From Hydractinia symbiolongicarpus (taxonomy: Eukaryota > Cnidaria > Hydrozoa > Anthoathecata > Hydractiniidae): DNA of 64,000 bases. Location: positions 10,604,001-10,668,000 of the forward strand of contig NC_079882.1 in the NCBI RefSeq assembly GCF_029227915.1, in the 5' to 3' direction. The notes under the pieces were generated by a model. That model made no database searches. It was not told where the DNA came from and saw nothing but the letters and a program-made list of their open reading frames with translations. Below, in pieces: positions 1-64,000 of the stretch (within the stretch, counting starts at the first letter, position 1; the number at the start of each line of letters is the position of its first letter). Position numbers and translations under genes: made by a program.

Positions 1-75
1 ACTAAAAAAAATGACTGGACGTATTATGCCATCACATTCTCAGAAGATAGAATCATGTTTTACTACAATAATACA
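1..75 (+). CDS. Receptor exon 1 in window: LamG-like fragment
   Basis: An open frame from base 1 ends in phase 0 at a GTAAG donor. The residues DWTYYAITFSEDRIMFYYNN match the strand pattern of LamG/concanavalin-A-like domains, where a Trp-x-x-x-A-x-T-F core precedes a ligand-strand Tyr. Whether the exon begins before base 1 cannot be seen. Confidence 0.6.
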
Positions 76-3000
76 GTAAGCAATTTCTGGATATTAAGTA
101 ATTTAATATAAATAAATATAATCTTTTCTATGGCATGATGAATTCGTTAACCTCTGACATGTAACTATATTTATTATGTTATAACACAAAAATACACTGT
201 TTGCATAATTAGGCAAGGCCAAAGAGATAGCCTTTTTTAAACATGGCTTCTTTTTTTGTCAGAACATTTTTATTCATACTTACTGAGGTGGTAGGCACTT
301 CTTGAGAAATCCACTGTACTAAATCTAGCAGAGATCAGGCATATTTAGGTTAAGTTATTCGCAAAATGTCACCTTGTTTTTCTCTAAATAATGTTTATCT
401 GCAATTTTTTCCCCATACCCCTTAACTTAACAAGATGTTGAGTTGAGACAAGCACCTGTTGGAATATACTTCAAATATGAAAAAATAATATTTACTGAGG
501 TCAAGAAATTAAACTGTAATCCACATAATATCACCTAACGAGCTATTTTATCCACATTATTTCACCCATCATAATGAAATTCTTTTTTTTTTTCTCCACC
601 AGAACACGTAAATTTCTTTTACAGATTCCAATTGTAACATGTTTTATCATTTTTTAAAAATGTCCTACCAAGTTATCCACAGTGGAATGTTATCCACAAT
701 TTTTCACTTGATTTAAATGGCTATATTATCAAAACTACTGTGAATTTTCCCATTCTGAAAAATCCACAAAGAAGTTTAATCATTAGCCCTCAGATTGCAA
801 AATCAACCTGAGTGTAATCCACAATTAGGTCACTTGGAATTTAAGCATTATTGAGGAAGCAGCAAAATGTCACAAAACAGGTTTATTTTTGACCACGTCT
901 AGGGTTAAGGTACACTATTCAATCCAATTTTTTATTTAAAGATGTCTCTTGCTGTTGCTCTTGTGATATAAATTCCATTTTTAGCAACAAAAATTTTTTG
1001 TATGAATTAATTTCGTTATTTTCGTTAAAAACAAATAATTTTCCGAATTAAACAAAAAGATTGTTTATAGATTAATTTCTTTCAAACATTCTATACAAAT
1101 AAAGAATGTGCCCACAATCACCCCAACATTCTGAATGTTTTAAGTGGGTTCTCGGAGGCAACCATTAATATATAACAAAGTACAGAAAGGGTTAATATAT
1201 TATATATTATTATGTTAATATATTATATATTAACCCTTTCTTTACTTTGTGCTGTCCAAGTTTTGCTTATATTTCTAATTGTACCCAATTTGTTAGTATT
1301 AATTTTATCGTATATTTATCATTATAGCTTGACTCTGAGTTTAACATTCAGGAAAAAAATATTTCTACCTTACCACCACAAGCGTCGTTTGGTAGTTGGC
1401 CAAAGTCAGAAGTTTTTGCTTCGAGATTTTACTCTGGGTACATGTCCTGTTTTTGTTTATATGACAAAGTGTTAAAACCTTTTCAAATTGAAGCATTGGA
1501 GTTCTGTCCAAACCGACAAGGTAAATACTCTTGCTATTCTTTTGAAATGGTGAGTACCACTAATGTGTTGAACTCTTAACCCTATTTGGAAAGTGTGGCA
1601 TGAACTTTCTGTAGCAAATCTAAGTTTTCATCTTCTCAAAATACTTGCACAATTGAATTTTGATAAATATAATATTTTTTTGACTGACAGCATTTCTTAA
1701 AATTTTGACTCTACTTGTCAATGAAGTCACAAATTATTAGACATTGCTCAAAACCACCAAATTGACTTTCTTTGGAAAATAAATGACAATATGAGCGTAG
1801 TTTAAACATTTTGAAATTATATAGCCTAGTTGATCTAGAATTTTGTTTCTAGTAGAGTTAATAAAGTGTTATCTTGGTGGTTGGTTATAACTTTATAACT
1901 CATAATAATTTCAAGGTAGAAATATTCGCAACAGAAACTTTTGATTTTGCTATTTTTAGCTTGTCTTGCAAAGTCAGGTGCTGGAAAATATTTTGAAAAA
2001 CCTTGATCACAAAAATTTATAACAAAAATTTAGGCTATTTTGGAAAGCTACTCTTTAATTATTTTTTAATTTTATAGGGTGAAATAATTCCTTGTGTATT
2101 AATTATTTTGTAAGGCTGGTTTCCACTTCAAGAAAGTTTTCTACATAAACAAAACAATATCATTTTTGCTGATAGGTTTCACTTCATAGTATTGAAGACA
2201 GAAAGTGTTCACTTACAGTTTGTGCAATTCTTACACAAGATTGGCTAACTAAATTTCTGCCTTTCGTTTCTGCACAGAACGCATAGAATAAATGGAATTC
2301 GATTCTACTTTCCCCAGACTGAACGTAAAGGAAAATTTTCTACTCACGTGGTGTGTACTTATTTTAAGTACGAATTTATTCTACAGAAAATTTTCTTGCA
2401 GTAGAAAATAGCATTATTCAAGGCTTTAAATCAGTTCAAAAGTACATGGTCTTTATTGTTGTTTGCATTTTATGGTAACTTCTCCTGCTGTTCCAAGACC
2501 TCCTTAAACAAAATAATGAACACCTGTGGATATCATGTTTTAAAAATAGTAATTCGCGACAACTATTTTCTTTTATTTTCAGGGTTTTTAGAGCCACAAA
2601 AGTTTTGTGAAGTACAAGTTGTTTTTTTAATTTTAGATTTGAGTTACCACAATCACACTTGTAAGAATGGTTTAAGTGTCGCCTTTGGTGATAGAAAATG
2701 TGCATGTTTTGATTCTAATCTCCGACATCAAACTTCGAGTTGTGAAAATGGTATGTTAAATTCGTTTTTTAACTGCCAGCTCTAATGGTAATGATTTAAC
2801 AATTCAGTTTCTGTAAATCTTTGTATTATACTTGATATTACAGCTGTTTAACACATTATGAAGCTAAAAAGAGTAGTGTTGTTGTTTTGTATAATGTGTT
2901 AGAATGTGGTGTGAAATATACTCCCTTTCCCCCCAAATAGTTGTAAGAATATATGTTATCAAGGAATTTTGGAAATATTTAATTAAGGAGAATGATTAGA

Positions 3001-6000
3001 ATTTTAGTAATTCTTATTCTCAAATTTAAGTTTTCTATTTTTTCTAATCCAGAGTATTGGTGCATTTAAGAATAGTGCAGTCAATAAGAGAAGTTGCGAA
3101 TAAATAAAAAATCACTAAGGTTTAGGGAGGACAATAACCTCAAAAAATGATGTAAACTCTGTCTTTTCTCTACATTTAGCTTTTACACAAACTGTTTATC
3201 AGACTGCAAGTGTATATATCCCGTTTGATTATGAAAATGCAATTAAATGTGAAAAAGGCAAATTCAGACTGACCTATCAAAGTAGTAATAATGTACACTT
3301 AAAACCAGGACCAGTGGATTATGCAGCTTGTGTAAATGATCATTTTTCCAAGATTGGTTCAATGTCAATTAGATGCACCAAAAACATTTTTAATTGCATC
3401 CGGTTCATTGGGTTTTGGTTTTATTTTCCACAACGGCTATACTGGTCTGCGCCGATCAAGGTTTTTCAATTTGCCAACATTGTGATTTATGTAAACACTC
3501 TATCAAACAAAACAACAATTGATGTTCAATGGAACGGTGAAACATGTGCTAATACAGACCTACCATTAAACTCATGGATTTATATAAGTATTAGACTAGA
3601 AGAAGATAAATTGGGTTTTTACTTAAATACTAAAAAAATCGATATTACTGGAAAATGCAAGTATCCATTTGGAAATAATATTGGTTTACTGGAATTATCA
3701 ATTGGATCATATGTCTGTATCGATGAATTTTCTATTTTTAAATTATTGAATACTCCTGCCAAAAATTTTTACAAACATTTGATATTTGGTAAGTGAAATA
3801 TTTCACATTTTTATTGGTATTGTTTTTGTTTGTGATCTTTTTTACCTTGTTTTAAAAATAACGAGACTCTAGATTAGATGGTTATTTGTGCGATTATTTA
3901 ATTTCACAGGTCAAACAGAATTATGTTTCGAAGGTAGAAATTTTCAAAGATACTGTTTGAAGTATTTTGTCGGTATTAATATGTGCTAAGTACTTAAAAT
4001 ATGTTTTAAATTTTTATGGATTGTTTTAAACTTCATGACTGTTTTTAGGATTTTTGTAATTGAGAAAAGTAAATTACCAAAATAGCTTTTTATTACGTTA
4101 AAAGGGTTACAATTTTTCTTGGGGATTTTTTTGCAGGTAATGAATTTTCACAAAATTCGCAAAAATTAGGAGCTATTAAATGTTCTTTAAAACCTGTTGT
4201 AAAATGAAAGAAAAAGAATAAGAAAATATGCATGTAAAATATAATTGATATACCCAGAGATTATGATTTTATGCCAATTTTCGCTCGGTCCAAACCACCC
4301 AATTATTTTGAAATTGTTAACAATATTTATCTTAAGTTTTTTCCAACGATCTAGGCCTTGCAACAACCTATTGTCTGATATCTTCTAAACCCATCTCAAA
4401 ATAAACCTAAATTTTCACCATGGTGTTAACTACATGATGTAAAACAAAAAATCTAAGACCGGTGCTCATAGCCATGGGTTAACCCTTTTCCTTATTTTAA
4501 ATGAGCACCTAATTGAAAATAAAATTAGGGAAAGCATAAAAATTGTGCCGATATCTTCACGAACCTAACAGCCTAACATAATTCTTGCTTGTCTTTAACC
4601 TCCACGTAAATACTATAACAGTTTGTTGTCACGTAAGTGATGCAAAGGAAAAAAAAGAAGAAAAAACGGATACTGACTGGTTTTTATGTTGCAAAGTGAA
4701 ATACAAAGCTCAAGGTCAAAAATACATACCGAACTTGCGTGGTCAAACAAAACATTTTTATATGAATTGAAATTAAAAGGTGAAGTAAGGTACGGGACTT
4801 TTATATTTTTGTGTGTGCTATGGAAACGTTTTTGTGTTACTATTTTAATAATGGCTTTATAAACCGGCTAGTATGGCTCCATACAAAACCTTGTTTTAAT
4901 GAGCCGCAAACCAATCAAATCGTCAGATCTTTTCATACTAATCAGTTTTTCGTATTAGTCAGGTGACCATAAAAACGTAAACAAATAAAAAAGAGATTCC
5001 TGTAGCACACGAAAAAGTAAAAGTGGCTCACCTAAAACTTTTTTTGATCAAATTTGTATTAAAAAGGTTTCTATGATCTTGAAATTAGTTAAACTAAAAA
5101 ATAAAAAATTTCTCATAAATCAGAATTTTTTTGCCATGGAAAATTTTTTTTTGGAATGTTATGCAGTTTGGTAATAATTTGAAAGCCCAGTCTATACTTT
5201 TAACATCAGGTATTTCACATTACAACATCAAAACTCAATAAAGATATTGAAGAGGAATGAGAAAGTTGTTAGACGATATATTTACATGGAAAGTTAGTTA
5301 AGTTAGTAAAGCAAAAAGAAAATAATTAAAACAGTTGGAATCTTGCATACTATACAGTTTCAATGTTTTCAGAAAAAGAAAAAAGAAAATAATTTGCTAG
5401 CGATAAAAATTTCATCCTATAAATTTGTCCTATAAATAAAGTATTGTGCAGTAAATGTAAATAAACAGACTGCATTTTAATTGTTTTGGCTTGTTTATGA
5501 AGTACACCCTTTATTTATAAGAATACCAAACTTCTAACTAGACTGGTCATTTCTTTATTGCTTTAAACAATAGACTATTGTTTTTAACCTGATTTCCCAG
5601 CCTGTTAATCTTGTAAAGAATATTCTTACAGAAAAAAAGTGTGAAATGTAAATGTGAATTTTTTATTTTTTGATTTTTAGATGCAGAATACATAAATAGT
5701 GCCGTTATCACCCTTGATATTACATCTAGTGATTTTATGAGCTTTACGAAGGCGGATGAGAAATTTACAAAACAATCTATTATGCTGATGGTGATATTTC
5801 AATTTAACTATTTTCACTAAAACTCTACAGACTGCAAATCAAATTAAAAAGAATTAGATAAATTTAATTTAATATAAAACCTAAATGACAGTAATTTTCA
5901 CTTTTGCTCTTCCAATTTAAAGCTTAAGTATTTTTGTGGTTTTTATGATCAACACTTTTATGATTACCAAAGTTCTCTTTTCACTATAATCAGGTTTTAG

Positions 6001-8610
6001 TTAAGCTACTAGAGTTTGATTCCCAGAGTACATGAAAACAAGTTCTATAATACCTATAAGGCCCGATTAAACACTTGACATTTTTTTTCTTAACTTTGTT
6101 TAGGTGAAAGAATTTTTCAAGCAATTTCGAGATGAAAAAACAAGATACATCAGTTCCAAACCGCTGGAAATAACGTAAGAAAGACCCAAAACAAATTGAT
6201 CTTTTTTTTACTTTATTGCAAGCATATAGTGTATGATCACACAAACATTGAATCACTAAAGGGCTGTTTGAGTAGTAAATATGTACTTCGTTAAGGCCGG
6301 TTTCCATACAACTGCATTTTGCGCCCAGTCGTAAAAAGCGCCGCGACTTTTGATCTACGCATGCGCATTATCAGAATAATGCCGCTGACCTCGCGCTTTT
6401 GCATGCGCTGGGGCGATTTAAAAAAAGTTGAACAGGCTCTACTTTTTGCAAGCTACATTTTGCGCTTCAGCTTAACAGCCAATCAAAAGGTAGCAATCTA
6501 CATGAATCACGAAAGAATTTTTAATTAGACCATTTCAATATGGCTAGCAAAATCTCGTTTCTATGTTAAATTTTTGTCAAAGCCAAATGAATGTAGAGAA
6601 ACAGAATATATATCAATCAAGTGAAGTAGATGAAAAACAAAATAACATTAATGAGTCTGTGGAGGCACAAAGAAACAACATTGTAAACAAACTTAAAAAG
6701 ACTACTCGTGATCTGACAATATTAAATCCATAAGCAAAACGTTGTATAGTCCTTTGATTCTTCTTTCTATGGAAAGTCGTCTCATCCACATGTTTTTCTT
6801 ACGTATTTTACAACGTTGTTTATTTCTACGCCATAAAAATATTGCTAGGACTACTCTCAAATTTTGCAGTAACAAATATCGTCAGTTTACATCAGCCATG
6901 TGTTGCAAAAAACACGTGAGCAAAAATCGCTGAAATGGTTCGGTATATGTGATAAAAGTCGCGGCGCATTTAACGACTGGGCGCAAAATGTAGCTGTATG
7001 GAAACCGGCCTTTAGCTGTTTCGGCACGATATCTTTTCAACTTTCTTTTTGTACTACACGGTAGAAGGTTTTTCCTGGATGTAAAAGAACCATCCCATAA
7101 GTGGATTGTTTACTCTTGAATTTTATGTTAAGCCAACATTATTTTATTCTACTTTAGTTTCAATGATACTGTGATGCACGTGCCAGTTTTGGTAAAATTG
7201 TCCTATCTGAGTTATGCAATTGAGAATGAATTTTATAATCAGCCAACACAAGAACATACATTTGAAAGCAGAAAATATTTTCTGAATTGGAACAAAACTT
7301 CTTCAAATATTGCAAGTGTGTTCAATTTTTTTATTTATTTTTTTTTGTTGTTTTTGAACTGTGCAGTGAAGTATTTTTTTTTAATACAAGATTTAAGAAA
7401 AATTAGCAAAAAATTAACTCATCTTTTTATCAGGACTGAGAACATTCATTCGAAGAAAGTGTTTATTCAAGCTTTGCAGTTAGTGTTTCTTTTTCAGATT
7501 TTCACTCAAAATTTGGAGGAACATTCCTTAGCATATTCACTCGCATATTAATATATTTTTCCTGTGCTAATATGACCAAAATAAAAACGCCTTAACAATG
7601 GTATTATGCTTGTTTTAGTTCCATTAGAAACATCTTTTACACCAGTGGTAATCAACTCGACATCAATAGTTTTGAAAATTCCAACTCTTGATGAAGAAGA
7701 CAAAAGATACCACTATATGTTCACAGTTGTTTTGTATGAAAATACAAGTGTGGCGTCACAGGTTGCGGAAACAGTTAAACACAAATACAACTTTGAGACT
7801 GGTGTTTTAACACTACTTATAAACAATCTTACTGCATTCAGAAGTTATGAGATCATTTTATGGACACGCACTCATCAGGGTTATAGTAAACGAGCAGTTG
7901 AATCTATACTTACACCTGCAGATGGTACTAGTTTACTTTAATCTTTTTTAAAAAATGTTTTAAAATCTCAAGAATTTGTTGCAACAACTTTTTTAACTGC
8001 CTTTCCAAGTGGGATTTTTGCCATTTTTGTATATTTGTTTGCCTAATTTTGCGTTTTTTGTTAATTTTTTATCTTATATATTAATTCCCTTGCGTGACTA
8101 AAACTGTGAGTCCACGAGACGGAAATCACGGGTTACTTTCTTATGACGTGGCTGTACGCTAAAATTTAACTAAAAAGATTAGGGATGTACTTCATAGAAA
8201 TCGCACATAAGCTGTAAATATATAACCCGCTGCTAATAACGATATAAATATATATACCCTTATGCCAAAAAACTCTATGTTAGCATATATATATAGGTAT
8301 CGCTACATATGAAACGGTATTAGATATTTACAAAGCATACGGACTGTTAAATGAAGTTCCCAGCATAAAACGGAAGTTGTGTTTACGAAAAAGATGGCTG
8401 TTCTTTTTGAGTATTCTCTACTCTTTCATTCAAAATAAATCTTTAAAAAAACATTTGAAGAAGAGCATGGTTTTATAAATTAATCATAGCAATGTTCTGT
8501 AAGGTTTTTTCATGTTTTATTTTCAGTTTTGATTATATTATTGTTGCCAGACATGTTTTATAGCTAGCATCAAAAAGCCAACCACCACCAACAACTAGCT
8601 AGCTAGCTAG

Positions 8611-8681
<71 letters not shown>

Positions 8682-11600
8682 GCCATGTTCTTTATACCTA
8701 GCTAAGTCTCCAGTTTATATTTAAGTGACTAGCTATTAGCTGCTGTAGCTAGCTAATGCTAGCTTTAAACTAAAGATTCCCAGTATATATATTCCCACAA
8801 AACCCATCAAACGTTATTAACCCTGAAGATTTTAAACATTTTCCTGTTTTTTTTTGGTTTGCGAAGTTCTTTTCCTCCAAATATTCTGAAAATAAAGTTC
8901 AGAAATTACTTATTTTTAAAATGTAAATTTAATTTGTTTCAAATTGTGGTTGTGACATTTTCATGTAAGAATTTGTGGGCAAAAACCTTAATCAGCATGC
9001 TAAAAGAACTGATTTTTCTTAATTTAGAATTACTAAACACAACCATTTTCTTACATTTAGTGTAAACTTTTGTGCGTATGGCTTATATTTAATACAACAA
9101 AAGAGCTACTTTGTTGATTTCAATTTTATACTCTTTGTAAGCTATTTTTTTCTTCTTTTTGACATTTTGAATTAACTTATTGCTGTAGAAGGCATATAAT
9201 ATACATGCATATAAAAAAATGGAATTTTGCAAATTTCTGTTTTACCACTCAATTTTTACATTTTATAAGTTATTTGGAACAGAATGGTATGAAATAGACC
9301 AAAATACCTGATCTTAGTTGTTTTTAATTTACAGGCTGTGTCTGTGAAACTTTAAGGGGAACATTTGGTGGAAGACAATGGCATGACATATACTGATAGA
9401 ACTGATTTTTGTTGTGTTAGATGTTATATCTGAACCTTTTTGACATTTTATGTTAATTTTGCGAGAAAGGACTATATATATATACACAGAAAAAGAATTC
9501 AATTTTACACCTTGCAAGCTTTGTTTTTCTATATTTTGTATAAATTCTTACTGGGGAGGACTCCGTGCAATATATCGAAATGACTGATCCTTCTCGATTT
9601 AAATTTGATGTGTTTTAAATCGTATATAGTTTTGGAAATTTTGTGTAAGATTTAATGGGTAAGGGCTAGATGCAATATGTCAAAAAAACTTTTTTTGTTG
9701 AATCAGAAGCACTCCCTACAACCATTCTTTTTTTACAGTTTGTGAAGCTTTTGTGAGAAAAGAGTGTATGCAATATTATCGAAATAACTGATTTTTGTTG
9801 CAAACTGTCTTTCTTAGGCATTTTAGCTTAAAATATTGTTTTAGAGGGCATATGCAGTAGATATATGTACCGAAATAATTGAATTTTGCAAACTTTGATT
9901 TTGTCGTTACCTCTCATTTTTTACATTTTGATTAAACTTTTGTGGGAGACCGTCGGTATGCGAAGGACCAAAATAAGAGATTTTAGTATTATTTAGAATT
10001 TGTATTTTGTGTTGCAAAATTGGTGCAAAAATTGACATAAAATGAACTTATATACAGATTGATTGCTGTTGTTTAACATGACTCATTATGACTTTATATA
10101 TATATTTTATGAAAATTTGTGACAGAATACTATGTGAGATTTGAAATTTTGTTTGCTTTATTGATGGTAAAACAGCATGCAAATTGCTAAAAGGACTTTA
10201 TTAATTTTTGATTTAAACACCGTTTTTTGTTGGCATTTTGTCTAAAGTTTGGTGAGGAAGGACCATATGCATTATATCAAAAAACGTTTTATTGCAATAT
10301 AATTTAACCTTGCAATCCCTTTGTAACACCTTAGATAAAAATTTCTACTTAGGCAAAATTTATTGTTTATTTTTCGCATTTTGTGTCAACCTTTGGCAGG
10401 GTTTGCAATAAACTAACTGATTTTAACATATACAATGAGAGAGATTTGTGTTTGACATTGATCAGCTTTTTTGTATATATGTGGCGTTTTAAGTGATTTA
10501 AATTTTATGGGTGAGATGTATGTTGAAATGCTTTTGGAAACTTCTTTCCGAATAATTTTCGCATTTGTCAGATGGTCAGAGCAAGTAATTTTAGTAGATT
10601 TAGATTTTAAATGTCACATAAATACTGCAGTTGTTGAAAACCTTTAATTTTTTTGGTCATTTATATAATAATGCAGATGTAAGATGCGCACTGCTGTATT
10701 GTTTGTTTTTTGATGGACATATATCTGCTACATAAATTTAATGGAATACAGTGGATTCTTCCACGGGAAACAGCTAGTTGGTTAATAAAACACTTGATAT
10801 TGATTTTAAAATAACCGTTACACTTTCAAACAATGCCAAATTCAAGCAATGGCACCCAAAATTGGGAAACTTTTAAACAATTACTAAATAATTTGCAAGG
10901 GGCAAATAAATGGTCAAAAATTAAACAATTTTTTTCGCAAATAATAAATAACTTTTATAGTGCGAATTCAAGTCCTAAAGTTTGTCAGAGACAAAACATT
11001 TTGAATCCTTGCTATAAATAAAAAGAGTGCTTTAATAATTAAATATCTAAAGTGAGTGAATAAATATTTTGTAAGTTTTAATACTCTGACTTTAAAGATA
11101 TTTGAAATATTTTAAACTTACCCAGTTAAACATTGAATATGAATTCCTAAGTAGCTAGGCAATGTTTGAGGCGAAGTGCAAAAGACCATTGTTTATAAAA
11201 CATCTATTCTTTTTTTCTTTTTGATTATTAAATTCTTTTTTTAGTTAATTTCATCCCACCACAAGATGTTGAAGCATTCAACACCAGTCATACCTCAATA
11301 AAAGTTAAATGGTCACTATATGACAATGTAAAGCATTGGAACAGCGAGAATATGACAATCAGAATATATTGGAAAAAAGTTGATTTCGCTTTTAACACCA
11401 CACAAAACAACTTGTCGTCATACAATTATACAGATATGCACTCAACGTTAAAAGATTTCATCGACTTTAACTATGGAGATGATGTTATAACCTCATATGA
11501 AATAACAGGTTTAGAGGCTTTTACTAATTATAGCATTTTGGTTGCAACAGTAAACGATGTTGGAGTTGGTGCTTTTGCTAGTATCTACTGTAGATCCGGC

Positions 11601-14600
11601 CAGTGGTGTAAGTATTCTGATAATTTTAATATCTAATTTAATTTCTTCCTATTCCAAACTAATAGCAAGTGCTAAAGATTTCAAACATCTCTTAAAGTAA
11701 AAATTACTTCTGGCTTGCTTTATTGGCTTTATCAAAAGACATGGTGTACTTAATGCTTTAATGCTTGTGATCGCATTCTATTTATAAAATTTAACACCAG
11801 TATAAATATGTAACTTTGGGTCCTTTTTGACATTCGTGGACTTTATCTATACAAGGCAAAAAATAAAGTGGACATCTAATTCCATTCTTTTCATTTTCTT
11901 TTTAAGCTTTTTTTCTATTCAGTGATACAAATACTTTTTCATTATCCTTATTTTCTGTCAGGTATTTAGGTGCTTTTCCGTCGTTTTTTTTCTTTTCCCC
12001 AGACATTCCATAAGTATACGCGTCTTGAATGTGTAGACTTCTGTGCACTGTTTCACGCAGTTACCATGCAGTGCGTGCAATTATAATATGTAAGTCCTCT
12101 CCCTTTGAGACATTTGTCTTTTTACAATTTAGTACCTGAAAGCCTATATAATATATCTGCTGCTCATACGGCGAAAGATGTTATAACAATGCAATGGAAA
12201 TACCCTGACAATATCGAAGTTTTTAATTCATGGATATTAGATGGTTTCAACATCACTCTCTATCCAACATTAAATACTCTGGAGAATATCACAATGTCAC
12301 TTTCCAGTAGTGAAAGATCAAAGAATTTAAGCCTGGGTTATTTTAAAAGATACAGAGCGGTTATCTTCCCGTATAACATAGTTGGAATGGGGCCACCGGT
12401 GGACATATGTTTTGCAACACCAAAAGGAGGTAGTGTTTAACTTTTAACATTTCTATTTACTATCTCGTTTTTATTGATGTATTGCTGTCTAGTAACATGG
12501 CAAGCGAAAAATAATGTGAAAAGTTTACAGTGGAATTGTGCATGTGTCTTTTTAGTTCCATCTTCTGCACCAGAAACACTTGAGTTGGTTAATGCCACGC
12601 ATCTTTTACTGAATATCAAGTTTGGTAATGTATCAACACAAAATGAAAATGGTGTCATCCTGTATTATCATATCAGATATAAATCATTGGATTGGCTTGA
12701 TAACACACACAATAGGTGGACCACAAACTTGACTCATACGAAAGAAGATATACAAATGTGGAAAAATATGTCCAATTTTATTGTCCCTTGCAGTACGCTT
12801 TCAAGGGTTGATCCTCAGTCATCGCAGGTTAGAAATTATACCATCCAAAATTTACATCCACATACTCGCTATGAAGTGAGCGTTGCTGCATGCACGGAAG
12901 TTAATTGTAGCAGTCACTTTTTTACGAAAACATTTTTGACAGCCGAGACATACCCCTCATGTGCACCTAACCTTACAATGTGGAATACCTCTTCGTCTTC
13001 TCTGTTTGTTACAATCGATCCACTTGGACATTTTTGTATGAATGGTATTTTAAAGTTTTATCATTTCGTTTTACTGGAGAGTGAGTTGTATGGAGAGATT
13101 TATAATTTATCACTAAATGATATTCTAAAAGAAAATGTTGAAAATTTGACTGTGAATACGCATACTGCAACAGGATTAAAGAAATATTGGAATTACACTG
13201 CTGTTGTGTATGTTGAGAACAGTATTGGTAATGGGCCACACAGTTTTAAATGGGCTGTGACTGCTCAAGATGGTAAGTTGGTATTTTAAAAAAACATTTA
13301 TCTACCCGTCAAGATATCGTTTATACAATCCACAATTAATGGTATGAAATTTTATTTTCATAGCTCCTGATGGCCCACCTACGAACATATCTGGATATGC
13401 AAACAGTAGCAGCTCAATCATCTTGAATGTAACTTTGCCTAAACGTGAACATAGAAATGGCATTATCCGAGGCTACAAGGTTCTATTGTACAATCTGCAG
13501 AACTTTAAAGCACTGGAGTTTGCGTATAACATAACAGATGAAATATCAAACGTGTTTTCGTTTGAAGGACTTGCTAAATACACAGACTATGAAGTTAAGG
13601 TTAAAGCATTCACTGTAATTGGAAATGGGCCATACTCTTCTCCTTTTAACATTAGAACCTTTGAAGACGGTAAGACATACTATTCTTAATAACTCTGGCG
13701 AACATAAAAACTAAGAGCAGGTATTATGATTGTCTTTAAAAATTTAATTTACTTTTAGTTCCCAGCCTTGCAGCAGTAAATTTTACCATAGTGTCAGTCA
13801 CTGAAAGTAGTGTGAATGTTATGTGGGAGGATATACCGGATGACTTTCTTCATGGCGTGTATGTCTCTTCAAAATTGGAACTAACTGGGGTTTTAGCAAA
13901 TGGTACAACACATGCTGAATCAAAGAATGTTACTCCAAATGCTTTTATTTATCCACACCGGACTCAATTTGCCGGTTTATTCCCATACACTAGTTACAAT
14001 ATTTCCATTCAAGGATGCACAAGGGTGGGTTGCGGAGTGAAAAATTTCTCTTATTTTGAAACTGAGGAAATGGGTGAGTATGTGGTACTTTTTCTTGTTT
14101 CTTTCTGATATGCACAGCTTCACTAATTTTATTATTTACAACATACAAATAAGATATATTATGTTTAAAGTCAAAAGGTGTCTACCTAAATGCAAGCTAT
14201 TCAACATCGCAATGTTATGAAGAGCATTTTAAGGGATAATAGCATCAGTAAAAACGTTTTAATGCTTTTATTATTTCGTCAGCTATAATTGTTAGAATAT
14301 CACAAAAAGCATAAAGAACAGACGCTATGAACTTGTTGAAAAAGTACATAAAATTTGAGTTTTCATAGAAATATTAGATAATAAATTCCAAAACTGCCCT
14401 CAGAAAAAAATCCGTAATTTTTAACTAATATTTTTGGCTTTTAATGTAAATCATGTTAATTTGGTCTTCTTACAATTTGTCACCTGTATTATAAATAATA
14501 TTTTGATGACTTTTAAGGTCCAATTGGTGTGGTACAGAACCTTCAAGATCAAAAGAAAAACATAACAGAAAGCTTGCATTTTAATTGGTCAGATATTCGT

Positions 14601-17600
14601 CCGATGGAAAAGCGAGGGCGTATCACATATTTTAATATCTCGTTATACAAATTTCTAAAGCCTTGGGCGAGTATTAGTAACGAAGCAATATCATTTCTTG
14701 TACCTGCTAATCAATTCAACGCATCAGTTTACAACTTGGATAATTTTACTTCTTATAAGGTGATGGTTTTTGCAATGAACAAAAGAGGACATGGTCCAGT
14801 TGCTTTCATCGAATTACTAACACCAGAGAATGGTAAGCTTACTAGAATAGAAATTAAAAGAAGGTTTTTTGTTACTAGAAAATTATACCCATCTGTTACT
14901 TGAAAATTATCCCAATTCGTTACTTATGTTTTAGTTCCATTATATTCTCCACAAATAACATTTGCAAATAACATTAGCAGTTCAGGAATAAATGTGAAAT
15001 TTACGAAACTACCTCAATCATCGTGGCAAGGTGAACTATTAGGTTACCATGTTTATTACCAACATGCAGATGAACCTACCAATTGCACTGCTGGACAAAT
15101 ATGTAAGAAGATGGAGTTTAAAGATTGCATTGGTAATGATATAAATACTTGTGATGTTACAGAACTCGATCTGCATACAAACTACAGTGTATGCATTGCT
15201 GGTTACACGAGTGCTGGAGCAGGACCAATGAGTGAATGTGTTTATGTAGTTACTGATACGTTTGGTTAGTGTTCATTCTACTTTTGGTATACGTTACTTT
15301 TTCTTGTTTTGTATGGTGTTTTGCATCTTCCTTCCTTGTGAATAATGTTGTATGTGTATTTAAAGCTTTTTCTTATTAGTTAATGGTAATTGGACAGAAT
15401 GGAGTGAATGGGGAAACTGTGATAGGAGCTGTGCAAATGGTACTGAAGCGAGGTTACGATTTTGTATTAACCCAATACCAGCAAGAGGTGGAGCCAATTG
15501 TTCTGGCTTAGATGTTGAAAGAAGACCATGCAATGATTTTCCTTGTCCAGGTTAGCTTCGCTAATTTTGTAATCTTCTGTCATTGTGATAGAATATGTGC
15601 TTACTTTTGAAACGGTTTTTGTTGTCTTGCAACTGGTGCGAGGAATGTTTCAGTCTGGTTTGTTTATTTAGGTTATTACCTTGCCAAACCACTAACTGAT
15701 TGTACACAAACATGCAACAATCTTGGAAATGCATTTGGTTGCTCAAATGTAATTGATACAATTAATACAACACATGTTTTCGAGACGTCTATCAATGGAT
15801 ATGATTATACTGATGTACAGGGTGTAGTTTGTTCGTCTGATGATTCGCAGAAAACGTATTCGATGGAACATCATCCTTCTTTCTCTGTCAATGGGAATAT
15901 TTGCTCTGGATATGCACATGTTCCTCGAAGAATTAAATGTTCTATTGATGACACGTTAAGTGAAGAGTATCGGCGATTGTGTTACTGTATAGACAAAGGT
16001 AAATATGGACTGCAGTATTTAAATTTTTTATTAGCATAGAAGTTTAAAGTTTTCAACAGCCTTTCAACTTGTAATTGTAAAAGCATTTTTACCAAGTTTT
16101 TGAGTGTGGTGTGTTCCATTGTTGTCACTATCATTTTTAATGATTATTGATCATACTCAGAAGCAATAATCAGTGATTGCAAACTGATAGTGTATCTGAA
16201 CCTCCATGCCTTATTATTTATCCTCCTTTTTTAATTTCTTCTGTTTTGTTAACAACTTTACTTACTGCAGTTATTGTTTTATATTAGTTATTTCTTGTTT
16301 CAAGTTTTTTAATTTAATTTTTTTAATGTGTTTTTTATAAAGAACAAACGTATTGGAGCATAGGTTATTGATTGTTGGGATAAGAACACAAAGATGTCAT
16401 CTACGTTTATTGCCTTACAAATTTTAATTTCTTCAACGTGTGTGTAATTTCTTTGATTTTAGAATCTTTGGGCTATACTGAATGGGGTATATGGAGTCCT
16501 TGTTCAAAGACATGTGGTTCAGGTTTATCAAGGAGGCTTCGGATTTGTCGTCTGGAAAGTGGTTGCAACAAAACTGAGGATCTTAATGATTGTAACACAC
16601 AGCTATGTCCGAGTAAGTAAAAATTGGTTACCTGCAAATTAGTATTTTCATGACACATACCCTAAAACGAGAAATTGCATTTATGTTATGAGCAGAAAAA
16701 GTTGTGGGTCCTTTTACAAAATATTTATAGTCAACCTTTTTTGTTGGTATTTTTAAGTTGATGGCGCCTGGGGTGGATGGTCAGAATATAGTGGATGTAC
16801 AAAATCATGTGGCATTGGTAAGATAAAAAGAACAAGACAATGCAATTCTCCGACACCTTTACATGGCGGTGCTCCATGTGTAGGAACTGATGTACAAGAG
16901 ATTATCGGTTGCAACCCTGATCCCTGTCCACGTATGTTTTGTTTTCTTTTTATTAAAAAAAATGGGGCAGTTTTATAGTTGGGGATATCATCTAACTTTC
17001 TGCGACAATTTTCTAGAAAATGGAAGTTGGAGTGATTGGTCTTCGTTAGAATTGTGCTCACAACCATGTGGTGTTGGTGGTACGAAGCTTCAAAGACGAT
17101 ATTGTAACAATCCAGCACCTTCCTATGGTGGGGCTTTATGTAGTGGTCCAAATCAAAACAATGTTTCATGCAACGAGGATGTCGTTTGTAGAGGTATGCA
17201 CACTTGTTAAATAGTTTGTTTGAAGCAGATGTTCTTAAAATTTTGATATAAATTTAGTATAAATTTTTCAACCAGCAGGTTTTTGTCACAATAAAACCTT
17301 TTCCAATGCAACAAGTACTTGAACATAAATCAAAGCTAAACTTTCTCTAGCGATTTAATTATGAGTAAGCAGTAACAGATGTTTAATAACAAAAGATTTT
17401 TAAGCTTTATTTCTTTGCCCAACGATATACCAGGATTTTAAATGTATATTTTTACGCCATTCAAGAGAGAGAACAATGATATAACATCGATGCGCTTGAA
17501 AAGACTTGTTTTTACCAATAATAGAATTTAACTGGTGTGTACAATGAAAACAATTATTTAACTAAACAATGTAAACGCTTTATGCTGACAAAGGTAAATA

Positions 17601-20600
17601 TCTTACGCATCACTATAAAAATACTATAATTTTACATAAAATAATTTTTGATAGAGGACCAGATTTGTAAGATCATCCCAACAATAGTTAATTCACTTTC
17701 GAATTTTAGCAAACTTGTCAAGTTTTAACTGCAGATTTGTTAAATTTGCAAGGTCTTCACAGACCCTAAAGTGTGTTGTTCTTTATGGATTCATGTCAGA
17801 ATTCGCAACTTTTGCGTTTTAAGCCAATTTTATATCATTTCTGCAGATTGCAAAATTGTAGCTAGCTACAAAAGGGGAGATTTGTTGCTGGGAATTGGTA
17901 AATTATTTGCCCATCTGATTCTGGTTCTATCAGGTGCAAAACTGGCTACATGTTTTTTAGATTGTCATGTGATTCGTGGTGCCTGACCAAAGGTAGTTCA
18001 ACAGAAATTTAACTCCAGATTAAGGAAGTAATATACACGATTAATTCAATTTTTTTAAGTTTAATTCATTTTGGCAGAACTTTAGAAACCTCATTTTTTT
18101 GTCGATGCATACCTGCGTGTCTCTTGTAGCTTCTATATGATGACCAGGATTTCCTAATTGTTATCAGAAAGTGAAAACAATTAAGAACTTACTGCTTGAA
18201 GTTATCATTAGCATATGCTATAAAAAAGCAAGCAACGACGTATGTGGATAAAAAAGAGCTTCAAAAACCTATTCACTTTAGTGTCTCATCTTTACCTTCA
18301 ACTTTTTTAGCCTCAACAATTTAAAAATGCACCCATCCACTTTCAAATTATGCTCACCTCCAACTTATACAAGTGGATTTCTTTTTTATTTGCTTTTATT
18401 TAGATAGTTCAGTATTTTCAGGGTAACTACTTACTTCTCCAGTTATTAAATGTTGCAAGCTATCAAAATATTTCGATCCAAGCAGTATATCATATTTATT
18501 TACTGTAATTCATTTAAATTTTTAACTTTAAAAAAGCTAAAATTCTCTTACAAAAAAATATACAGCTACTCTGACATAGTACGAACAGCTTTCTCCTGTT
18601 CATCACAATCTTGCCGCCTCGCTAATTTTTTTTGCGTCGCAATAATTAGTATCTGCGCCAATCAGGTTTTATATTGAACCAACCCCCTCCAGGGCCATGT
18701 TCGGCTCTCGTCCAAGACACAAAAAAGACAACAGGGAAGGAGGTTGGTTATGTACTGGACCTATGTATCTGCAAAAGTGACGCATTTAGAGTTGAATTTA
18801 TTATTATTATTCAATTGATGCTATACATCCATACTGCAAAAGAGCCAAAAAATTGTGAATTCTTTATGATTTTGTCAAGGGTTATAAAACTGCCACCATA
18901 TGTCTAAGAAAATTTAGTTAAAACGAAGGAGACTCCACGTGTTGCAGCAATATTCTATTTCAGGAAACAACGCCCTGTGTCTGGCTTTTTTGTTAAATCT
19001 ATTTTTTTTACAATCTTTCATAGTTTTTATAACACTAACATCTTTACTGCATGTACCAACAGAATATGTAAACATATTGAGAATAGCACGTTCATGGACT
19101 TTATTTTAATTCACAATATTTCAATCATGGCGAATTCCGTTGTGGGACTTTATTAGGAAAATGAAAATAAACAAATGTAATAACCTCAATTTTCATTTTA
19201 GAAGTTGGAGTGAACTATCTTGTAAGGTTGACTAATGAAACCTGGCATTATACCATGCACTATGCAACTTCGGAGATGGGAAGGAACCTGCATAACAAGC
19301 TAAAAAGAGAAGTAAATTAAAACTCGTCTATTTTTATTTTCCTTTTTTATTTCGCTGGATACAAAATAGCTGTTATTAAATTTCTGTTGTTAGTGAAAAT
19401 TGACTTTTTGTTGTGTACAGGTGCTGAAATTTATGGAAAAAAGTAGAATTGGTGCATCAGTAATTGATAGGGTCGAAGTTACTCAGTTAAGGTAAACTGG
19501 CATTTTTGAATGACCATCCTCTTTGTGTCAGAAGTCAATTTTTGTAAAATTCTCAAGGAATGGGAAAAAAGTCACAAACACTGGTTGATTTATAAATAAA
19601 GTTAATTTATATTATATTGAGTATGTCACTTTTTCACCTATTGGTAATTATGGGAGAATGTTGGCATTGGTGGCATGGTGATTTACATGTGTCTGTCCAG
19701 AGGAGTATGATCACAAAGAAATAGCGTTAAATTTAACGTTATATCGCTGCAATGAACAAAATAAATAACGCTAATTAACGCTAAATAAATTCCACTTTAA
19801 CGTTACAGCTTAAACATGAGATAGCACTATAGCGGTAATTAATCATTTTGGCACTCTGTGCTTTATATCTTTTTAGAAGAAGTTTACAAGGGTACTTTTT
19901 ATTATTATTTCAGCCGTGGTAGTGTCATTGCAAATTTTACCGTTTTCTATTTTGGCAATCCATTTATCGAAACATTGATTCTGCAAAACGCGATTGACGA
20001 CATCGGTTTCATAAACACTATCCCAGTGCAACTGTTGGCTGTCACCTCCCAAAATGGTAACACATTTTTTATACATTTCTAAGATTTTTAAACTGGAAAA
20101 TTTGCAATCCGTTCTAGTCAGACATTTTTCTCTTAATTAAAATTGGTTAATCTTTAAGTATATATCCTTACCCTTTAGTTCCAGATGTTACACCTACGTT
20201 TACTGCTTTTGCTGAGGACTCCAGTACAATTACAATAAGTTGGAAAGACGATGAAAATTGGGATGTATCAACGTTTGGTGAAGAGTTTTACATGTATTAC
20301 ATATTCTACCGGGATTTGACAATTCCCAATTTAAACTGGACCTCATATGGTACATTGAATAAAACAGTGACACTTCCTGACTTGAATGCTAACACATTGT
20401 ATGGGATTCGTTTGGTCGTTGCATTAATTGACGCTAATGGCATTGCTTCATCGGAAAAGAAAATCAGAACTAAAGAAGGCGGTAAGTTGGCGAAAAAGTA
20501 ATAGAGTAGAAGTTTCATTACATATTTTTGAAATTAATAAAAAAATTCATTTCATATTCAGTTCCATTCATCGCTCCACCGAATTTTATTTATCAAGAAA

Positions 20601-23600
20601 TGAGCCCAACCTCAATATATTTGGATTGGGGTGAGATACCGAAAAATGAAGTCCCAGGAACTTTGCTTGGTTATAAAATTGTTTATAAAAGATTGGATAA
20701 CAACTTAACCCGTGAAACAACAACATCAGCTATTATGCTACAAAGAACGTTGAAAGGTTTAAAACCTGCTACGTTATACCTGTTTACTATACATGGTTAC
20801 ACGGTTGCTGGTGATGGTCCGATTTCTTTTGTGACCCTAAAAACAGCATTCGATGGTACGTATTCCAAGATGTTATAATCCGTTTTGCATAGTGATTTAA
20901 AAACAATTATTTTCTTAACATTTTAATTTAATGAATACTTTCATTCTCATAGCACCTGGAGTAGCTCCACCTAAGGTCGCTTGGGAAGATCGATTTTCAT
21001 CATACCAGATAAAAATAAGTTGGAATCCCATACCAGCAGAAGAGGAAAATGGTTATGTAGTTGGATATAAGATAAAATACACTCTTATACGTCAAGCAGA
21101 TAGAGATGTGACAGTAGGTGAAAAGCCATCAGTTAAAGAAGTTGATCGCTTCACATTCTCTACGTATATAGATGGCTTATCCCCTTACTCTATGTATAAA
21201 TTCGAAATCTTTGCGTTTGCTAAAGAAGGGGATGGCCCGGTATTTACCTTTACAGCAGGTACGTGAACGCATTCTTTCTTATTGTTGTTTGGTGTTATTT
21301 CTAAACCATATTTCTAATGACGGCAGATTCTTGCCGAATTAACTTGACCACAAAGAGTTGTTTTTTTATGCGTAGAAATTTACTGAGTGAGAATGTATTT
21401 AAAACATGCAAGCTAAATGGACCTATTTCCATATCCATTTTCGTTTCGCGAAATATACATACTAAAATACCGAATTCAAGAAAGTCAAGATAATTTTCAG
21501 TTTGTTTATCATTCTGAGCTAGATTTACTAGCTTCTTTTAACTACGATGATATAAGTTGTAGCTAGCTGGCTGGTTTATTCCAAACAAACGTGAAGTTTC
21601 AAGCTGTTTATTAAAATTAGTGATATTGCTGGCATATATCCTGTGTCTCCAGTTACTGAGTGTACCTTATTTTTCAAACAACATCTGTAAAATTGGATAC
21701 TGGTGTGCATGATTACCATCTTAGTATTTTGTTGCCAAATAAAATATTCCACTTGGTGAAAACAGTTTCTTTCTTTGGAAGCTCACTTGGCAAAGCATGT
21801 TTGCTTTTTTCCATTCAATTTAAAAATTGCCCCTTGAGAAAAAAACACAATAATTTAAAAACAAACTATTCTAACGTACTGCCATGCAAAAAAAACTTTT
21901 TTATCCAAAAAGGCTTGTCATTTTAAACTCTAACTGTAATCCGATAGATAACAAAGTTAAAATATTTTTGTGACGTGGTCAATCGAAATTCTTATTTTAA
22001 TATTTTCACAAATCGACGTTGGAAAAATTCCATGAAGATTATTTGCCGTGAGTAAACAAAATTCTGCAAGATCAAGTTTTAAAATTATATGCGTAAAAGG
22101 GAGAAAATACATATAAAACTAGTTTATAATAATAGTAAACTGTACATCAAGTTTTAGTACTAAACTAACCAGAATAAAGTAAATTAAAAATTTATTTACA
22201 TCGTTCTAAAAATGTGACAAGTTATTATAATAGGTTTAGCTAGCTAACATATACCAAAAGATGCCACTCTAAAATCTACAATATCTCAACGATCCGAATA
22301 AGCGCCCCCTATTCTCGAGTAGGGGGCTTATTAGACCATGGGGCTTATTTACAAATTTTTTTCCAACCCTGTGGCGATTATTGGGCACGGGGCGCTTAAT
22401 CCGTCATATACGGTAGGTCTATTTACGATTAATTTTGTTTTTTATTTATTTATTTTTTATTTTTAGAAACGTGTAAATGTCCTGAAATACTATATTCCAA
22501 CTTTTACTCTTTGAAACCTTTCATACACCAAGAAAAGCAAGGCTTGCGGCAAGTGCACGGATTTTTCCCACGGCTTCTGAAGCGGATTCTACGAGGAGTA
22601 TGCACAAAATGCAAGGCGTATAATTCTCCTGAGGTTTACTTCGACCGAACATTTTCAGGCTCGCCATCGGAAAAACTGAATGCTCGCCAAATGAAAGACA
22701 ATATCGGATCAACAGTGCAATTAAGCATGCCTGTATATGGCAAATTTACAGTGAAAAAATATGCTGGTATTTATCCATACATAAGTATCGTGAGAACGCA
22801 AGGAAGTGCAGCTATTATGTACGATCAAAAGGTGAGAAGATATCAGATGAAAGACTTGTTAAGAAATGTAGTTGCATCATGGACAACCGTTGCAATAATG
22901 GTACTAATGTCCATAATATGTGGATGGTTACTGTGGTTTGCTGTAAGTAGTTTATTTTCTACGTCAATTTCTTGCCATAATAATACTCCATGTGGATATC
23001 TTTAATAATTGGATGCCTTTATTTTAGGAACAAACATCATCAAATAGTGATTTTGAAATCCACAGTGCATTTAAAGGATCTTTTCAAGGAATATGGGCAG
23101 CGTTCGTAACAATGTCAACTGTGGGGTATGCATTTAGTTGTGATTTTCCCTATTTGCAAAAGGTTATGTAAAAATTAGATATTAGAAAAGTAGAAAACAT
23201 TAACTTTTAGGTATGGGGATTACACTCCGAGCACACGGGCATCTAAACTGATCACAATATGCTGGACATTGATTGGTCTGATCACTACTAGCATATTCAT
23301 TGCATCAATATCGACTCATTTGGTTTCGATTAGTTTGCGACAGGAAGCAAAATTATATGGCGTCCTGGTAAGAAAATTTACCATTCGAAAATTTATGGTT
23401 GGAGAAGATCAGTAAAACCTTTACAATGATAAAATATTATATATACTATGTAAAATATTTTTGCTGGGACGTAAAAACCCTCTTTGTCGGAATGAAGGGC
23501 ACATCAAATATCAAACTTGTTTAGAATAATAGGAATTAATTATTGTCACGATTGGAATTGACTTCAAATTTTTGCTTGCTTAAATCTCATCAATTTATTT

Positions 23601-26129
23601 ACACAACTCGAAAGATTTTCCTAAAGTAAATATCAGTGTCTAATTGGCGTTGCCTAAACTGAAGTCAAAATACAAGCCCTTAAGTTTTAATTCTCCCAAT
23701 ATGTCTAGACTGCTGTTATTCCTGGGACTGCAGAGTATAGTTTAGCTGTTGCACGAAACGCAAAGATATACAACGTAAGTCGACCGATAGATGTATTGGA
23801 AGCTGTCAGCAAAGGCATTGTTCCGATTGGTCTGCTCGATGCATACACAGCAACTAGTTACAGTGACCACCTAAAGAAAATGACTCTTACTGTAAAAAAA
23901 ATATTTGACACAAACAGCGGGTATGGAACTGTGTTGTCGGGTGGCTTGGAAAGCCTCGAAGATGATATTCGCAGTTACGTTGACGCAAATGAAGGAAGCA
24001 TTAGTGCGTTTATTAATAGTCAGACAAAAGTTTTAAAAGTAAGCTTACGATTTAAAGTGCTTTAAAAATGTTTGAGAAGAAGAAGTCAGTCAAAAAAAAC
24101 AATCCGAAAATAAGCATTATTTTAAATAAAAACCATCAAGAAAACCTTTTTCCTTTCTATTGGTTTTCAAATGCTTTTGTAGTACTTTCGTTAATTGACA
24201 TTTTAGAAAAAACCTTTTACGTCCGATTACTTCTAAGGGGGCTCCTTGATTAAACATTTCCGCTGTTTCTGTAAATATAAATTTACGGGACAGCGGAAAA
24301 TGTATACCTTTATGTTGTCCTGTGTAACAACTATACGTATATTTTCTTTTAGCCAAATGTGACCATTATTGAGACTGAATTAATTCCAAAAGATGAATTG
24401 GTAGAGTTTTCAATTTTGTTGGTGTATGCTTTCCTTGCAATGTGTGTGTTTGGAATCTGTATATGGCTATGCTGTCTTAAAAGAAGAAAATTAAAGAAAA
24501 TTCAACCTCTAGGTATTGTTCAGAAGCATTTTTGAAATGTTTTTATCCTATTGCCTCGCGTAAAGGGGCAGCGCCTGTAACAAGGACAAGACAAATGCGT
24601 TTTTTCTGTCCACCAATCTAGACGAAATGTTTAAGATTTAAAATGTCTTACGTAATGCATTTATTAGCTTACTGAGGCTGGGAAGTCTTAAAAAATTAAG
24701 TATAAGTGAAGACTATCCTATCCTGGACTTCTAGAGTGTTATCAAAGAGTGAAATCTCTTAAAACATGGAGAATAGCGTTTCTACATACATGTGGATATT
24801 CATTGACACTTGTATGTTCGTATATCCTTTTGAAAGAAAGCAAGACGTATGATATACGCAAATAACCTCGCGAATAAAGTTTACAAAAAGCTGTCTATCA
24901 AATTGTGATTTTTGTTACGAAGTTAGACACAACATATTTTACTATTCAAATACGCAATAATACTTATTACTTATTATTATTATATTTCAAAATTGAACTT
25001 GAACGGAAAATTCCTCGATATTTTAATTTTCGATGGATCCGTCTTGGGTGAACCGACTGACAGGAAGAAGAAAGACCACAAACCCCACCCAAAATTTGCT
25101 AAATTCAGTTAATTCTGCCTACATTCACTTTTGAAAAGTTTGGTGGAAACACCTTTACTTTACCAGTTAGTTAAATAATGCTTTTGAACACGTATCGTAT
25201 CTTTTTAAAAAAGAAAAAGAAAAAATAGTTACCAAGATGAGATTCGAACACACGACGACTCCCGTGTCGGTGCCCAGAGAGGCAAAAATTTCCATTCTTG
25301 TAGGATACGAGCTTGTAATAATTATGTTGCATAAACGTTTCAAACATAATAAGCGCATTGAACAAGAAATTTCATAACATTGAAAAAATATACAGAGTGC
25401 TTTTAAAAAAATTATGTCAATAACGTTTCCTTCATTCTCAGAAACAAACTCAATGTGTTTCTACACACACACATTTGACGACGAAAGTCCTTACATTAAA
25501 TTATATTTGAAAAACTAAATGAAGTAGATCAAATTTCCTACTGTCTATTATCTTTGATTCCTGATTGTTGTTAATTGGATTATTCCGAGGGAGCAAAGGG
25601 TCACTTCAAAGGCATATTGTAAGGGGACAGGGTAAAATAGGATTGGCAGTTTTTTCTCTATTCATTAAACTATACACAGCTTAATTACAGTTGTATGGAC
25701 ATGATCGCCAACGGTCTGTTTAAAACTTACTGAGGTACGAATTAAGTGTGTTCAATATACGCAATGAAGTTTTGTTAAAACTTAACATTTCATAACTTTG
25801 TTATCTTGGAACTGGTAGTAATTTCACGAAACTATTTTGTTTTAGCAACAAAAGAGGAAGCAACAAGAGAGGAAGTGCTGAAAACTGAACTGATACCACG
25901 TATCAGTAATTTCCATCAGAGCTTTGTCGCTATTGTGAAAAAGATGGATGAGAAACATTTTGGTGAACTATCTCGTCTGCAAGTCTTACGAACAAACTTT
26001 ATGCGACTTATGACAAGGCATGGTCATACTAAAAAGGAGGTGAATGATCGATTTGAAGCAATACGAAAAAAGCACTTGAAAAAAATTAGAAAAAGAAATA
26101 GATTAAAATATTTAGAAACAAATATTTAA
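1..26129 (+). CDS. Giant FN3/TSP1/SEA ectodomain fused to a K+-filter ionotropic-glutamate-receptor-like channel (5' partial)
   Basis: Thirty-two exons join without a frame break: 1-75, 1352-1520, 2583-2750, 3180-3788, 5681-5790, 6104-6174, 7158-7315, 7619-7924, 11245-11607, 12133-12429, 12556-13272, 13364-13669, 13759-14073, 14518-14832, 14935-15264, 15380-15550, 15672-15998, 16463-16612, 16758-16931, 17017-17193, 19202-19311, 19421-19491, 19914-20056, 20179-20481, 20562-20855, 20953-21258, 22467-22942, 23028-23125, 23211-23367, 23709-24038, 24353-24512, 25846-26129. They total 8040 nt including TAA. The start lies upstream of the window, so residue numbers here are partial. Predicted product: a plasma-membrane protein with a ~2310-residue extracellular region of adhesion modules, an iGluR-type pore containing TVGYGD, and a ~107-residue basic cytoplasmic tail. 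Inference: a cation (probably K+) channel gated or tethered by extracellular contacts. Small extra phase 1-1 exons in long introns could have been missed. Confidence 0.85.
1174..1250. repeat. Long imperfect hairpin in receptor intron 1
   Basis: ACAAAGTA-CAGAAAGGGTTAA at the left pairs with TTAACCCTTTCTTT-ACTTTGT at the right, around an AT-rich TATATTA core. It is probably a small fold-back element or MITE remnant. Confidence 0.6.
1352..1520 (+). CDS. Receptor exon 2: C-terminal part of first LamG-like domain
   Basis: An AG acceptor at 1350-1351 and a GTAAAT donor at 1521 bound a 169-nt exon entering in phase 0 and leaving in phase 1. The segment FYSGYMSCFCLYDKVLKPFQ resembles the closing strand of LamG-like domains (F-x-G-x-I/M-x-x-x-x-x-Y-D-x-x-L). 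It completes the domain begun in exon 1. Confidence 0.7.
2583..2750 (+). CDS. Receptor exon 3: Cys-rich linker
   Basis: A 168-nt phase 1-1 exon between a TTTTCAG acceptor and a GTATGT donor. It encodes a short segment with five cysteines, including CKNGLSVAFGDRKCAC. The spacing is vaguely EGF-like but incomplete, so no domain is assigned. Confidence 0.55.
3180..3788 (+). CDS. Receptor exon 4: second LamG-like (concanavalin-A-like) domain
   Basis: A 609-nt phase 1-1 exon, the second largest single-exon block of the gene. GFWFYFP, WIYISIRLEEDKLGFYLN and the closing CIDEFSIFK follow the LamG/pentraxin-like strand order. Several N-glycosylation sequons support an extracellular location. Family membership (LamG, pentraxin or other concanavalin-A-like fold) is not resolved. 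Confidence 0.7.
3789..5680 (+). other. Receptor intron 4 (1.9 kb)
   Basis: AT-rich intron with no coding block I can support. A possible 24-nt phase 1-1 micro-exon after the CACAG at about 3909 was considered but left out. The flanking exons join in phase without it. Confidence 0.5.
5681..5790 (+). CDS. Receptor exon 5: SEA domain 1, first part
   Basis: A 110-nt exon entering in phase 1 and leaving in phase 0, with a GTGATA donor. It encodes a beta strand AVITLDITSSDFMSF then the start of a helix, as in SEA domains. The length equals that of exon 21, the matching exon of the second SEA domain. Confidence 0.65.
6104..6174 (+). CDS. Receptor exon 6: SEA domain 1, middle
   Basis: A 71-nt exon (phase 0 in, phase 2 out) encoding VKEFFKQFRDEKTRYISS, a helix and turn of the SEA fold. 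Its length equals exon 22 of the second SEA domain exactly. Confidence 0.65.
6294..7011. mobile_element. 718-bp nonautonomous Harbinger-like element in receptor intron 6
   Basis: The ends are inverted repeats of about 60 bp: AGGCCGGTTTCCATACAACT at 6294 and its near-complement ending GGAAACCGGCCT at 7011. They share the GCGCCCAGTCGT and GCGCCGCGACTTTT blocks. A TTA is duplicated on both sides (6291-6293 and 7012-7014). TTA target duplication with such TIRs fits PIF/Harbinger MITEs. It holds no transposase. Confidence 0.8.
7158..7315 (+). CDS. Receptor exon 7: SEA domain 1, last part
   Basis: A 158-nt exon (phase 2 in, phase 1 out). The strand FNDTVMHVPVLVKLSYL sits where SEA domains carry the G-S-V-V-V autocleavage loop, but here the loop reads F-N-D-T-V. 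Cleavage is therefore not expected in this copy. The exon continues past the last strand before the first FN3. Confidence 0.6.
7619..7924 (+). CDS. Receptor exon 8: FN3 domain 1
   Basis: A phase 1-1 single-exon FN3 of 306 nt. It starts at a TTTTAG acceptor followed by a Pro codon and ends with Asp-Gly at the donor. Core features: SIVLKIP in strand B, YMFTVVLYE in strand C, and LTAFRSYEIILWTRT in strands E-F. Confidence 0.75.
8595..8678. repeat. (TAGC)n and (TA)n microsatellite
   Basis: A CTAG/TAGC run followed by about 33 TA units at 8612-8678, in receptor intron 8. Array length is likely polymorphic. Confidence 0.95.
8830..10480. repeat. Degenerate ~100-bp tandem repeat filling receptor intron 8
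   Basis: Blocks near 9375, 9555, 9665, 9757, 9845, 9950, 10255 and 10400 share a diverged pattern: TTTTGTGRGA, then TATGCAATATATCGAAATAA, then CTGATTTTTGTTG. The spacing is about 80-110 bp with gaps. It looks like an old minisatellite. There is a 62-codon open frame at 10833-11021, but nothing suggests that it is a gene. Confidence 0.6.
11245..11607 (+). CDS. Receptor exon 9: FN3 domain 2
   Basis: A 363-nt phase 1-1 exon. SIKVKWSLYD provides the strand-B Trp, and LEAFTNYSILVATVNDVGVG gives the FN3 Tyr corner and F strand. It is slightly longer than its siblings. Confidence 0.8.
12133..12429 (+). CDS. Receptor exon 10: FN3 domain 3
   Basis: A 297-nt phase 1-1 exon. VITMQWKYPDN supplies the strand-B Trp, FNITLYP strand C, and YFKRYRAVIFPYNIVGMGPP strands E to G. 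Confidence 0.78.
12556..13272 (+). CDS. Receptor exon 11: FN3 domains 4 and 5
   Basis: A 717-nt phase 1-1 exon that holds two FN3 domains, the only double-FN3 exon seen here. Domain 4 includes LHPHTRYEVSVAACTEVNCS, domain 5 LKKYWNYTAVVYVENSIGNG. Extra cysteines suggest lineage-specific disulfides. The exon probably arose by intron loss between two single-exon domains. Confidence 0.82.
13364..13669 (+). CDS. Receptor exon 12: FN3 domain 6
   Basis: A 306-nt phase 1-1 exon. GYKVLLYNL forms strand C, and LAKYTDYEVKVKAFTVIGNG is a canonical FN3 E-F segment. The spacing to neighbouring exons is under 100 bp. Confidence 0.85.
13759..14073 (+). CDS. Receptor exon 13: FN3 domain 7
   Basis: A 315-nt phase 1-1 exon with SVNVMWEDIP in strand B and LFPYTSYNISIQGCTRVGCG in strands E-F. 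The paired CxxxxCG cysteines resemble those of domain 4. Confidence 0.82.
14518..14832 (+). CDS. Receptor exon 14: FN3 domain 8
   Basis: A 315-nt phase 1-1 exon. SLHFNWSDIRP carries the strand-B Trp, and LDNFTSYKVMVFAMNKRGHG the Tyr corner and F strand. Confidence 0.85.
14935..15264 (+). CDS. Receptor exon 15: FN3 domain 9
   Basis: A 330-nt phase 1-1 exon. GYHVYYQHADEP forms strand C and LDLHTNYSVCIAGYTSAGAG strands E-F. An inserted loop with four cysteines is unusual for FN3. It is the last FN3 before the TSP1 block. Confidence 0.85.
15380..15550 (+). CDS. Receptor exon 16: TSP1 repeat 1
   Basis: A 171-nt phase 1-1 exon. NWTEWSEWGNCDRSCANGTE holds the W-x-x-W-x-x-W ladder and CxxxC start. 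The following RLRFC, GGANC and PCNDFPCP complete the six-cysteine TSP1 pattern. The tryptophans are candidate C-mannosylation sites. Confidence 0.92.
15672..15998 (+). CDS. Receptor exon 17: Cys-rich unit between TSP1 repeats 1 and 2
   Basis: A 327-nt phase 1-1 exon encoding about 108 residues with eight cysteines: DCTQTCNNLG near the start, a central VVCSSDD, then ICSG, IKCS and RRLCYCID at the end. The ends recall WSC/apple-like Cys patterns, but I do not recognise the family. It interrupts the TSP1 run as a separate module. Confidence 0.7.
16463..16612 (+). CDS. Receptor exon 18: TSP1 repeat 2
   Basis: A 150-nt phase 1-1 exon: YTEWGIWSPCSKTCGSGLSR followed by RLRIC, GCN, DCNTQLCPS. This is a full TSP1 repeat with the CSxTCGxG heart. 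Confidence 0.92.
16758..16931 (+). CDS. Receptor exon 19: TSP1 repeat 3
   Basis: A 174-nt phase 1-1 exon: AWGGWSEYSGCTKSCGIGK, then RTRQCNSP, HGGAPC and CNPDPCP. All six cysteines and the Trp ladder are present. Confidence 0.92.
17017..17193 (+). CDS. Receptor exon 20: TSP1 repeat 4
   Basis: A 177-nt phase 1-1 exon: SWSDWSSLELCSQPCGVGG, then RRYCNNP, YGGALC and CNEDVVC. Only one of the usual basic ladder residues is missing. A 2-kb intron follows. Confidence 0.92.
17194..19201 (+). other. Receptor intron 20 (2.0 kb)
   Basis: No supported coding block. It includes a short inverted repeat (ACCAACCCCCTCC near 18678 with GGAGGTTGG near 18740), probably a mobile-element scrap. Confidence 0.5.
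19202..19311 (+). CDS. Receptor exon 21: SEA domain 2, first part
   Basis: A 110-nt exon (phase 1 in, phase 0 out). NYLVRLTNETWHYTMHYATS is the first SEA strand plus helix start. Length and phases match exon 5, indicating that the whole three-exon SEA cassette was duplicated. Confidence 0.75.
19421..19491 (+). CDS. Receptor exon 22: SEA domain 2, middle
   Basis: A 71-nt exon (phase 0 in, phase 2 out), encoding VLKFMEKSRIGASVIDRVEV. It is identical in length and phase to exon 6. Confidence 0.75.
19914..20056 (+). CDS. Receptor exon 23: SEA domain 2, cleavage-type loop and last strands
   Basis: A 143-nt exon (phase 2 in, phase 1 out). It encodes SRGSVIANFTVFYF, where Gly-Ser-Val (codons at 19918-19926) matches the G-S-V-V-V autoproteolysis loop of SEA domains such as MUC1. 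Residues are about 1830-1843 of the partial protein. The cut would separate the TSP1-bearing half from the FN3-channel half. Confidence 0.78.
20179..20481 (+). CDS. Receptor exon 24: FN3 domain 10
   Basis: A 303-nt phase 1-1 exon. TITISWKDDE holds the strand-B Trp, YYIFYRDL strand C and LNANTLYGIRLVVAL strands E-F. It is the first FN3 after the second SEA domain. Confidence 0.85.
20562..20855 (+). CDS. Receptor exon 25: FN3 domain 11
   Basis: A 294-nt phase 1-1 exon with the most canonical FN3 sequence of the gene: SIYLDWGEIP, GYKIVYKRLD and LKPATLYLFTIHGYTVAGDG. Confidence 0.9.
20953..21258 (+). CDS. Receptor exon 26: FN3 domain 12
   Basis: A 306-nt phase 1-1 exon: IKISWNPIPAEEENGYVVGY, IKYTLIR and LSPYSMYKFEIFAFAKEGDG. 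It is the last adhesion module before the channel. Confidence 0.9.
22288..22412. mobile_element. Small GC-rich palindromic MITE in receptor intron 26
   Basis: CCGAATAAGCGCCCC at the left is an inverted, near-identical copy of GGGGCGCTTAATCCG at the right. Further GGGGGCTTATT and GGGGCTTATTT blocks lie between them. Base composition is far more GC-rich than the surroundings. No clear target duplication was identified. Confidence 0.5.
22467..22942 (+). CDS. Receptor exon 27: S1-like lobe and M1 membrane helix
   Basis: A 476-nt exon (phase 1 in, phase 0 out). After a CKC segment, GFFPRLLKRILRG resembles the G-x-x-x-D-L-L-x-x-I helix of solute-binding S1 lobes. The stretch ending YPYISIVRTQG aligns with the P-Y/F-x-x strand at the S1 end. 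VASWTTVAIMVLMSIICGWL is a hydrophobic helix that I call M1. At about 130 residues before M1 the lobe is shorter than typical iGluR S1, and I cannot place the conserved ligand-binding Arg. Confidence 0.8.
23028..23125 (+). CDS. Receptor exon 28: pore helix and start of selectivity filter
   Basis: A 98-nt exon (phase 0 in, phase 2 out). FKGSFQGIWAAFVTMSTV followed by a split Gly codon is the GluR0-type pore helix (…G-I/L-W-x-A-x-V-T-M-x-T-V-G). The Trp-Ala and Thr-Met-Ser-Thr residues match K+ channel pore helices. Confidence 0.9.
23211..23367 (+). CDS. Receptor exon 29: K+ filter GYGD and M2 helix
   Basis: A 157-nt exon (phase 2 in, phase 0 out). It completes T-V-G-Y-G-D-Y-T-P (about residues 2368-2376 of the partial protein) and continues SKLITICWTLIGLITTSIFI, the M2 helix, then ASISTHL. 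The A-S-I/L-S/T end of the inner helix is also seen in GluR0-family channels. Confidence 0.92.
23709..24038 (+). CDS. Receptor exon 30: S2-like ligand-binding lobe
   Basis: A 330-nt phase 0-0 exon. TAVIPGTAEYSLAVARNAKI matches the S2 start (V-x-x-G-T). IDVLEAVSKGIVPIGLLDAY matches the A-L-x-x-G-x-x-D/I-A-x-x-x-D segment of solute-binding lobes. GYGTVLSGGLESLEDDIRSY matches the Y-G-I/T-A/V-x-x-x-G-S-x-L region near the S2 end. Confidence 0.82.
24353..24512 (+). CDS. Receptor exon 31: M3 helix
   Basis: A 160-nt exon (phase 0 in, phase 1 out). FSILLVYAFLAMCVFGICIW is a strong membrane helix followed by the basic stop-transfer sequence KRRKLKK. GluR0 lacks this third helix while eukaryotic iGluRs have it, so the topology is eukaryotic and the tail is cytoplasmic. 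Confidence 0.85.
25846..26129 (+). CDS. Receptor exon 32: cytoplasmic C-terminal tail and stop
   Basis: A 284-nt last exon ending in TAA at 26127-26129. The tail is charged, helix-rich and very basic near its end (KKHLKKIRKRNRLKY). It may form a coiled coil or bind lipid, calmodulin or a scaffold, but no named motif is evident. Confidence 0.8.
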
Positions 26130-27965
26130 AATATTTAATAGATTTTGCACGTGTCAGCACTTGTAACGTCGCACGAAAGGACGTTTATTTCCGTGACGTT
26201 TTGTTCCTTTTCTTCACTGCTATTAAAATTGTATGACAATCAGTTTGAAAAACTGAGAGATGATATGTCTATCACTTTATTAAAATATATAAATATTAAA
26301 AAATAAGTTTTTAATACGACAATGATATTTGGTTGAAAGTTTTTGTCAAGAAAATTCAGAACTAAGTTTGCAATTGAAATGTTTTTTTATTATTCAGTTG
26401 TATGATTATTTTATAAATTTCACATTTTAAATGTTTTTCAAGAAGACTACACCATGTCGGTTGTTAAATATGACAAGTAATTAATATTACTTACAAACCC
26501 GACCCACCAATTTTAAATAATTTTTCAGCAAAAAAAAATTTATGAATAACTTTGCAGAACTTATTTTTTGCAATTTCCTCTAAAAAATCAATTGGGGAAC
26601 TGATTTGCTTGATTGGGGTCCAAATTAGCAAAAAAGCCACAGAAGTTTTTAATTAGTACGTGTCTTTTTATCTAAGACATAAATATAATATTAAATTAGG
26701 TGTTGATTGCTTATAATGTAATGTGCAGCTATAAATTTCACTACTGCATTTGTTCCAATGCTTTGGTTAGCTATGCCATTATTTCTTACAGAATTTGCTC
26801 ACACTTAAAATTGTAACGACATGTTACAGGCTGTGTTTATATAAGCTGACAATTGATGAGCTCACATGAGAACTTATTCCACAAAAAAACTGGGTGACAA
26901 TTTCAGCCTGTTTTATATTAAGTTACGGAAAGGTTATTTTTTTAGAGAGACTTTCCCGCCGAAATAAATCGTTAAAGGCGCTTTACTGGATTCGCAACAA
27001 ACTCTGTTAGTAACGTTTTGAAACTTTATTGAGAGCTTATTTCGCAGATATAAAATGTCGGGTGAATGTTTTTTGCTAGGACAGGGTTACCATCAACCTC
27101 CTCCCCAGGATTTTTTAGGCTTTTTATATTCGGACGTCCGAATAAAAAATCCTAACAATATAGGGACTAGGTTGGGGTACGATAGGCTGTACAATGTTTT
27201 AATTTAACTGCGTTTGTGCAACATTAGTAAATCTACACTAAGCGCTGCACGTAAGTGTGTGGCACAAAATACCTGTAATTTACTGTTTAACCTTGCGTTT
27301 AACCCCTCGTCACCCGGCTAGTCTAGTTGTGTAGCGGTAAGTCCATTGATCTTGCGCAAAAAGGGGTAAAGGCAGGTATGCAACTTAGTAAAAAGCTGCA
27401 TTTTTTAAATGCGTCATTTTAAACATCAGTATCAATCTAGTCCCAAAAGTCATCTTGTATTTTTTGACGCCGAGACGCAGAAGTTTCAATGTCAACATGG
27501 GGACGAGGATGTATGAGTACGTTTTGTAGCCAGTTCTTTTGATAAACACAATACAAGTTCAAAACTTTACAAAATGTTTGTAGGACGATGCGTGTGGTAG
27601 TCTGTTGCCATGATAACTCATCGGTTAAATGTTGGATCAGGAGACAAATCGACCAAAAACATTTCTTTGCTCTAGCAGTTTCAATTGTACCCTGCGCTCC
27701 ACCGAAACTACTCCCTATATTAACAATTCCCGTTGTCTCTGAGCGAGAGAAAAATTAGGTACAGTTTTTTTATATATGCACGACGTTTGGGGAAGAAATG
27801 TAATGGTCAGAGTCATGCTAGCTACGGCTACTTTGCAAGTTGCGATTTTGGGGTTTAGATTGGAGAAAGTTACTAAATTTTATCTTCTAAATACTTGGAG
27901 ATAAATTAACTTTATTAATGTGTTAAAATGAATATTTTGTAACGTTGTTGAGGCAAGTATAAACT
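26130..27965. other. Receptor 3' flank and intergenic DNA
   Basis: It contains the 3' UTR start (ATTAAA near 26223) and AT-rich sequence with no open frame of interest. An 18-bp perfect palindrome, TATTCGGACGTCCGAATA, lies at 27127-27144. I see no gene. Confidence 0.5.
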
Positions 27966-28400
27966 TTTAGACGAACTACGAAACGGCTGTTGGTTTTCAA
28001 CTTTAGTGACTTACACGAAAGTCGAGCTAATGGCGCTGGAAACGTTTATGATCACTGAGGACAAAAACAACAGCTTAAATATCACATTGGGCATCCAAAT
28101 ATAACTAAAAACAACAAAAAAGTTTCCCACATATGGTGGATATTATGATTTATTCGATATAAGTACTTACCTTGCTTTTACTCAAACTTTCTAATAAAAC
28201 TTCAACATTTTTGCATGAAAACATGTTTATTGTACATAAAGCCAGCCTAAGCAACAACAATGAATTAAAAAATATTTAGGGGTATTAGTTATCTTCAAAG
28301 CAGCATTTTTTAAAAATACAGTTCCTCGTGTTGTCTCTGTTCCCTCGTCAAAACAAATTTTCGATAACAAAAACAGCTCTTCGTGTTGTCTCTTCAAAAA
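27965..28400 (+). repeat. Dispersed repeat copy A
   Basis: Starts near CGAAACGGCTGTTGG and ends near GTTGTCTCTGTTCCCTCGTC. The same sequence recurs inverted at 39237-39680 and direct at 50900-51565. It includes TTGGGCATCCAAATATAACT and TTCTAATAAAACTTC. No coding potential; class unknown. Confidence 0.75.
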
Positions 28401-29337
28401 CTTTCGTTTACTGATATTTAATTAAGAAATTTCACATACCATACCTAATTTTACCACTAAAAAGTATAGTTAAGGAAAAATTTTTCTTTTTTTAGAAAAT
28501 AGAAATAAAAAAGTAGCAAACAAATCATAAAAAATGAATTATTTCTAAATAGGTTGTCTAGACGTCTATGTGGTTCTGAATGTGGTTAATTTCTTGCACC
28601 TTGACCTTTTGAGTGGTCCATTTATTACACGCTTTTCTTCATAAATTGTGGGGATTAAGCTAATTGAATCAGTTTGTAGCCCCTTTAATGGCTACGTCAC
28701 ATCGTGTGGAGCAGCATGGATCTAGCCTGTTTGGTCTATTAAACTGCCTTTATCTTAGCCAGCATTCTTGTGTTTTAAAAATACTTTAACAGATGTGCGG
28801 CGTGAAATATACCTATACTAAGCGGGTTAACCGCTCAACGCCGGATTACCCAGAAAGTTCACTTAAGTTGTTATTTTTTTGCCACAACTAAAAAACACAA
28901 TTAGGGAAACTTGAACATTTATTATATTTACAAAAAAAAAAAAAAAAACTGCACAAAACATCTTTTTTTTGTAGGTTTTGACGCGAGAACCTATTACATC
29001 GACTGCAAAGGCTTTTCGCATTAAAGCATAAAACAATACGCTAACAAAAAAGTCACGTAAACTTACACAATTATATACAAAATTTCTTTTAATAGGATTA
29101 ACACAACAACAAAAAAATATACTACTGTGAGGACGTGAACAATTCTCCAGTAAAGGGTAGCTTTTATGAAAGCAAGTCAATGCAAATTGTTGAATACAGA
29201 TCTAGTTTATTCCACGGCGCCATCAAAACTGTGGGGATACGAATAATACCATATGCAGAGCAGAACAAAATAGCAGCTACAGTTGGCACAGCAAGCGATA
29301 CATTCTTTTATATTATACTTGTTCATTACAACTAAGC
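28401..29337. other. Intergenic and RAD6 3' region
   Basis: Downstream of the RAD6-type gene on its strand. The complement carries an AATAAA near 28920, a plausible poly(A) signal. A poly-A/T run lies at 28932-28948. No gene is recognised. Confidence 0.4.
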
Positions 29338-32300
29338 CTAAGCACTCTGCCAACTTTGCTCCACGATAGCCTGTACCTTCTTTTCGTATTCTCGTTTATT
29401 TTCTTGATATAGCTGTGCTGCTAAACTGTTTGCAGGACTATTTGGGTTTGGTTCATCGAGTAATGACTACGCAAAAAAATAAAACATCAATTAGTATATG
29501 CCATTACATTGTATAAACGCTGCATCCGAAACGTCGCATTGTGGAAAAAAACGTTTATTTCACGCACTACCAAGAGAATTACTTTTCGCCAGAACTTAAT
29601 TTTGGCGAGAACTAATTTTCGCGAAGTTAGCAAGTCCTACCTAATCGCGAAATGTAATTCTTATTAGGACTTGCTAACTTAATGAAAATTAGTTCTTGCG
29701 AAGTTGGTTCTTTTTTATTTTCAAAACATTTCTCGCGAAAATTAATCCCCTTAAGAAAATATTTCGGGAGAATTACATCTCGCAAATTTCGTGACAGCTT
29801 TTTGTCTTAAAATATATCGCTTTAGGGATCTATTTTGTGATTGACACTGACAAGCTGGGCAGTCATACTGAGAACCTTAAATGTACTTAAAAAATGATTT
29901 TGAATTTATGTATAACCAAATATCTACATACCTGTATCGATGTGAGGATGGAAGAGACATCATATGTCGGACTCCACCGGTTCTGTAAAATATCCAGGCA
30001 AATACCGCCATCAGCGTAAACTGAAAATAACAGAACAGTAACACATAGATAGACATACACAATATTAAATGTAACAGGGTTACAGAAGAAAACACAGGAA
30101 TACGTGTGGGTTTATTTGGGATTTTTTTAAGGAAATTTAAGATGATTCAGGGAGCGTAGCAAACCTAAGTAACAAAATCAGTGCAAAGAGGAAATCATAA
30201 TAAAATTAAATGCATAATTAAAGATATGAGGAGTCAAAACAGATTTTTTTGGGAAATCAAATTACATTTGGACCAATTTAAATACAATTAATTTTTGATT
30301 GTTAAACAGACCAATCGTATTTTATTTTTTTAAGAACAGTGGCCAGCCTGATACATTTACATACTGTTATTATACTAATTTTGTATATTTAAACGCAGCA
30401 CGCACCTTCATAAGGTTAAAATTGAATTTTTATTTCTGAAATTTAACTTTAGCAGATTAAAAAATATACTTCATAAAAGCGTTTGCAAGTGCCCTAAAAA
30501 AAATCCTAAGACATTTAAATTGAGTACCCTAAGGAAAGAAATTTTTGTGGTTATTTATGGACTTTTTAAATTTATTTTCGTGAATTTATAAAATTGAATT
30601 TACGAAACAAGAAAATATTATTTACCATTTGGATGAAACATTTTTGATAAAAATTTTACGATTGGTGGCTTGTTCGGATATTCTTCGGTGAATTCCATTA
30701 TTAAGCGAAATGTGCCTGAAAAGAAAACTTGTGTAATAACTTATCCGATCATATTATATTATAGTACATCACATTATCAAGACGCAGAATATCATAGTAC
30801 ATCATATTATTAAGACGCAAATTAAAGTATACCTCCTTCAAATGGTGTGTCATCAGGTCTAAAGAAAAAAAGAAAATCCACATACAATAGACATTAAATT
30901 GTAAAAAGCAATTGAAAAAATTAACGTGTCTCGCAATGGTCTAAGATGAACGGTACAGTCTACGCTATACAATATATTAGGCTAACTAGAAGACTGCAGA
31001 AAATGATTTGGCTAATCTTACCCAAATATAACTGCATTCCATTGCATGATGTTATTTTCTGTGGGAGCGCCACTTACACCTGCAGGTGGATCATCTTGCA
31101 GTCTAATAAAATAAACGATTTATATTCATAAACCTAACTAAGATATTCCTGAGAATCAATTAAAAATCTACTTTTTTCTTTACATCAGAAGCTATTTTAA
31201 AACCTATGACATACTCAAATTTACCCAAATCATTACCCAAATCAAATCATATATTTATAATCTGTTAGTTTTGTCATATTTATATCAAAAACAAAACTCA
31301 GAAAAAAAAATTACTCATGAAGATGTATTTTTAAATTAAATGCAGGCTCTTCCTAAAAATTCTATGGTTATGCCTAGTACAAAACGATGTTTCCTTTTTG
31401 ATTTTGATCCTTTACAATGAAAATACTACTGGGTTGTCATGTCATGATGGATTCAACAAAGTTTCTTTAAAGGCTGCCTTCGTGCCTATTTTGCAGCTTA
31501 CAATGACATTTTCAACAAAATAACAGGATGGTGCCGTTGTGTCACCGTAGCTGCTGCAATTTAATATGGCTGAGTGAATGTTACCAGAGCCCCGGGTTAA
31601 CCCCAGCCATGTGAGTAAAATTAAGGAGATGGCATACTGTGTGCGCCAAGAGTTGTTTGATAGAGCGCGGATCCTAATTGGGTCTGCATAGCTCAAAATG
31701 AGCAATAAATACTCTAGGCCTGCCCATTTATAACCCATAACCCCTCCTGAAAATAATAGACAAGGTATATCCCTCAATATTTGTGAGGTTAGCCATGTAA
31801 AACATGCACATCTATCTATGGAGGGGGTTATTGGTTGATACATATATATTATTTTTGTTGTGTTTAAACGTGTATATTGATATGTTTGTTCAGTGTGTTG
31901 ACAGTTTTAAAATGACTGGTTTCTTGTTAGCTTTCACCAATAACCTATATCCAATAACACTTACAATGTTCTTATAAAATTCATGTCACACAATGACAAA
32001 GCTATTTCTTTACTTCTCTGAAAATAATGTTAGTAACAATTTGCACTGGTAGTGGAATTCTTTGAAAATATTTTCATAAGAACAACTTTTGTTTTCCTTT
32101 TCATAACTCTACTTTCCTTTTCATCAACATTTTTTTAATCTGCCTGAATTATTCCGAACATGCAAAATAGCACTGTCTACCAGTTTGTTGATCTGGTGAG
32201 AAAAAAGCATGATGCTTTTAGTAATCTTGGCTAAGTGTATTAAGGTGACAGTAACCCTTTTAAAAATCGGAATTTTTTTTACATAATTTGTTACAAAAGG

Positions 32301-34578
32301 TTATTTTCAGACCATATATATATGTCAATATTTTTTCTGTTATAACACACTTGTCACGATTATATAGCTAAAATACTATTATCTTTCACCAAATATATTC
32401 AGACTCGACAATTCCTCTTTAAATTAAAACTTATGTATAATTAATTAGTTCTGCCAAATATAGTTTAAGTCTATGTGCCTGCAAAATTGTACAGAAAAAA
32501 CAACGTAATTATTAAAGAGAAACCTTAAATACAACAAAGATGGCACATTATGTAGAAATTTAAGATAATCTTCATTATGCTACACTGCACAAGCTTTAAC
32601 TTTCGATAGCATTTTCGTTTCACTTTCACAAATTTTCAGACATGCTTGGTGAGCCATGCAGCCATGATATGGTGTGGGGAAATCTATTTTTCTTTTAACA
32701 GCGTTCAATGCAGCAGGGGATGGTAACAAAGAATCTTTTGAGAAAACAAAAGGCTATTGCTAAAAAAATATGAATGAACAAAAACGCTTCACACACAGGG
32801 TTAACCCAAGGTTCATTTAAAAACAGAAGCTGATGATTTTTAGGAAATAGTAAAAAATGATATAAATAAAACACTAAGTATATAATTCGGCTATTTGGAC
32901 AGCTAAAAAAGAATTACTGCCACCTTAATGGAGAAAAATTTTCAAAAACAACTCATGAACCTTAAGTTAACCAACTTCCAGCAAAGTTTGTTATAGCTCA
33001 GGTCTGGAAATTTATCAACTTTAGAGAAATGATTCATTGCTGTCACCCTCAGAAGCTTACAGAAACTATAGCACATACTGTTTTTATTACAAAATTATTT
33101 AAACAAATGGCTCGCTACATAACTTTATATTTTGACTATCCCTCAAAACAACTTTGCAAAAACTAGTGAACCGGCGGGCTTTTGTGCGGGTCAAGCAAAA
33201 AAGGAATCAAGTGAAACGTCCTGGTTGCGCAAATATGCCTCAATATGGTGATCACATTGTGGAGAACACAGGTTTGCAACTTTGGGAGTTACCCTGGAGG
33301 TTTGGATTAAAGGCTTCTTTTCATTTTTTAGTGGTTTTAAGGATTTTAGCAAACTTTTAGAAAAACAAGAAAGGCCAAAGTAGTTGGTAAAACTTCTTGA
33401 GTTTAAGTTGATTTTCACTAGTATATATATTTTTAAAATTTTTAATGGTCAGTCATAGGATGTGAATTGAACCTCTGAGCCACTTGCAAATCAATTTAAT
33501 AATGAAAGAAGTCAGTTTGATTTACTTCCATTCTTAAATCGATTTGTGAGTGACACTTTTATGTGGTCCATAGTTTCTTTAACTTCTATTTTAGAGAATT
33601 TTTACCTGAACTATGTGATGCCTTTAAGGCTTTAACCTTTTTGAATGTTCATATTTTCCCGGTAAGCCCTTTCGGCTTTAACAATTGTGTGCCAGGCAAA
33701 AAGATGTGGGCACTAGGTGAAGTGAAGTCCTTCTTAGTCTGTTTCCTTGCACGAGGATATCATTATGACTTTATATAAATATATGTGAATCAGAAGTTAT
33801 GGATCTACACTTGATAATAGTTTATAAAGCCTCAAAAATGTTTCCGTAGTAGAAAAAAATAGGCATTCTATAACCCAATTAAGAGGGTGCCGATAAGCCA
33901 CAAACGCCCGCATATACAAGGGCGAGTTTGGGCGACTTTTCGAATTAAATTGACGGTTGTCCGCCGAAAACGCCCGCACTTTCCAGAACACGCCCGGAAC
34001 ATTCCTGAAATGCAACATCTTGTTACACAAACATGACGGAAGACAGTTGAAAGAACGCGCTTGAAGAGAAAGGAGGTAATAAAGTTTATATATATATAAG
34101 TTATTTATCAAGTAAATCTTATCAAAAACCATAAAAAACAGTTCTTTTAAAAACTTAGCTACCATATAGTTAGTTTATTCTAATTTTTATACTTTTTTAA
34201 ATAATTCTTCGAGAGTCATTATGGTGAATTTTTTTTTTCGGGCATTGTTCAGGACTATGCGGGTTTTTTTGGGCAAATACCTGAATTTTTTTTAAAACAC
34301 AGAACTCGCCCGAAAACGGTCGCACTTTTTACGGAGTATGCACCCTCGTACCCAATTACACTTCTCAATATTCTGCTACTTAGAAGATGTAGACGCTTAC
34401 TTAGGTTATTACAAGGCTGCTGGTAATAGAAATTGCTCAGTTGGTTTGAAAGTAATATAACAGTAAAAATCAACCGAAAATCAAGAAATTTTGCCAACTC
34501 CTTTCGATTTTCTTGTTGGCAGAAAAGTTCTAACCTTTTAAAGTCTCGCATTAGTCTTCGTCGGGCTGGAGTTGACAT
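29338..34578 (-). CDS. RAD6/UBE2A-type E2 ubiquitin-conjugating enzyme, six exons
   Basis: Exons on the minus strand: 34578-34535, 31102-31022, 30858-30833, 30715-30626, 30020-29932 and 29466-29338. Together they are 459 nt, 152 residues plus TAG, the exact length of human UBE2A/UBE2B. Phases match at every junction. The start [15 protein letters not shown] is the diagnostic RAD6 N-terminus. [10 protein letters not shown] and MFHPN precede the active-site block [20 protein letters not shown], whose Cys is the catalytic thioester residue. The end [20 protein letters not shown] is near-identical to animal UBE2A/B. Known role: with RAD18 it monoubiquitinates PCNA, and with BRE1/RNF20 histone H2B. 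The final QSWQSA differs from the vertebrate QSWNDS. It is convergent with the receptor gene. Confidence 0.97.
29585..29790. mobile_element. Fold-back element in the last RAD6 intron
   Basis: AACTAATTTTCGCGAAGTTA then GCAAGTCCTA at about 29610-29640 is followed by its inverted copy TAGGACTTGC then TAACTTAATG at 29667-29690. Outer TTTCGCGA/TCGCGAAA motifs continue the symmetry. It is probably a palindromic MITE. It carries no coding sequence. Confidence 0.6.
31103..33881 (-). other. RAD6 intron 1, distal part
   Basis: A non-coding intron. An open frame on the minus strand at 31843-31442 (133 codons) has mixed composition and no domain I recognise. Its sequence looks repeat-derived. Nothing else stands out. 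Confidence 0.45.
33882..34349. mobile_element. 468-bp MULE-like MITE in RAD6 intron 1
   Basis: The 9-bp sequence ACCCAATTA is duplicated at 33873-33881 and 34350-34358. The element starts AGAGGGTGC and ends GCACCCTCGT, inverted copies of each other. Subterminal CGCCCGCA and GGGCGAGTT motifs recur in both arms. A 9-bp duplication is typical of Mutator-like elements. No transposase. Confidence 0.75.
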
Positions 34579-34920
34579 ATCTACCTTCTTGTGTTAAAAA
34601 AAAGCACAGGAATAGGACTGCCCTTGTTATGAGACTATGGCCAGATAATTTTCAAACAAGCGAAAAGAGACGATCTTGTTTCACACCACCGACATTTTCT
34701 TTATTTTACGAAAAGTATGTTATGACTCGATATTTTTTGTCAATAAAATTTTATACCAAGTTTAAAACAGGTAGAGCGAGGTAAATTATTAAATATGACG
34801 TCATACTCTATTTCGTGGGACGGGGCCCTCGCGACAGGGGGCATACCCCTCCATTCTCCCTTGGCCCCTTTTAACTGACTGGAATTTTATGCCGTTTTTG
34901 CAAATTTTGTAAGTACGGTA
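34579..34920 (-). promoter_or_regulatory. Probable RAD6 5' UTR and promoter region
   Basis: This is the sequence immediately upstream of the ATG on the minus strand. It includes a relatively GC-rich block near 34815-34870. No TATA box or initiator can be assigned with confidence. Confidence 0.3.
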
Positions 34921-35084
34921 CACATCCGCTAATTCGAATGCCATTAATTCGAACATTCGCCATTCAGAACAAAATTTTTGGTCCCTTGCTTTATGAAACT
35001 CTTCTATTTACTGCTGCTTAATTCGAACTATCGTTTATTCGAACATATATTTCGATCCCTTGCGTGTCCGAATTAGGGGAGGTG
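34921..35084. mobile_element. 164-bp Tigger/pogo-type MITE
   Basis: TA at 34919-34920 and 35085-35086 flank ends that are inverted: CACATCCGCTAATTCGAA and CGAATTAGGGGAGGTG. Internal TTAATTCGAAC and GTTTATTCGAAC units are the repeated motif commonly seen in Tigger-derived MITEs. Confidence 0.75.
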
Positions 35085-35086
35085 TA

Positions 35087-37440
35087 CTCTACCACAATTT
35101 CTCTAATTTAGTGCAGCCTCTAATCAGTGGTGACATCCAGGTGAAAAGTACAGCTTATCACAGGACAGTCAAAGCAATATATCGAAGACAGGAAATGAAA
35201 TTTATGCTTGAGAAGCTGGATAAAGTTTGCAGATGAGCATGTTTCAAAAGTCTTTGGATGAGACTATGAATAAAAATATAGACGATTAAAATGTATTCAA
35301 GACAAACATGATAACCATTACGTTAGATGGTAGTGAAGATCACCTCGCAAGTAAGAAGCTCACGGATCTTGTTGGCAATGAAATGTTAGAATTAGAAGAA
35401 AGCTTCTGACAAATAAACCAGCACTCAACCTAAAAGAGCTATGATCAAACCATTTTCGAATGAAGGTTGACAAGGTTGATGATCAAGCCTCCATATGACG
35501 CAGTTTTAGAACTATACGATGGAGATGGAGATGATCTTGAACACATTTATTGTGAAGAACTGAATACTATTTAAATACTCCTGACATAACTGCAGAATCA
35601 GACAACCCTGGAAGTGTTGTCATAAGTGTGACTTCGACTGACACTGTTTAAGGCACAGAAGTTGATAAGCTAGTTTAATCCACGTGATTAATGATCACGT
35701 TTGCGAATATCAGGTGATCCTTTTTTAGACGCATAACGCCTCAAGCAGAACTTGCGGTGATACTAGCCATATAGCCCTGGTCGCAACTGACGGAAGGAAA
35801 ACGAAAAACAGGTATGTAACCATAGCTAGTATATCGATATTACTAAGCTATGGAACTACCCAAAATCAGTCAGAATCACCCAAAATACCTAGAACCAACC
35901 AAAATTACCCATAACAAAGCAGAATCAGCCAGAAAAATGGAGAACCAGCCAAACGTATGAAATCAATGGACCTGTTTATCTTTCAGACCTCCGCTCTGCT
36001 CGGACCTAGCGATGGTGATGTATATGCGCGTAAAATAAGTACTTCATGGCAACCCTGACCTCCACCCCAAAACCAGGGCTTCTTTAAAAAGATTTTTATC
36101 CATTATTCTTGAGGGTCAGCCTCCATGTTCATGGCATATGGCAATAAAGAACGAACTAATATCAAAGAATAATATAAAACAAATAATATACAGAAAAGCA
36201 AAACAAGGTATATGGATGCATTGTACATTCATGTTAATTAATTTACAAAGTGATGTGTACACCAAGTGTTTTTTAAAAAGTTGAACTCAGCAGATATATG
36301 TTGCGAAATATTTGTTGCACAGTTCGGCACATCTCACCTTGTATATATACAATACAACACAAGACATTAACTGGCTAATTCAGCGTGATAAACACGCGTG
36401 AAAAATATAAATACAGCATCATATGCATTAATTTCCGATTAACTTCACAACTATGATGAACGGTATGATGATCAGCAACTGGATGAAAAAACTTCTCCAG
36501 CCATGAAGCCAAACGTGGAAGCTCTATAGCCTTTTTTCCGGAGAAGAAAAACAATAAAGATGACCATTTGTTACGCCGTGCATCTTACAATATATATTTT
36601 CGTACTCTGTTTTTTCACGATTTTCGTCATAAACTCGAAGTTTGGTGGTACATGAGAAATAAAAAATATGAAGAACATTAAACACTGTTAGCAAAAGTTT
36701 GCGATGCCAAGGCGAACTGACGATTGAGGAAAAACCTTTGCGAAAATCGCCTTGAATACTAACTCACTGCGCATATGCAGTCAGACCCGCAAAGAATTGC
36801 CGTAGAGAATCCGAAAAGAAACTTAGTTTCTGGCAACCTGCGATAGTGAAAACCTCGCTTTTAAAAAATGATAATCTCTATTTTTATTTTTCTTAACAAC
36901 CAGCGGTGTCACGGGAGTTGTCACGTCAATTTTATCCTCAACGAGCACTACATTTGTCGAGTGACATTTTCGGGTGATATGGCATGGTTTACGACCAACA
37001 TATGGGATACCGTTTAAAGTACAGAAGTTGATAAACCAGTTGATTTAATAGTGTTGATAAAAATCAATGACACCATCAGTGACGCAAACAACCAATGTTC
37101 TAACTCACTGCTACCATTTCGTTAAATATCAAAGGCGTGACTGCTAAGAGTGAAGAGTAAAGTATTAAAAGATGGGCTAAAAATAGATGGCATAATCAAA
37201 GAGACATCAATGTCTTCGAGTAGTGGGGCAAAAGAAGTGATCGAAAGGGCGGTGACTGTAGCAAACAATGCAAAAGAGATGTTATAGAGACAGGGACTGA
37301 TAATGAAGGAAATCGATTCGACATTTTCAGTTGGACAAATTTAAAAAAACAGACTTTTTTTCCATTGTATTTGAGATGATTCAAATTTCCCTAAAAGGAG
37401 GGGGTATAAAGAAAATATAAAAAAAATTGAAATGGGAACA
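35087..37440. other. Decayed transposon-like sequence
   Basis: Short open segments such as HLASKKLTDLVGNEMLELEE (about 35341-35402, + strand) suggest an old coding element too broken to name. Near 35860-35960 the motif ACCAACCAAAAT/CAGAATCAGCC recurs in simple fashion. A shared block CACAGAAGTTGATAA…AGTT occurs at about 35650 and 37020. No intact gene. Confidence 0.4.
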
Positions 37441-38011
37441 CCTGGGATCAAAATAGGACTAATTTCTTAAAGCAGGATCAACCTATCAGTTTCTGAACAT
37501 ACGGGTTGATGACATCATCTAAATATCTGTCATCGTTCGGCAAAAGTACATGACCCTATACATTTTCTGGATGAGCGTTTAACGGGTAAACCAAATTCTG
37601 TAAAAAATTCATTGCACATTTGTTTGTTTTTGCTGAAATCTGCAGAATTTTTAAACCCTAAAATTTCCTTCACCGTTCATCAAAGGCACATGATCCTATA
37701 CGTTATCATTATCAGCGTTTCGAGCTTTACACATGAGTGAGTCGTTGGGTATACAAATTTTTTACAGCCTTAGCTGACGTCATAAAAGATTTTTAAACCC
37801 GTATGTCCTTAATCGTTCGTTAAAACTAGGAGGATAGGTTGAAAGTACATGGTCCTATACATTAGTGTTTCAAGCTCTTTACAATAGTTGTAACAAGTTA
37901 AATAAAAATTTTTTTGCAAGTCATTGCTGACGTCATCAAAATTTTAATTACGAGATCTTTTTCATTGTTTTTCTGCCTAGGTGGATTTTTCCATGGGTCC
38001 TTATCGACTAG
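37440..38011 (+). mobile_element. Helitron 3' part with repeated subterminal units
   Basis: Three diverged ~190-bp units begin near 37530, 37675 and 37810 with CGTTCRKYAAAA, RCATGRYCCTATACATT and GCGTTT. The segment ends with the hairpin GTGGATTTTTCCATGGG and CTAG at 38008-38011. A hairpin followed by CTAG is the 3' signature of Helitrons. The 5' end is not identified. Confidence 0.6.
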
Positions 38012-38268
38012 TATGTTATTAAAAAGACATTAAACTTATCTCGAAAATGCTGAAAATGTAATAAAGCTACTACATTCACATGCACGTAATTTTTGACGTA
38101 AGAGCTTACGGAAAATTTCTACGTAATTTGAATCATCTCAAATACAATGGAAAAAAGTCTTATAACATATTAAAACTGTTTTTTTAAATTCGTCCATCTT
38201 TTTATTTCTAAATTACAAAAAGTCTCCCGGATGGAGGCCCAGTGGTCCTAAACCTGGATATAAGTCCA

Positions 38269-38337
38269 CAGGACTTATAAACAGGGCTTATTTATATGCG
38301 AGGAGGACTTATAAACAGGGCTTATTTATATGCGAGG
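38269..38337. repeat. 34-bp tandem duplication
   Basis: Two identical copies of a 34-bp unit beginning GGACTTATAAACAGGGCTTA at 38271 and 38305. The exact identity implies a recent slip or duplication. Confidence 0.85.
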
Positions 38338-38339
38338 GG

Positions 38340-39230
38340 ATAGGGTACGTAAAGTTTTACGTAAGGGCTTACGGAATGGCTGGTGTTCATTCATTTTCTT
38401 ACGTAACACATGTGACGGAATTATCGTAAACACCCACGGAGTTTCGTAAGTGATAAGGTAGATTTTTCATTCGAACAAAATTTTTGTTCACAACAAATCG
38501 TACGTAAGCTAAAAGAAGGAAAAAAGAAGGAAAAAACTGTGCAATAGCTTTCGATTCTATTTTCAAAGGTCTATAATTTATAAACTTTAATCAAAAACGA
38601 ACACAAACTATAATTAAAATTTCTTCGTATAACGAGGAAGAGCTTTGTTTTGCAGGCCCGTCGAGACTGCGATTTCTAAGGTTTGTTGGTGTAGTGCGTG
38701 ATCTGTTTTTAAGAACGTGATCCATTGCTTTTCTTTGATGACTGCGATGTTCCAAAGTTAACGCAACAAATACATTTGGTATAACGGGATATTTGCTACT
38801 GATACAAAATATAAACTTACCCAAAGACCGAACCTGCGAGTTCAAAATATTAACCGATTAAAATACGCTTACCTGTTTAAAAGTCTAAGTAACATTGAAA
38901 CAAACCTCACGCAAAGGAGAGAATTTTCCGCAAAAATTATACAAGAGCTTAGGTTATACCAAACCAGTACTTAAAGGGATACGAAACAATTCAATAAGCT
39001 CAATCGCCGCAATTTCTGAAGAATTGCGTGTAACAAACGGACTACTTAAAAGGTCAAGATTCAAGAAATTATACACACTTTAGAACAACATGGACGTCTA
39101 GACAACCTGTGTATGAAAATTAATTTTTATAATGAATTTGCAATTTTTTTATTTTATTTTCTAAAAAAAAAATTTTCAGTATTTTTTTTGCCGGTAAAAT
39201 CACCTACGGTCTGTTAAGTTTATTGTATAT
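38340..39230. other. AT-rich stretch without a recognised gene
   Basis: Contains several TACGTAAG motifs at 38345-38460. It also has short open frames on both strands (38845-38591 minus, 38895-39083 plus) with no recognisable domain. Probably old mobile DNA. Confidence 0.4.
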
Positions 39231-39236
39231 CAGTGA

Positions 39237-39680
39237 ATCCGAAGTTTGTTTTGACGAGGGAACAGAGACAATACGAGGACCTGTATTTGTTAAAAAAATA
39301 GTATATTACTAGCTTTAAGAAGGTAATTAATACCTTTATAATAATTTTAAAGTCATTGTTGTTGCTCAGACTGGCTTTATGTGCAATAAACTTGTATGTT
39401 TCTATGCAAAATTTTCCAAGGTTAGTTCAAAAAGTTTGAAGTTTATTTTATTAGAAGGTGTGAGTTAAAAGCAAGGGTAAGTACTGATATTATATAAATT
39501 ATGGATATCAAATAAATATAGGGAACTTTTCTGCCATTCTCAGTTATATTTAGATGCCCAATATGATATTTAAGTTAATGAAGTTGTTGTTGTCCTCAGT
39601 GATCATAAACTTTTACAACGCCATTAGCTCGACTTTCGTGTGAGGTACTAAAGTCAAAAAACAACAGTTCGTAACCCCTT
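39237..39680 (-). repeat. Dispersed repeat copy B (inverted)
   Basis: Reverse-complement copy of the repeat at 27965-28400. It starts TTTTGACGAGGGAACAGAGA and ends AAACAACAGTTCGTAACCCC. It carries an uninterrupted CCTTCTAATAAAATAAAC site that serves as an empty-site reference for copy C. Confidence 0.75.
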
Positions 39681-39744
39681 TAGTAGGTGATCTACCACAT
39701 AGTGTGACCGTTGGAAATGAGGTCATACTCGCTTTGAAAAAAAA

Positions 39745-39920
39745 TCTCTATAATAATAGCCGTATTCCGTCTGTCTGTCTCTGCGCGGATCCCCCGCTGA
39801 GTTAGAAGATGATGTTACGGAAACACGAATATCAAATGCGATATATTTTTATCCACTTTGTTGCGACGGGTAAATATAAAAGACGGGCGAACTCGTGGAT
39901 TTTTCCACGGGCAACGACTA
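39745..39920 (+). mobile_element. Short nonautonomous Helitron 1
   Basis: Starts TCTCTATAATAATAGCCG followed by GTCTGTCTGTCTCT. It ends with the hairpin CTCGTGGATTTTTCCACGGG then CAACGACTA. This 5' TC start and 3' hairpin arrangement is typical of Helitron derivatives. It abuts a second copy head to tail. Confidence 0.7.
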
Positions 39921-40054
39921 TCTATATGATAATACCCGTATATGTCTGTCTGTCACGCAAAATGGTAGCTTAGCTGCACAAGTAGTGAGACGCACGTGAT
40001 GCGATATAAAAAGGAAGGGCGAACCCGTGGATTTTTCTACAGGCTAACGACTAG
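39921..40054 (+). mobile_element. Short nonautonomous Helitron 2
   Basis: Starts TCTATATGATAATACCCG and GTCTGTCTGTCACG. It ends CCCGTGGATTTTTCTACAGG then CTAACGACTAG. It is inserted directly after copy 1. Confidence 0.72.
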
Positions 40055-40595
40055 TAAATAGATACTTTTTTCTGCTTTTCTTTCCGTTGTATTCATTTTT
40101 TTTTGCCAACAGTAACACAGCTATGTTATTTATGTGGCACTTTCTTCAGGGTCCCATGTTTATATTCTACTTTAGGTGGCGGGCAGTGTAAGGTTATTCC
40201 TAGCTACCTAGCTAGCTAGTGATAGAACAAAAGCAATTTTTATGATACTAATTTTTTTTGTTGCAGAAAGAACTTTAAACTGCAGATCTTGTTTCACATT
40301 AGTTAGACCTGAATCAATTGCATGCCACTTAAGTATTTTCACTGTATAGCTAGCTAGCAATTAGAAGGGACAGTTCAGGAACAACACTGCAGATTAGACT
40401 ATGATAGTTTAATTAAGCTGCAATAGTCTGTTTATCTATTTCTCCTAATTAGGTTAACAACATGGTTTTTGCTACCTGTGGCTTTTCCGTTGTGGTGCTG
40501 ATTTTTTTTTAACTAAACAGCCCACAAAAATTCTTTGAGAGGAATAGAGCTCAATTTTACATAGGGTAGCGAAGGACAATATTTTTAAATCAAAA
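40055..40595. other. AT-rich spacer
   Basis: Contains CTAGCTAG runs near 40200 and 40350. No gene and no clear element end is visible. Confidence 0.4.
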
Positions 40596-40777
40596 TCTAT
40601 ATAATAATACGCTAAGTGTGTCTGTCTGTCTGATTGTGACAGGCAAAGTGGATGTGTTCATTTTCCTTTAATGTTGCCGAAAAATGCATGTCTTATTTGT
40701 TAAATTTTCTGACGTTACGGCGCGACGGTAATAACATTAATTTAACGTCAATATCTTATATCAATTTAATAAAGCCA
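40596..40777 (+). mobile_element. Truncated Helitron 5' end
   Basis: TCTATATAATAATACGCTAA followed by GTGTGTCTGTCTGTCTG is the 5' signature shared with the copies at 39745 and 39921. No matching plus-strand 3' end follows before an inverted Helitron end at 40778. Confidence 0.55.
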
Positions 40778-41200
40778 CTAGTCGATAAAGCCCGTGGAAA
40801 AATCCACTTGTGCAGAATAAAAACGAAAAAAAAGCGTCATTTAAATTTTGATGACGTCAGCAACCCATCCATAAAAAAAAATTTAGAACCTTGTTTTCAC
40901 GTTGCCCCTATTGTGTAGACCTTAAAGCGCTGATCAAGAAAATGTTTATGATCATGTGCTTTTGATATGAGCGGTTAAGAAGATATAAGGAAGGGTTTGA
41001 AACCTTTGCTGACATCAGCAAAAACGAGCAAATATGCAAAAAAAATATTTTAAGAAATTCGTATACCTGTTGCCTTCATAGATCTTTAAACGCTGACCAA
41101 GAAAATGTATAGGATTATGTACTTTTGACAAACGGTTGCAGAGATATCAGGGTTTGAAGGTTTTTTGATAACGTCTTTAACCCGTCCATTCCGAAACGGA
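40778..41200 (-). mobile_element. Helitron 3' part, inverted
   Basis: CTAG at 40778-40781 and the hairpin CCCGTGGAAAAATCCAC at 40791-40807 form a Helitron 3' end read on the minus strand. The units beyond, with AAGCGCTGATCAAGAAAATG and AAACGCTGACCAAGAAAATG, are the complement of the units at 37530-38000. It is therefore an inverted relative of that copy. Confidence 0.6.
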
Positions 41201-41543
41201 TTCGGGGACCCAGGTTTGGGAAACTTACCCAAATTGATCTTAGTTGTTCCTTAGTTACCCACGCGGTGAAAAATCATTGACGTCACCACCTCGGTTCCAA
41301 GTTATTTAGCCTCAAAGTTTTAGGTGCACTGTAATGGCTTCATTAATTTATTATAGGATATTGACGTTTCTATTTGACTGTTAAATCTTTTTGCTCTACA
41401 TGGCCCCGCTCTTTTTTATTTATATTTGGCTCTCTAGTCTTTTTGTCTTGAATGGCCTTGTTTTGTCATTTTTGTTATATTTGGTTTTCAAATCTTAGGC
41501 TTACCTTGACCCTGTTCCGTATTTGCCTCTCGAATCTGGCCCT

Positions 41544-41573
41544 GACGCGTGGAGTTTAGAAACTCCACGCGTC
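41544..41573. repeat. Perfect 14-bp-stem hairpin
   Basis: GACGCGTGGAGTTT, a two-base AG loop, then the exact complement. It is GC-rich within AT-rich DNA, between the inverted Helitron end and the helicase relic. Confidence 0.85.
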
Positions 41574-41839
41574 TGAAAAATACATCTCGGTTGATTTTAG
41601 TGTGAGAATAAGCGAATTTAAAATGCATCAATGCATCGAAAACGGACTGTTTTTATTTGATATGTAATCGTTCATTGTATAAACAATCAGCTAAGTTGTT
41701 TCATTATGTTGATAAAACAGAAATTTTAGAGGAGCATTTCTACATTAGAATAGAAGATTGCCAACGTTTTTTATGACTCTGTCTTGCGCATATTTAAGAT
41801 GGAATAAACTCGTAAAAATTATAACTAAATTACAAGGAA

Positions 41840-43300
41840 ACGTTTTTGCTAAAAAAGAACTTGAAAATCTAAATTACTAATAACGAACCGAGATTCTTAA
41901 TAGTAATCCAGTTCTTTTGGCAGAGTATGCACATGTTTTAAGGAAAGGAAAATTGTTCACTGAAAACTCGAGCACTTACTCACAGAAATTATTGGGTAAC
42001 TTTTATTTATTGGCTGAACAAGAAAACAATGTTTCCGATGAGATAAGTTGAATTTTTTATCTTTCTAACACGAAATTGTGGAAAGTCCCAATTAATAACA
42101 ACAATTTTTTACATACTAAATAAGCACGTTCTTATCATGTAGGGAATCCAGAAAAGGATAAGATTCTGATTGTAGCACCCACTGGTGTTGCTGCCATCAA
42201 TTTAGCGTGCAATACAATACATTCAGCCTTGAGTATACCAGCAATTGACGTTTTGCGAAAAATTTTCCAAAATTTGAATGATAAAAAGAGATGCATGCTG
42301 CGAAATTAATTTTCAGAGCTAAGTATTATTGTATTGTGGATCTCAATGATCCAAAAAAGCTGCTTTTACATATTCATCAACGGCTAAAAATATTTGAATG
42401 TTCGGAAGACATTCCATTTGCAGAAATATCTGTTATAGCATGTGGTGATTACTACCAACTTCCATCAATCCAAACAAGGCCAGTATATGCAGACAACAAT
42501 CCAAAGATGTATTGCTAAACCTTTCACATTGCTGGAAATATTTTAAAAATGCTGAGCTGACGGAAGTTATGAGGCAGCGTGGTAATTAATATTTGATTTA
42601 ATTTTTAAATAATATCAGATTAAGAAAATTAAAAAGCACAACACGAAAATTTACTAAAATCTAATTTTATTTCTCTAAATGACCCCAACTATCCAAAAGA
42701 TGCGATTTATTTTCTTGCTAAAACCAACCTAAGTATAACAAAAGATGCTGAACAGCATAGGATCGGATAAAATAAATATAGGCCGATGATAAAATAAATA
42801 TATGAAAACAGGTGGACTTGCTAAAAACCATCTTTTAAGACCTAACGCGAAAATCGTGTTGAAGTCAAATATCGACGTAACCATATAAACTGGTAGATTG
42901 GAACTGTTTATCATATATAAACTGATAGCTCGGGAAAAGAAAGGGAAATACATTTGAAAACAGAGGTCAAAAACACAGGATTTAGTTATAAGAATAGATC
43001 CATTGGCTTGGCAAGAAAATGTTATTCCAATTAACAGAATAGAGATGGAAATCAAGTTCCACTAATGCTGTCATGGGCCTGCACTGTTAATAAAGTTCAA
43101 GAAAAAACGTTTACTAAAAGTGTTGTTTGTTTTAATTCAATAAAGCAACGAGCCTTTCACTTAGGATAAATCTATATGTTGCGCTAAGTCGATGAGTCAC
43201 AAGCTTGAGGGTTATACCTAACGGGGACATTTTCCAGATCAGCTATTAAGTCAGACACACGAGCAATTTAATATATGCAAGAAGAATTAATGATACTGGC
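41840..43300 (+). pseudogene. Decayed Helitron PIF1-type helicase
   Basis: Broken frames contain, in order: LNSNPVLLAEYAHVLR (Helitron-like region before the helicase), ILIVAPTGVAAINLACNTIH, then PFAEISVIACGDYYQLPSIQ and LSHCWKYFKNAELTEVMRQR. DPNYPKDAIYFLAKTN and LSWACTVNKVQEKTFTKSVV follow. This is the PIF1/Helitron helicase order. The Walker B D-E-I-S region has decayed to VDLND, and frameshifts and stops separate the pieces. It is not functional. Confidence 0.85.
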
Positions 43301-44182
43301 ATAATTAGTGAAAACTCTATTATAGAAACTTCGCTTAATACAAAAAACGCAAAAACGATATTAGCTCCGACCGTGTTCTCATGTAAAGTGATTTATTATG
43401 CCTAACGGAAACCTAAATACCATTTAAGTCCTAATGCAATAGATTCCTTTAATTTGATTCCAAACAAAGATGTGAATAAATTTAATAGTCTTTTTTGTTG
43501 GACATAACAATACAATAGAGTTATCTGATATTGTAAAAATTCCAGGTAGAATATTTTTTAAAATAACAAAAAAGAAAAGCTTTTTATGAAAACGGTATTA
43601 GTTTTCTACTTCTATCATTAAAATCCCCTTAATCGATAGCAGTCATTAGTGATGATGTCGTCTACAGGAAGATCTCCCCCCCCCCCCCCCCCCAGCAACC
43701 TCCTAGTAAAATTTACTGAAACTTCACTTCTCATGTCTTGCATTACTTTAACTATCAATTCAGAACACCTTTTTACTACTGACTGCTTACATCTATGTTT
43801 TGTAATCATGCGGATAGGTTATCGGTAATTCATGAATAACCTCTTTTAAAGACATAACCCAAAGAAAAGGAAAAATGTCAAAATTTGTTTCTGGCAGCCA
43901 ATCATACGTGCTTTGACTTTTGGAGCAGTGATTCTGAAAGACAAGCCTCCCAAAGTTTCATTAAGCTTAGATAATTTTGAAACTGGTGACTTTGTAGTAA
44001 TTTTTTTTAATCATTACTTAGCCCCCTTTCTACTTTCTAGATTTTTTTTTATTTTGCCTTGAAGGGATAAAACGGGTATAGTTAAGAATTTGCTAAAAAC
44101 GTAGATAAATAAAATTTTCATTTTAAAAAACTTGTTAGGCTCAAATAAGAACAAAGAAATATTTGATGCTCGGATGATAAAA
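43301..44182. other. AT-rich spacer with poly-C run
   Basis: A run of about 18 C lies at 43676-43693. No gene is visible. Short open frames on the minus strand (43809-43618, 44223-44014) have no recognised content. Confidence 0.4.
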
Positions 44183-44183
44183 G

Positions 44184-44492
44184 TTTTAAGAGGGTTCAAC
44201 TTAATGTTAGTGTTACACAACATGCAGTGTGTATTCCGTTCCGAATCCGCGTTCTGTGTAGTTTATAAAGAGGCTGATCAAACGTTTTAAGAAGGTTCAA
44301 CTTAATGTTAGTGTTACACAACATGCAGTGTGTATTCCGTTCCGAATCCGCGTTCTGTGTCGTTTATAAAGAGGCTGATCAAACGTTTTAAGAGGGTTCA
44401 ACTTAATGTTACTGTTACACAACATGCAGTGTGTATTCCGTTCCGAATCAGCGTTCCGTGTCGTTTATAAAGAGGCTGATCAAACGTTTTAA
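44184..44492. repeat. 101-bp tandem repeat, three copies
   Basis: The block GGTTCAACTTAATGTTAGTG recurs at 101-bp spacing (about 44193, 44294, 44395). Each copy includes TTCCGTTCCGAATCCGCGTT and GAGGCTGATCAAACGTTTTA. Copies are about 95% identical, so the array is fairly young. Confidence 0.92.
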
Positions 44493-47486
44493 AACGGGAT
44501 AACTTTACAACACGGATAGAACAGTTCCACAGTTTTTTAGCCACCCGGATTTTTTGTTGATACTAAAAAAGGCTAAATGATATTTAAAGAATCTCCATCG
44601 CCTTACTTCATATCGAAAATCAAAAAATCAAATTATCATCTAAAAAAAGTAATCTACAGTTTTTGTTTCAATATTTTTCACCATATTTTTCGTATACCCA
44701 TAGTTTTATAAATATGTACAGGTTTGTTGTCATGTGACTGGATGCTTTAAAACAAACCTATGAAAGTTTTGTGTACGCTTTGATGTCGGCGCACTTTCGA
44801 CACCATTTCTTTTTCTTATTAATTATGTTAATACTAAATACGACATATTGTTTATTGTGTATTTTATTACGTCGTTAAAATTATGCTTCCGCAATCCTCG
44901 AATGGTCCATTGAAGACTTAACCAATGAAAAAATTGTAATTCATTTGCTGAGAACAAACCATTCTTCAAAAGTAAAAATATTTTCATAGTTTAGTGAAGA
45001 TGATATTTAAGTACGAAATGATTTTACTGTTCCTAAAGGTAACATTTTTTATATATGTATTTTTATTTTCCAAAAAGTTCAAAGCATGTTTGTTCAAGCA
45101 GTGTCATGATATTGCATCACAAAATCAGAATATTTAGCCACGGAATTTACTTCAATAGAACTTTCTGGGATAGGGCCTAAGTGACAATAATTTTCCCTGA
45201 CAAAAATTATCCTCCACAAAAAAACTTTTGACAAACAATGATTAAACCCAAAAGAATAAAAAGTTGAAGAAACTACTATCTCGCATATCTTTCTCTAAAG
45301 AAATTCTACCCGCTATGTAAATTTAGTCACTCGATTGGAGAAGTGTCCTTTAGTTTTGCTGATAAAAAATGTTTTGGGGTATTTGAATAAGGATCACTAG
45401 TATATTTTCCCTAACACAAAAAGTAGAGACATGCTTTTTAAAATTTAATGTTGTACGTTCTGAAATCTAAAGACATAGACTTAAGTGTCCTCCTGGCGAG
45501 CTTAAATTTTTTTTTCAGCTTGTGCCAGAAGATAATACCCTATATATAGGACTAGTGTTTCAGCATAGCTCCTTTTGGTACTGTTACACTTAAGGTTCCT
45601 GCAAGTTATGCGAACACATTGACCCTTCAACTACCAACCCCTTAAGATTTTTATTTTCATGCCAAGCGTTAATAAACAAAAAGGACTTATTTGTAATTTG
45701 ATCAAGTCGTATATATTCGCCTGCGGATTAAATTCGTGACTATCTTTACTGGATTACATATTAGATAAACGGTTTTGGAAGGAAGAGATTAACATTTTGG
45801 TGGTGAATAGAAGAAAATAATCAAACTAGCGTTGCCACGATAATAAATTGTTTTGTATTGAAATGCAAAATGAGCGGATTGTAATAACAAACTAGTATCT
45901 ATAAAGATGTTTCAATAATAACAATGTTGAATACATTGTTATTATTGAAATGTAACATTGAACAAAGTAAAAAAACAGAATAAATTATTTAACATGTAAA
46001 ACAAATTTTTCATAATCAAAATTTATTTTTCATTTTATTTGCGCTCGAAGGAAAAGTGATTTGTTAAGCAACAATAAAGCATATTAAACAGAGTAGCGGA
46101 CAAATACAGAGTTCTAAAACAAAATTAAATCAAAAAATAATTTTGTTGTCCACATACTGTACAGTTAACAAATAAGATAGTGACAAAGAATGCTGAGTTT
46201 TATCACTTGAATTCTGTTTTAGGCCACAACTAGTCAATTAAAGTGAAACTGCTTCTTTATCGACAAAACGAAATGAACGAAAAACATCTGAAAACAATGG
46301 TAATAACAAAATTTCTCGATTTTTGGCCTATTTTCCAAAACTTTATTCAGTACAAACGTTTTAATTTAAGCGTCGTCACTTTTTTGTTGTTTTTGTCACA
46401 TTACAGCGATTTTTAACCACCCTTCTGAAGATAAAATAAAATAATAAGTAAAAAGATCATCTACCCGCAGCCTACCTTTTGCTCCTGACAGCCTCGCTGT
46501 CATACGTTTATTCAAACTTTTACAATCACTTTTGCCATACAAAAATCAAATCAACTGTCCGGTGAAGTATGACAACCTCTCACCCGGTAAATATAGCTTA
46601 CTTAGTGGAGGTGCTAGGCTGCGGACTGAATATGCGTATTTTTATGGACTAGTTTTTATAATAATACCCTAACTGTGTCTGTCCGTGCTTGCATTAGAAA
46701 AAGTTGGCCATGTGTGTCATCATATACGATGGTGGGTGTTGGTATAAGCTAGCGGTTTACCTCTGCGTCATTTGTTTACAGCCTTCATGCTTGATGTTCG
46801 GCTTCGAAGGGAAATATATTTCTTCTGGTATGGAAACATTCGAAACATTGTTTTGAATACATTATGTCGCTTTTCAAAAGAATAATCTAGCACTTGCCGA
46901 AAATGTTGACATAAAAGTAATAAACCAAGACGCAGAGGTTTGTTCACTAAAACGAGGATAAAATCTGCATGCAAATAATGCTCTCTCATCGTTCCGTTAA
47001 ACGACAAACCCACCCCCCCCCCCCCTATAGTTTTTTAATATGAGTATAAACTGCATAGGCTATGGGCCCTGGGATTAAGGCTGTTATTCGTTATCATACT
47101 ACCTTTTGAGGGACAATTATTCCATGAAAATGGAATGCAGAAATTTCGTTGTTGTATTTGAAAGCATAGGAAAACGCGTCTGTACGCTTCTTTATATATT
47201 TTCTACACAACTTAATGTCTTGAATCTTCAAACACAACATTTTTGTTCTTAGGCTTGTACACTCACTTAACCAATCCCCCTCAAACTGGGACTTTTTCAA
47301 GACCGGCTTAGAATGTCCCACTTATCGATATTTTTTAAAAATGTGTTTGTTAGTTATATTAACCTTCCTTTTCAAGAATATAAAGGAGAATAATAATTAA
47401 CTAAAATATGGTCTGCAATCTAGCAAAAAATCCTAAAAAATACAACTGTTGCAGAAAATCAAGTTAAAAACAACGTATGTATAATA
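44493..47486. other. Intergenic AT-rich DNA with a hairpin and a Helitron 5' scrap
   Basis: A perfect 18-bp-stem hairpin (TTTCAATAATAACAATGT, 5-base loop, complement) lies at 45910-45950. A Helitron-like 5' scrap TTATAATAATACCCTAACTG and GTGTCTGTCCG lies at 46656-46690. A poly-C run lies near 47012-47025. No gene is recognised. Confidence 0.5.
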
Positions 47487-47802
47487 CCTTATCGGTAAAA
47501 AAAAATCGGTGTAAAAAAAAGTCGGCAAAAAATTTAGTCGGCAAAAAAGTTAGTCACTTAGCAAAAATTAGTCACTTTTTACCGGTTAATTTTTTAAATA
47601 TTGGTCACTTATTGCCGACTTTTTTGACACCGCTGAATTAAAAGAGAACAAAGATTTTACAACAATCTAATCTATTTCAATAACATCTTTATTAATGATT
47701 TTATCAATAATATTTTGGACATCTCCCGGCTCCTTCGCATTATCTTCTTCTTCATTTTCATCATTTTTCTCTTCTTCAACACTCCCTTCTACCTTATCAT
47801 TG

Positions 47803-48321
47803 TTAATAATAACTGTCTTCTTTCACTGTAAAAGTAAGTAGAAGCGGTACTTCAAGTCCTCCTGCAGGGATCGGGGACACTTTGTAGTTGGTGGAGAGCA
47901 AGTGACCAGAAATACTTCCACCTTCTTTGATGAAATAAAAACAGTGGCGTGAAATTTCCCTTGGAATGTGCCCAACAGTCATCCAGTTGTCAAAGAAATT
48001 ATTCTTTATTTTAATGGCACATGCATAAGGATCACATTCTTTGGACGATTTGTTAGTCTCAATTTGTACTTGGACTTTTTGACCTGCTTCAGCATTTTTC
48101 CACGTTGTGTTCTTGTAAACATGATAACCTCTGGCTGCAATCTTTCTGTCGAATGAAGGCATATTTCTACGAACATGAATCAACGAACTTGCCTTGTGAA
48201 AAAAATGAGTGCAAAAAAAACACGTTCGAACATTCGAATGCTTTCGAAATCTATCGTGACATAATAAGTTGCTCTCCACCTTTGTTGTTACGTTATAAAA
48301 ACAAAAGACGATCGATTTCAA
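47803..48321 (-). CDS. HIRAN-like passenger protein in the pogo-like element
   Basis: A 172-codon frame on the minus strand. The core RGYHVYKNTTW, AGQKVQVQIE, DPYACAIKIKNN and VGHIPREISRHCFYFI follows HIRAN-type domains (G-x-x-Y, a D-x-x-A-x-A-V/I strand, then V-G-x-I-P-R-E). HIRAN domains bind DNA ends, as in HLTF and RAD5. The start may be an internal Met (MPSFDRK); upstream residues look less conserved. After the stop, a shifted frame down to 47667 would add about 46 acidic residues, so the C-terminus may be frameshifted. Its role in transposition is unknown. Confidence 0.6.
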   Translation of the reverse strand: MKSIVFCFYNVTTKVESNLLCHDRFRKHSNVRTCFFCTHFFHKASSLIHVRRNMPSFDRKIAARGYHVYKNTTWKNAEAGQKVQVQIETNKSSKECDPYACAIKIKNNFFDNWMTVGHIPREISRHCFYFIKEGGSISGHLLSTNYKVSPIPAGGLEVPLLLTFTVKEDSYY

Positions 48322-48414
48322 TCAAGGAGCGAAGGAGAGACTTAAATCAAATTATGTAACTTTTCTGTTTCATCACTTTATCAATCAAAACATTGATAAA
48401 AAAGAATAGCAACA
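48322..48414. promoter_or_regulatory. Short divergent promoter interval in the pogo-like element
   Basis: Only 93 bp separate the two divergent reading frames, so both would have to share this interval or nearby sequence as promoter. No specific core motif is assigned. Confidence 0.35.
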
Positions 48415-49889
48415 ATGGCTAAAGTACGAGATTTGAAAGATTTTTATAAATCTTCATCGAGAAGCTGTAATGGGAAATCTCCTGAGAAAGTACCAACGTT
48501 TTTAACTTCTGCATCTGGCACTGTTAATGGAGCAGAAATCAACGCGATTAATAAAGAGATGAAAGCGTTTGTTCAACCAAAAACCAAAAAGAAATACTCA
48601 TCACTTCCAAGCAACATAAAGAATGAAGTTGGAGAATACGCTCTTTTGAATGGCACCAAATCAGCACTGGAGAAATTCAAGAAAAAGTATCCAAAATATA
48701 CTTTCTTCCGAACGTCAGTGAATAATTGGAAAAAAAAGATTCAGAAGAACAAAAATCACTCTGTTTCATCTACTGTACACGAGAAGAAAGGTAGGCCAAA
48801 CCTCTTACCAGACGAACTTATGCTTAAAGTGAGAGATGTGATAACTGGAGTACGTCTGGCTGGAGGTGCTATTTCAAGAAAAATGGTCATAGCAATTGGT
48901 AATGGAGTCGTCAAGGCAAACTGTCCATCAAAACTTAAAGAATTCGGTGGTCATATTGTACTTACAGAAGGCTGGGCTAGAAATGTATTGAAATCAATGG
49001 CATGGTCTAAACGAAAAGGAACGACCGGCAAAATCGAGCCAAGTAAACAATTTTTACTTGAAGAAAAGCTCACATTTCAACGACAAATTTCCGCTGTTGT
49101 CAGCGACGATGATATTCCTAAGGATCTTATATTAATTTGGACCAAACTCCTTTATCTTATGTGTCTCCTGGAAAATACACTTTCAATCCAAAAGGAGCAA
49201 AAACTGTTCCAATTAAAGGCATCGATGATAAGAGACAAATAACAGCTACTTTTGTTATCAGCATGACTGGTAAGTTTCTCCCGATTCAGCTTATCTATGA
49301 AGGCAAAACAAAAAGATGCCTCCCAAAGTTTGATTTTCCAACTGGCTTTAATGTTAAATTTTCCAGCAATCATTGGTCAAATACTGAAAAATCAATGGAG
49401 CTATTTGAAGATATTATTTTTCCGTACATGGATAAAGTCAAAGTAAATCTGAATTATCCAAAGGAGCAACTATCATTAATAATCATGGATACATTCAAGG
49501 GGCAGGATAACGAAGCTGTTCTTCAACTTTGCCGAGAGAATTCTTTCAGAGTTATAATAGTGCCCCACAACCTAACAAATAAGTTTCAACCACTGGATAT
49601 AACCTTGAACAAGCCAGCAAAATCGTTCATTTCCAATTGTTACAATGAATGGTTTTCTCATCAAGTTTCCCAGCAGTTGGAGAAAGGCATAAGACCTGCA
49701 GATATTAAAGTGTCGCTTAATCTAACCGAATTAAAGGTGATGCATGCTAAATGGATTTCAAAACTTTATGAATTCTTATGTGCTCAAGATAAAATGATAT
49801 TAAATGGCTTCAAAGCTGCTGGTATAACAGAAGCAGTGGAATCTGCTAATGCTGTCTTGGAATTAATTGAAAACCCTTTTCGTTGTTAA
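48415..49889 (+). pseudogene. pogo/Tigger-like DDD transposase with one frameshift
   Basis: The frame starting MAKVRDLKDFYKSSS runs to about 49134, then a single-base loss shifts it; the continuation ends at 49889. The N-terminal half has psq-type HTH character (FFRTSVNNWKKKIQ) and LLPDELMLKVRDVI. After the shift, the frame reads NLDQTPLSYVSPGKYTF with the first catalytic Asp at 49140-49142. LIIMDTFKGQDNEAV holds the second (49488-49490) and KFQPLDITLNKP the third (49596-49598). This DDD triad is the pogo/Tigger pattern. Apart from the frameshift the product looks complete, about 490 residues. Confidence 0.88.
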
Positions 49890-50223
49890 AATATTTACTT
49901 ATTTTTCTCTGTTATTTGTATGAACAGTTTGTTGTTGTTGATTATGTTGTTTTTGATGTTTATATTACAAAGATACCATTGTTAGCATTAAATTAAACAG
50001 TAGGAATTCAAAAGAACTTCTTTAATTTTCTTTCTCCTTTACCAGATTTGGTTTTACAGGATCATTATACACTAACTATGTGAAAAAGCTCTCCACCAAA
50101 TATGGTCATAAATAATTGAACCAATCATTAACCGAGAAATTATTTGCTTTTATCATCTCACGTGTGTTTAAGAGAAAGCTATTGGTTCAATTGGTTCAAA
50201 CTTAGTGTATACAAAGACATAAT

Positions 50224-50241
50224 ATAGCGGAGCTCCGCTAT
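50224..50241. repeat. Perfect 18-bp palindrome inside the pogo-like element
   Basis: ATAGCGGAGCTCCGCTAT lies between the transposase stop and the right terminal repeats. It could be a protein-binding site or chance. Confidence 0.7.
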
Positions 50242-50899
50242 TTGGTGTATACTCCGTATAATATTGCGGATGAGGCTTCATAAAACGACAAATTCTAAAT
50301 TTGATTAGAATCCCTGGAATCACTTTGGAAAGTCAAAAAACTAAAAAATTGGAGGTTAAAATATTAATTCAAAAAATCGGCAAATATTACTAGTCGGTAA
50401 AAAAAAGTCGGTAAAAATTTTCGGTCGGCAAAAAAAAAATGTCGGTAAAAAAATTGGTCGGTAAAAAATTTAGTCACCTAGCCAAAATTTGGTCACTTTT
50501 TGTCGACTTTTTTTTTACCGATAAGGTATATGTTTAAAAATTAGTGACTGCCATTTTCTTTTATTTTGCAACTTTCTATGTCGATCTCAATGTTAAGCGA
50601 GTCGTATTGGAATAAAATTGAATATATAATGTATATTTACAAGATGACTATCAATATTAGCTTACCCAACCACTTACCCAAATACTAATCCAATTGGGGC
50701 ACCCCATGTTTTCAATTAACCCTTCAAGAAGGGATCGTAACAAAGGGATCCCACTTAAACGAAGTTCTATTATTTGGGGTCTCACTTGAGCAAAGTATGT
50801 TTGCTTGGATTTCGTACGGAAGTTTAAGGAACCGACGAATTTGGTCCCAATCAGCGAAACACGAGTGTACTGTTCATAGTGAATAAAGTTATATTTTTA

Positions 50900-51565
50900 A
50901 AGGGGCTTCGAAACAGCTGTTAGTTTTGCAATTTAGTGACTTACACAAAAGTCGATCTAATAGCGGTGGAAAGGTTTATGTTGACTGGGGACAAAAAACA
51001 ACCACTTTAATCATCTTAAATATCATATTGGGCATCCAAATATAACTGAAAAGGACAAAGAAGTTCTTTACATATATTGGATATCATGATTTATTTGATA
51101 TAAGTACTTACCTTGCTTTTAACTCAAACTTTCTAATAAGGAACTGTATATTCGTACGCACTTTAATATGACATAAAGTGCGTATTAATAGTGCGTAGCG
51201 CTATTCATACGTAAAAAAAAGGAAAAAGAATCCTAACCCTAACCCTAACCCTAAAGCACTTTACGTACGAATAGCGGATGAACATATACGTACGCAAAAA
51301 TGGGCAAAAGTGCGTACGAATATACACTACGTTCTAATAACATGAACTCCAAACCTTTTGAACTAGCTCCTTCCACATTTTGCGTATAAACATATAAGTT
51401 TATTGTTATTTATTTATTTATTTATGTATGTATTGTTTATTGTACGTCTAAGCAACAAAAATGACTTTAAAACCTTTTTTGAGGTATTAATTACCAAAGT
51501 TAGTAACATACTATTTTTTAACAGATACAACTCCTCGTGTTGTCTCTGTTTACTCGTCAAAACAA
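50900..51565 (+). repeat. Dispersed repeat copy C, interrupted
   Basis: Same family as 27965-28400 and 39237-39680: CGAAACAGCTGTTAG at the start and GTTGTCTCTGTTTACTCGTC at the end. It is interrupted by a 192-bp insertion at 51140-51331. Confidence 0.8.
51140..51331. mobile_element. 192-bp MITE with telomere-like repeats
   Basis: A 9-bp duplication TTCTAATAA lies at 51131-51139 and 51332-51340. The arms hold a 20-bp exact inverted repeat, TGTATATTCGTACGCACTTT. The middle contains CCTAACCCTAACCCTAACCC at about 51232-51251. Copies A and B of the host repeat lack this insert at the same site. The 9-bp duplication suggests a Mutator-like origin. Confidence 0.85.
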
Positions 51566-52640
51566 ACTTTTGATTTATTAATATTTAATATATTTTATAG
51601 CAATTCATTTTATTACCGTCGTTGTTATAACAGCTAACGGGCCAAAAGACCCTGGGGAAAAATGAATTGTTGGGTGACGTGGTTTCTATGTGGTAGCATA
51701 AGTATAAACGTACAATTTTTCGCTTGCGAACATAGGACTTAGCAATCCTTTGTATATTGATTTGTGTTGCACCAGCTTCTTCGAAAACTCTAAGCTAATA
51801 GAATTTCAGCGAAGTTTGTTCATTCGTGTTATGTCTGTCTATATGATTTTCATCAAGGCAGGAAGATAAAAAATGCCAAGCGCATAAAAACAAACCGTGC
51901 TGCGACATCCATTTCCCGCGAACTGTATTTGTTTGAAGTTTGTGTCGTCTTCACAAAATATTTCTGAAGGTGGGCGAGACAAATTTCTTGCGAACTCAAG
52001 CACATGCGTTCCCCAGACAGCATGGTGCAGAGGGCAGGCAGCTTTCCGCGAGAGACCATATGGGTATGCCTTGCAACTCGGTTGCTAATATTAACTTTCG
52101 TCCTTGACAAGAGAGATCCCTGTGATAACTTCAAGCCTTCAAAACACTCATGTAAGTTAGGCTTAAGGTGATTTAAACTTCATTAATTTTTTTCCTGGTT
52201 TTCTTCCTCATTTATTTTATCATGAAATCTAATTGGAAGAAATATTTTGGCTTTTCTTGCATCCAAGTTAACATACTTTAATTTTTTAATCATTTTCAAA
52301 AAAATGACCAAACTATCTGAATCCAGGATAAAAAATACACGGAATAATAATGGTCACAATGTTAATGTCATTAAAATTGTAATGTAGCGTTCACGATAAG
52401 TGACCATACATGGTCATCTTCTTGACAGCATAGTGAATCATGCATGTTGTGCATGATACGCAGTATACACTGGTTGCTAAGGAACTTGATTATTTTTGTT
52501 TGTGTTTTTATTTTTCTAGACTACTTGGCTACTTTTGTTGCTTTTACTTTTCTGCGACATTTTAGGCGATAGAGTATTGACTATTCTCTCCAACTTTTTG
52601 TGTTGCCTTAAATATTTATATACATAATTCTTTATCATAT
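51566..52640. other. Intergenic stretch without a recognised gene
   Basis: Around 51890-52090 the base composition is more GC-rich and both strands are open for 60-90 codons. I recognise no domain there. It is possibly a transposon relic or a small unrecognised exon. Confidence 0.35.
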
Positions 52641-52819
52641 CATCATCATCATCATCATCATTCTCGGCTTAACGTCCGTTTTCCATGCTAGCATGGGTTG
52701 GACGGGGTATATTAATGACCCTCTTCCAATCTGATCTAGACTGTGTTAGATCTAAACTCAACTTCCTCTCTATCAAGTCTGTCCTTATAACCTCCTGCCA
52801 AGTCTTTCTCGGTCTGCCT
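52641..52819 (-). mobile_element. 5'-truncated LINE copy 3
   Basis: The complement of the 3' end of the LINE at 58190-61053: a CAT-repeat tail, then TCTCGGCTTAACGTCCGTTT through GGTCTGCC. Only the last ~180 bp remain. This is typical 5' truncation by target-primed reverse transcription. Confidence 0.9.
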
Positions 52820-53576
52820 ATATATATATAATTAATATCTTACTATTTGATTTTTAACTTTAAAATATATTAACACAAGACCTCGTTGTAAAACAATAAA
52901 TATTATTTTGCTGAAGTAGTAATCCACTGTATAATACATATTCAAAATAAATAAATGTTAGATGCCCTATTTCCAATATCTACTGTATAAGTTATCATTA
53001 ACTCTTGTAACATTAGTGAAAGCCCTCATTATCATCAGGGTTGCTATGCTTATTTCTCTTTTTCTTTTTTTGAACTTATTCCTGAAAAAAACATAAACTG
53101 TTTAAGCATTTGTAATGTATTAATACATGCCACACAATAAAAGTATCATAAACTTTGAATCTCTTATTTCACGTGGTTCAATATTTTCTTGAAGCAAACA
53201 TCCAAAATTTTTATTTAATTGGGTGGCATGAAATTCATGTAAGAAAAAAACAATGTATATGTACATACTCAAAACCATTTGTGTACAGAGTCTATGAATT
53301 TGATGACATGTATGTACAGTGATTTGTCAACCCTGGTACCTCTGTCTGCCTAGTTATTGTCCAATTAGTGGTTCACCTAACAGGTATGATGCAATATCTA
53401 CCAAAAATTTTAGAAATTAGAAATTTTTGGTGAATATATTATTAAATTAGAAAAAAGAAAATTTGATTTCCATTGTTTGGTAACAATAAAAAATTATTAT
53501 TATATAAGCTGAGGTAGAATTGTTGAATATATTTTTTTAATATTTTGTGCAATTTGCATTTGTTATACATGTTTAT
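52820..53576. other. AT-rich spacer
   Basis: No gene, repeat or element end is recognised. A GTTTAT at its end (53571-53576) is the left target duplication of the next element. Confidence 0.4.
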
Positions 53577-53721
53577 CAGTCTTTTTCAGGAAAGGCGTGC
53601 GATCGCACGCGCACGCCTTGGCACACGCCTGAATCATTTCAGGCGTGTGATTAATCCCACGCCTGAAAAATAAATATTGAGTTTTCAAAATCAACCTTTA
53701 AAATCCATTTTGTAGTGTGAG

Positions 53722-54080
53722 ATGGCAGCCCTTGAAAGAATTTTTGGAGACTCGTCAGACAAAACGTCCGATAGATTTCCCTCATGGTTGGACACTTTTA
53801 GATCTCAGAAATTATTGAATAGTCCTGGTCCTTTTAATCCACGAGCATGCCTATTCAGAGCTAACGTGACCATCCTAGCTAATTCAACAAATTCGGACTT
53901 AGTTAAAAGAACTACGTAGACATAAATCTCTTTTGCCTGGCCCCTTCGTTGTTGGTAACCAGGTCTTACACAAGAAATCCAGCCATGCGGTTCTTAACTA
54001 ATGCGGAGGTGAATGCTGACGGAGCACGGATGAAACAAGTCTGCAAAACTGCACTTACAGGCAGAATAGACATTTAATCA
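53722..54080 (+). pseudogene. Decayed ORF in the 2.28-kb element
   Basis: Starts MAALERIFGDSSDKTSDRFP and runs to a stop at 53919. A shifted frame continues ELRRHKSLLPGPFVVGNQVL, and a third TNAEVNADGARMKQVCKTAL, up to about 54080. The three pieces together look like one coding relic of about 115 residues. The family is not recognised. Confidence 0.45.
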
Positions 54081-54227
54081 TGGATTTAATTGTAGATAAT
54101 TTCTTCAGGTCCGAATTTAATGGATTTTTTCTTTATGCCTGTAAAAACGAAACACACGTCCGGTGTAAATCTTTTTGAAGTTTTAAGCCACGTGGATAAA
54201 GATTTTTTTTTAACTTGAAAACAAAGC

Positions 54228-55547
54228 ATCATCATCATCATCATTCTCGGTTTAACGTCCGTTTTCCATGCTAGCATGGGTTGGACAGGGTATATTAATG
54301 ACCCTCTTCTAATCTGATCTAGACTGTGTTAGATCTAAACTCAACTTCCTCTGTATCAAGTCTGTCCTTATAACCTCCTGCCAAGTCTTTCTCGGTCTGC
54401 CTCTGGGCTTTTCCCCAGGAACTATCAAGTCTCTAAACTTTCATACCCAATTATCCTCCTCCATTCTATCCAAGTGCCCCAGCCAATTTAATCTTCTTAT
54501 CTGGATAACATATTTAATTCTACGGAGACTTAGCCTGCTTCTTAGCTCAACTGATCTCTTTCTGTCTCTCAGACTGGTGTTACACATCCACCTAACCATT
54601 CTCATATCATTCCTTTCTAAACGGTCAAGATCTTCCTGCTTCACTGCTCATGTCTCACTACCGTACAACATAACACTTCTTACACAGGCCTCATACCTAC
54701 CTTTTACCTCAATTGACAGGACTTTGCTAGTCAACAAAGGAAGTAACTCTCTGAACTTTTTCCAAGCAGAACATATCCTGCAAGTAACACTTTTTCCAAC
54801 ACCCCCTTCACTGCCCAACATATCACCTAAGTAACAGAAGTTCTCAACTGTCTCTAACGAGCCACTGTTGTACATCATTAAAGCTGGAAATACTTCATGT
54901 CAGCTCTTAACTTTCCACTAATACTACTGCACTTCTTATGTTCCCAATGCTTGCAAGTCTGACAAAAAATTGAGTTACTACCAACCCCTTTCCTGCAAAC
55001 TCCACAAGGCCAGTTTCCAACTACACACTTGGCTGCAATGCTACTAATCATGACTTTAGACTTTGCTGTGTGTACCTTTAGCCCTTTCTCTTCTAGTCCT
55101 TTCTTCCACTTCTCAAACTTTTCAACTAATTCTTCCATCGACTCTGCTATGAGAACCAAATCATCTGCATACAATAACTCCCATGGACAACCTATTCTGA
55201 ACTCCATCGACAGTGCTTCTAAGATTAGAACAAACAACAAAGGACTAAGTGCAAAACCCTGATGTACACCTACATTTACACTAAGTTCATCACTAAGTGA
55301 ATTGTTAATCCTGACACGACTTCTAGCATTGCTGTACATTGACTGTACCATCGTAACTAGCCACTCATCCACACCTAATTTTCTCATAGCCCACCAAATA
55401 ACTTTACATGGCACTCTATCAAAAGCTTTCTCTAAATCTACAAAGGCAAAAAAGAGATTCTTTCTCTTTCCTAAATACTTTTCCTGAAGCTGTCTGAGTA
55501 AAAATATTGCATCTGTAGTGCCACGCCCTGGAACAAAACCAAATTGC
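54228..55547 (-). mobile_element. 5'-truncated LINE copy 2
   Basis: On the minus strand it contains the RT core from FVPGRGT through LLYADDLVLIAESMEEL to the 3' end TTAACGTCCG and a CAT-repeat tail. It retains a segment missing from copy 1, encoding CGVCRKGVGSNSIFCQTCKH and WEHKKCSS, a Cys-His zinc-binding pattern. Several frameshifts and stops make it inactive. It is inserted in the 2.28-kb DNA transposon. Confidence 0.9.
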
Positions 55548-55864
55548 CTATTAGCTTGTGATGACCTGAAAAGTGAACAATAAATATAAAAATGACAGTA
55601 TAGTCATGCATACTATTTCGGACATGTAGAAAAGGAAGTTAAGATTGAGAGGGTCGCTATACCAGTAGATCATCGTGTTTGGGGTTCACGATTTAAAACG
55701 TCCCCCACTTTTCTACCGCAAAATGAATGCACAACAAAAAATAACCTCGGAGCCTGTGTCATATGCGTAACATTCTTTGCACGTGCACGTCACACACGTT
55801 ACTTGATTTACACGTGCGAATCATCGCACACCTACTCAAATATTCCTGAAAAAGACTGGTTTAT

Positions 55865-56309
55865 TACCCTGTAGTAATAAATGCAACAACAATGCTTCTC
55901 ATTTTAAGTTGTATCTATCTTTTTTTAGTTTTTTCTGCTGTTGATATTAGGAAGTACTTTTGCTTTGGCAATCCTGCGAAGGCCAACTCCTGACAAAGTG
56001 CTAGGTATGTGTATTTCTGCATTATTAAATTTATTTTTGTTGATATAGTTTGTCCCTTTATTGCCCAAGTAAAATATACTAATTTTTGTGTCAAGATTCG
56101 TAAACAAGAGTAACAGTTTCTAAGAATAAGAATTTATGATTCTACCATCATTGTAAAATATACAATACTAGATAAAGCTAGAAGCCCCATTGACACAAAT
56201 TTATGTTCTGAGAACAATTTTATAAATATGCATTGTTCCAATGCTGTGAAAATAATAGGGAAATGTTAGGAATTATAATGCTCTCTAGGAAAATTGACCA
56301 CTTCTCTTT
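55865..56309. other. AT-rich spacer
   Basis: No gene is recognised. A 60-codon minus-strand open frame at 56107-55925 has no domain. Confidence 0.4.
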
Positions 56310-56390
56310 TCGTATTAAAAAATACGGATTTCGTATTTTAAAATATGCGTATTTTTAAAAATACGAAATACGAATTTTCGTATTTTGTAT
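56310..56390. repeat. AAATACGAAATACG palindromic repeat, left
   Basis: Repeated CGTATTTT/AAAATACG motifs form nested palindromes. The same type lies at 62446-62612 on the far side of the nested complex, in inverted order. Confidence 0.6.
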
Positions 56391-56469
56391 CAAGTGAGTG
56401 GTTGAATAAACTGAATAGAAAAATTACTCAATTTGACAAGTTTGTTTTTAATAGATTTTAAATTGGCTC

Positions 56470-56622
56470 AATGATTTCACATTGACGTTTTCTCGTCATT
56501 TTAGTATGATATACGACAACTTTAAAGCTTCACAGGAAAGTTTTCTCGACATTTTAAAACGAAATATGGCAACTTTATAGCTTCGCAGATACGTTTTCTC
56601 CTCATTTTGGAACGAAATACGG
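56470..56622 (+). repeat. 53-bp tandem repeat, left part
   Basis: About 2.7 diverged copies of the unit ACGTTTTCTCGTCATTTTAG…AACTTTA…GCTTC, in the same orientation as the array at 61615-62070. The array stops exactly where the CACTA-type element begins. Confidence 0.8.
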
Positions 56623-58189
56623 CACTACCAAACCCACTTTTATTAAATAGCGCCACTGTTAACAAAAAAAATTGATCGTCAACAACATAAATTGACCGTC
56701 AACTAAATAAATTGACTGACAACGAAAAAAATTGACCGTATTTAAGTAATACTAACCTTTAATGTTTCTTGTTAACGGGCAATTTATAATTTGCAAATCT
56801 TCTACGTAATTATTAACCGTTAACAATTTAATTAACTGGGTGTAAACATTATTGACGGTTAATAAATATTGTTAGCTGCCAATATAAATACCTAACTGTT
56901 AATTTTTGTGAGGGTCGAAAGGCTGTAATAAAAAACGAGAGCTATTTTTTATTTATTTACTTATTTATTAATCCAAAAATAAGTGAACTTAACAAACAAT
57001 TTCTGCTATTTAGGTATTTTTTTTGGTTACGACCTAACATTAGGGTGTGGAAACGTAAGCAAATGTAAATTTTTAAATACTACAGTATTGTTAAAAGAAA
57101 GCTAATATTTTGCTTGTATAAACTTAATTCACATTAGATAGAAGTTCTGAACTGTAAGCAGTGCACGGTGCTCTTTTAAATAGTAATAACAAGTAGATAG
57201 TTTTATCCTTAAACATAGTAGTGATAAAACAGTATACAACACCTTATACATATTATAATTTTGTTTTAGGTTTTGAGTTGTAAAAACAGTGTAGATAGAA
57301 TTTCAAAACAATTTCGAGTAAATGTTCACTGAAAAGGGTTGTAAAAGTTGGGTTTTTATTGCGCGAAACAGATTTATTATACATTTATTTGTCTTTTTTG
57401 TTAAAATAATAAATTTATTTGTATTTTTATGCTTTCTACCAATCATAATTCTTTTTAAAAACTTTTTTTTGTTAAAAAAAACTCAATTTATTTAAAAAAA
57501 ATATTTCCGCCTCGCTAATAAACCTGTCTTTACTTCTAAGAGCTTATAAAAACGGTAATTTTTTTTGTACAAAAAAAAAGGAAATTAGAAAATGTTACAT
57601 AATTACGAACACATTATTCGCCTGCCACACAGAAGTGGGTACACGTTTTGTTTTTAATATATAATAGATTTCTATCCATTTTTCTTTTATAATAAATTAA
57701 AAATTTATAACAAAGACAGATCATAAATACAACATTATTATTTGCTAACTGTTTAAATAAAAGCATCAGTTAGATTATCAAACATCTCGTGTAATTTCCT
57801 AACCCAACAAATTTTAATTTCTCGTTTTAAGCGAACGACGGGTGAAAGATTTCTCGTACTTGTTAACGCAGACAAATGAGTATGCAGCGTTTCATCGTAT
57901 ATAAATATATGTATATATATATTTAAACTCACACATAAAAACTCATCATTGTAGAGTACAGTTCTATTGCTGTAGATAGGACAAAAGTTACAAAACATTT
58001 ATATATAGTAATAGCTGAAAATATATACAAGCATGAAATGAAAGTAGAACACATATATAATATAAGCAACAACAAAGCCAAGGTAATAACACATCTCTAT
58101 ATAATATTAATAAGCGTGAACAAAATATATATATACATAGCATAGCTCACAACGTAAAATATGTGAAAACATAGAGGTATATATAATAG

Positions 58190-61053
58190 CAGCAGGGAGG
58201 GAGGAGGAAGAACAACTGCTAGAACCGAAAAGGAAAACCATGAGGCAACTGCAGCTTAAATACTAGCAAGGTAGATAACACTAGGTTGAGGATGGCTAGT
58301 GTAAATGTTGGTACTCTGAGAGGTAGAGCAGGTGAAGTAGTTGAAATGTTAGAATGTAGATCTGTTGATATGTGTTGTGTTCAGGAAGTTAGGTGGAGAG
58401 GAGCTTCAGTGAGATTTGTGGAAGGTAGGAGGGCAAGGTATAAGCTTTTTTGGATTGGTAATAGTGATGGATATGGAGGAGTTGGCATATTCGTTGCGGA
58501 GAAGTGGGTAGAAAAAGTAATAGATGTTATGCGTGTTAATAGTCGTATTATAGTGATAAAGTTTTTGATAGGTAATAGGATTGTCACTTTTCTGTCAGTT
58601 TATGCTCCACAGTGTGGACTCAGTGAGGAAGATAAAGATAAGTTTTATGATGAGTTAATAGCAGTCACATCAAAGTTTGGAGACACTGAACTTGTCATGG
58701 TGGGCGGCGACTTTAATGGTCATGTTGGGAAGTCATCTGAAGGTTATAGAGGTGTGCATGGAGGCTATGGATTTGGGAGCAGAAATAAGGAAGGGGAGAG
58801 ATTGCTTGAGTTTAGAATGGCAACGGACATGGTGGTTTGCAACACATCATTCAGTAAGAGACAGAGTAGGCTGATAACATATGAGTCAGGTGGTTGTAAG
58901 ACACAGATAGATTACTTTCTGGTTAGAAAGTCAGACAAGAAAGTGGTGAAGGACGTGAAAGTTATATCGGGGGAAGAGTGTGTTTCCCAGCATAGGTTGC
59001 TGGTTTGTGATATTATCTTGAAGAGTGTTAAAGAAGCCAAGGGAAAGTACAGGCCCCGTCGAAAAGTCTGGAAGCTGAAGGAAGAGATTGTAGCAAGACA
59101 ATTTAGTGCAAAAGTTTAGCAGTTAGCCTACAATAGTCAATGTGATAGTGACAATGTTGAAAGTACTTGGACTACTTTGAAGAATTGTCTTCTAGAAGCT
59201 TCTGATGATACCTGTGGGTGGACGAAAGGACCAGCTAGACATAGACAGACCTGGTGGTGGAATAATGAGGTTGACCAGTGTATAAAGGAAAAGAGGAAAC
59301 TTTGGAAAGAGTGGAAGTCAGGTGGTAGTAAAAGTATTTACTTAGAAGCTAAGCGTCGCGCTCGTACAGCAGTGTAAAAGGCAAAATCAGAAGCAGAGAG
59401 AAACAGATTTGCAGATGTGTTAAGAAGGGAAGACCAGCGCAATGAGGTATTCAAGATAGCAAAGCAAATGAAGAAGACTAATCAAGATATTGTAGGTGAG
59501 AAGTGTATACGTAATGATGAAGGTGTTTTGGCTAGCACAGAGGAGGAGAAAAGGGTAGCTTGGAAGAATCATTATCAGAGGTTGCTTAACACTGAGTTTG
59601 ATTGGGACGAGGATAATTTGTCTGATGATGATGTCGTAGAAGGGCCAGCTATGCAGATCAAGACAGAATGGGTAGTGGAGGCTATTAGGAAATTGAAGAT
59701 TGGCAAGGCTGCAGGAGTATCAGGTATTGTTGCAGAGATGGTAAAAGCATCTGGATATATTGGAGTTGAGCTTATTACAAGTCTTGCTAACCAGATTATA
59801 AAGGATGGTGCTATTCCGAGTGAGTGGCAGTCGAGTGTAATAGTGAACTGTTTCAAGGGCAAGGGTGATGCATTAGAAAGGGGTAACTATAGAGGTTTGA
59901 AGTTGGTTGATCAAGTAATGAAAGTTATTGAAAGAGTGATTGACAAGTTACTTAGAGAAAGAATTGATATAGATAAGATGCAATTTGGTTTTGTTCCAGG
60001 GCGTGGCACTACAGATGCAATATTTTTACTCAGACAGCTTCAGGAAAAGTATTTAGGAAAGAGAAAGAATCTCTATTTTGCCTTTGTAGATTTAGAGAAA
60101 GCTTTTGATAGAGTGCCACGTAAAGTTATTTGGTGGGCTATGAGAAAATTAGGTGTGGATGAGTGGCTAGTTACGATGGTTCAGTCTATGTACAGCAATG
60201 CTAGAAGTCATGTCAGGATTAACGATTCACTTAGTGATGAATTTAGTGTAAATGTTGGTGTACATCAGGGTTCTGTACTTAGTCCTTTGTTGTTTATTCT
60301 AGTCTTAGAAGCGCTGTCGATGGAGTTCAGAACAGGTTGTCCATGGGAGTTATTGTATGCAGATGATTTGGTTCTCATAGCAGAGTCGATGGAAGAATTA
60401 GTTGAAAAGTTTGAGAAGTGGAAGAAAGGACTAGAAGAGAAAGGGCTGAAGGTAAACACAGCAAAGTCTAAAGTCATGATAAGTAGCATTGCAGCCAAGT
60501 GTGACCTTGTAGTTGGAAAGTGGCCTTGTGGAGTTTGCAGGAAAGGGGTTGGTAGTCCTGTCAATTGAGGTAAAAGGTAGGTTGTATGAGGCCTGTGTAA
60601 GAAGTGTTATGTTGTACGGTAGTGAGACATGGGCAGTGAAGCAGGAAGATCTTGACCGTTTAGAAAGGAATGATATGAGAATGGTTAGGTGGATGTGTAA
60701 TGCCAGTCTGAGAGACAGAAAGAGTTCAGATGAGCTAAGAAGCAGGCTAAGTCTCCGCAGAATTAAAGATGTTATCCAGATAAGAAGATTGAATTGGCTG
60801 GGGCACTTGGAAAGAATGGAGGAGGATAATTGGGTAAGAAAGTGTAGAGACTTGATAGTTCCTGGGGCAAAGCCCAGAGGCAGACCGAGAAAGACTTGGC
60901 AGGAGGTTATAAGGACAGACTTGATAGAGAGGAAGTTGAGTTTAGATCTAACACAGTCTAGATCAGATTGGAAGAGGGTCATTAATATACCCCGTCCAAC
61001 CCATGCTAGCATGGAAAACGGACGTTAAGCCGAGAATGATGATGATGATGATG
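58190..61053 (+). mobile_element. Near-full-length non-LTR retrotransposon (LINE copy 1)
   Basis: A short 5' leader begins about 58190 (GGGAGGGAGGAGGAAG), followed by an APE endonuclease plus reverse transcriptase frame and a C-terminal domain, ending with an ATG-repeat tail. The organisation resembles RTE-X/L2-like elements, but the clade is not settled. It is nested in the CACTA-ended element. Confidence 0.88.
58292..61028 (+). pseudogene. LINE polyprotein: APE endonuclease and reverse transcriptase, broken
   Basis: One frame runs from ATG 58292 to 60568 apart from two in-frame stops (TAG 59117-59119, TAA 59375-59377). Endonuclease: SVNVGTLRGR, QEVRW, GGDFNGHVG, IDYFLVRK, and the terminal His in QHRLL. 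Reverse transcriptase: FVPGRGTTDA, FAFVDLEKAFDRVP, GVHQGSVLSPLLF, LLYADDLVLIAES; both catalytic Asp sites are present. Compared with copy 2, about 256 bp with the Cys-His region is deleted at an AGT microhomology near 60555. That shifts the frame for the final domain (LYEACVRSVMLYGSETWAV to the stop at 61028). Confidence 0.9.
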
Positions 61054-61614
61054 AAGACTGCTGACCAAAATATATGCTGCTGACCAGAAAAGGCACATAG
61101 GTAAATGGTGAACTAACTATGAGCAATAAAAACCAGAGTACTGTAGGAAGAAGATCTATATATGTGTGCATTTAAACACTCATAAATATATATTTATGAG
61201 TCACATATATTATTGTCGATAATCCAATCTTCAACCGGAACTCGATTTTCTGACCTCACTGTTTAGAAACCAAAGAAAATACATAAAAAAAAATTGACTG
61301 GCAACGTTTAAAATTGGCAGACAACATATTTAATTAATCGCTAATTTTTGTGATTAACCGTCAATAAACTTTATTAACCGTTAATACGACTTTGATATTT
61401 ATAAATAACTGTAATAACCGACAATCAAAGTTATTAACCGTCAACAAACTTTAATAACGGCCAATCTTTTACATTGACGGTCAATCAAATTTGTTATCAG
61501 TTAACAAAAAAAGTTAACCGGCAACTAAAAACATTGACCGTTAATAAATATCATTAACCGTTAACGTGAGAACGTTAACGGTGGCGCTATTTAATAAAAG
61601 TCGGTTTGGTAGTG

Positions 61615-62070
61615 TGAGCTTCGCAAGCATATTTTCTCGTTATTTTATAACGAAATACGGCAACTTTAGAGCTTCGCAGGGACGTTTTCTCGTCATTTTA
61701 GAATGAAATACGGCAACTTTATAGCTTCACAGAGACGTTTTCTCGTCATTTTAGAACGAAATACGGCAACTGTAGAGCTTCACAGGCACATTTTCTCGTT
61801 ATTTTATAACGAAATACGGCAACTTTAGAGCTTCGCAGGGACGTTTTCTCGTCATTTAAGAATGAAATAAGGCAACTTAAGACCTTCACAGGGACGTTTT
61901 CTCGTCATTTTAGAATGAAATACAGCAACTTAAGAGCTTCGCAGGGACGTTCTCTCGTCATTTTAGAATGAAATACAGCAACCTTAAAGCTTCGCAGGGA
62001 CGTTTTCTCATCATTTTAGAAGGAAATACGGCAACTTTAAAACTTCATATGCACATTTTCTTGTCATTAC
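61615..62070 (+). repeat. 53-bp tandem repeat, right part
   Basis: About 8.5 copies of GAGCTTCGCAGGGACGTTTT + CTCGTCATTTTAGAATGAAA + TACGGCAACTTTA, 53 bp each. It directly follows the right end of the CACTA-type element and continues the array at 56470-56622. Confidence 0.92.
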
Positions 62071-62445
62071 GATTACGACTTTTTAAAGAAAAGACAAGTT
62101 TATATTTCACAAGTTTAATAGGTTTTTAATTAGTTCATTTATTTTAAAATTCGTTTCAATAATGCGTCATTTACCTTTAGCATCGTCTTACTTCTGATAT
62201 TTTGACAATCATATCAAATTGTTTTTAAACTTTTTTTTACAATATTGTGTCAAAATCGTTTCATTTTTCGTATTAAATTATATAATCGTTTCGTGAAAAA
62301 AAATTAAAACATTTAATTCATATCATAATACGATGTAAAAAAATAATGGAACGATTCCTATATAATTAAAATCGTTTCATTCAAAAATGAAAAGATCTCA
62401 GAGACGATCCTTTACTTTTCTTATGTTTTCGAATTTTAAATCACA
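62071..62445. other. AT-rich spacer
   Basis: Several ATCGTTTCATT/AAACGATT motifs recur. No gene. Confidence 0.4.
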
Positions 62446-62612
62446 GCGTATTTTTAGAAATACGTATTTTTTTATACAAATTGCGTATTTTCAAAAATAC
62501 GAAATTCGTATAAAAAAATACGCGTATTTTTAAATACGAATTCCATATTTTTTGAAAATACGAAATACGGTTTTTAAAAAAATACGCATATTTTTAAATA
62601 CCCTAATTGTTT
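62446..62612. repeat. AAATACGAAATACG palindromic repeat, right
   Basis: Nested CGTATTTTT/AAAAATACG palindromes, inverted relative to 56310-56390. They may be the outer termini of a composite element of about 6.3 kb. Confidence 0.6.
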
Positions 62613-63207
62613 TGATGTCTTCACAGGCCATTTCTTAAGATTTTAGGCAGGCGTGCAGTAGATCGCACGCCTCAAAATTTCTGCGAGTGGGATCAAAAAA
62701 AATTTTTTTACAAAAAAATTTCCTTTACCCCTGTACACCGCACAGGGGCTGCTGTTTTGGCGTAAGGAACAAACAAAGTGCAAGTTCCAACAATGTACGG
62801 CAAGGAATTTCAAACCATATGCGAAAAAGTTGTGAGCAGACTTGTTAATTTAACTTTGTTATTACTTGTGAGGCAAACAGATATTTAAATTAAATTAAAT
62901 TACGGAAAGTGGAACGGCCGCTAGTAATAATATTTAATAAACCTTATGTTCGATGAATCATAAAAATTATTACCTAAAAGAATATTTCGTTATTAAAGAA
63001 GTTTTTTTTTCGTATTAGTTTTATTATCTTTTAGTTATTTAAGCTTAAATAACGCTGTATTTCTTTTAAATTCTCCAAAAGGCGACCTTACAAAGATTAA
63101 AATATTGTTGCATTTTTTTATAAAATCATTAAAAGGAAACTCGCAAAGCCTTATTATAGCCTTGTGCTTAATGCAGACTTGTTCTGCTGTTTTTCATTAC
63201 TATTTCA
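62613..63207. other. Spacer with a GCGTGC-type motif
   Basis: GGCGTGCAGTAGATCGCACG at about 62649 resembles the subterminal motif of the 2.28-kb element at 53577. No gene is recognised. Confidence 0.4.
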
Positions 63208-63438
63208 GAAACATTTGATAAGAGACAAGGGAAAAAGACATCATAAAGTAAAGTTGCATGTCGTGTCAAAATATTTACATAAAGATCAATCTTCAAAACT
63301 AAAACAAACAAGAAACCTTGACGGTTTGAAACACTCGTCGTTTCTGTATATGTGCATTTTCATGAGTATTCTATTACTTATATTTTGCGAAATAGCGACA
63401 AAATCGCTAAATGGACATATAGCTTTACGGCCGTAGTT
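63208..63438 (+). CDS. Possible exon with one membrane helix (uncertain)
   Basis: An ATTTCAG acceptor at 63201-63207 is followed by an open frame reading KHLIRDKGKRHHKVKLHVVS, then FLYMCIFMSILLLIFCEIA, a strong membrane helix, and a stop. It could be the last exon of an upstream gene or chance AT-rich coding. No family is recognised. Confidence 0.22.
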
Positions 63439-64000
63439 CAGCGGGCGCGGGTTCAACTACCAAGTGAAAAGTTTTGTTCATCGGACGGACGATCATATAT
63501 ATTGCGCAATATCCTCAGACTGCTCAGAGCGCGCGTTCAAATACCCATGAACCGGCTTCGCAGCTGTGCGGTTCGTTAAGCACGGTCTCACGTCTCCGTA
63601 ACACGTGACTATCCACACATAACTGTCTCACACTACGTTTCCCCGAGGCGACTATCCATACATCACCGCTGTCTTCGCGCTACACTTTCCTAAGGCTGAG
63701 AACGTTTCAATGCGTTGTTTTCACGACACATCGTGATCGAGATTTTCGAAAGAAAAATGATTTGAGAAATTTCAAAACAAAATGCGCATACCCGAAACTT
63801 TCTCACACCAATGTGTCATGGATTAGGCAATAGAAATAATTAAGCGAGTAACTTATTGCATCAACCAATCACAAGACTTGAAAAATTATCCGCATAGAGA
63901 GATTTACCCATGGTTTCACAAATCGATTATAAATTTCATGATTAGTACGCAAATAATTTTGAGTCATAAATATTGTTTCGAATAATGCATTAATACATAA
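63439..64000. other. GC-richer stretch with tRNA-promoter-like motifs
   Basis: GTAGTTCAGCGGG and GGGTTCAACTACC recall RNA polymerase III A and B boxes, and GCGTTCAAATACC recurs about 85 bp later. No cloverleaf can be drawn. A SINE remnant is possible. Confidence 0.25.

Follow-up and report, generated by a model that had tools for sequence, protein, structure and literature searches.

The window, a stretch of 64,000 nucleotides of the Hydractinia symbiolongicarpus genome, carries a gene whose predicted product joins the core of an ionotropic glutamate receptor (iGluR) with a K+-channel filter to a stalk of adhesion modules, and the same layout recurs in a multigene family found across Cnidaria. 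The best explanation that we can offer, and one that we hold with about even confidence, is a cleaved adhesion receptor in which a giant glycosylated stalk sits on a K+-filter iGluR core and gates K+ efflux. The anatomy of the protein is near certain, its frame, modules, hydropathy topology, predicted fold and conservation across Cnidaria being either established or strongly supported; its cleavage, gating, ligand and selectivity are inferred.

Domain layout of the predicted protein

The gene was read by hand and its exons were joined by script. Its 32 exons are spread over bases 1-26129 of the + strand, with 31 of 31 introns of the GT...AG type, agreeing phases and no internal stops. The 5' end of the gene lies beyond the window, and the predicted product has 2669 residues. 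Exon 24 begins at 20179 and the last base of the stop codon is 26129, so that the assembly reproduces both the single 32-exon frame from adhesion modules to basic tail described in the original prediction and its coordinates, 20179..26129. The order of S1, M1, a pore with TVGYGD, M2, S2 and M3 proposed there agrees with the assembly, with hydropathy and with structure models of the paralog P0008. The features are as follows.

1..3788, + strand: exons 1-4, LamG/concanavalin-like N-terminal part (weak Laminin_G_3 match; Laminin_G_3 above cut-off N-terminally in relatives P0003 and P0128)
5681..7315, + strand: exons 5-7, putative first SEA-like module, cleavage motif not found (assigned from exon lengths and phases as in exons 21-22)
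7619..15264, + strand: exons 8-15, FN3 array (fn3 E 6e-70 over the ectodomain, in 10 stretches that include exons 24-26)
15380..17193, + strand: exons 16, 18, 19 and 20, four TSP1 repeats (TSP_1 E 6e-27)
19202..20056, + strand: exons 21-23, second SEA module (SEA E 0.045; aligns with P0001, P0002, P0128, P0003 and P0004)
19918..19923, + strand: candidate SEA cleavage site, G-S of LSRGSVIANF, residues 1822-1823 (motif and alignment with relatives)
20179..21258, + strand: exons 24-26, three FN3 domains adjoining the channel (exon assembly, Pfam)
22467..22942, + strand: exon 27, S1 lobe with conserved C-x-C ... C-x-x-C, plus M1 (assembly, models, alignments)
23028..23367, + strand: exons 28-29, pore loop with TVGYGD, then M2 (Ion_trans_2 E 1e-11; GYGD in 20/20 fetched loci)
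23709..24038, + strand: exon 30, S2 lobe with conserved acidic residue, LLDA (profile match to bacterial GluR0-type S2; models)
24353..24512, + strand: exon 31, linker and M3 (assembly, model, hydropathy)
25846..26129, + strand: exon 32, basic, helical cytoplasmic tail and stop codon (assembly, model)

The Pfam matches to fn3 and TSP_1 fall within residues 1-2168, in ten and four stretches respectively, while Laminin_G_3 (residues 3-79, E 6e-4) and SEA lie under the Pfam cut-off. No leucine-binding-like N-terminal domain is present among the 14 Pfam families matched at E <= 1 in residues 1-2168, the 5' end of the gene being beyond the window, which fits the earlier claim that an adhesion stalk of more than 2000 residues takes the place of that domain. 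The channel part matches Ion_trans_2 as listed and Ion_trans (E 1.5e-8).

Hydropathy indicates three membrane segments (M1, M2 and M3) and none in the ectodomain. The ectodomain contains 59 N-glycosylation sequons, compared with a mean of 26 and a maximum of 38 in 300 shuffled sequences, and the C-terminal tail contains none. Together these distributions point to the order of an extracellular stalk, ligand lobes and pore, and a cytoplasmic tail. Exons 5-6 agree with exons 21-22 in length (110 and 71 nt) and phase, which suggests that the two SEA-like modules arose by internal duplication. Between the first and second TSP1 repeats, exon 17 (15672-15998) encodes a 109-residue cysteine module without a Pfam match, which by eye occupies the same place in the Hydractinia, Clytia and Rhopilema relatives.

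Elsewhere, the window contains a LINE-type element with endonuclease and reverse-transcriptase open reading frames at 58244-60568 (+) and 52640-55603 (-), adjoined by an inverted partial copy (arms of 533, 470 and 180 nt, 96-99%) that may explain a strong swing in GC skew at 54-62 kb. A transposase-like gene at 48400-49889 (+) is read in two overlapping frames, the second matching DDE_1 and the first no family; a UQ_con match at 29341-29469 (-) is the final exon of a gene for a ubiquitin-conjugating enzyme; and tandem arrays are found at 44175-44492 (101-bp units) and 61616-62068 (53-bp units).

Relatives in other cnidarians

Scored over the channel region, a full-length search recovered seven proteins, from Hydractinia, Clytia, Rhopilema, one EukProt record, Nematostella (labelled PTPRQ) and Hydra (two), all seven with an FN3 stalk. 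A second search with the Nematostella query, in which scoring was confined to the 7980 candidates with the most words in common, contributed Dendronephthya and Oculina. The same domain order, for which a search of other cnidarian proteins had been proposed, is thus present in nine predicted proteins, one of them a EukProt record and the others from seven named cnidarian species, and the one-off receptor implied by the original prediction must be corrected to a cnidarian multigene family. These relatives span Hydrozoa, Scyphozoa, Octocorallia and Hexacorallia. There were no named matches outside Cnidaria in the two protein searches, whose sensitivity is limited. Also noted were a short K+-filter protein of Clytia, P0011, and, from a JGI metagenome, a K+-filter receptor whose C-terminal tail is long (P0013, 661 aa).

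We found no description of this layout in the literature searched, which consisted of titles and abstract openings, with subscription papers mostly outside its scope, and which included PMC12226733, PMC12332018, PMC3483616, PMC6307864, PMC12225738 and PMC6954182.

Paralogs in the Hydractinia genome

The search of the H. symbiolongicarpus genome itself (480.9 Mb, 76 contigs, the window being C8:10604001-10668000) with the channel query gave at least 88 matches and at least 19 loci with an S1-M1 exon, the window included. Twenty loci (L029-L048) were fetched, comprising the 18 other S1-M1 loci and two more, and such genes apparently number about twenty in this genome. Since the annotated protein P0001 (LOC130655123) matches a locus at C8:9.516 Mb at 96-100%, and P0008 (LOC130655034) is an exact match to L029/L030 in the exons read, both are paralogs of the window gene. 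In a tree of S1 exons (24 rows, leaving out the three short rows C8_27.66, C15_3.90 and C8_25.32) the window groups with C8 paralogs and Clytia, and the deep branches are unsettled.

Identical S1 exons are shared by L029 and L030, 9.7 kb apart on C8, and by L040 and L041, 3.6 Mb apart on C1, suggesting either very recent duplications or duplication in the assembly. The S1 exon readings of L036, L045 and L046 end after 71-87 residues, and some copies may therefore be pseudogenes or have extra introns. In terms of domain composition, L047 (C12:16719500-16729499) has the same channel core with calcium-binding EGF repeats replacing FN3. L048 (C4:5499000-5506000, 2299-3693, -) is a stalkless single exon of 464 residues with a signal-like start judged by eye, to which Clytia P0011 is similar, and a minimal receptor of this type is possibly near the ancestral form.

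The junction of stalk and channel

Exons 26 and 27 of the window gene are joined across a phase-1 intron of 1208 nt. At this point the last FN3 strand passes into S1 without a linker, as it does in all nine relatives (P0128 being judged from its sequence), and the junction of a last FN3 strand with an S1 that starts with TC is found in 9/9 predicted relatives and in 18 fetched paralog loci. S1 carries a C-x-C at its start and a C-x-x-C that closes its first long helix; these cysteines are invariant in the eight rows of alignment A3, which excludes the two Hydra rows, and were read in 18/18 paralog S1 exons, the C-x-C being part of one search pattern. In Hydra the pattern is partly lost, with two of the four columns still invariant. 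The natural reading is that two disulphides would staple the stalk to the upper lobe, and stapling of this kind would give the stalk a mechanical link to the cleft.

An origin of this layout by chance is very unlikely, because it recurs in nine predicted proteins and in paralog loci, and we rejected it. We also consider it very nearly discounted that the gene model is an artefact in which an adhesion gene and a channel gene are merely adjacent. The length of the 26/27 intron speaks for such an artefact, as does the fact that the join in the window is known from genomic sequence alone; the annotated paralog P0008, moreover, begins within its last FN3 and consists of the channel and part of one FN3. 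This nearly stalkless protein seems to be a truncated tandem copy at L030, where just one FN3 exon lies between the channel and the end of the neighbouring gene, and L030 may itself be the annotated P0008. Against two separate genes, which the original prediction had named as the outcome that would overturn it, stand the consistent phase of the join, the identical junction in the nine predicted proteins and in the 18 paralog loci, and the presence of ectodomain-module matches upstream of the S1 exon in all of these 18 loci, with fn3 confirmed by Pfam in 8/8 loci tested. Because the Dendronephthya query had been split at a GYGD that occurs by chance within a TSP1 repeat, its channel rows include ectodomain and its ectodomain piece is TSP1 only; all 18 loci keep ectodomain matches from other queries.

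Predicted fold and putative binding residues of the ligand domain

Of the matches that the original prediction had proposed to look for in the channel part, Ion_trans_2 was found, whereas Lig_chan remained sub-threshold (20.8 bits against a cut-off of 30.8), although it exceeds the curated cut-off in relatives P0003, P0128 and P0011. The corresponding search for the ligand domain failed, as S1 and S2, singly or joined, have no Pfam match up to E 10. Cnidarian S1 gives no profile signal against bacterial S1 (hhalign probability 0-2), and the S1 of the short relatives L048 and P0011 scores 79 over 45 columns against cnidarian S1 and 4.6 against bacterial S1. Cnidarian S2 scores 47.8 over 92 columns against bacterial GluR0-type S2; in an impure control it scored 33.7 over 32 columns against bacterial S1, probably reflecting shared membrane-edge sequence. 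Sequence searches of the PDB matched K+ channels over the pore and no iGluR among the best 60 of 252 and the best 60 of 488 matches.

Both structure models are of the paralog P0008 rather than of the spliced window protein, with a mean pLDDT of 79.2 compared with 62.6 for the less confident control model. They predict a bilobed ligand domain like that of GluR0, AvGluR1 and animal iGluRs, with low TM-scores to iGluRs for the whole query chain (0.28-0.46 and 0.30-0.45). A bilobed ligand domain of the periplasmic-binding-protein type, split by the pore, is thus strongly supported by modelling. The simple 2-TM K+ channel that would have contradicted the original prediction is not what these P0008 models give.

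The acidic residue of S2 (LLDA), which we take to be the amine-binding one from an alignment with GluA2 and GluN1 sequence, is an invariant D in alignment A1. Among the 19 loci L029-L047 it reads D in the 18 that aligned there, all but L044, and L048 has N. At the position of the carboxylate-binding arginine, the start of helix D, the window has K and the family has R, K, N, H, E or other residues, as judged from alignment register only, so this arginine looks unconserved. The ligand could possibly be an amine-bearing compound other than a standard alpha-amino acid, or there may be none.

Pore sequence

The filter reads T-V/I-GYGD in all nine relatives, and GYGD is present in all 20 fetched loci. 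In 19 of them GYGD opens an exon at an identical phase-2 intron, which in the window gene interrupts TVGYGD at 23126-23210; a preceding T-V or T-I was read in 10 of these 19 split-filter loci, exon 28 having been missed by the script in the others. The filter of L048, TSVGYGD, is intronless. That GYGD has been kept across loci and relatives suggests selection for the filter; K+ selectivity of the window channel is a prediction. The SYTANLAA motif at the end of the pore-lining helix is absent from the window protein, which reads TSIFIASISTHLVS, while ordinary iGluRs in the same genome have SYTAxL in 5/7 exons read.

Candidate cleavage sites in the stalk

A candidate cut site is present in 10/10 proteins, the window protein and its nine relatives, 163-652 residues upstream of the junction. 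Four (window, P0001, Clytia and Dendronephthya) have the SEA-type GSVI, which at residue 1822 of the window protein aligns with relatives, and six (Rhopilema, the EukProt record, Nematostella, the two Hydra proteins and Oculina) have a polybasic furin-type site. Two of these six, Rhopilema and the EukProt record, carry the site as an insertion in the SEA loop, at the place occupied by GSVI in the others. In shuffled sequences, 0.01-0.7 furin-type matches occur per protein by chance; this control covered the furin pattern only, the GS[VIL] motif also occurs outside SEA modules, and the furin-site reading is post hoc. Extra furin-type matches occur elsewhere in the stalks of Rhopilema, the EukProt record and Oculina, for which 0.3-0.7 are expected by chance. 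Among the paralog loci, GSVI or GSIV lies in a SEA-like context in 7/18, and no cleavage motif was found in the other 11/18 within the roughly 7 kb covered upstream (less for L030); these paralogs may be cut elsewhere or left uncut. The stalk is probably cut by a protease ahead of the channel. The same two routes of SEA cleavage are described in the excerpted text of PMC6954182 for MUC1 and Notch, and for GPR116/GPR110 versus GPR126, where the cleaved halves are said to stay associated until force or ligand parts them.

Proposed mechanism and alternatives

Under the explanation that we favour, the stalk would be cut in its SEA module, by autoproteolysis at GSVI here and by a furin-type protease in scyphozoans, and the halves would remain joined non-covalently. 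The receptor would be a tetramer of four subunits. Its input would be either a pull on the LamG/TSP1/FN3 stalk or the attachment of a partner or of matrix to this stalk, and gating by contact, matrix or force is our proposal. The signal would pass through the linker-free junction with its four conserved cysteines to the ligand lobe, and the pore would open, whether or not the cleft holds a small amine-bearing ligand. The resulting K+ efflux would hyperpolarise the cell, so that the whole would resemble an adhesion GPCR with an inhibitory iGluR as its signalling half. Only tentatively do we extend this to the family, which could be a cnidarian ionotropic counterpart of adhesion GPCRs, consisting of two-chain, SEA- or furin-cleaved receptors with an inhibitory K+ core, gated through the stalk by contact, matrix or force, whose members would differ in their surface-recognition specificities.

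It is possible, though we consider it rather doubtful, that these proteins are ordinary ligand-gated K+ channels acting as chemoreceptors, gated by a dissolved amine or amino acid, with a stalk that only anchors or assembles the channel in place of the usual N-terminal domain. A functional amine pocket is indicated by the modelled bilobed fold together with the conserved acidic residue of S2, and stalkless or nearly stalkless forms do seem to exist, namely L048 in the same genome, the similar P0011 in Clytia and the apparent copy P0008. However, by alignment register the window has K where the carboxylate arginine is expected and the family varies there, and stalks of 1228-3571 residues with recurring module types exceed, in our judgement, what anchoring would need.

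Two further alternatives concern the pore. A K+ filter is not proof of K+ selectivity, because AvGluR1 with its TXVGYG motif is Na+-permeable according to the excerpted text of the review PMC3483616. A non-selective cation channel, which would be excitatory, is nevertheless improbable given the GYGD of all fetched loci and the T-V/I-GYGD of the nine relatives. The constraint on the pore sequence across the family also argues against an adhesion or matrix receptor whose channel half is non-conducting or metabotropic, which we regard as highly improbable. The apparent lack of conservation of the ligand arginine would be consistent with such a receptor, and delta-type iGluRs, for which a non-conducting or metabotropic role has been proposed, likewise combine adhesion with an iGluR core.

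Comparison with known receptors

The family is a large and old animal group of K+-filter glutamate receptors with the ligand domain under adhesion modules and a probable protease cut. It opens the questions of how a chemical receptor is converted into a contact receptor, of whether an inhibitory use of the iGluR fold is possible and of what use a hydroid makes of about 20 such genes, for which Hydractinia, Clytia and Nematostella are suitable systems.

GluR0 of Synechocystis and Nostoc and related bacterial K+-filter receptors appear to share the S1-M1-P-M2-S2 order, the K+ filter and, as modelled, the ligand-core fold with the cnidarian family, and the first matches of the family profile include proteins with SBP_bac_3 and a K+ pore. 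GluR0 is without a stalk and, in the descriptions available in part, has two transmembrane domains only, whereas in the cnidarian family S1 has diverged beyond the reach of profiles and the ligand arginine seems not to be conserved. For AvGluR1 of the rotifer Adineta vaga, reportedly the subject of a study by Janovjak in 2011, an FN3/TSP1 stalk is not reported in the portions of the literature covered. Animal iGluRs (AMPA, NMDA, delta and epsilon) would have the topology and fold of the ligand-binding and transmembrane domains in common with the family, but the window protein is without SYTANLAA and has a K+ filter in place of the Q/R/N site. Adhesion GPCRs, mucins and Notch, in partial accounts, have a modular ectodomain with a SEA domain cut by itself or by furin, as proposed here; their membrane part is seven helices or a single helix, whereas here it is a channel. 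The polycystin-1 family also carries a giant cleaved ectodomain on a channel-like protein, but with an unrelated TRP-type membrane part and other modules. Review excerpts describe two K+-filter glutamate receptors, one bacterial and one from a rotifer, as pointing to an origin of iGluRs from K+ channels. The core described here, a K+-filter iGluR, is of a known kind; the stalk, the spread through Cnidaria, the size of the family and the probable cleavage are new.
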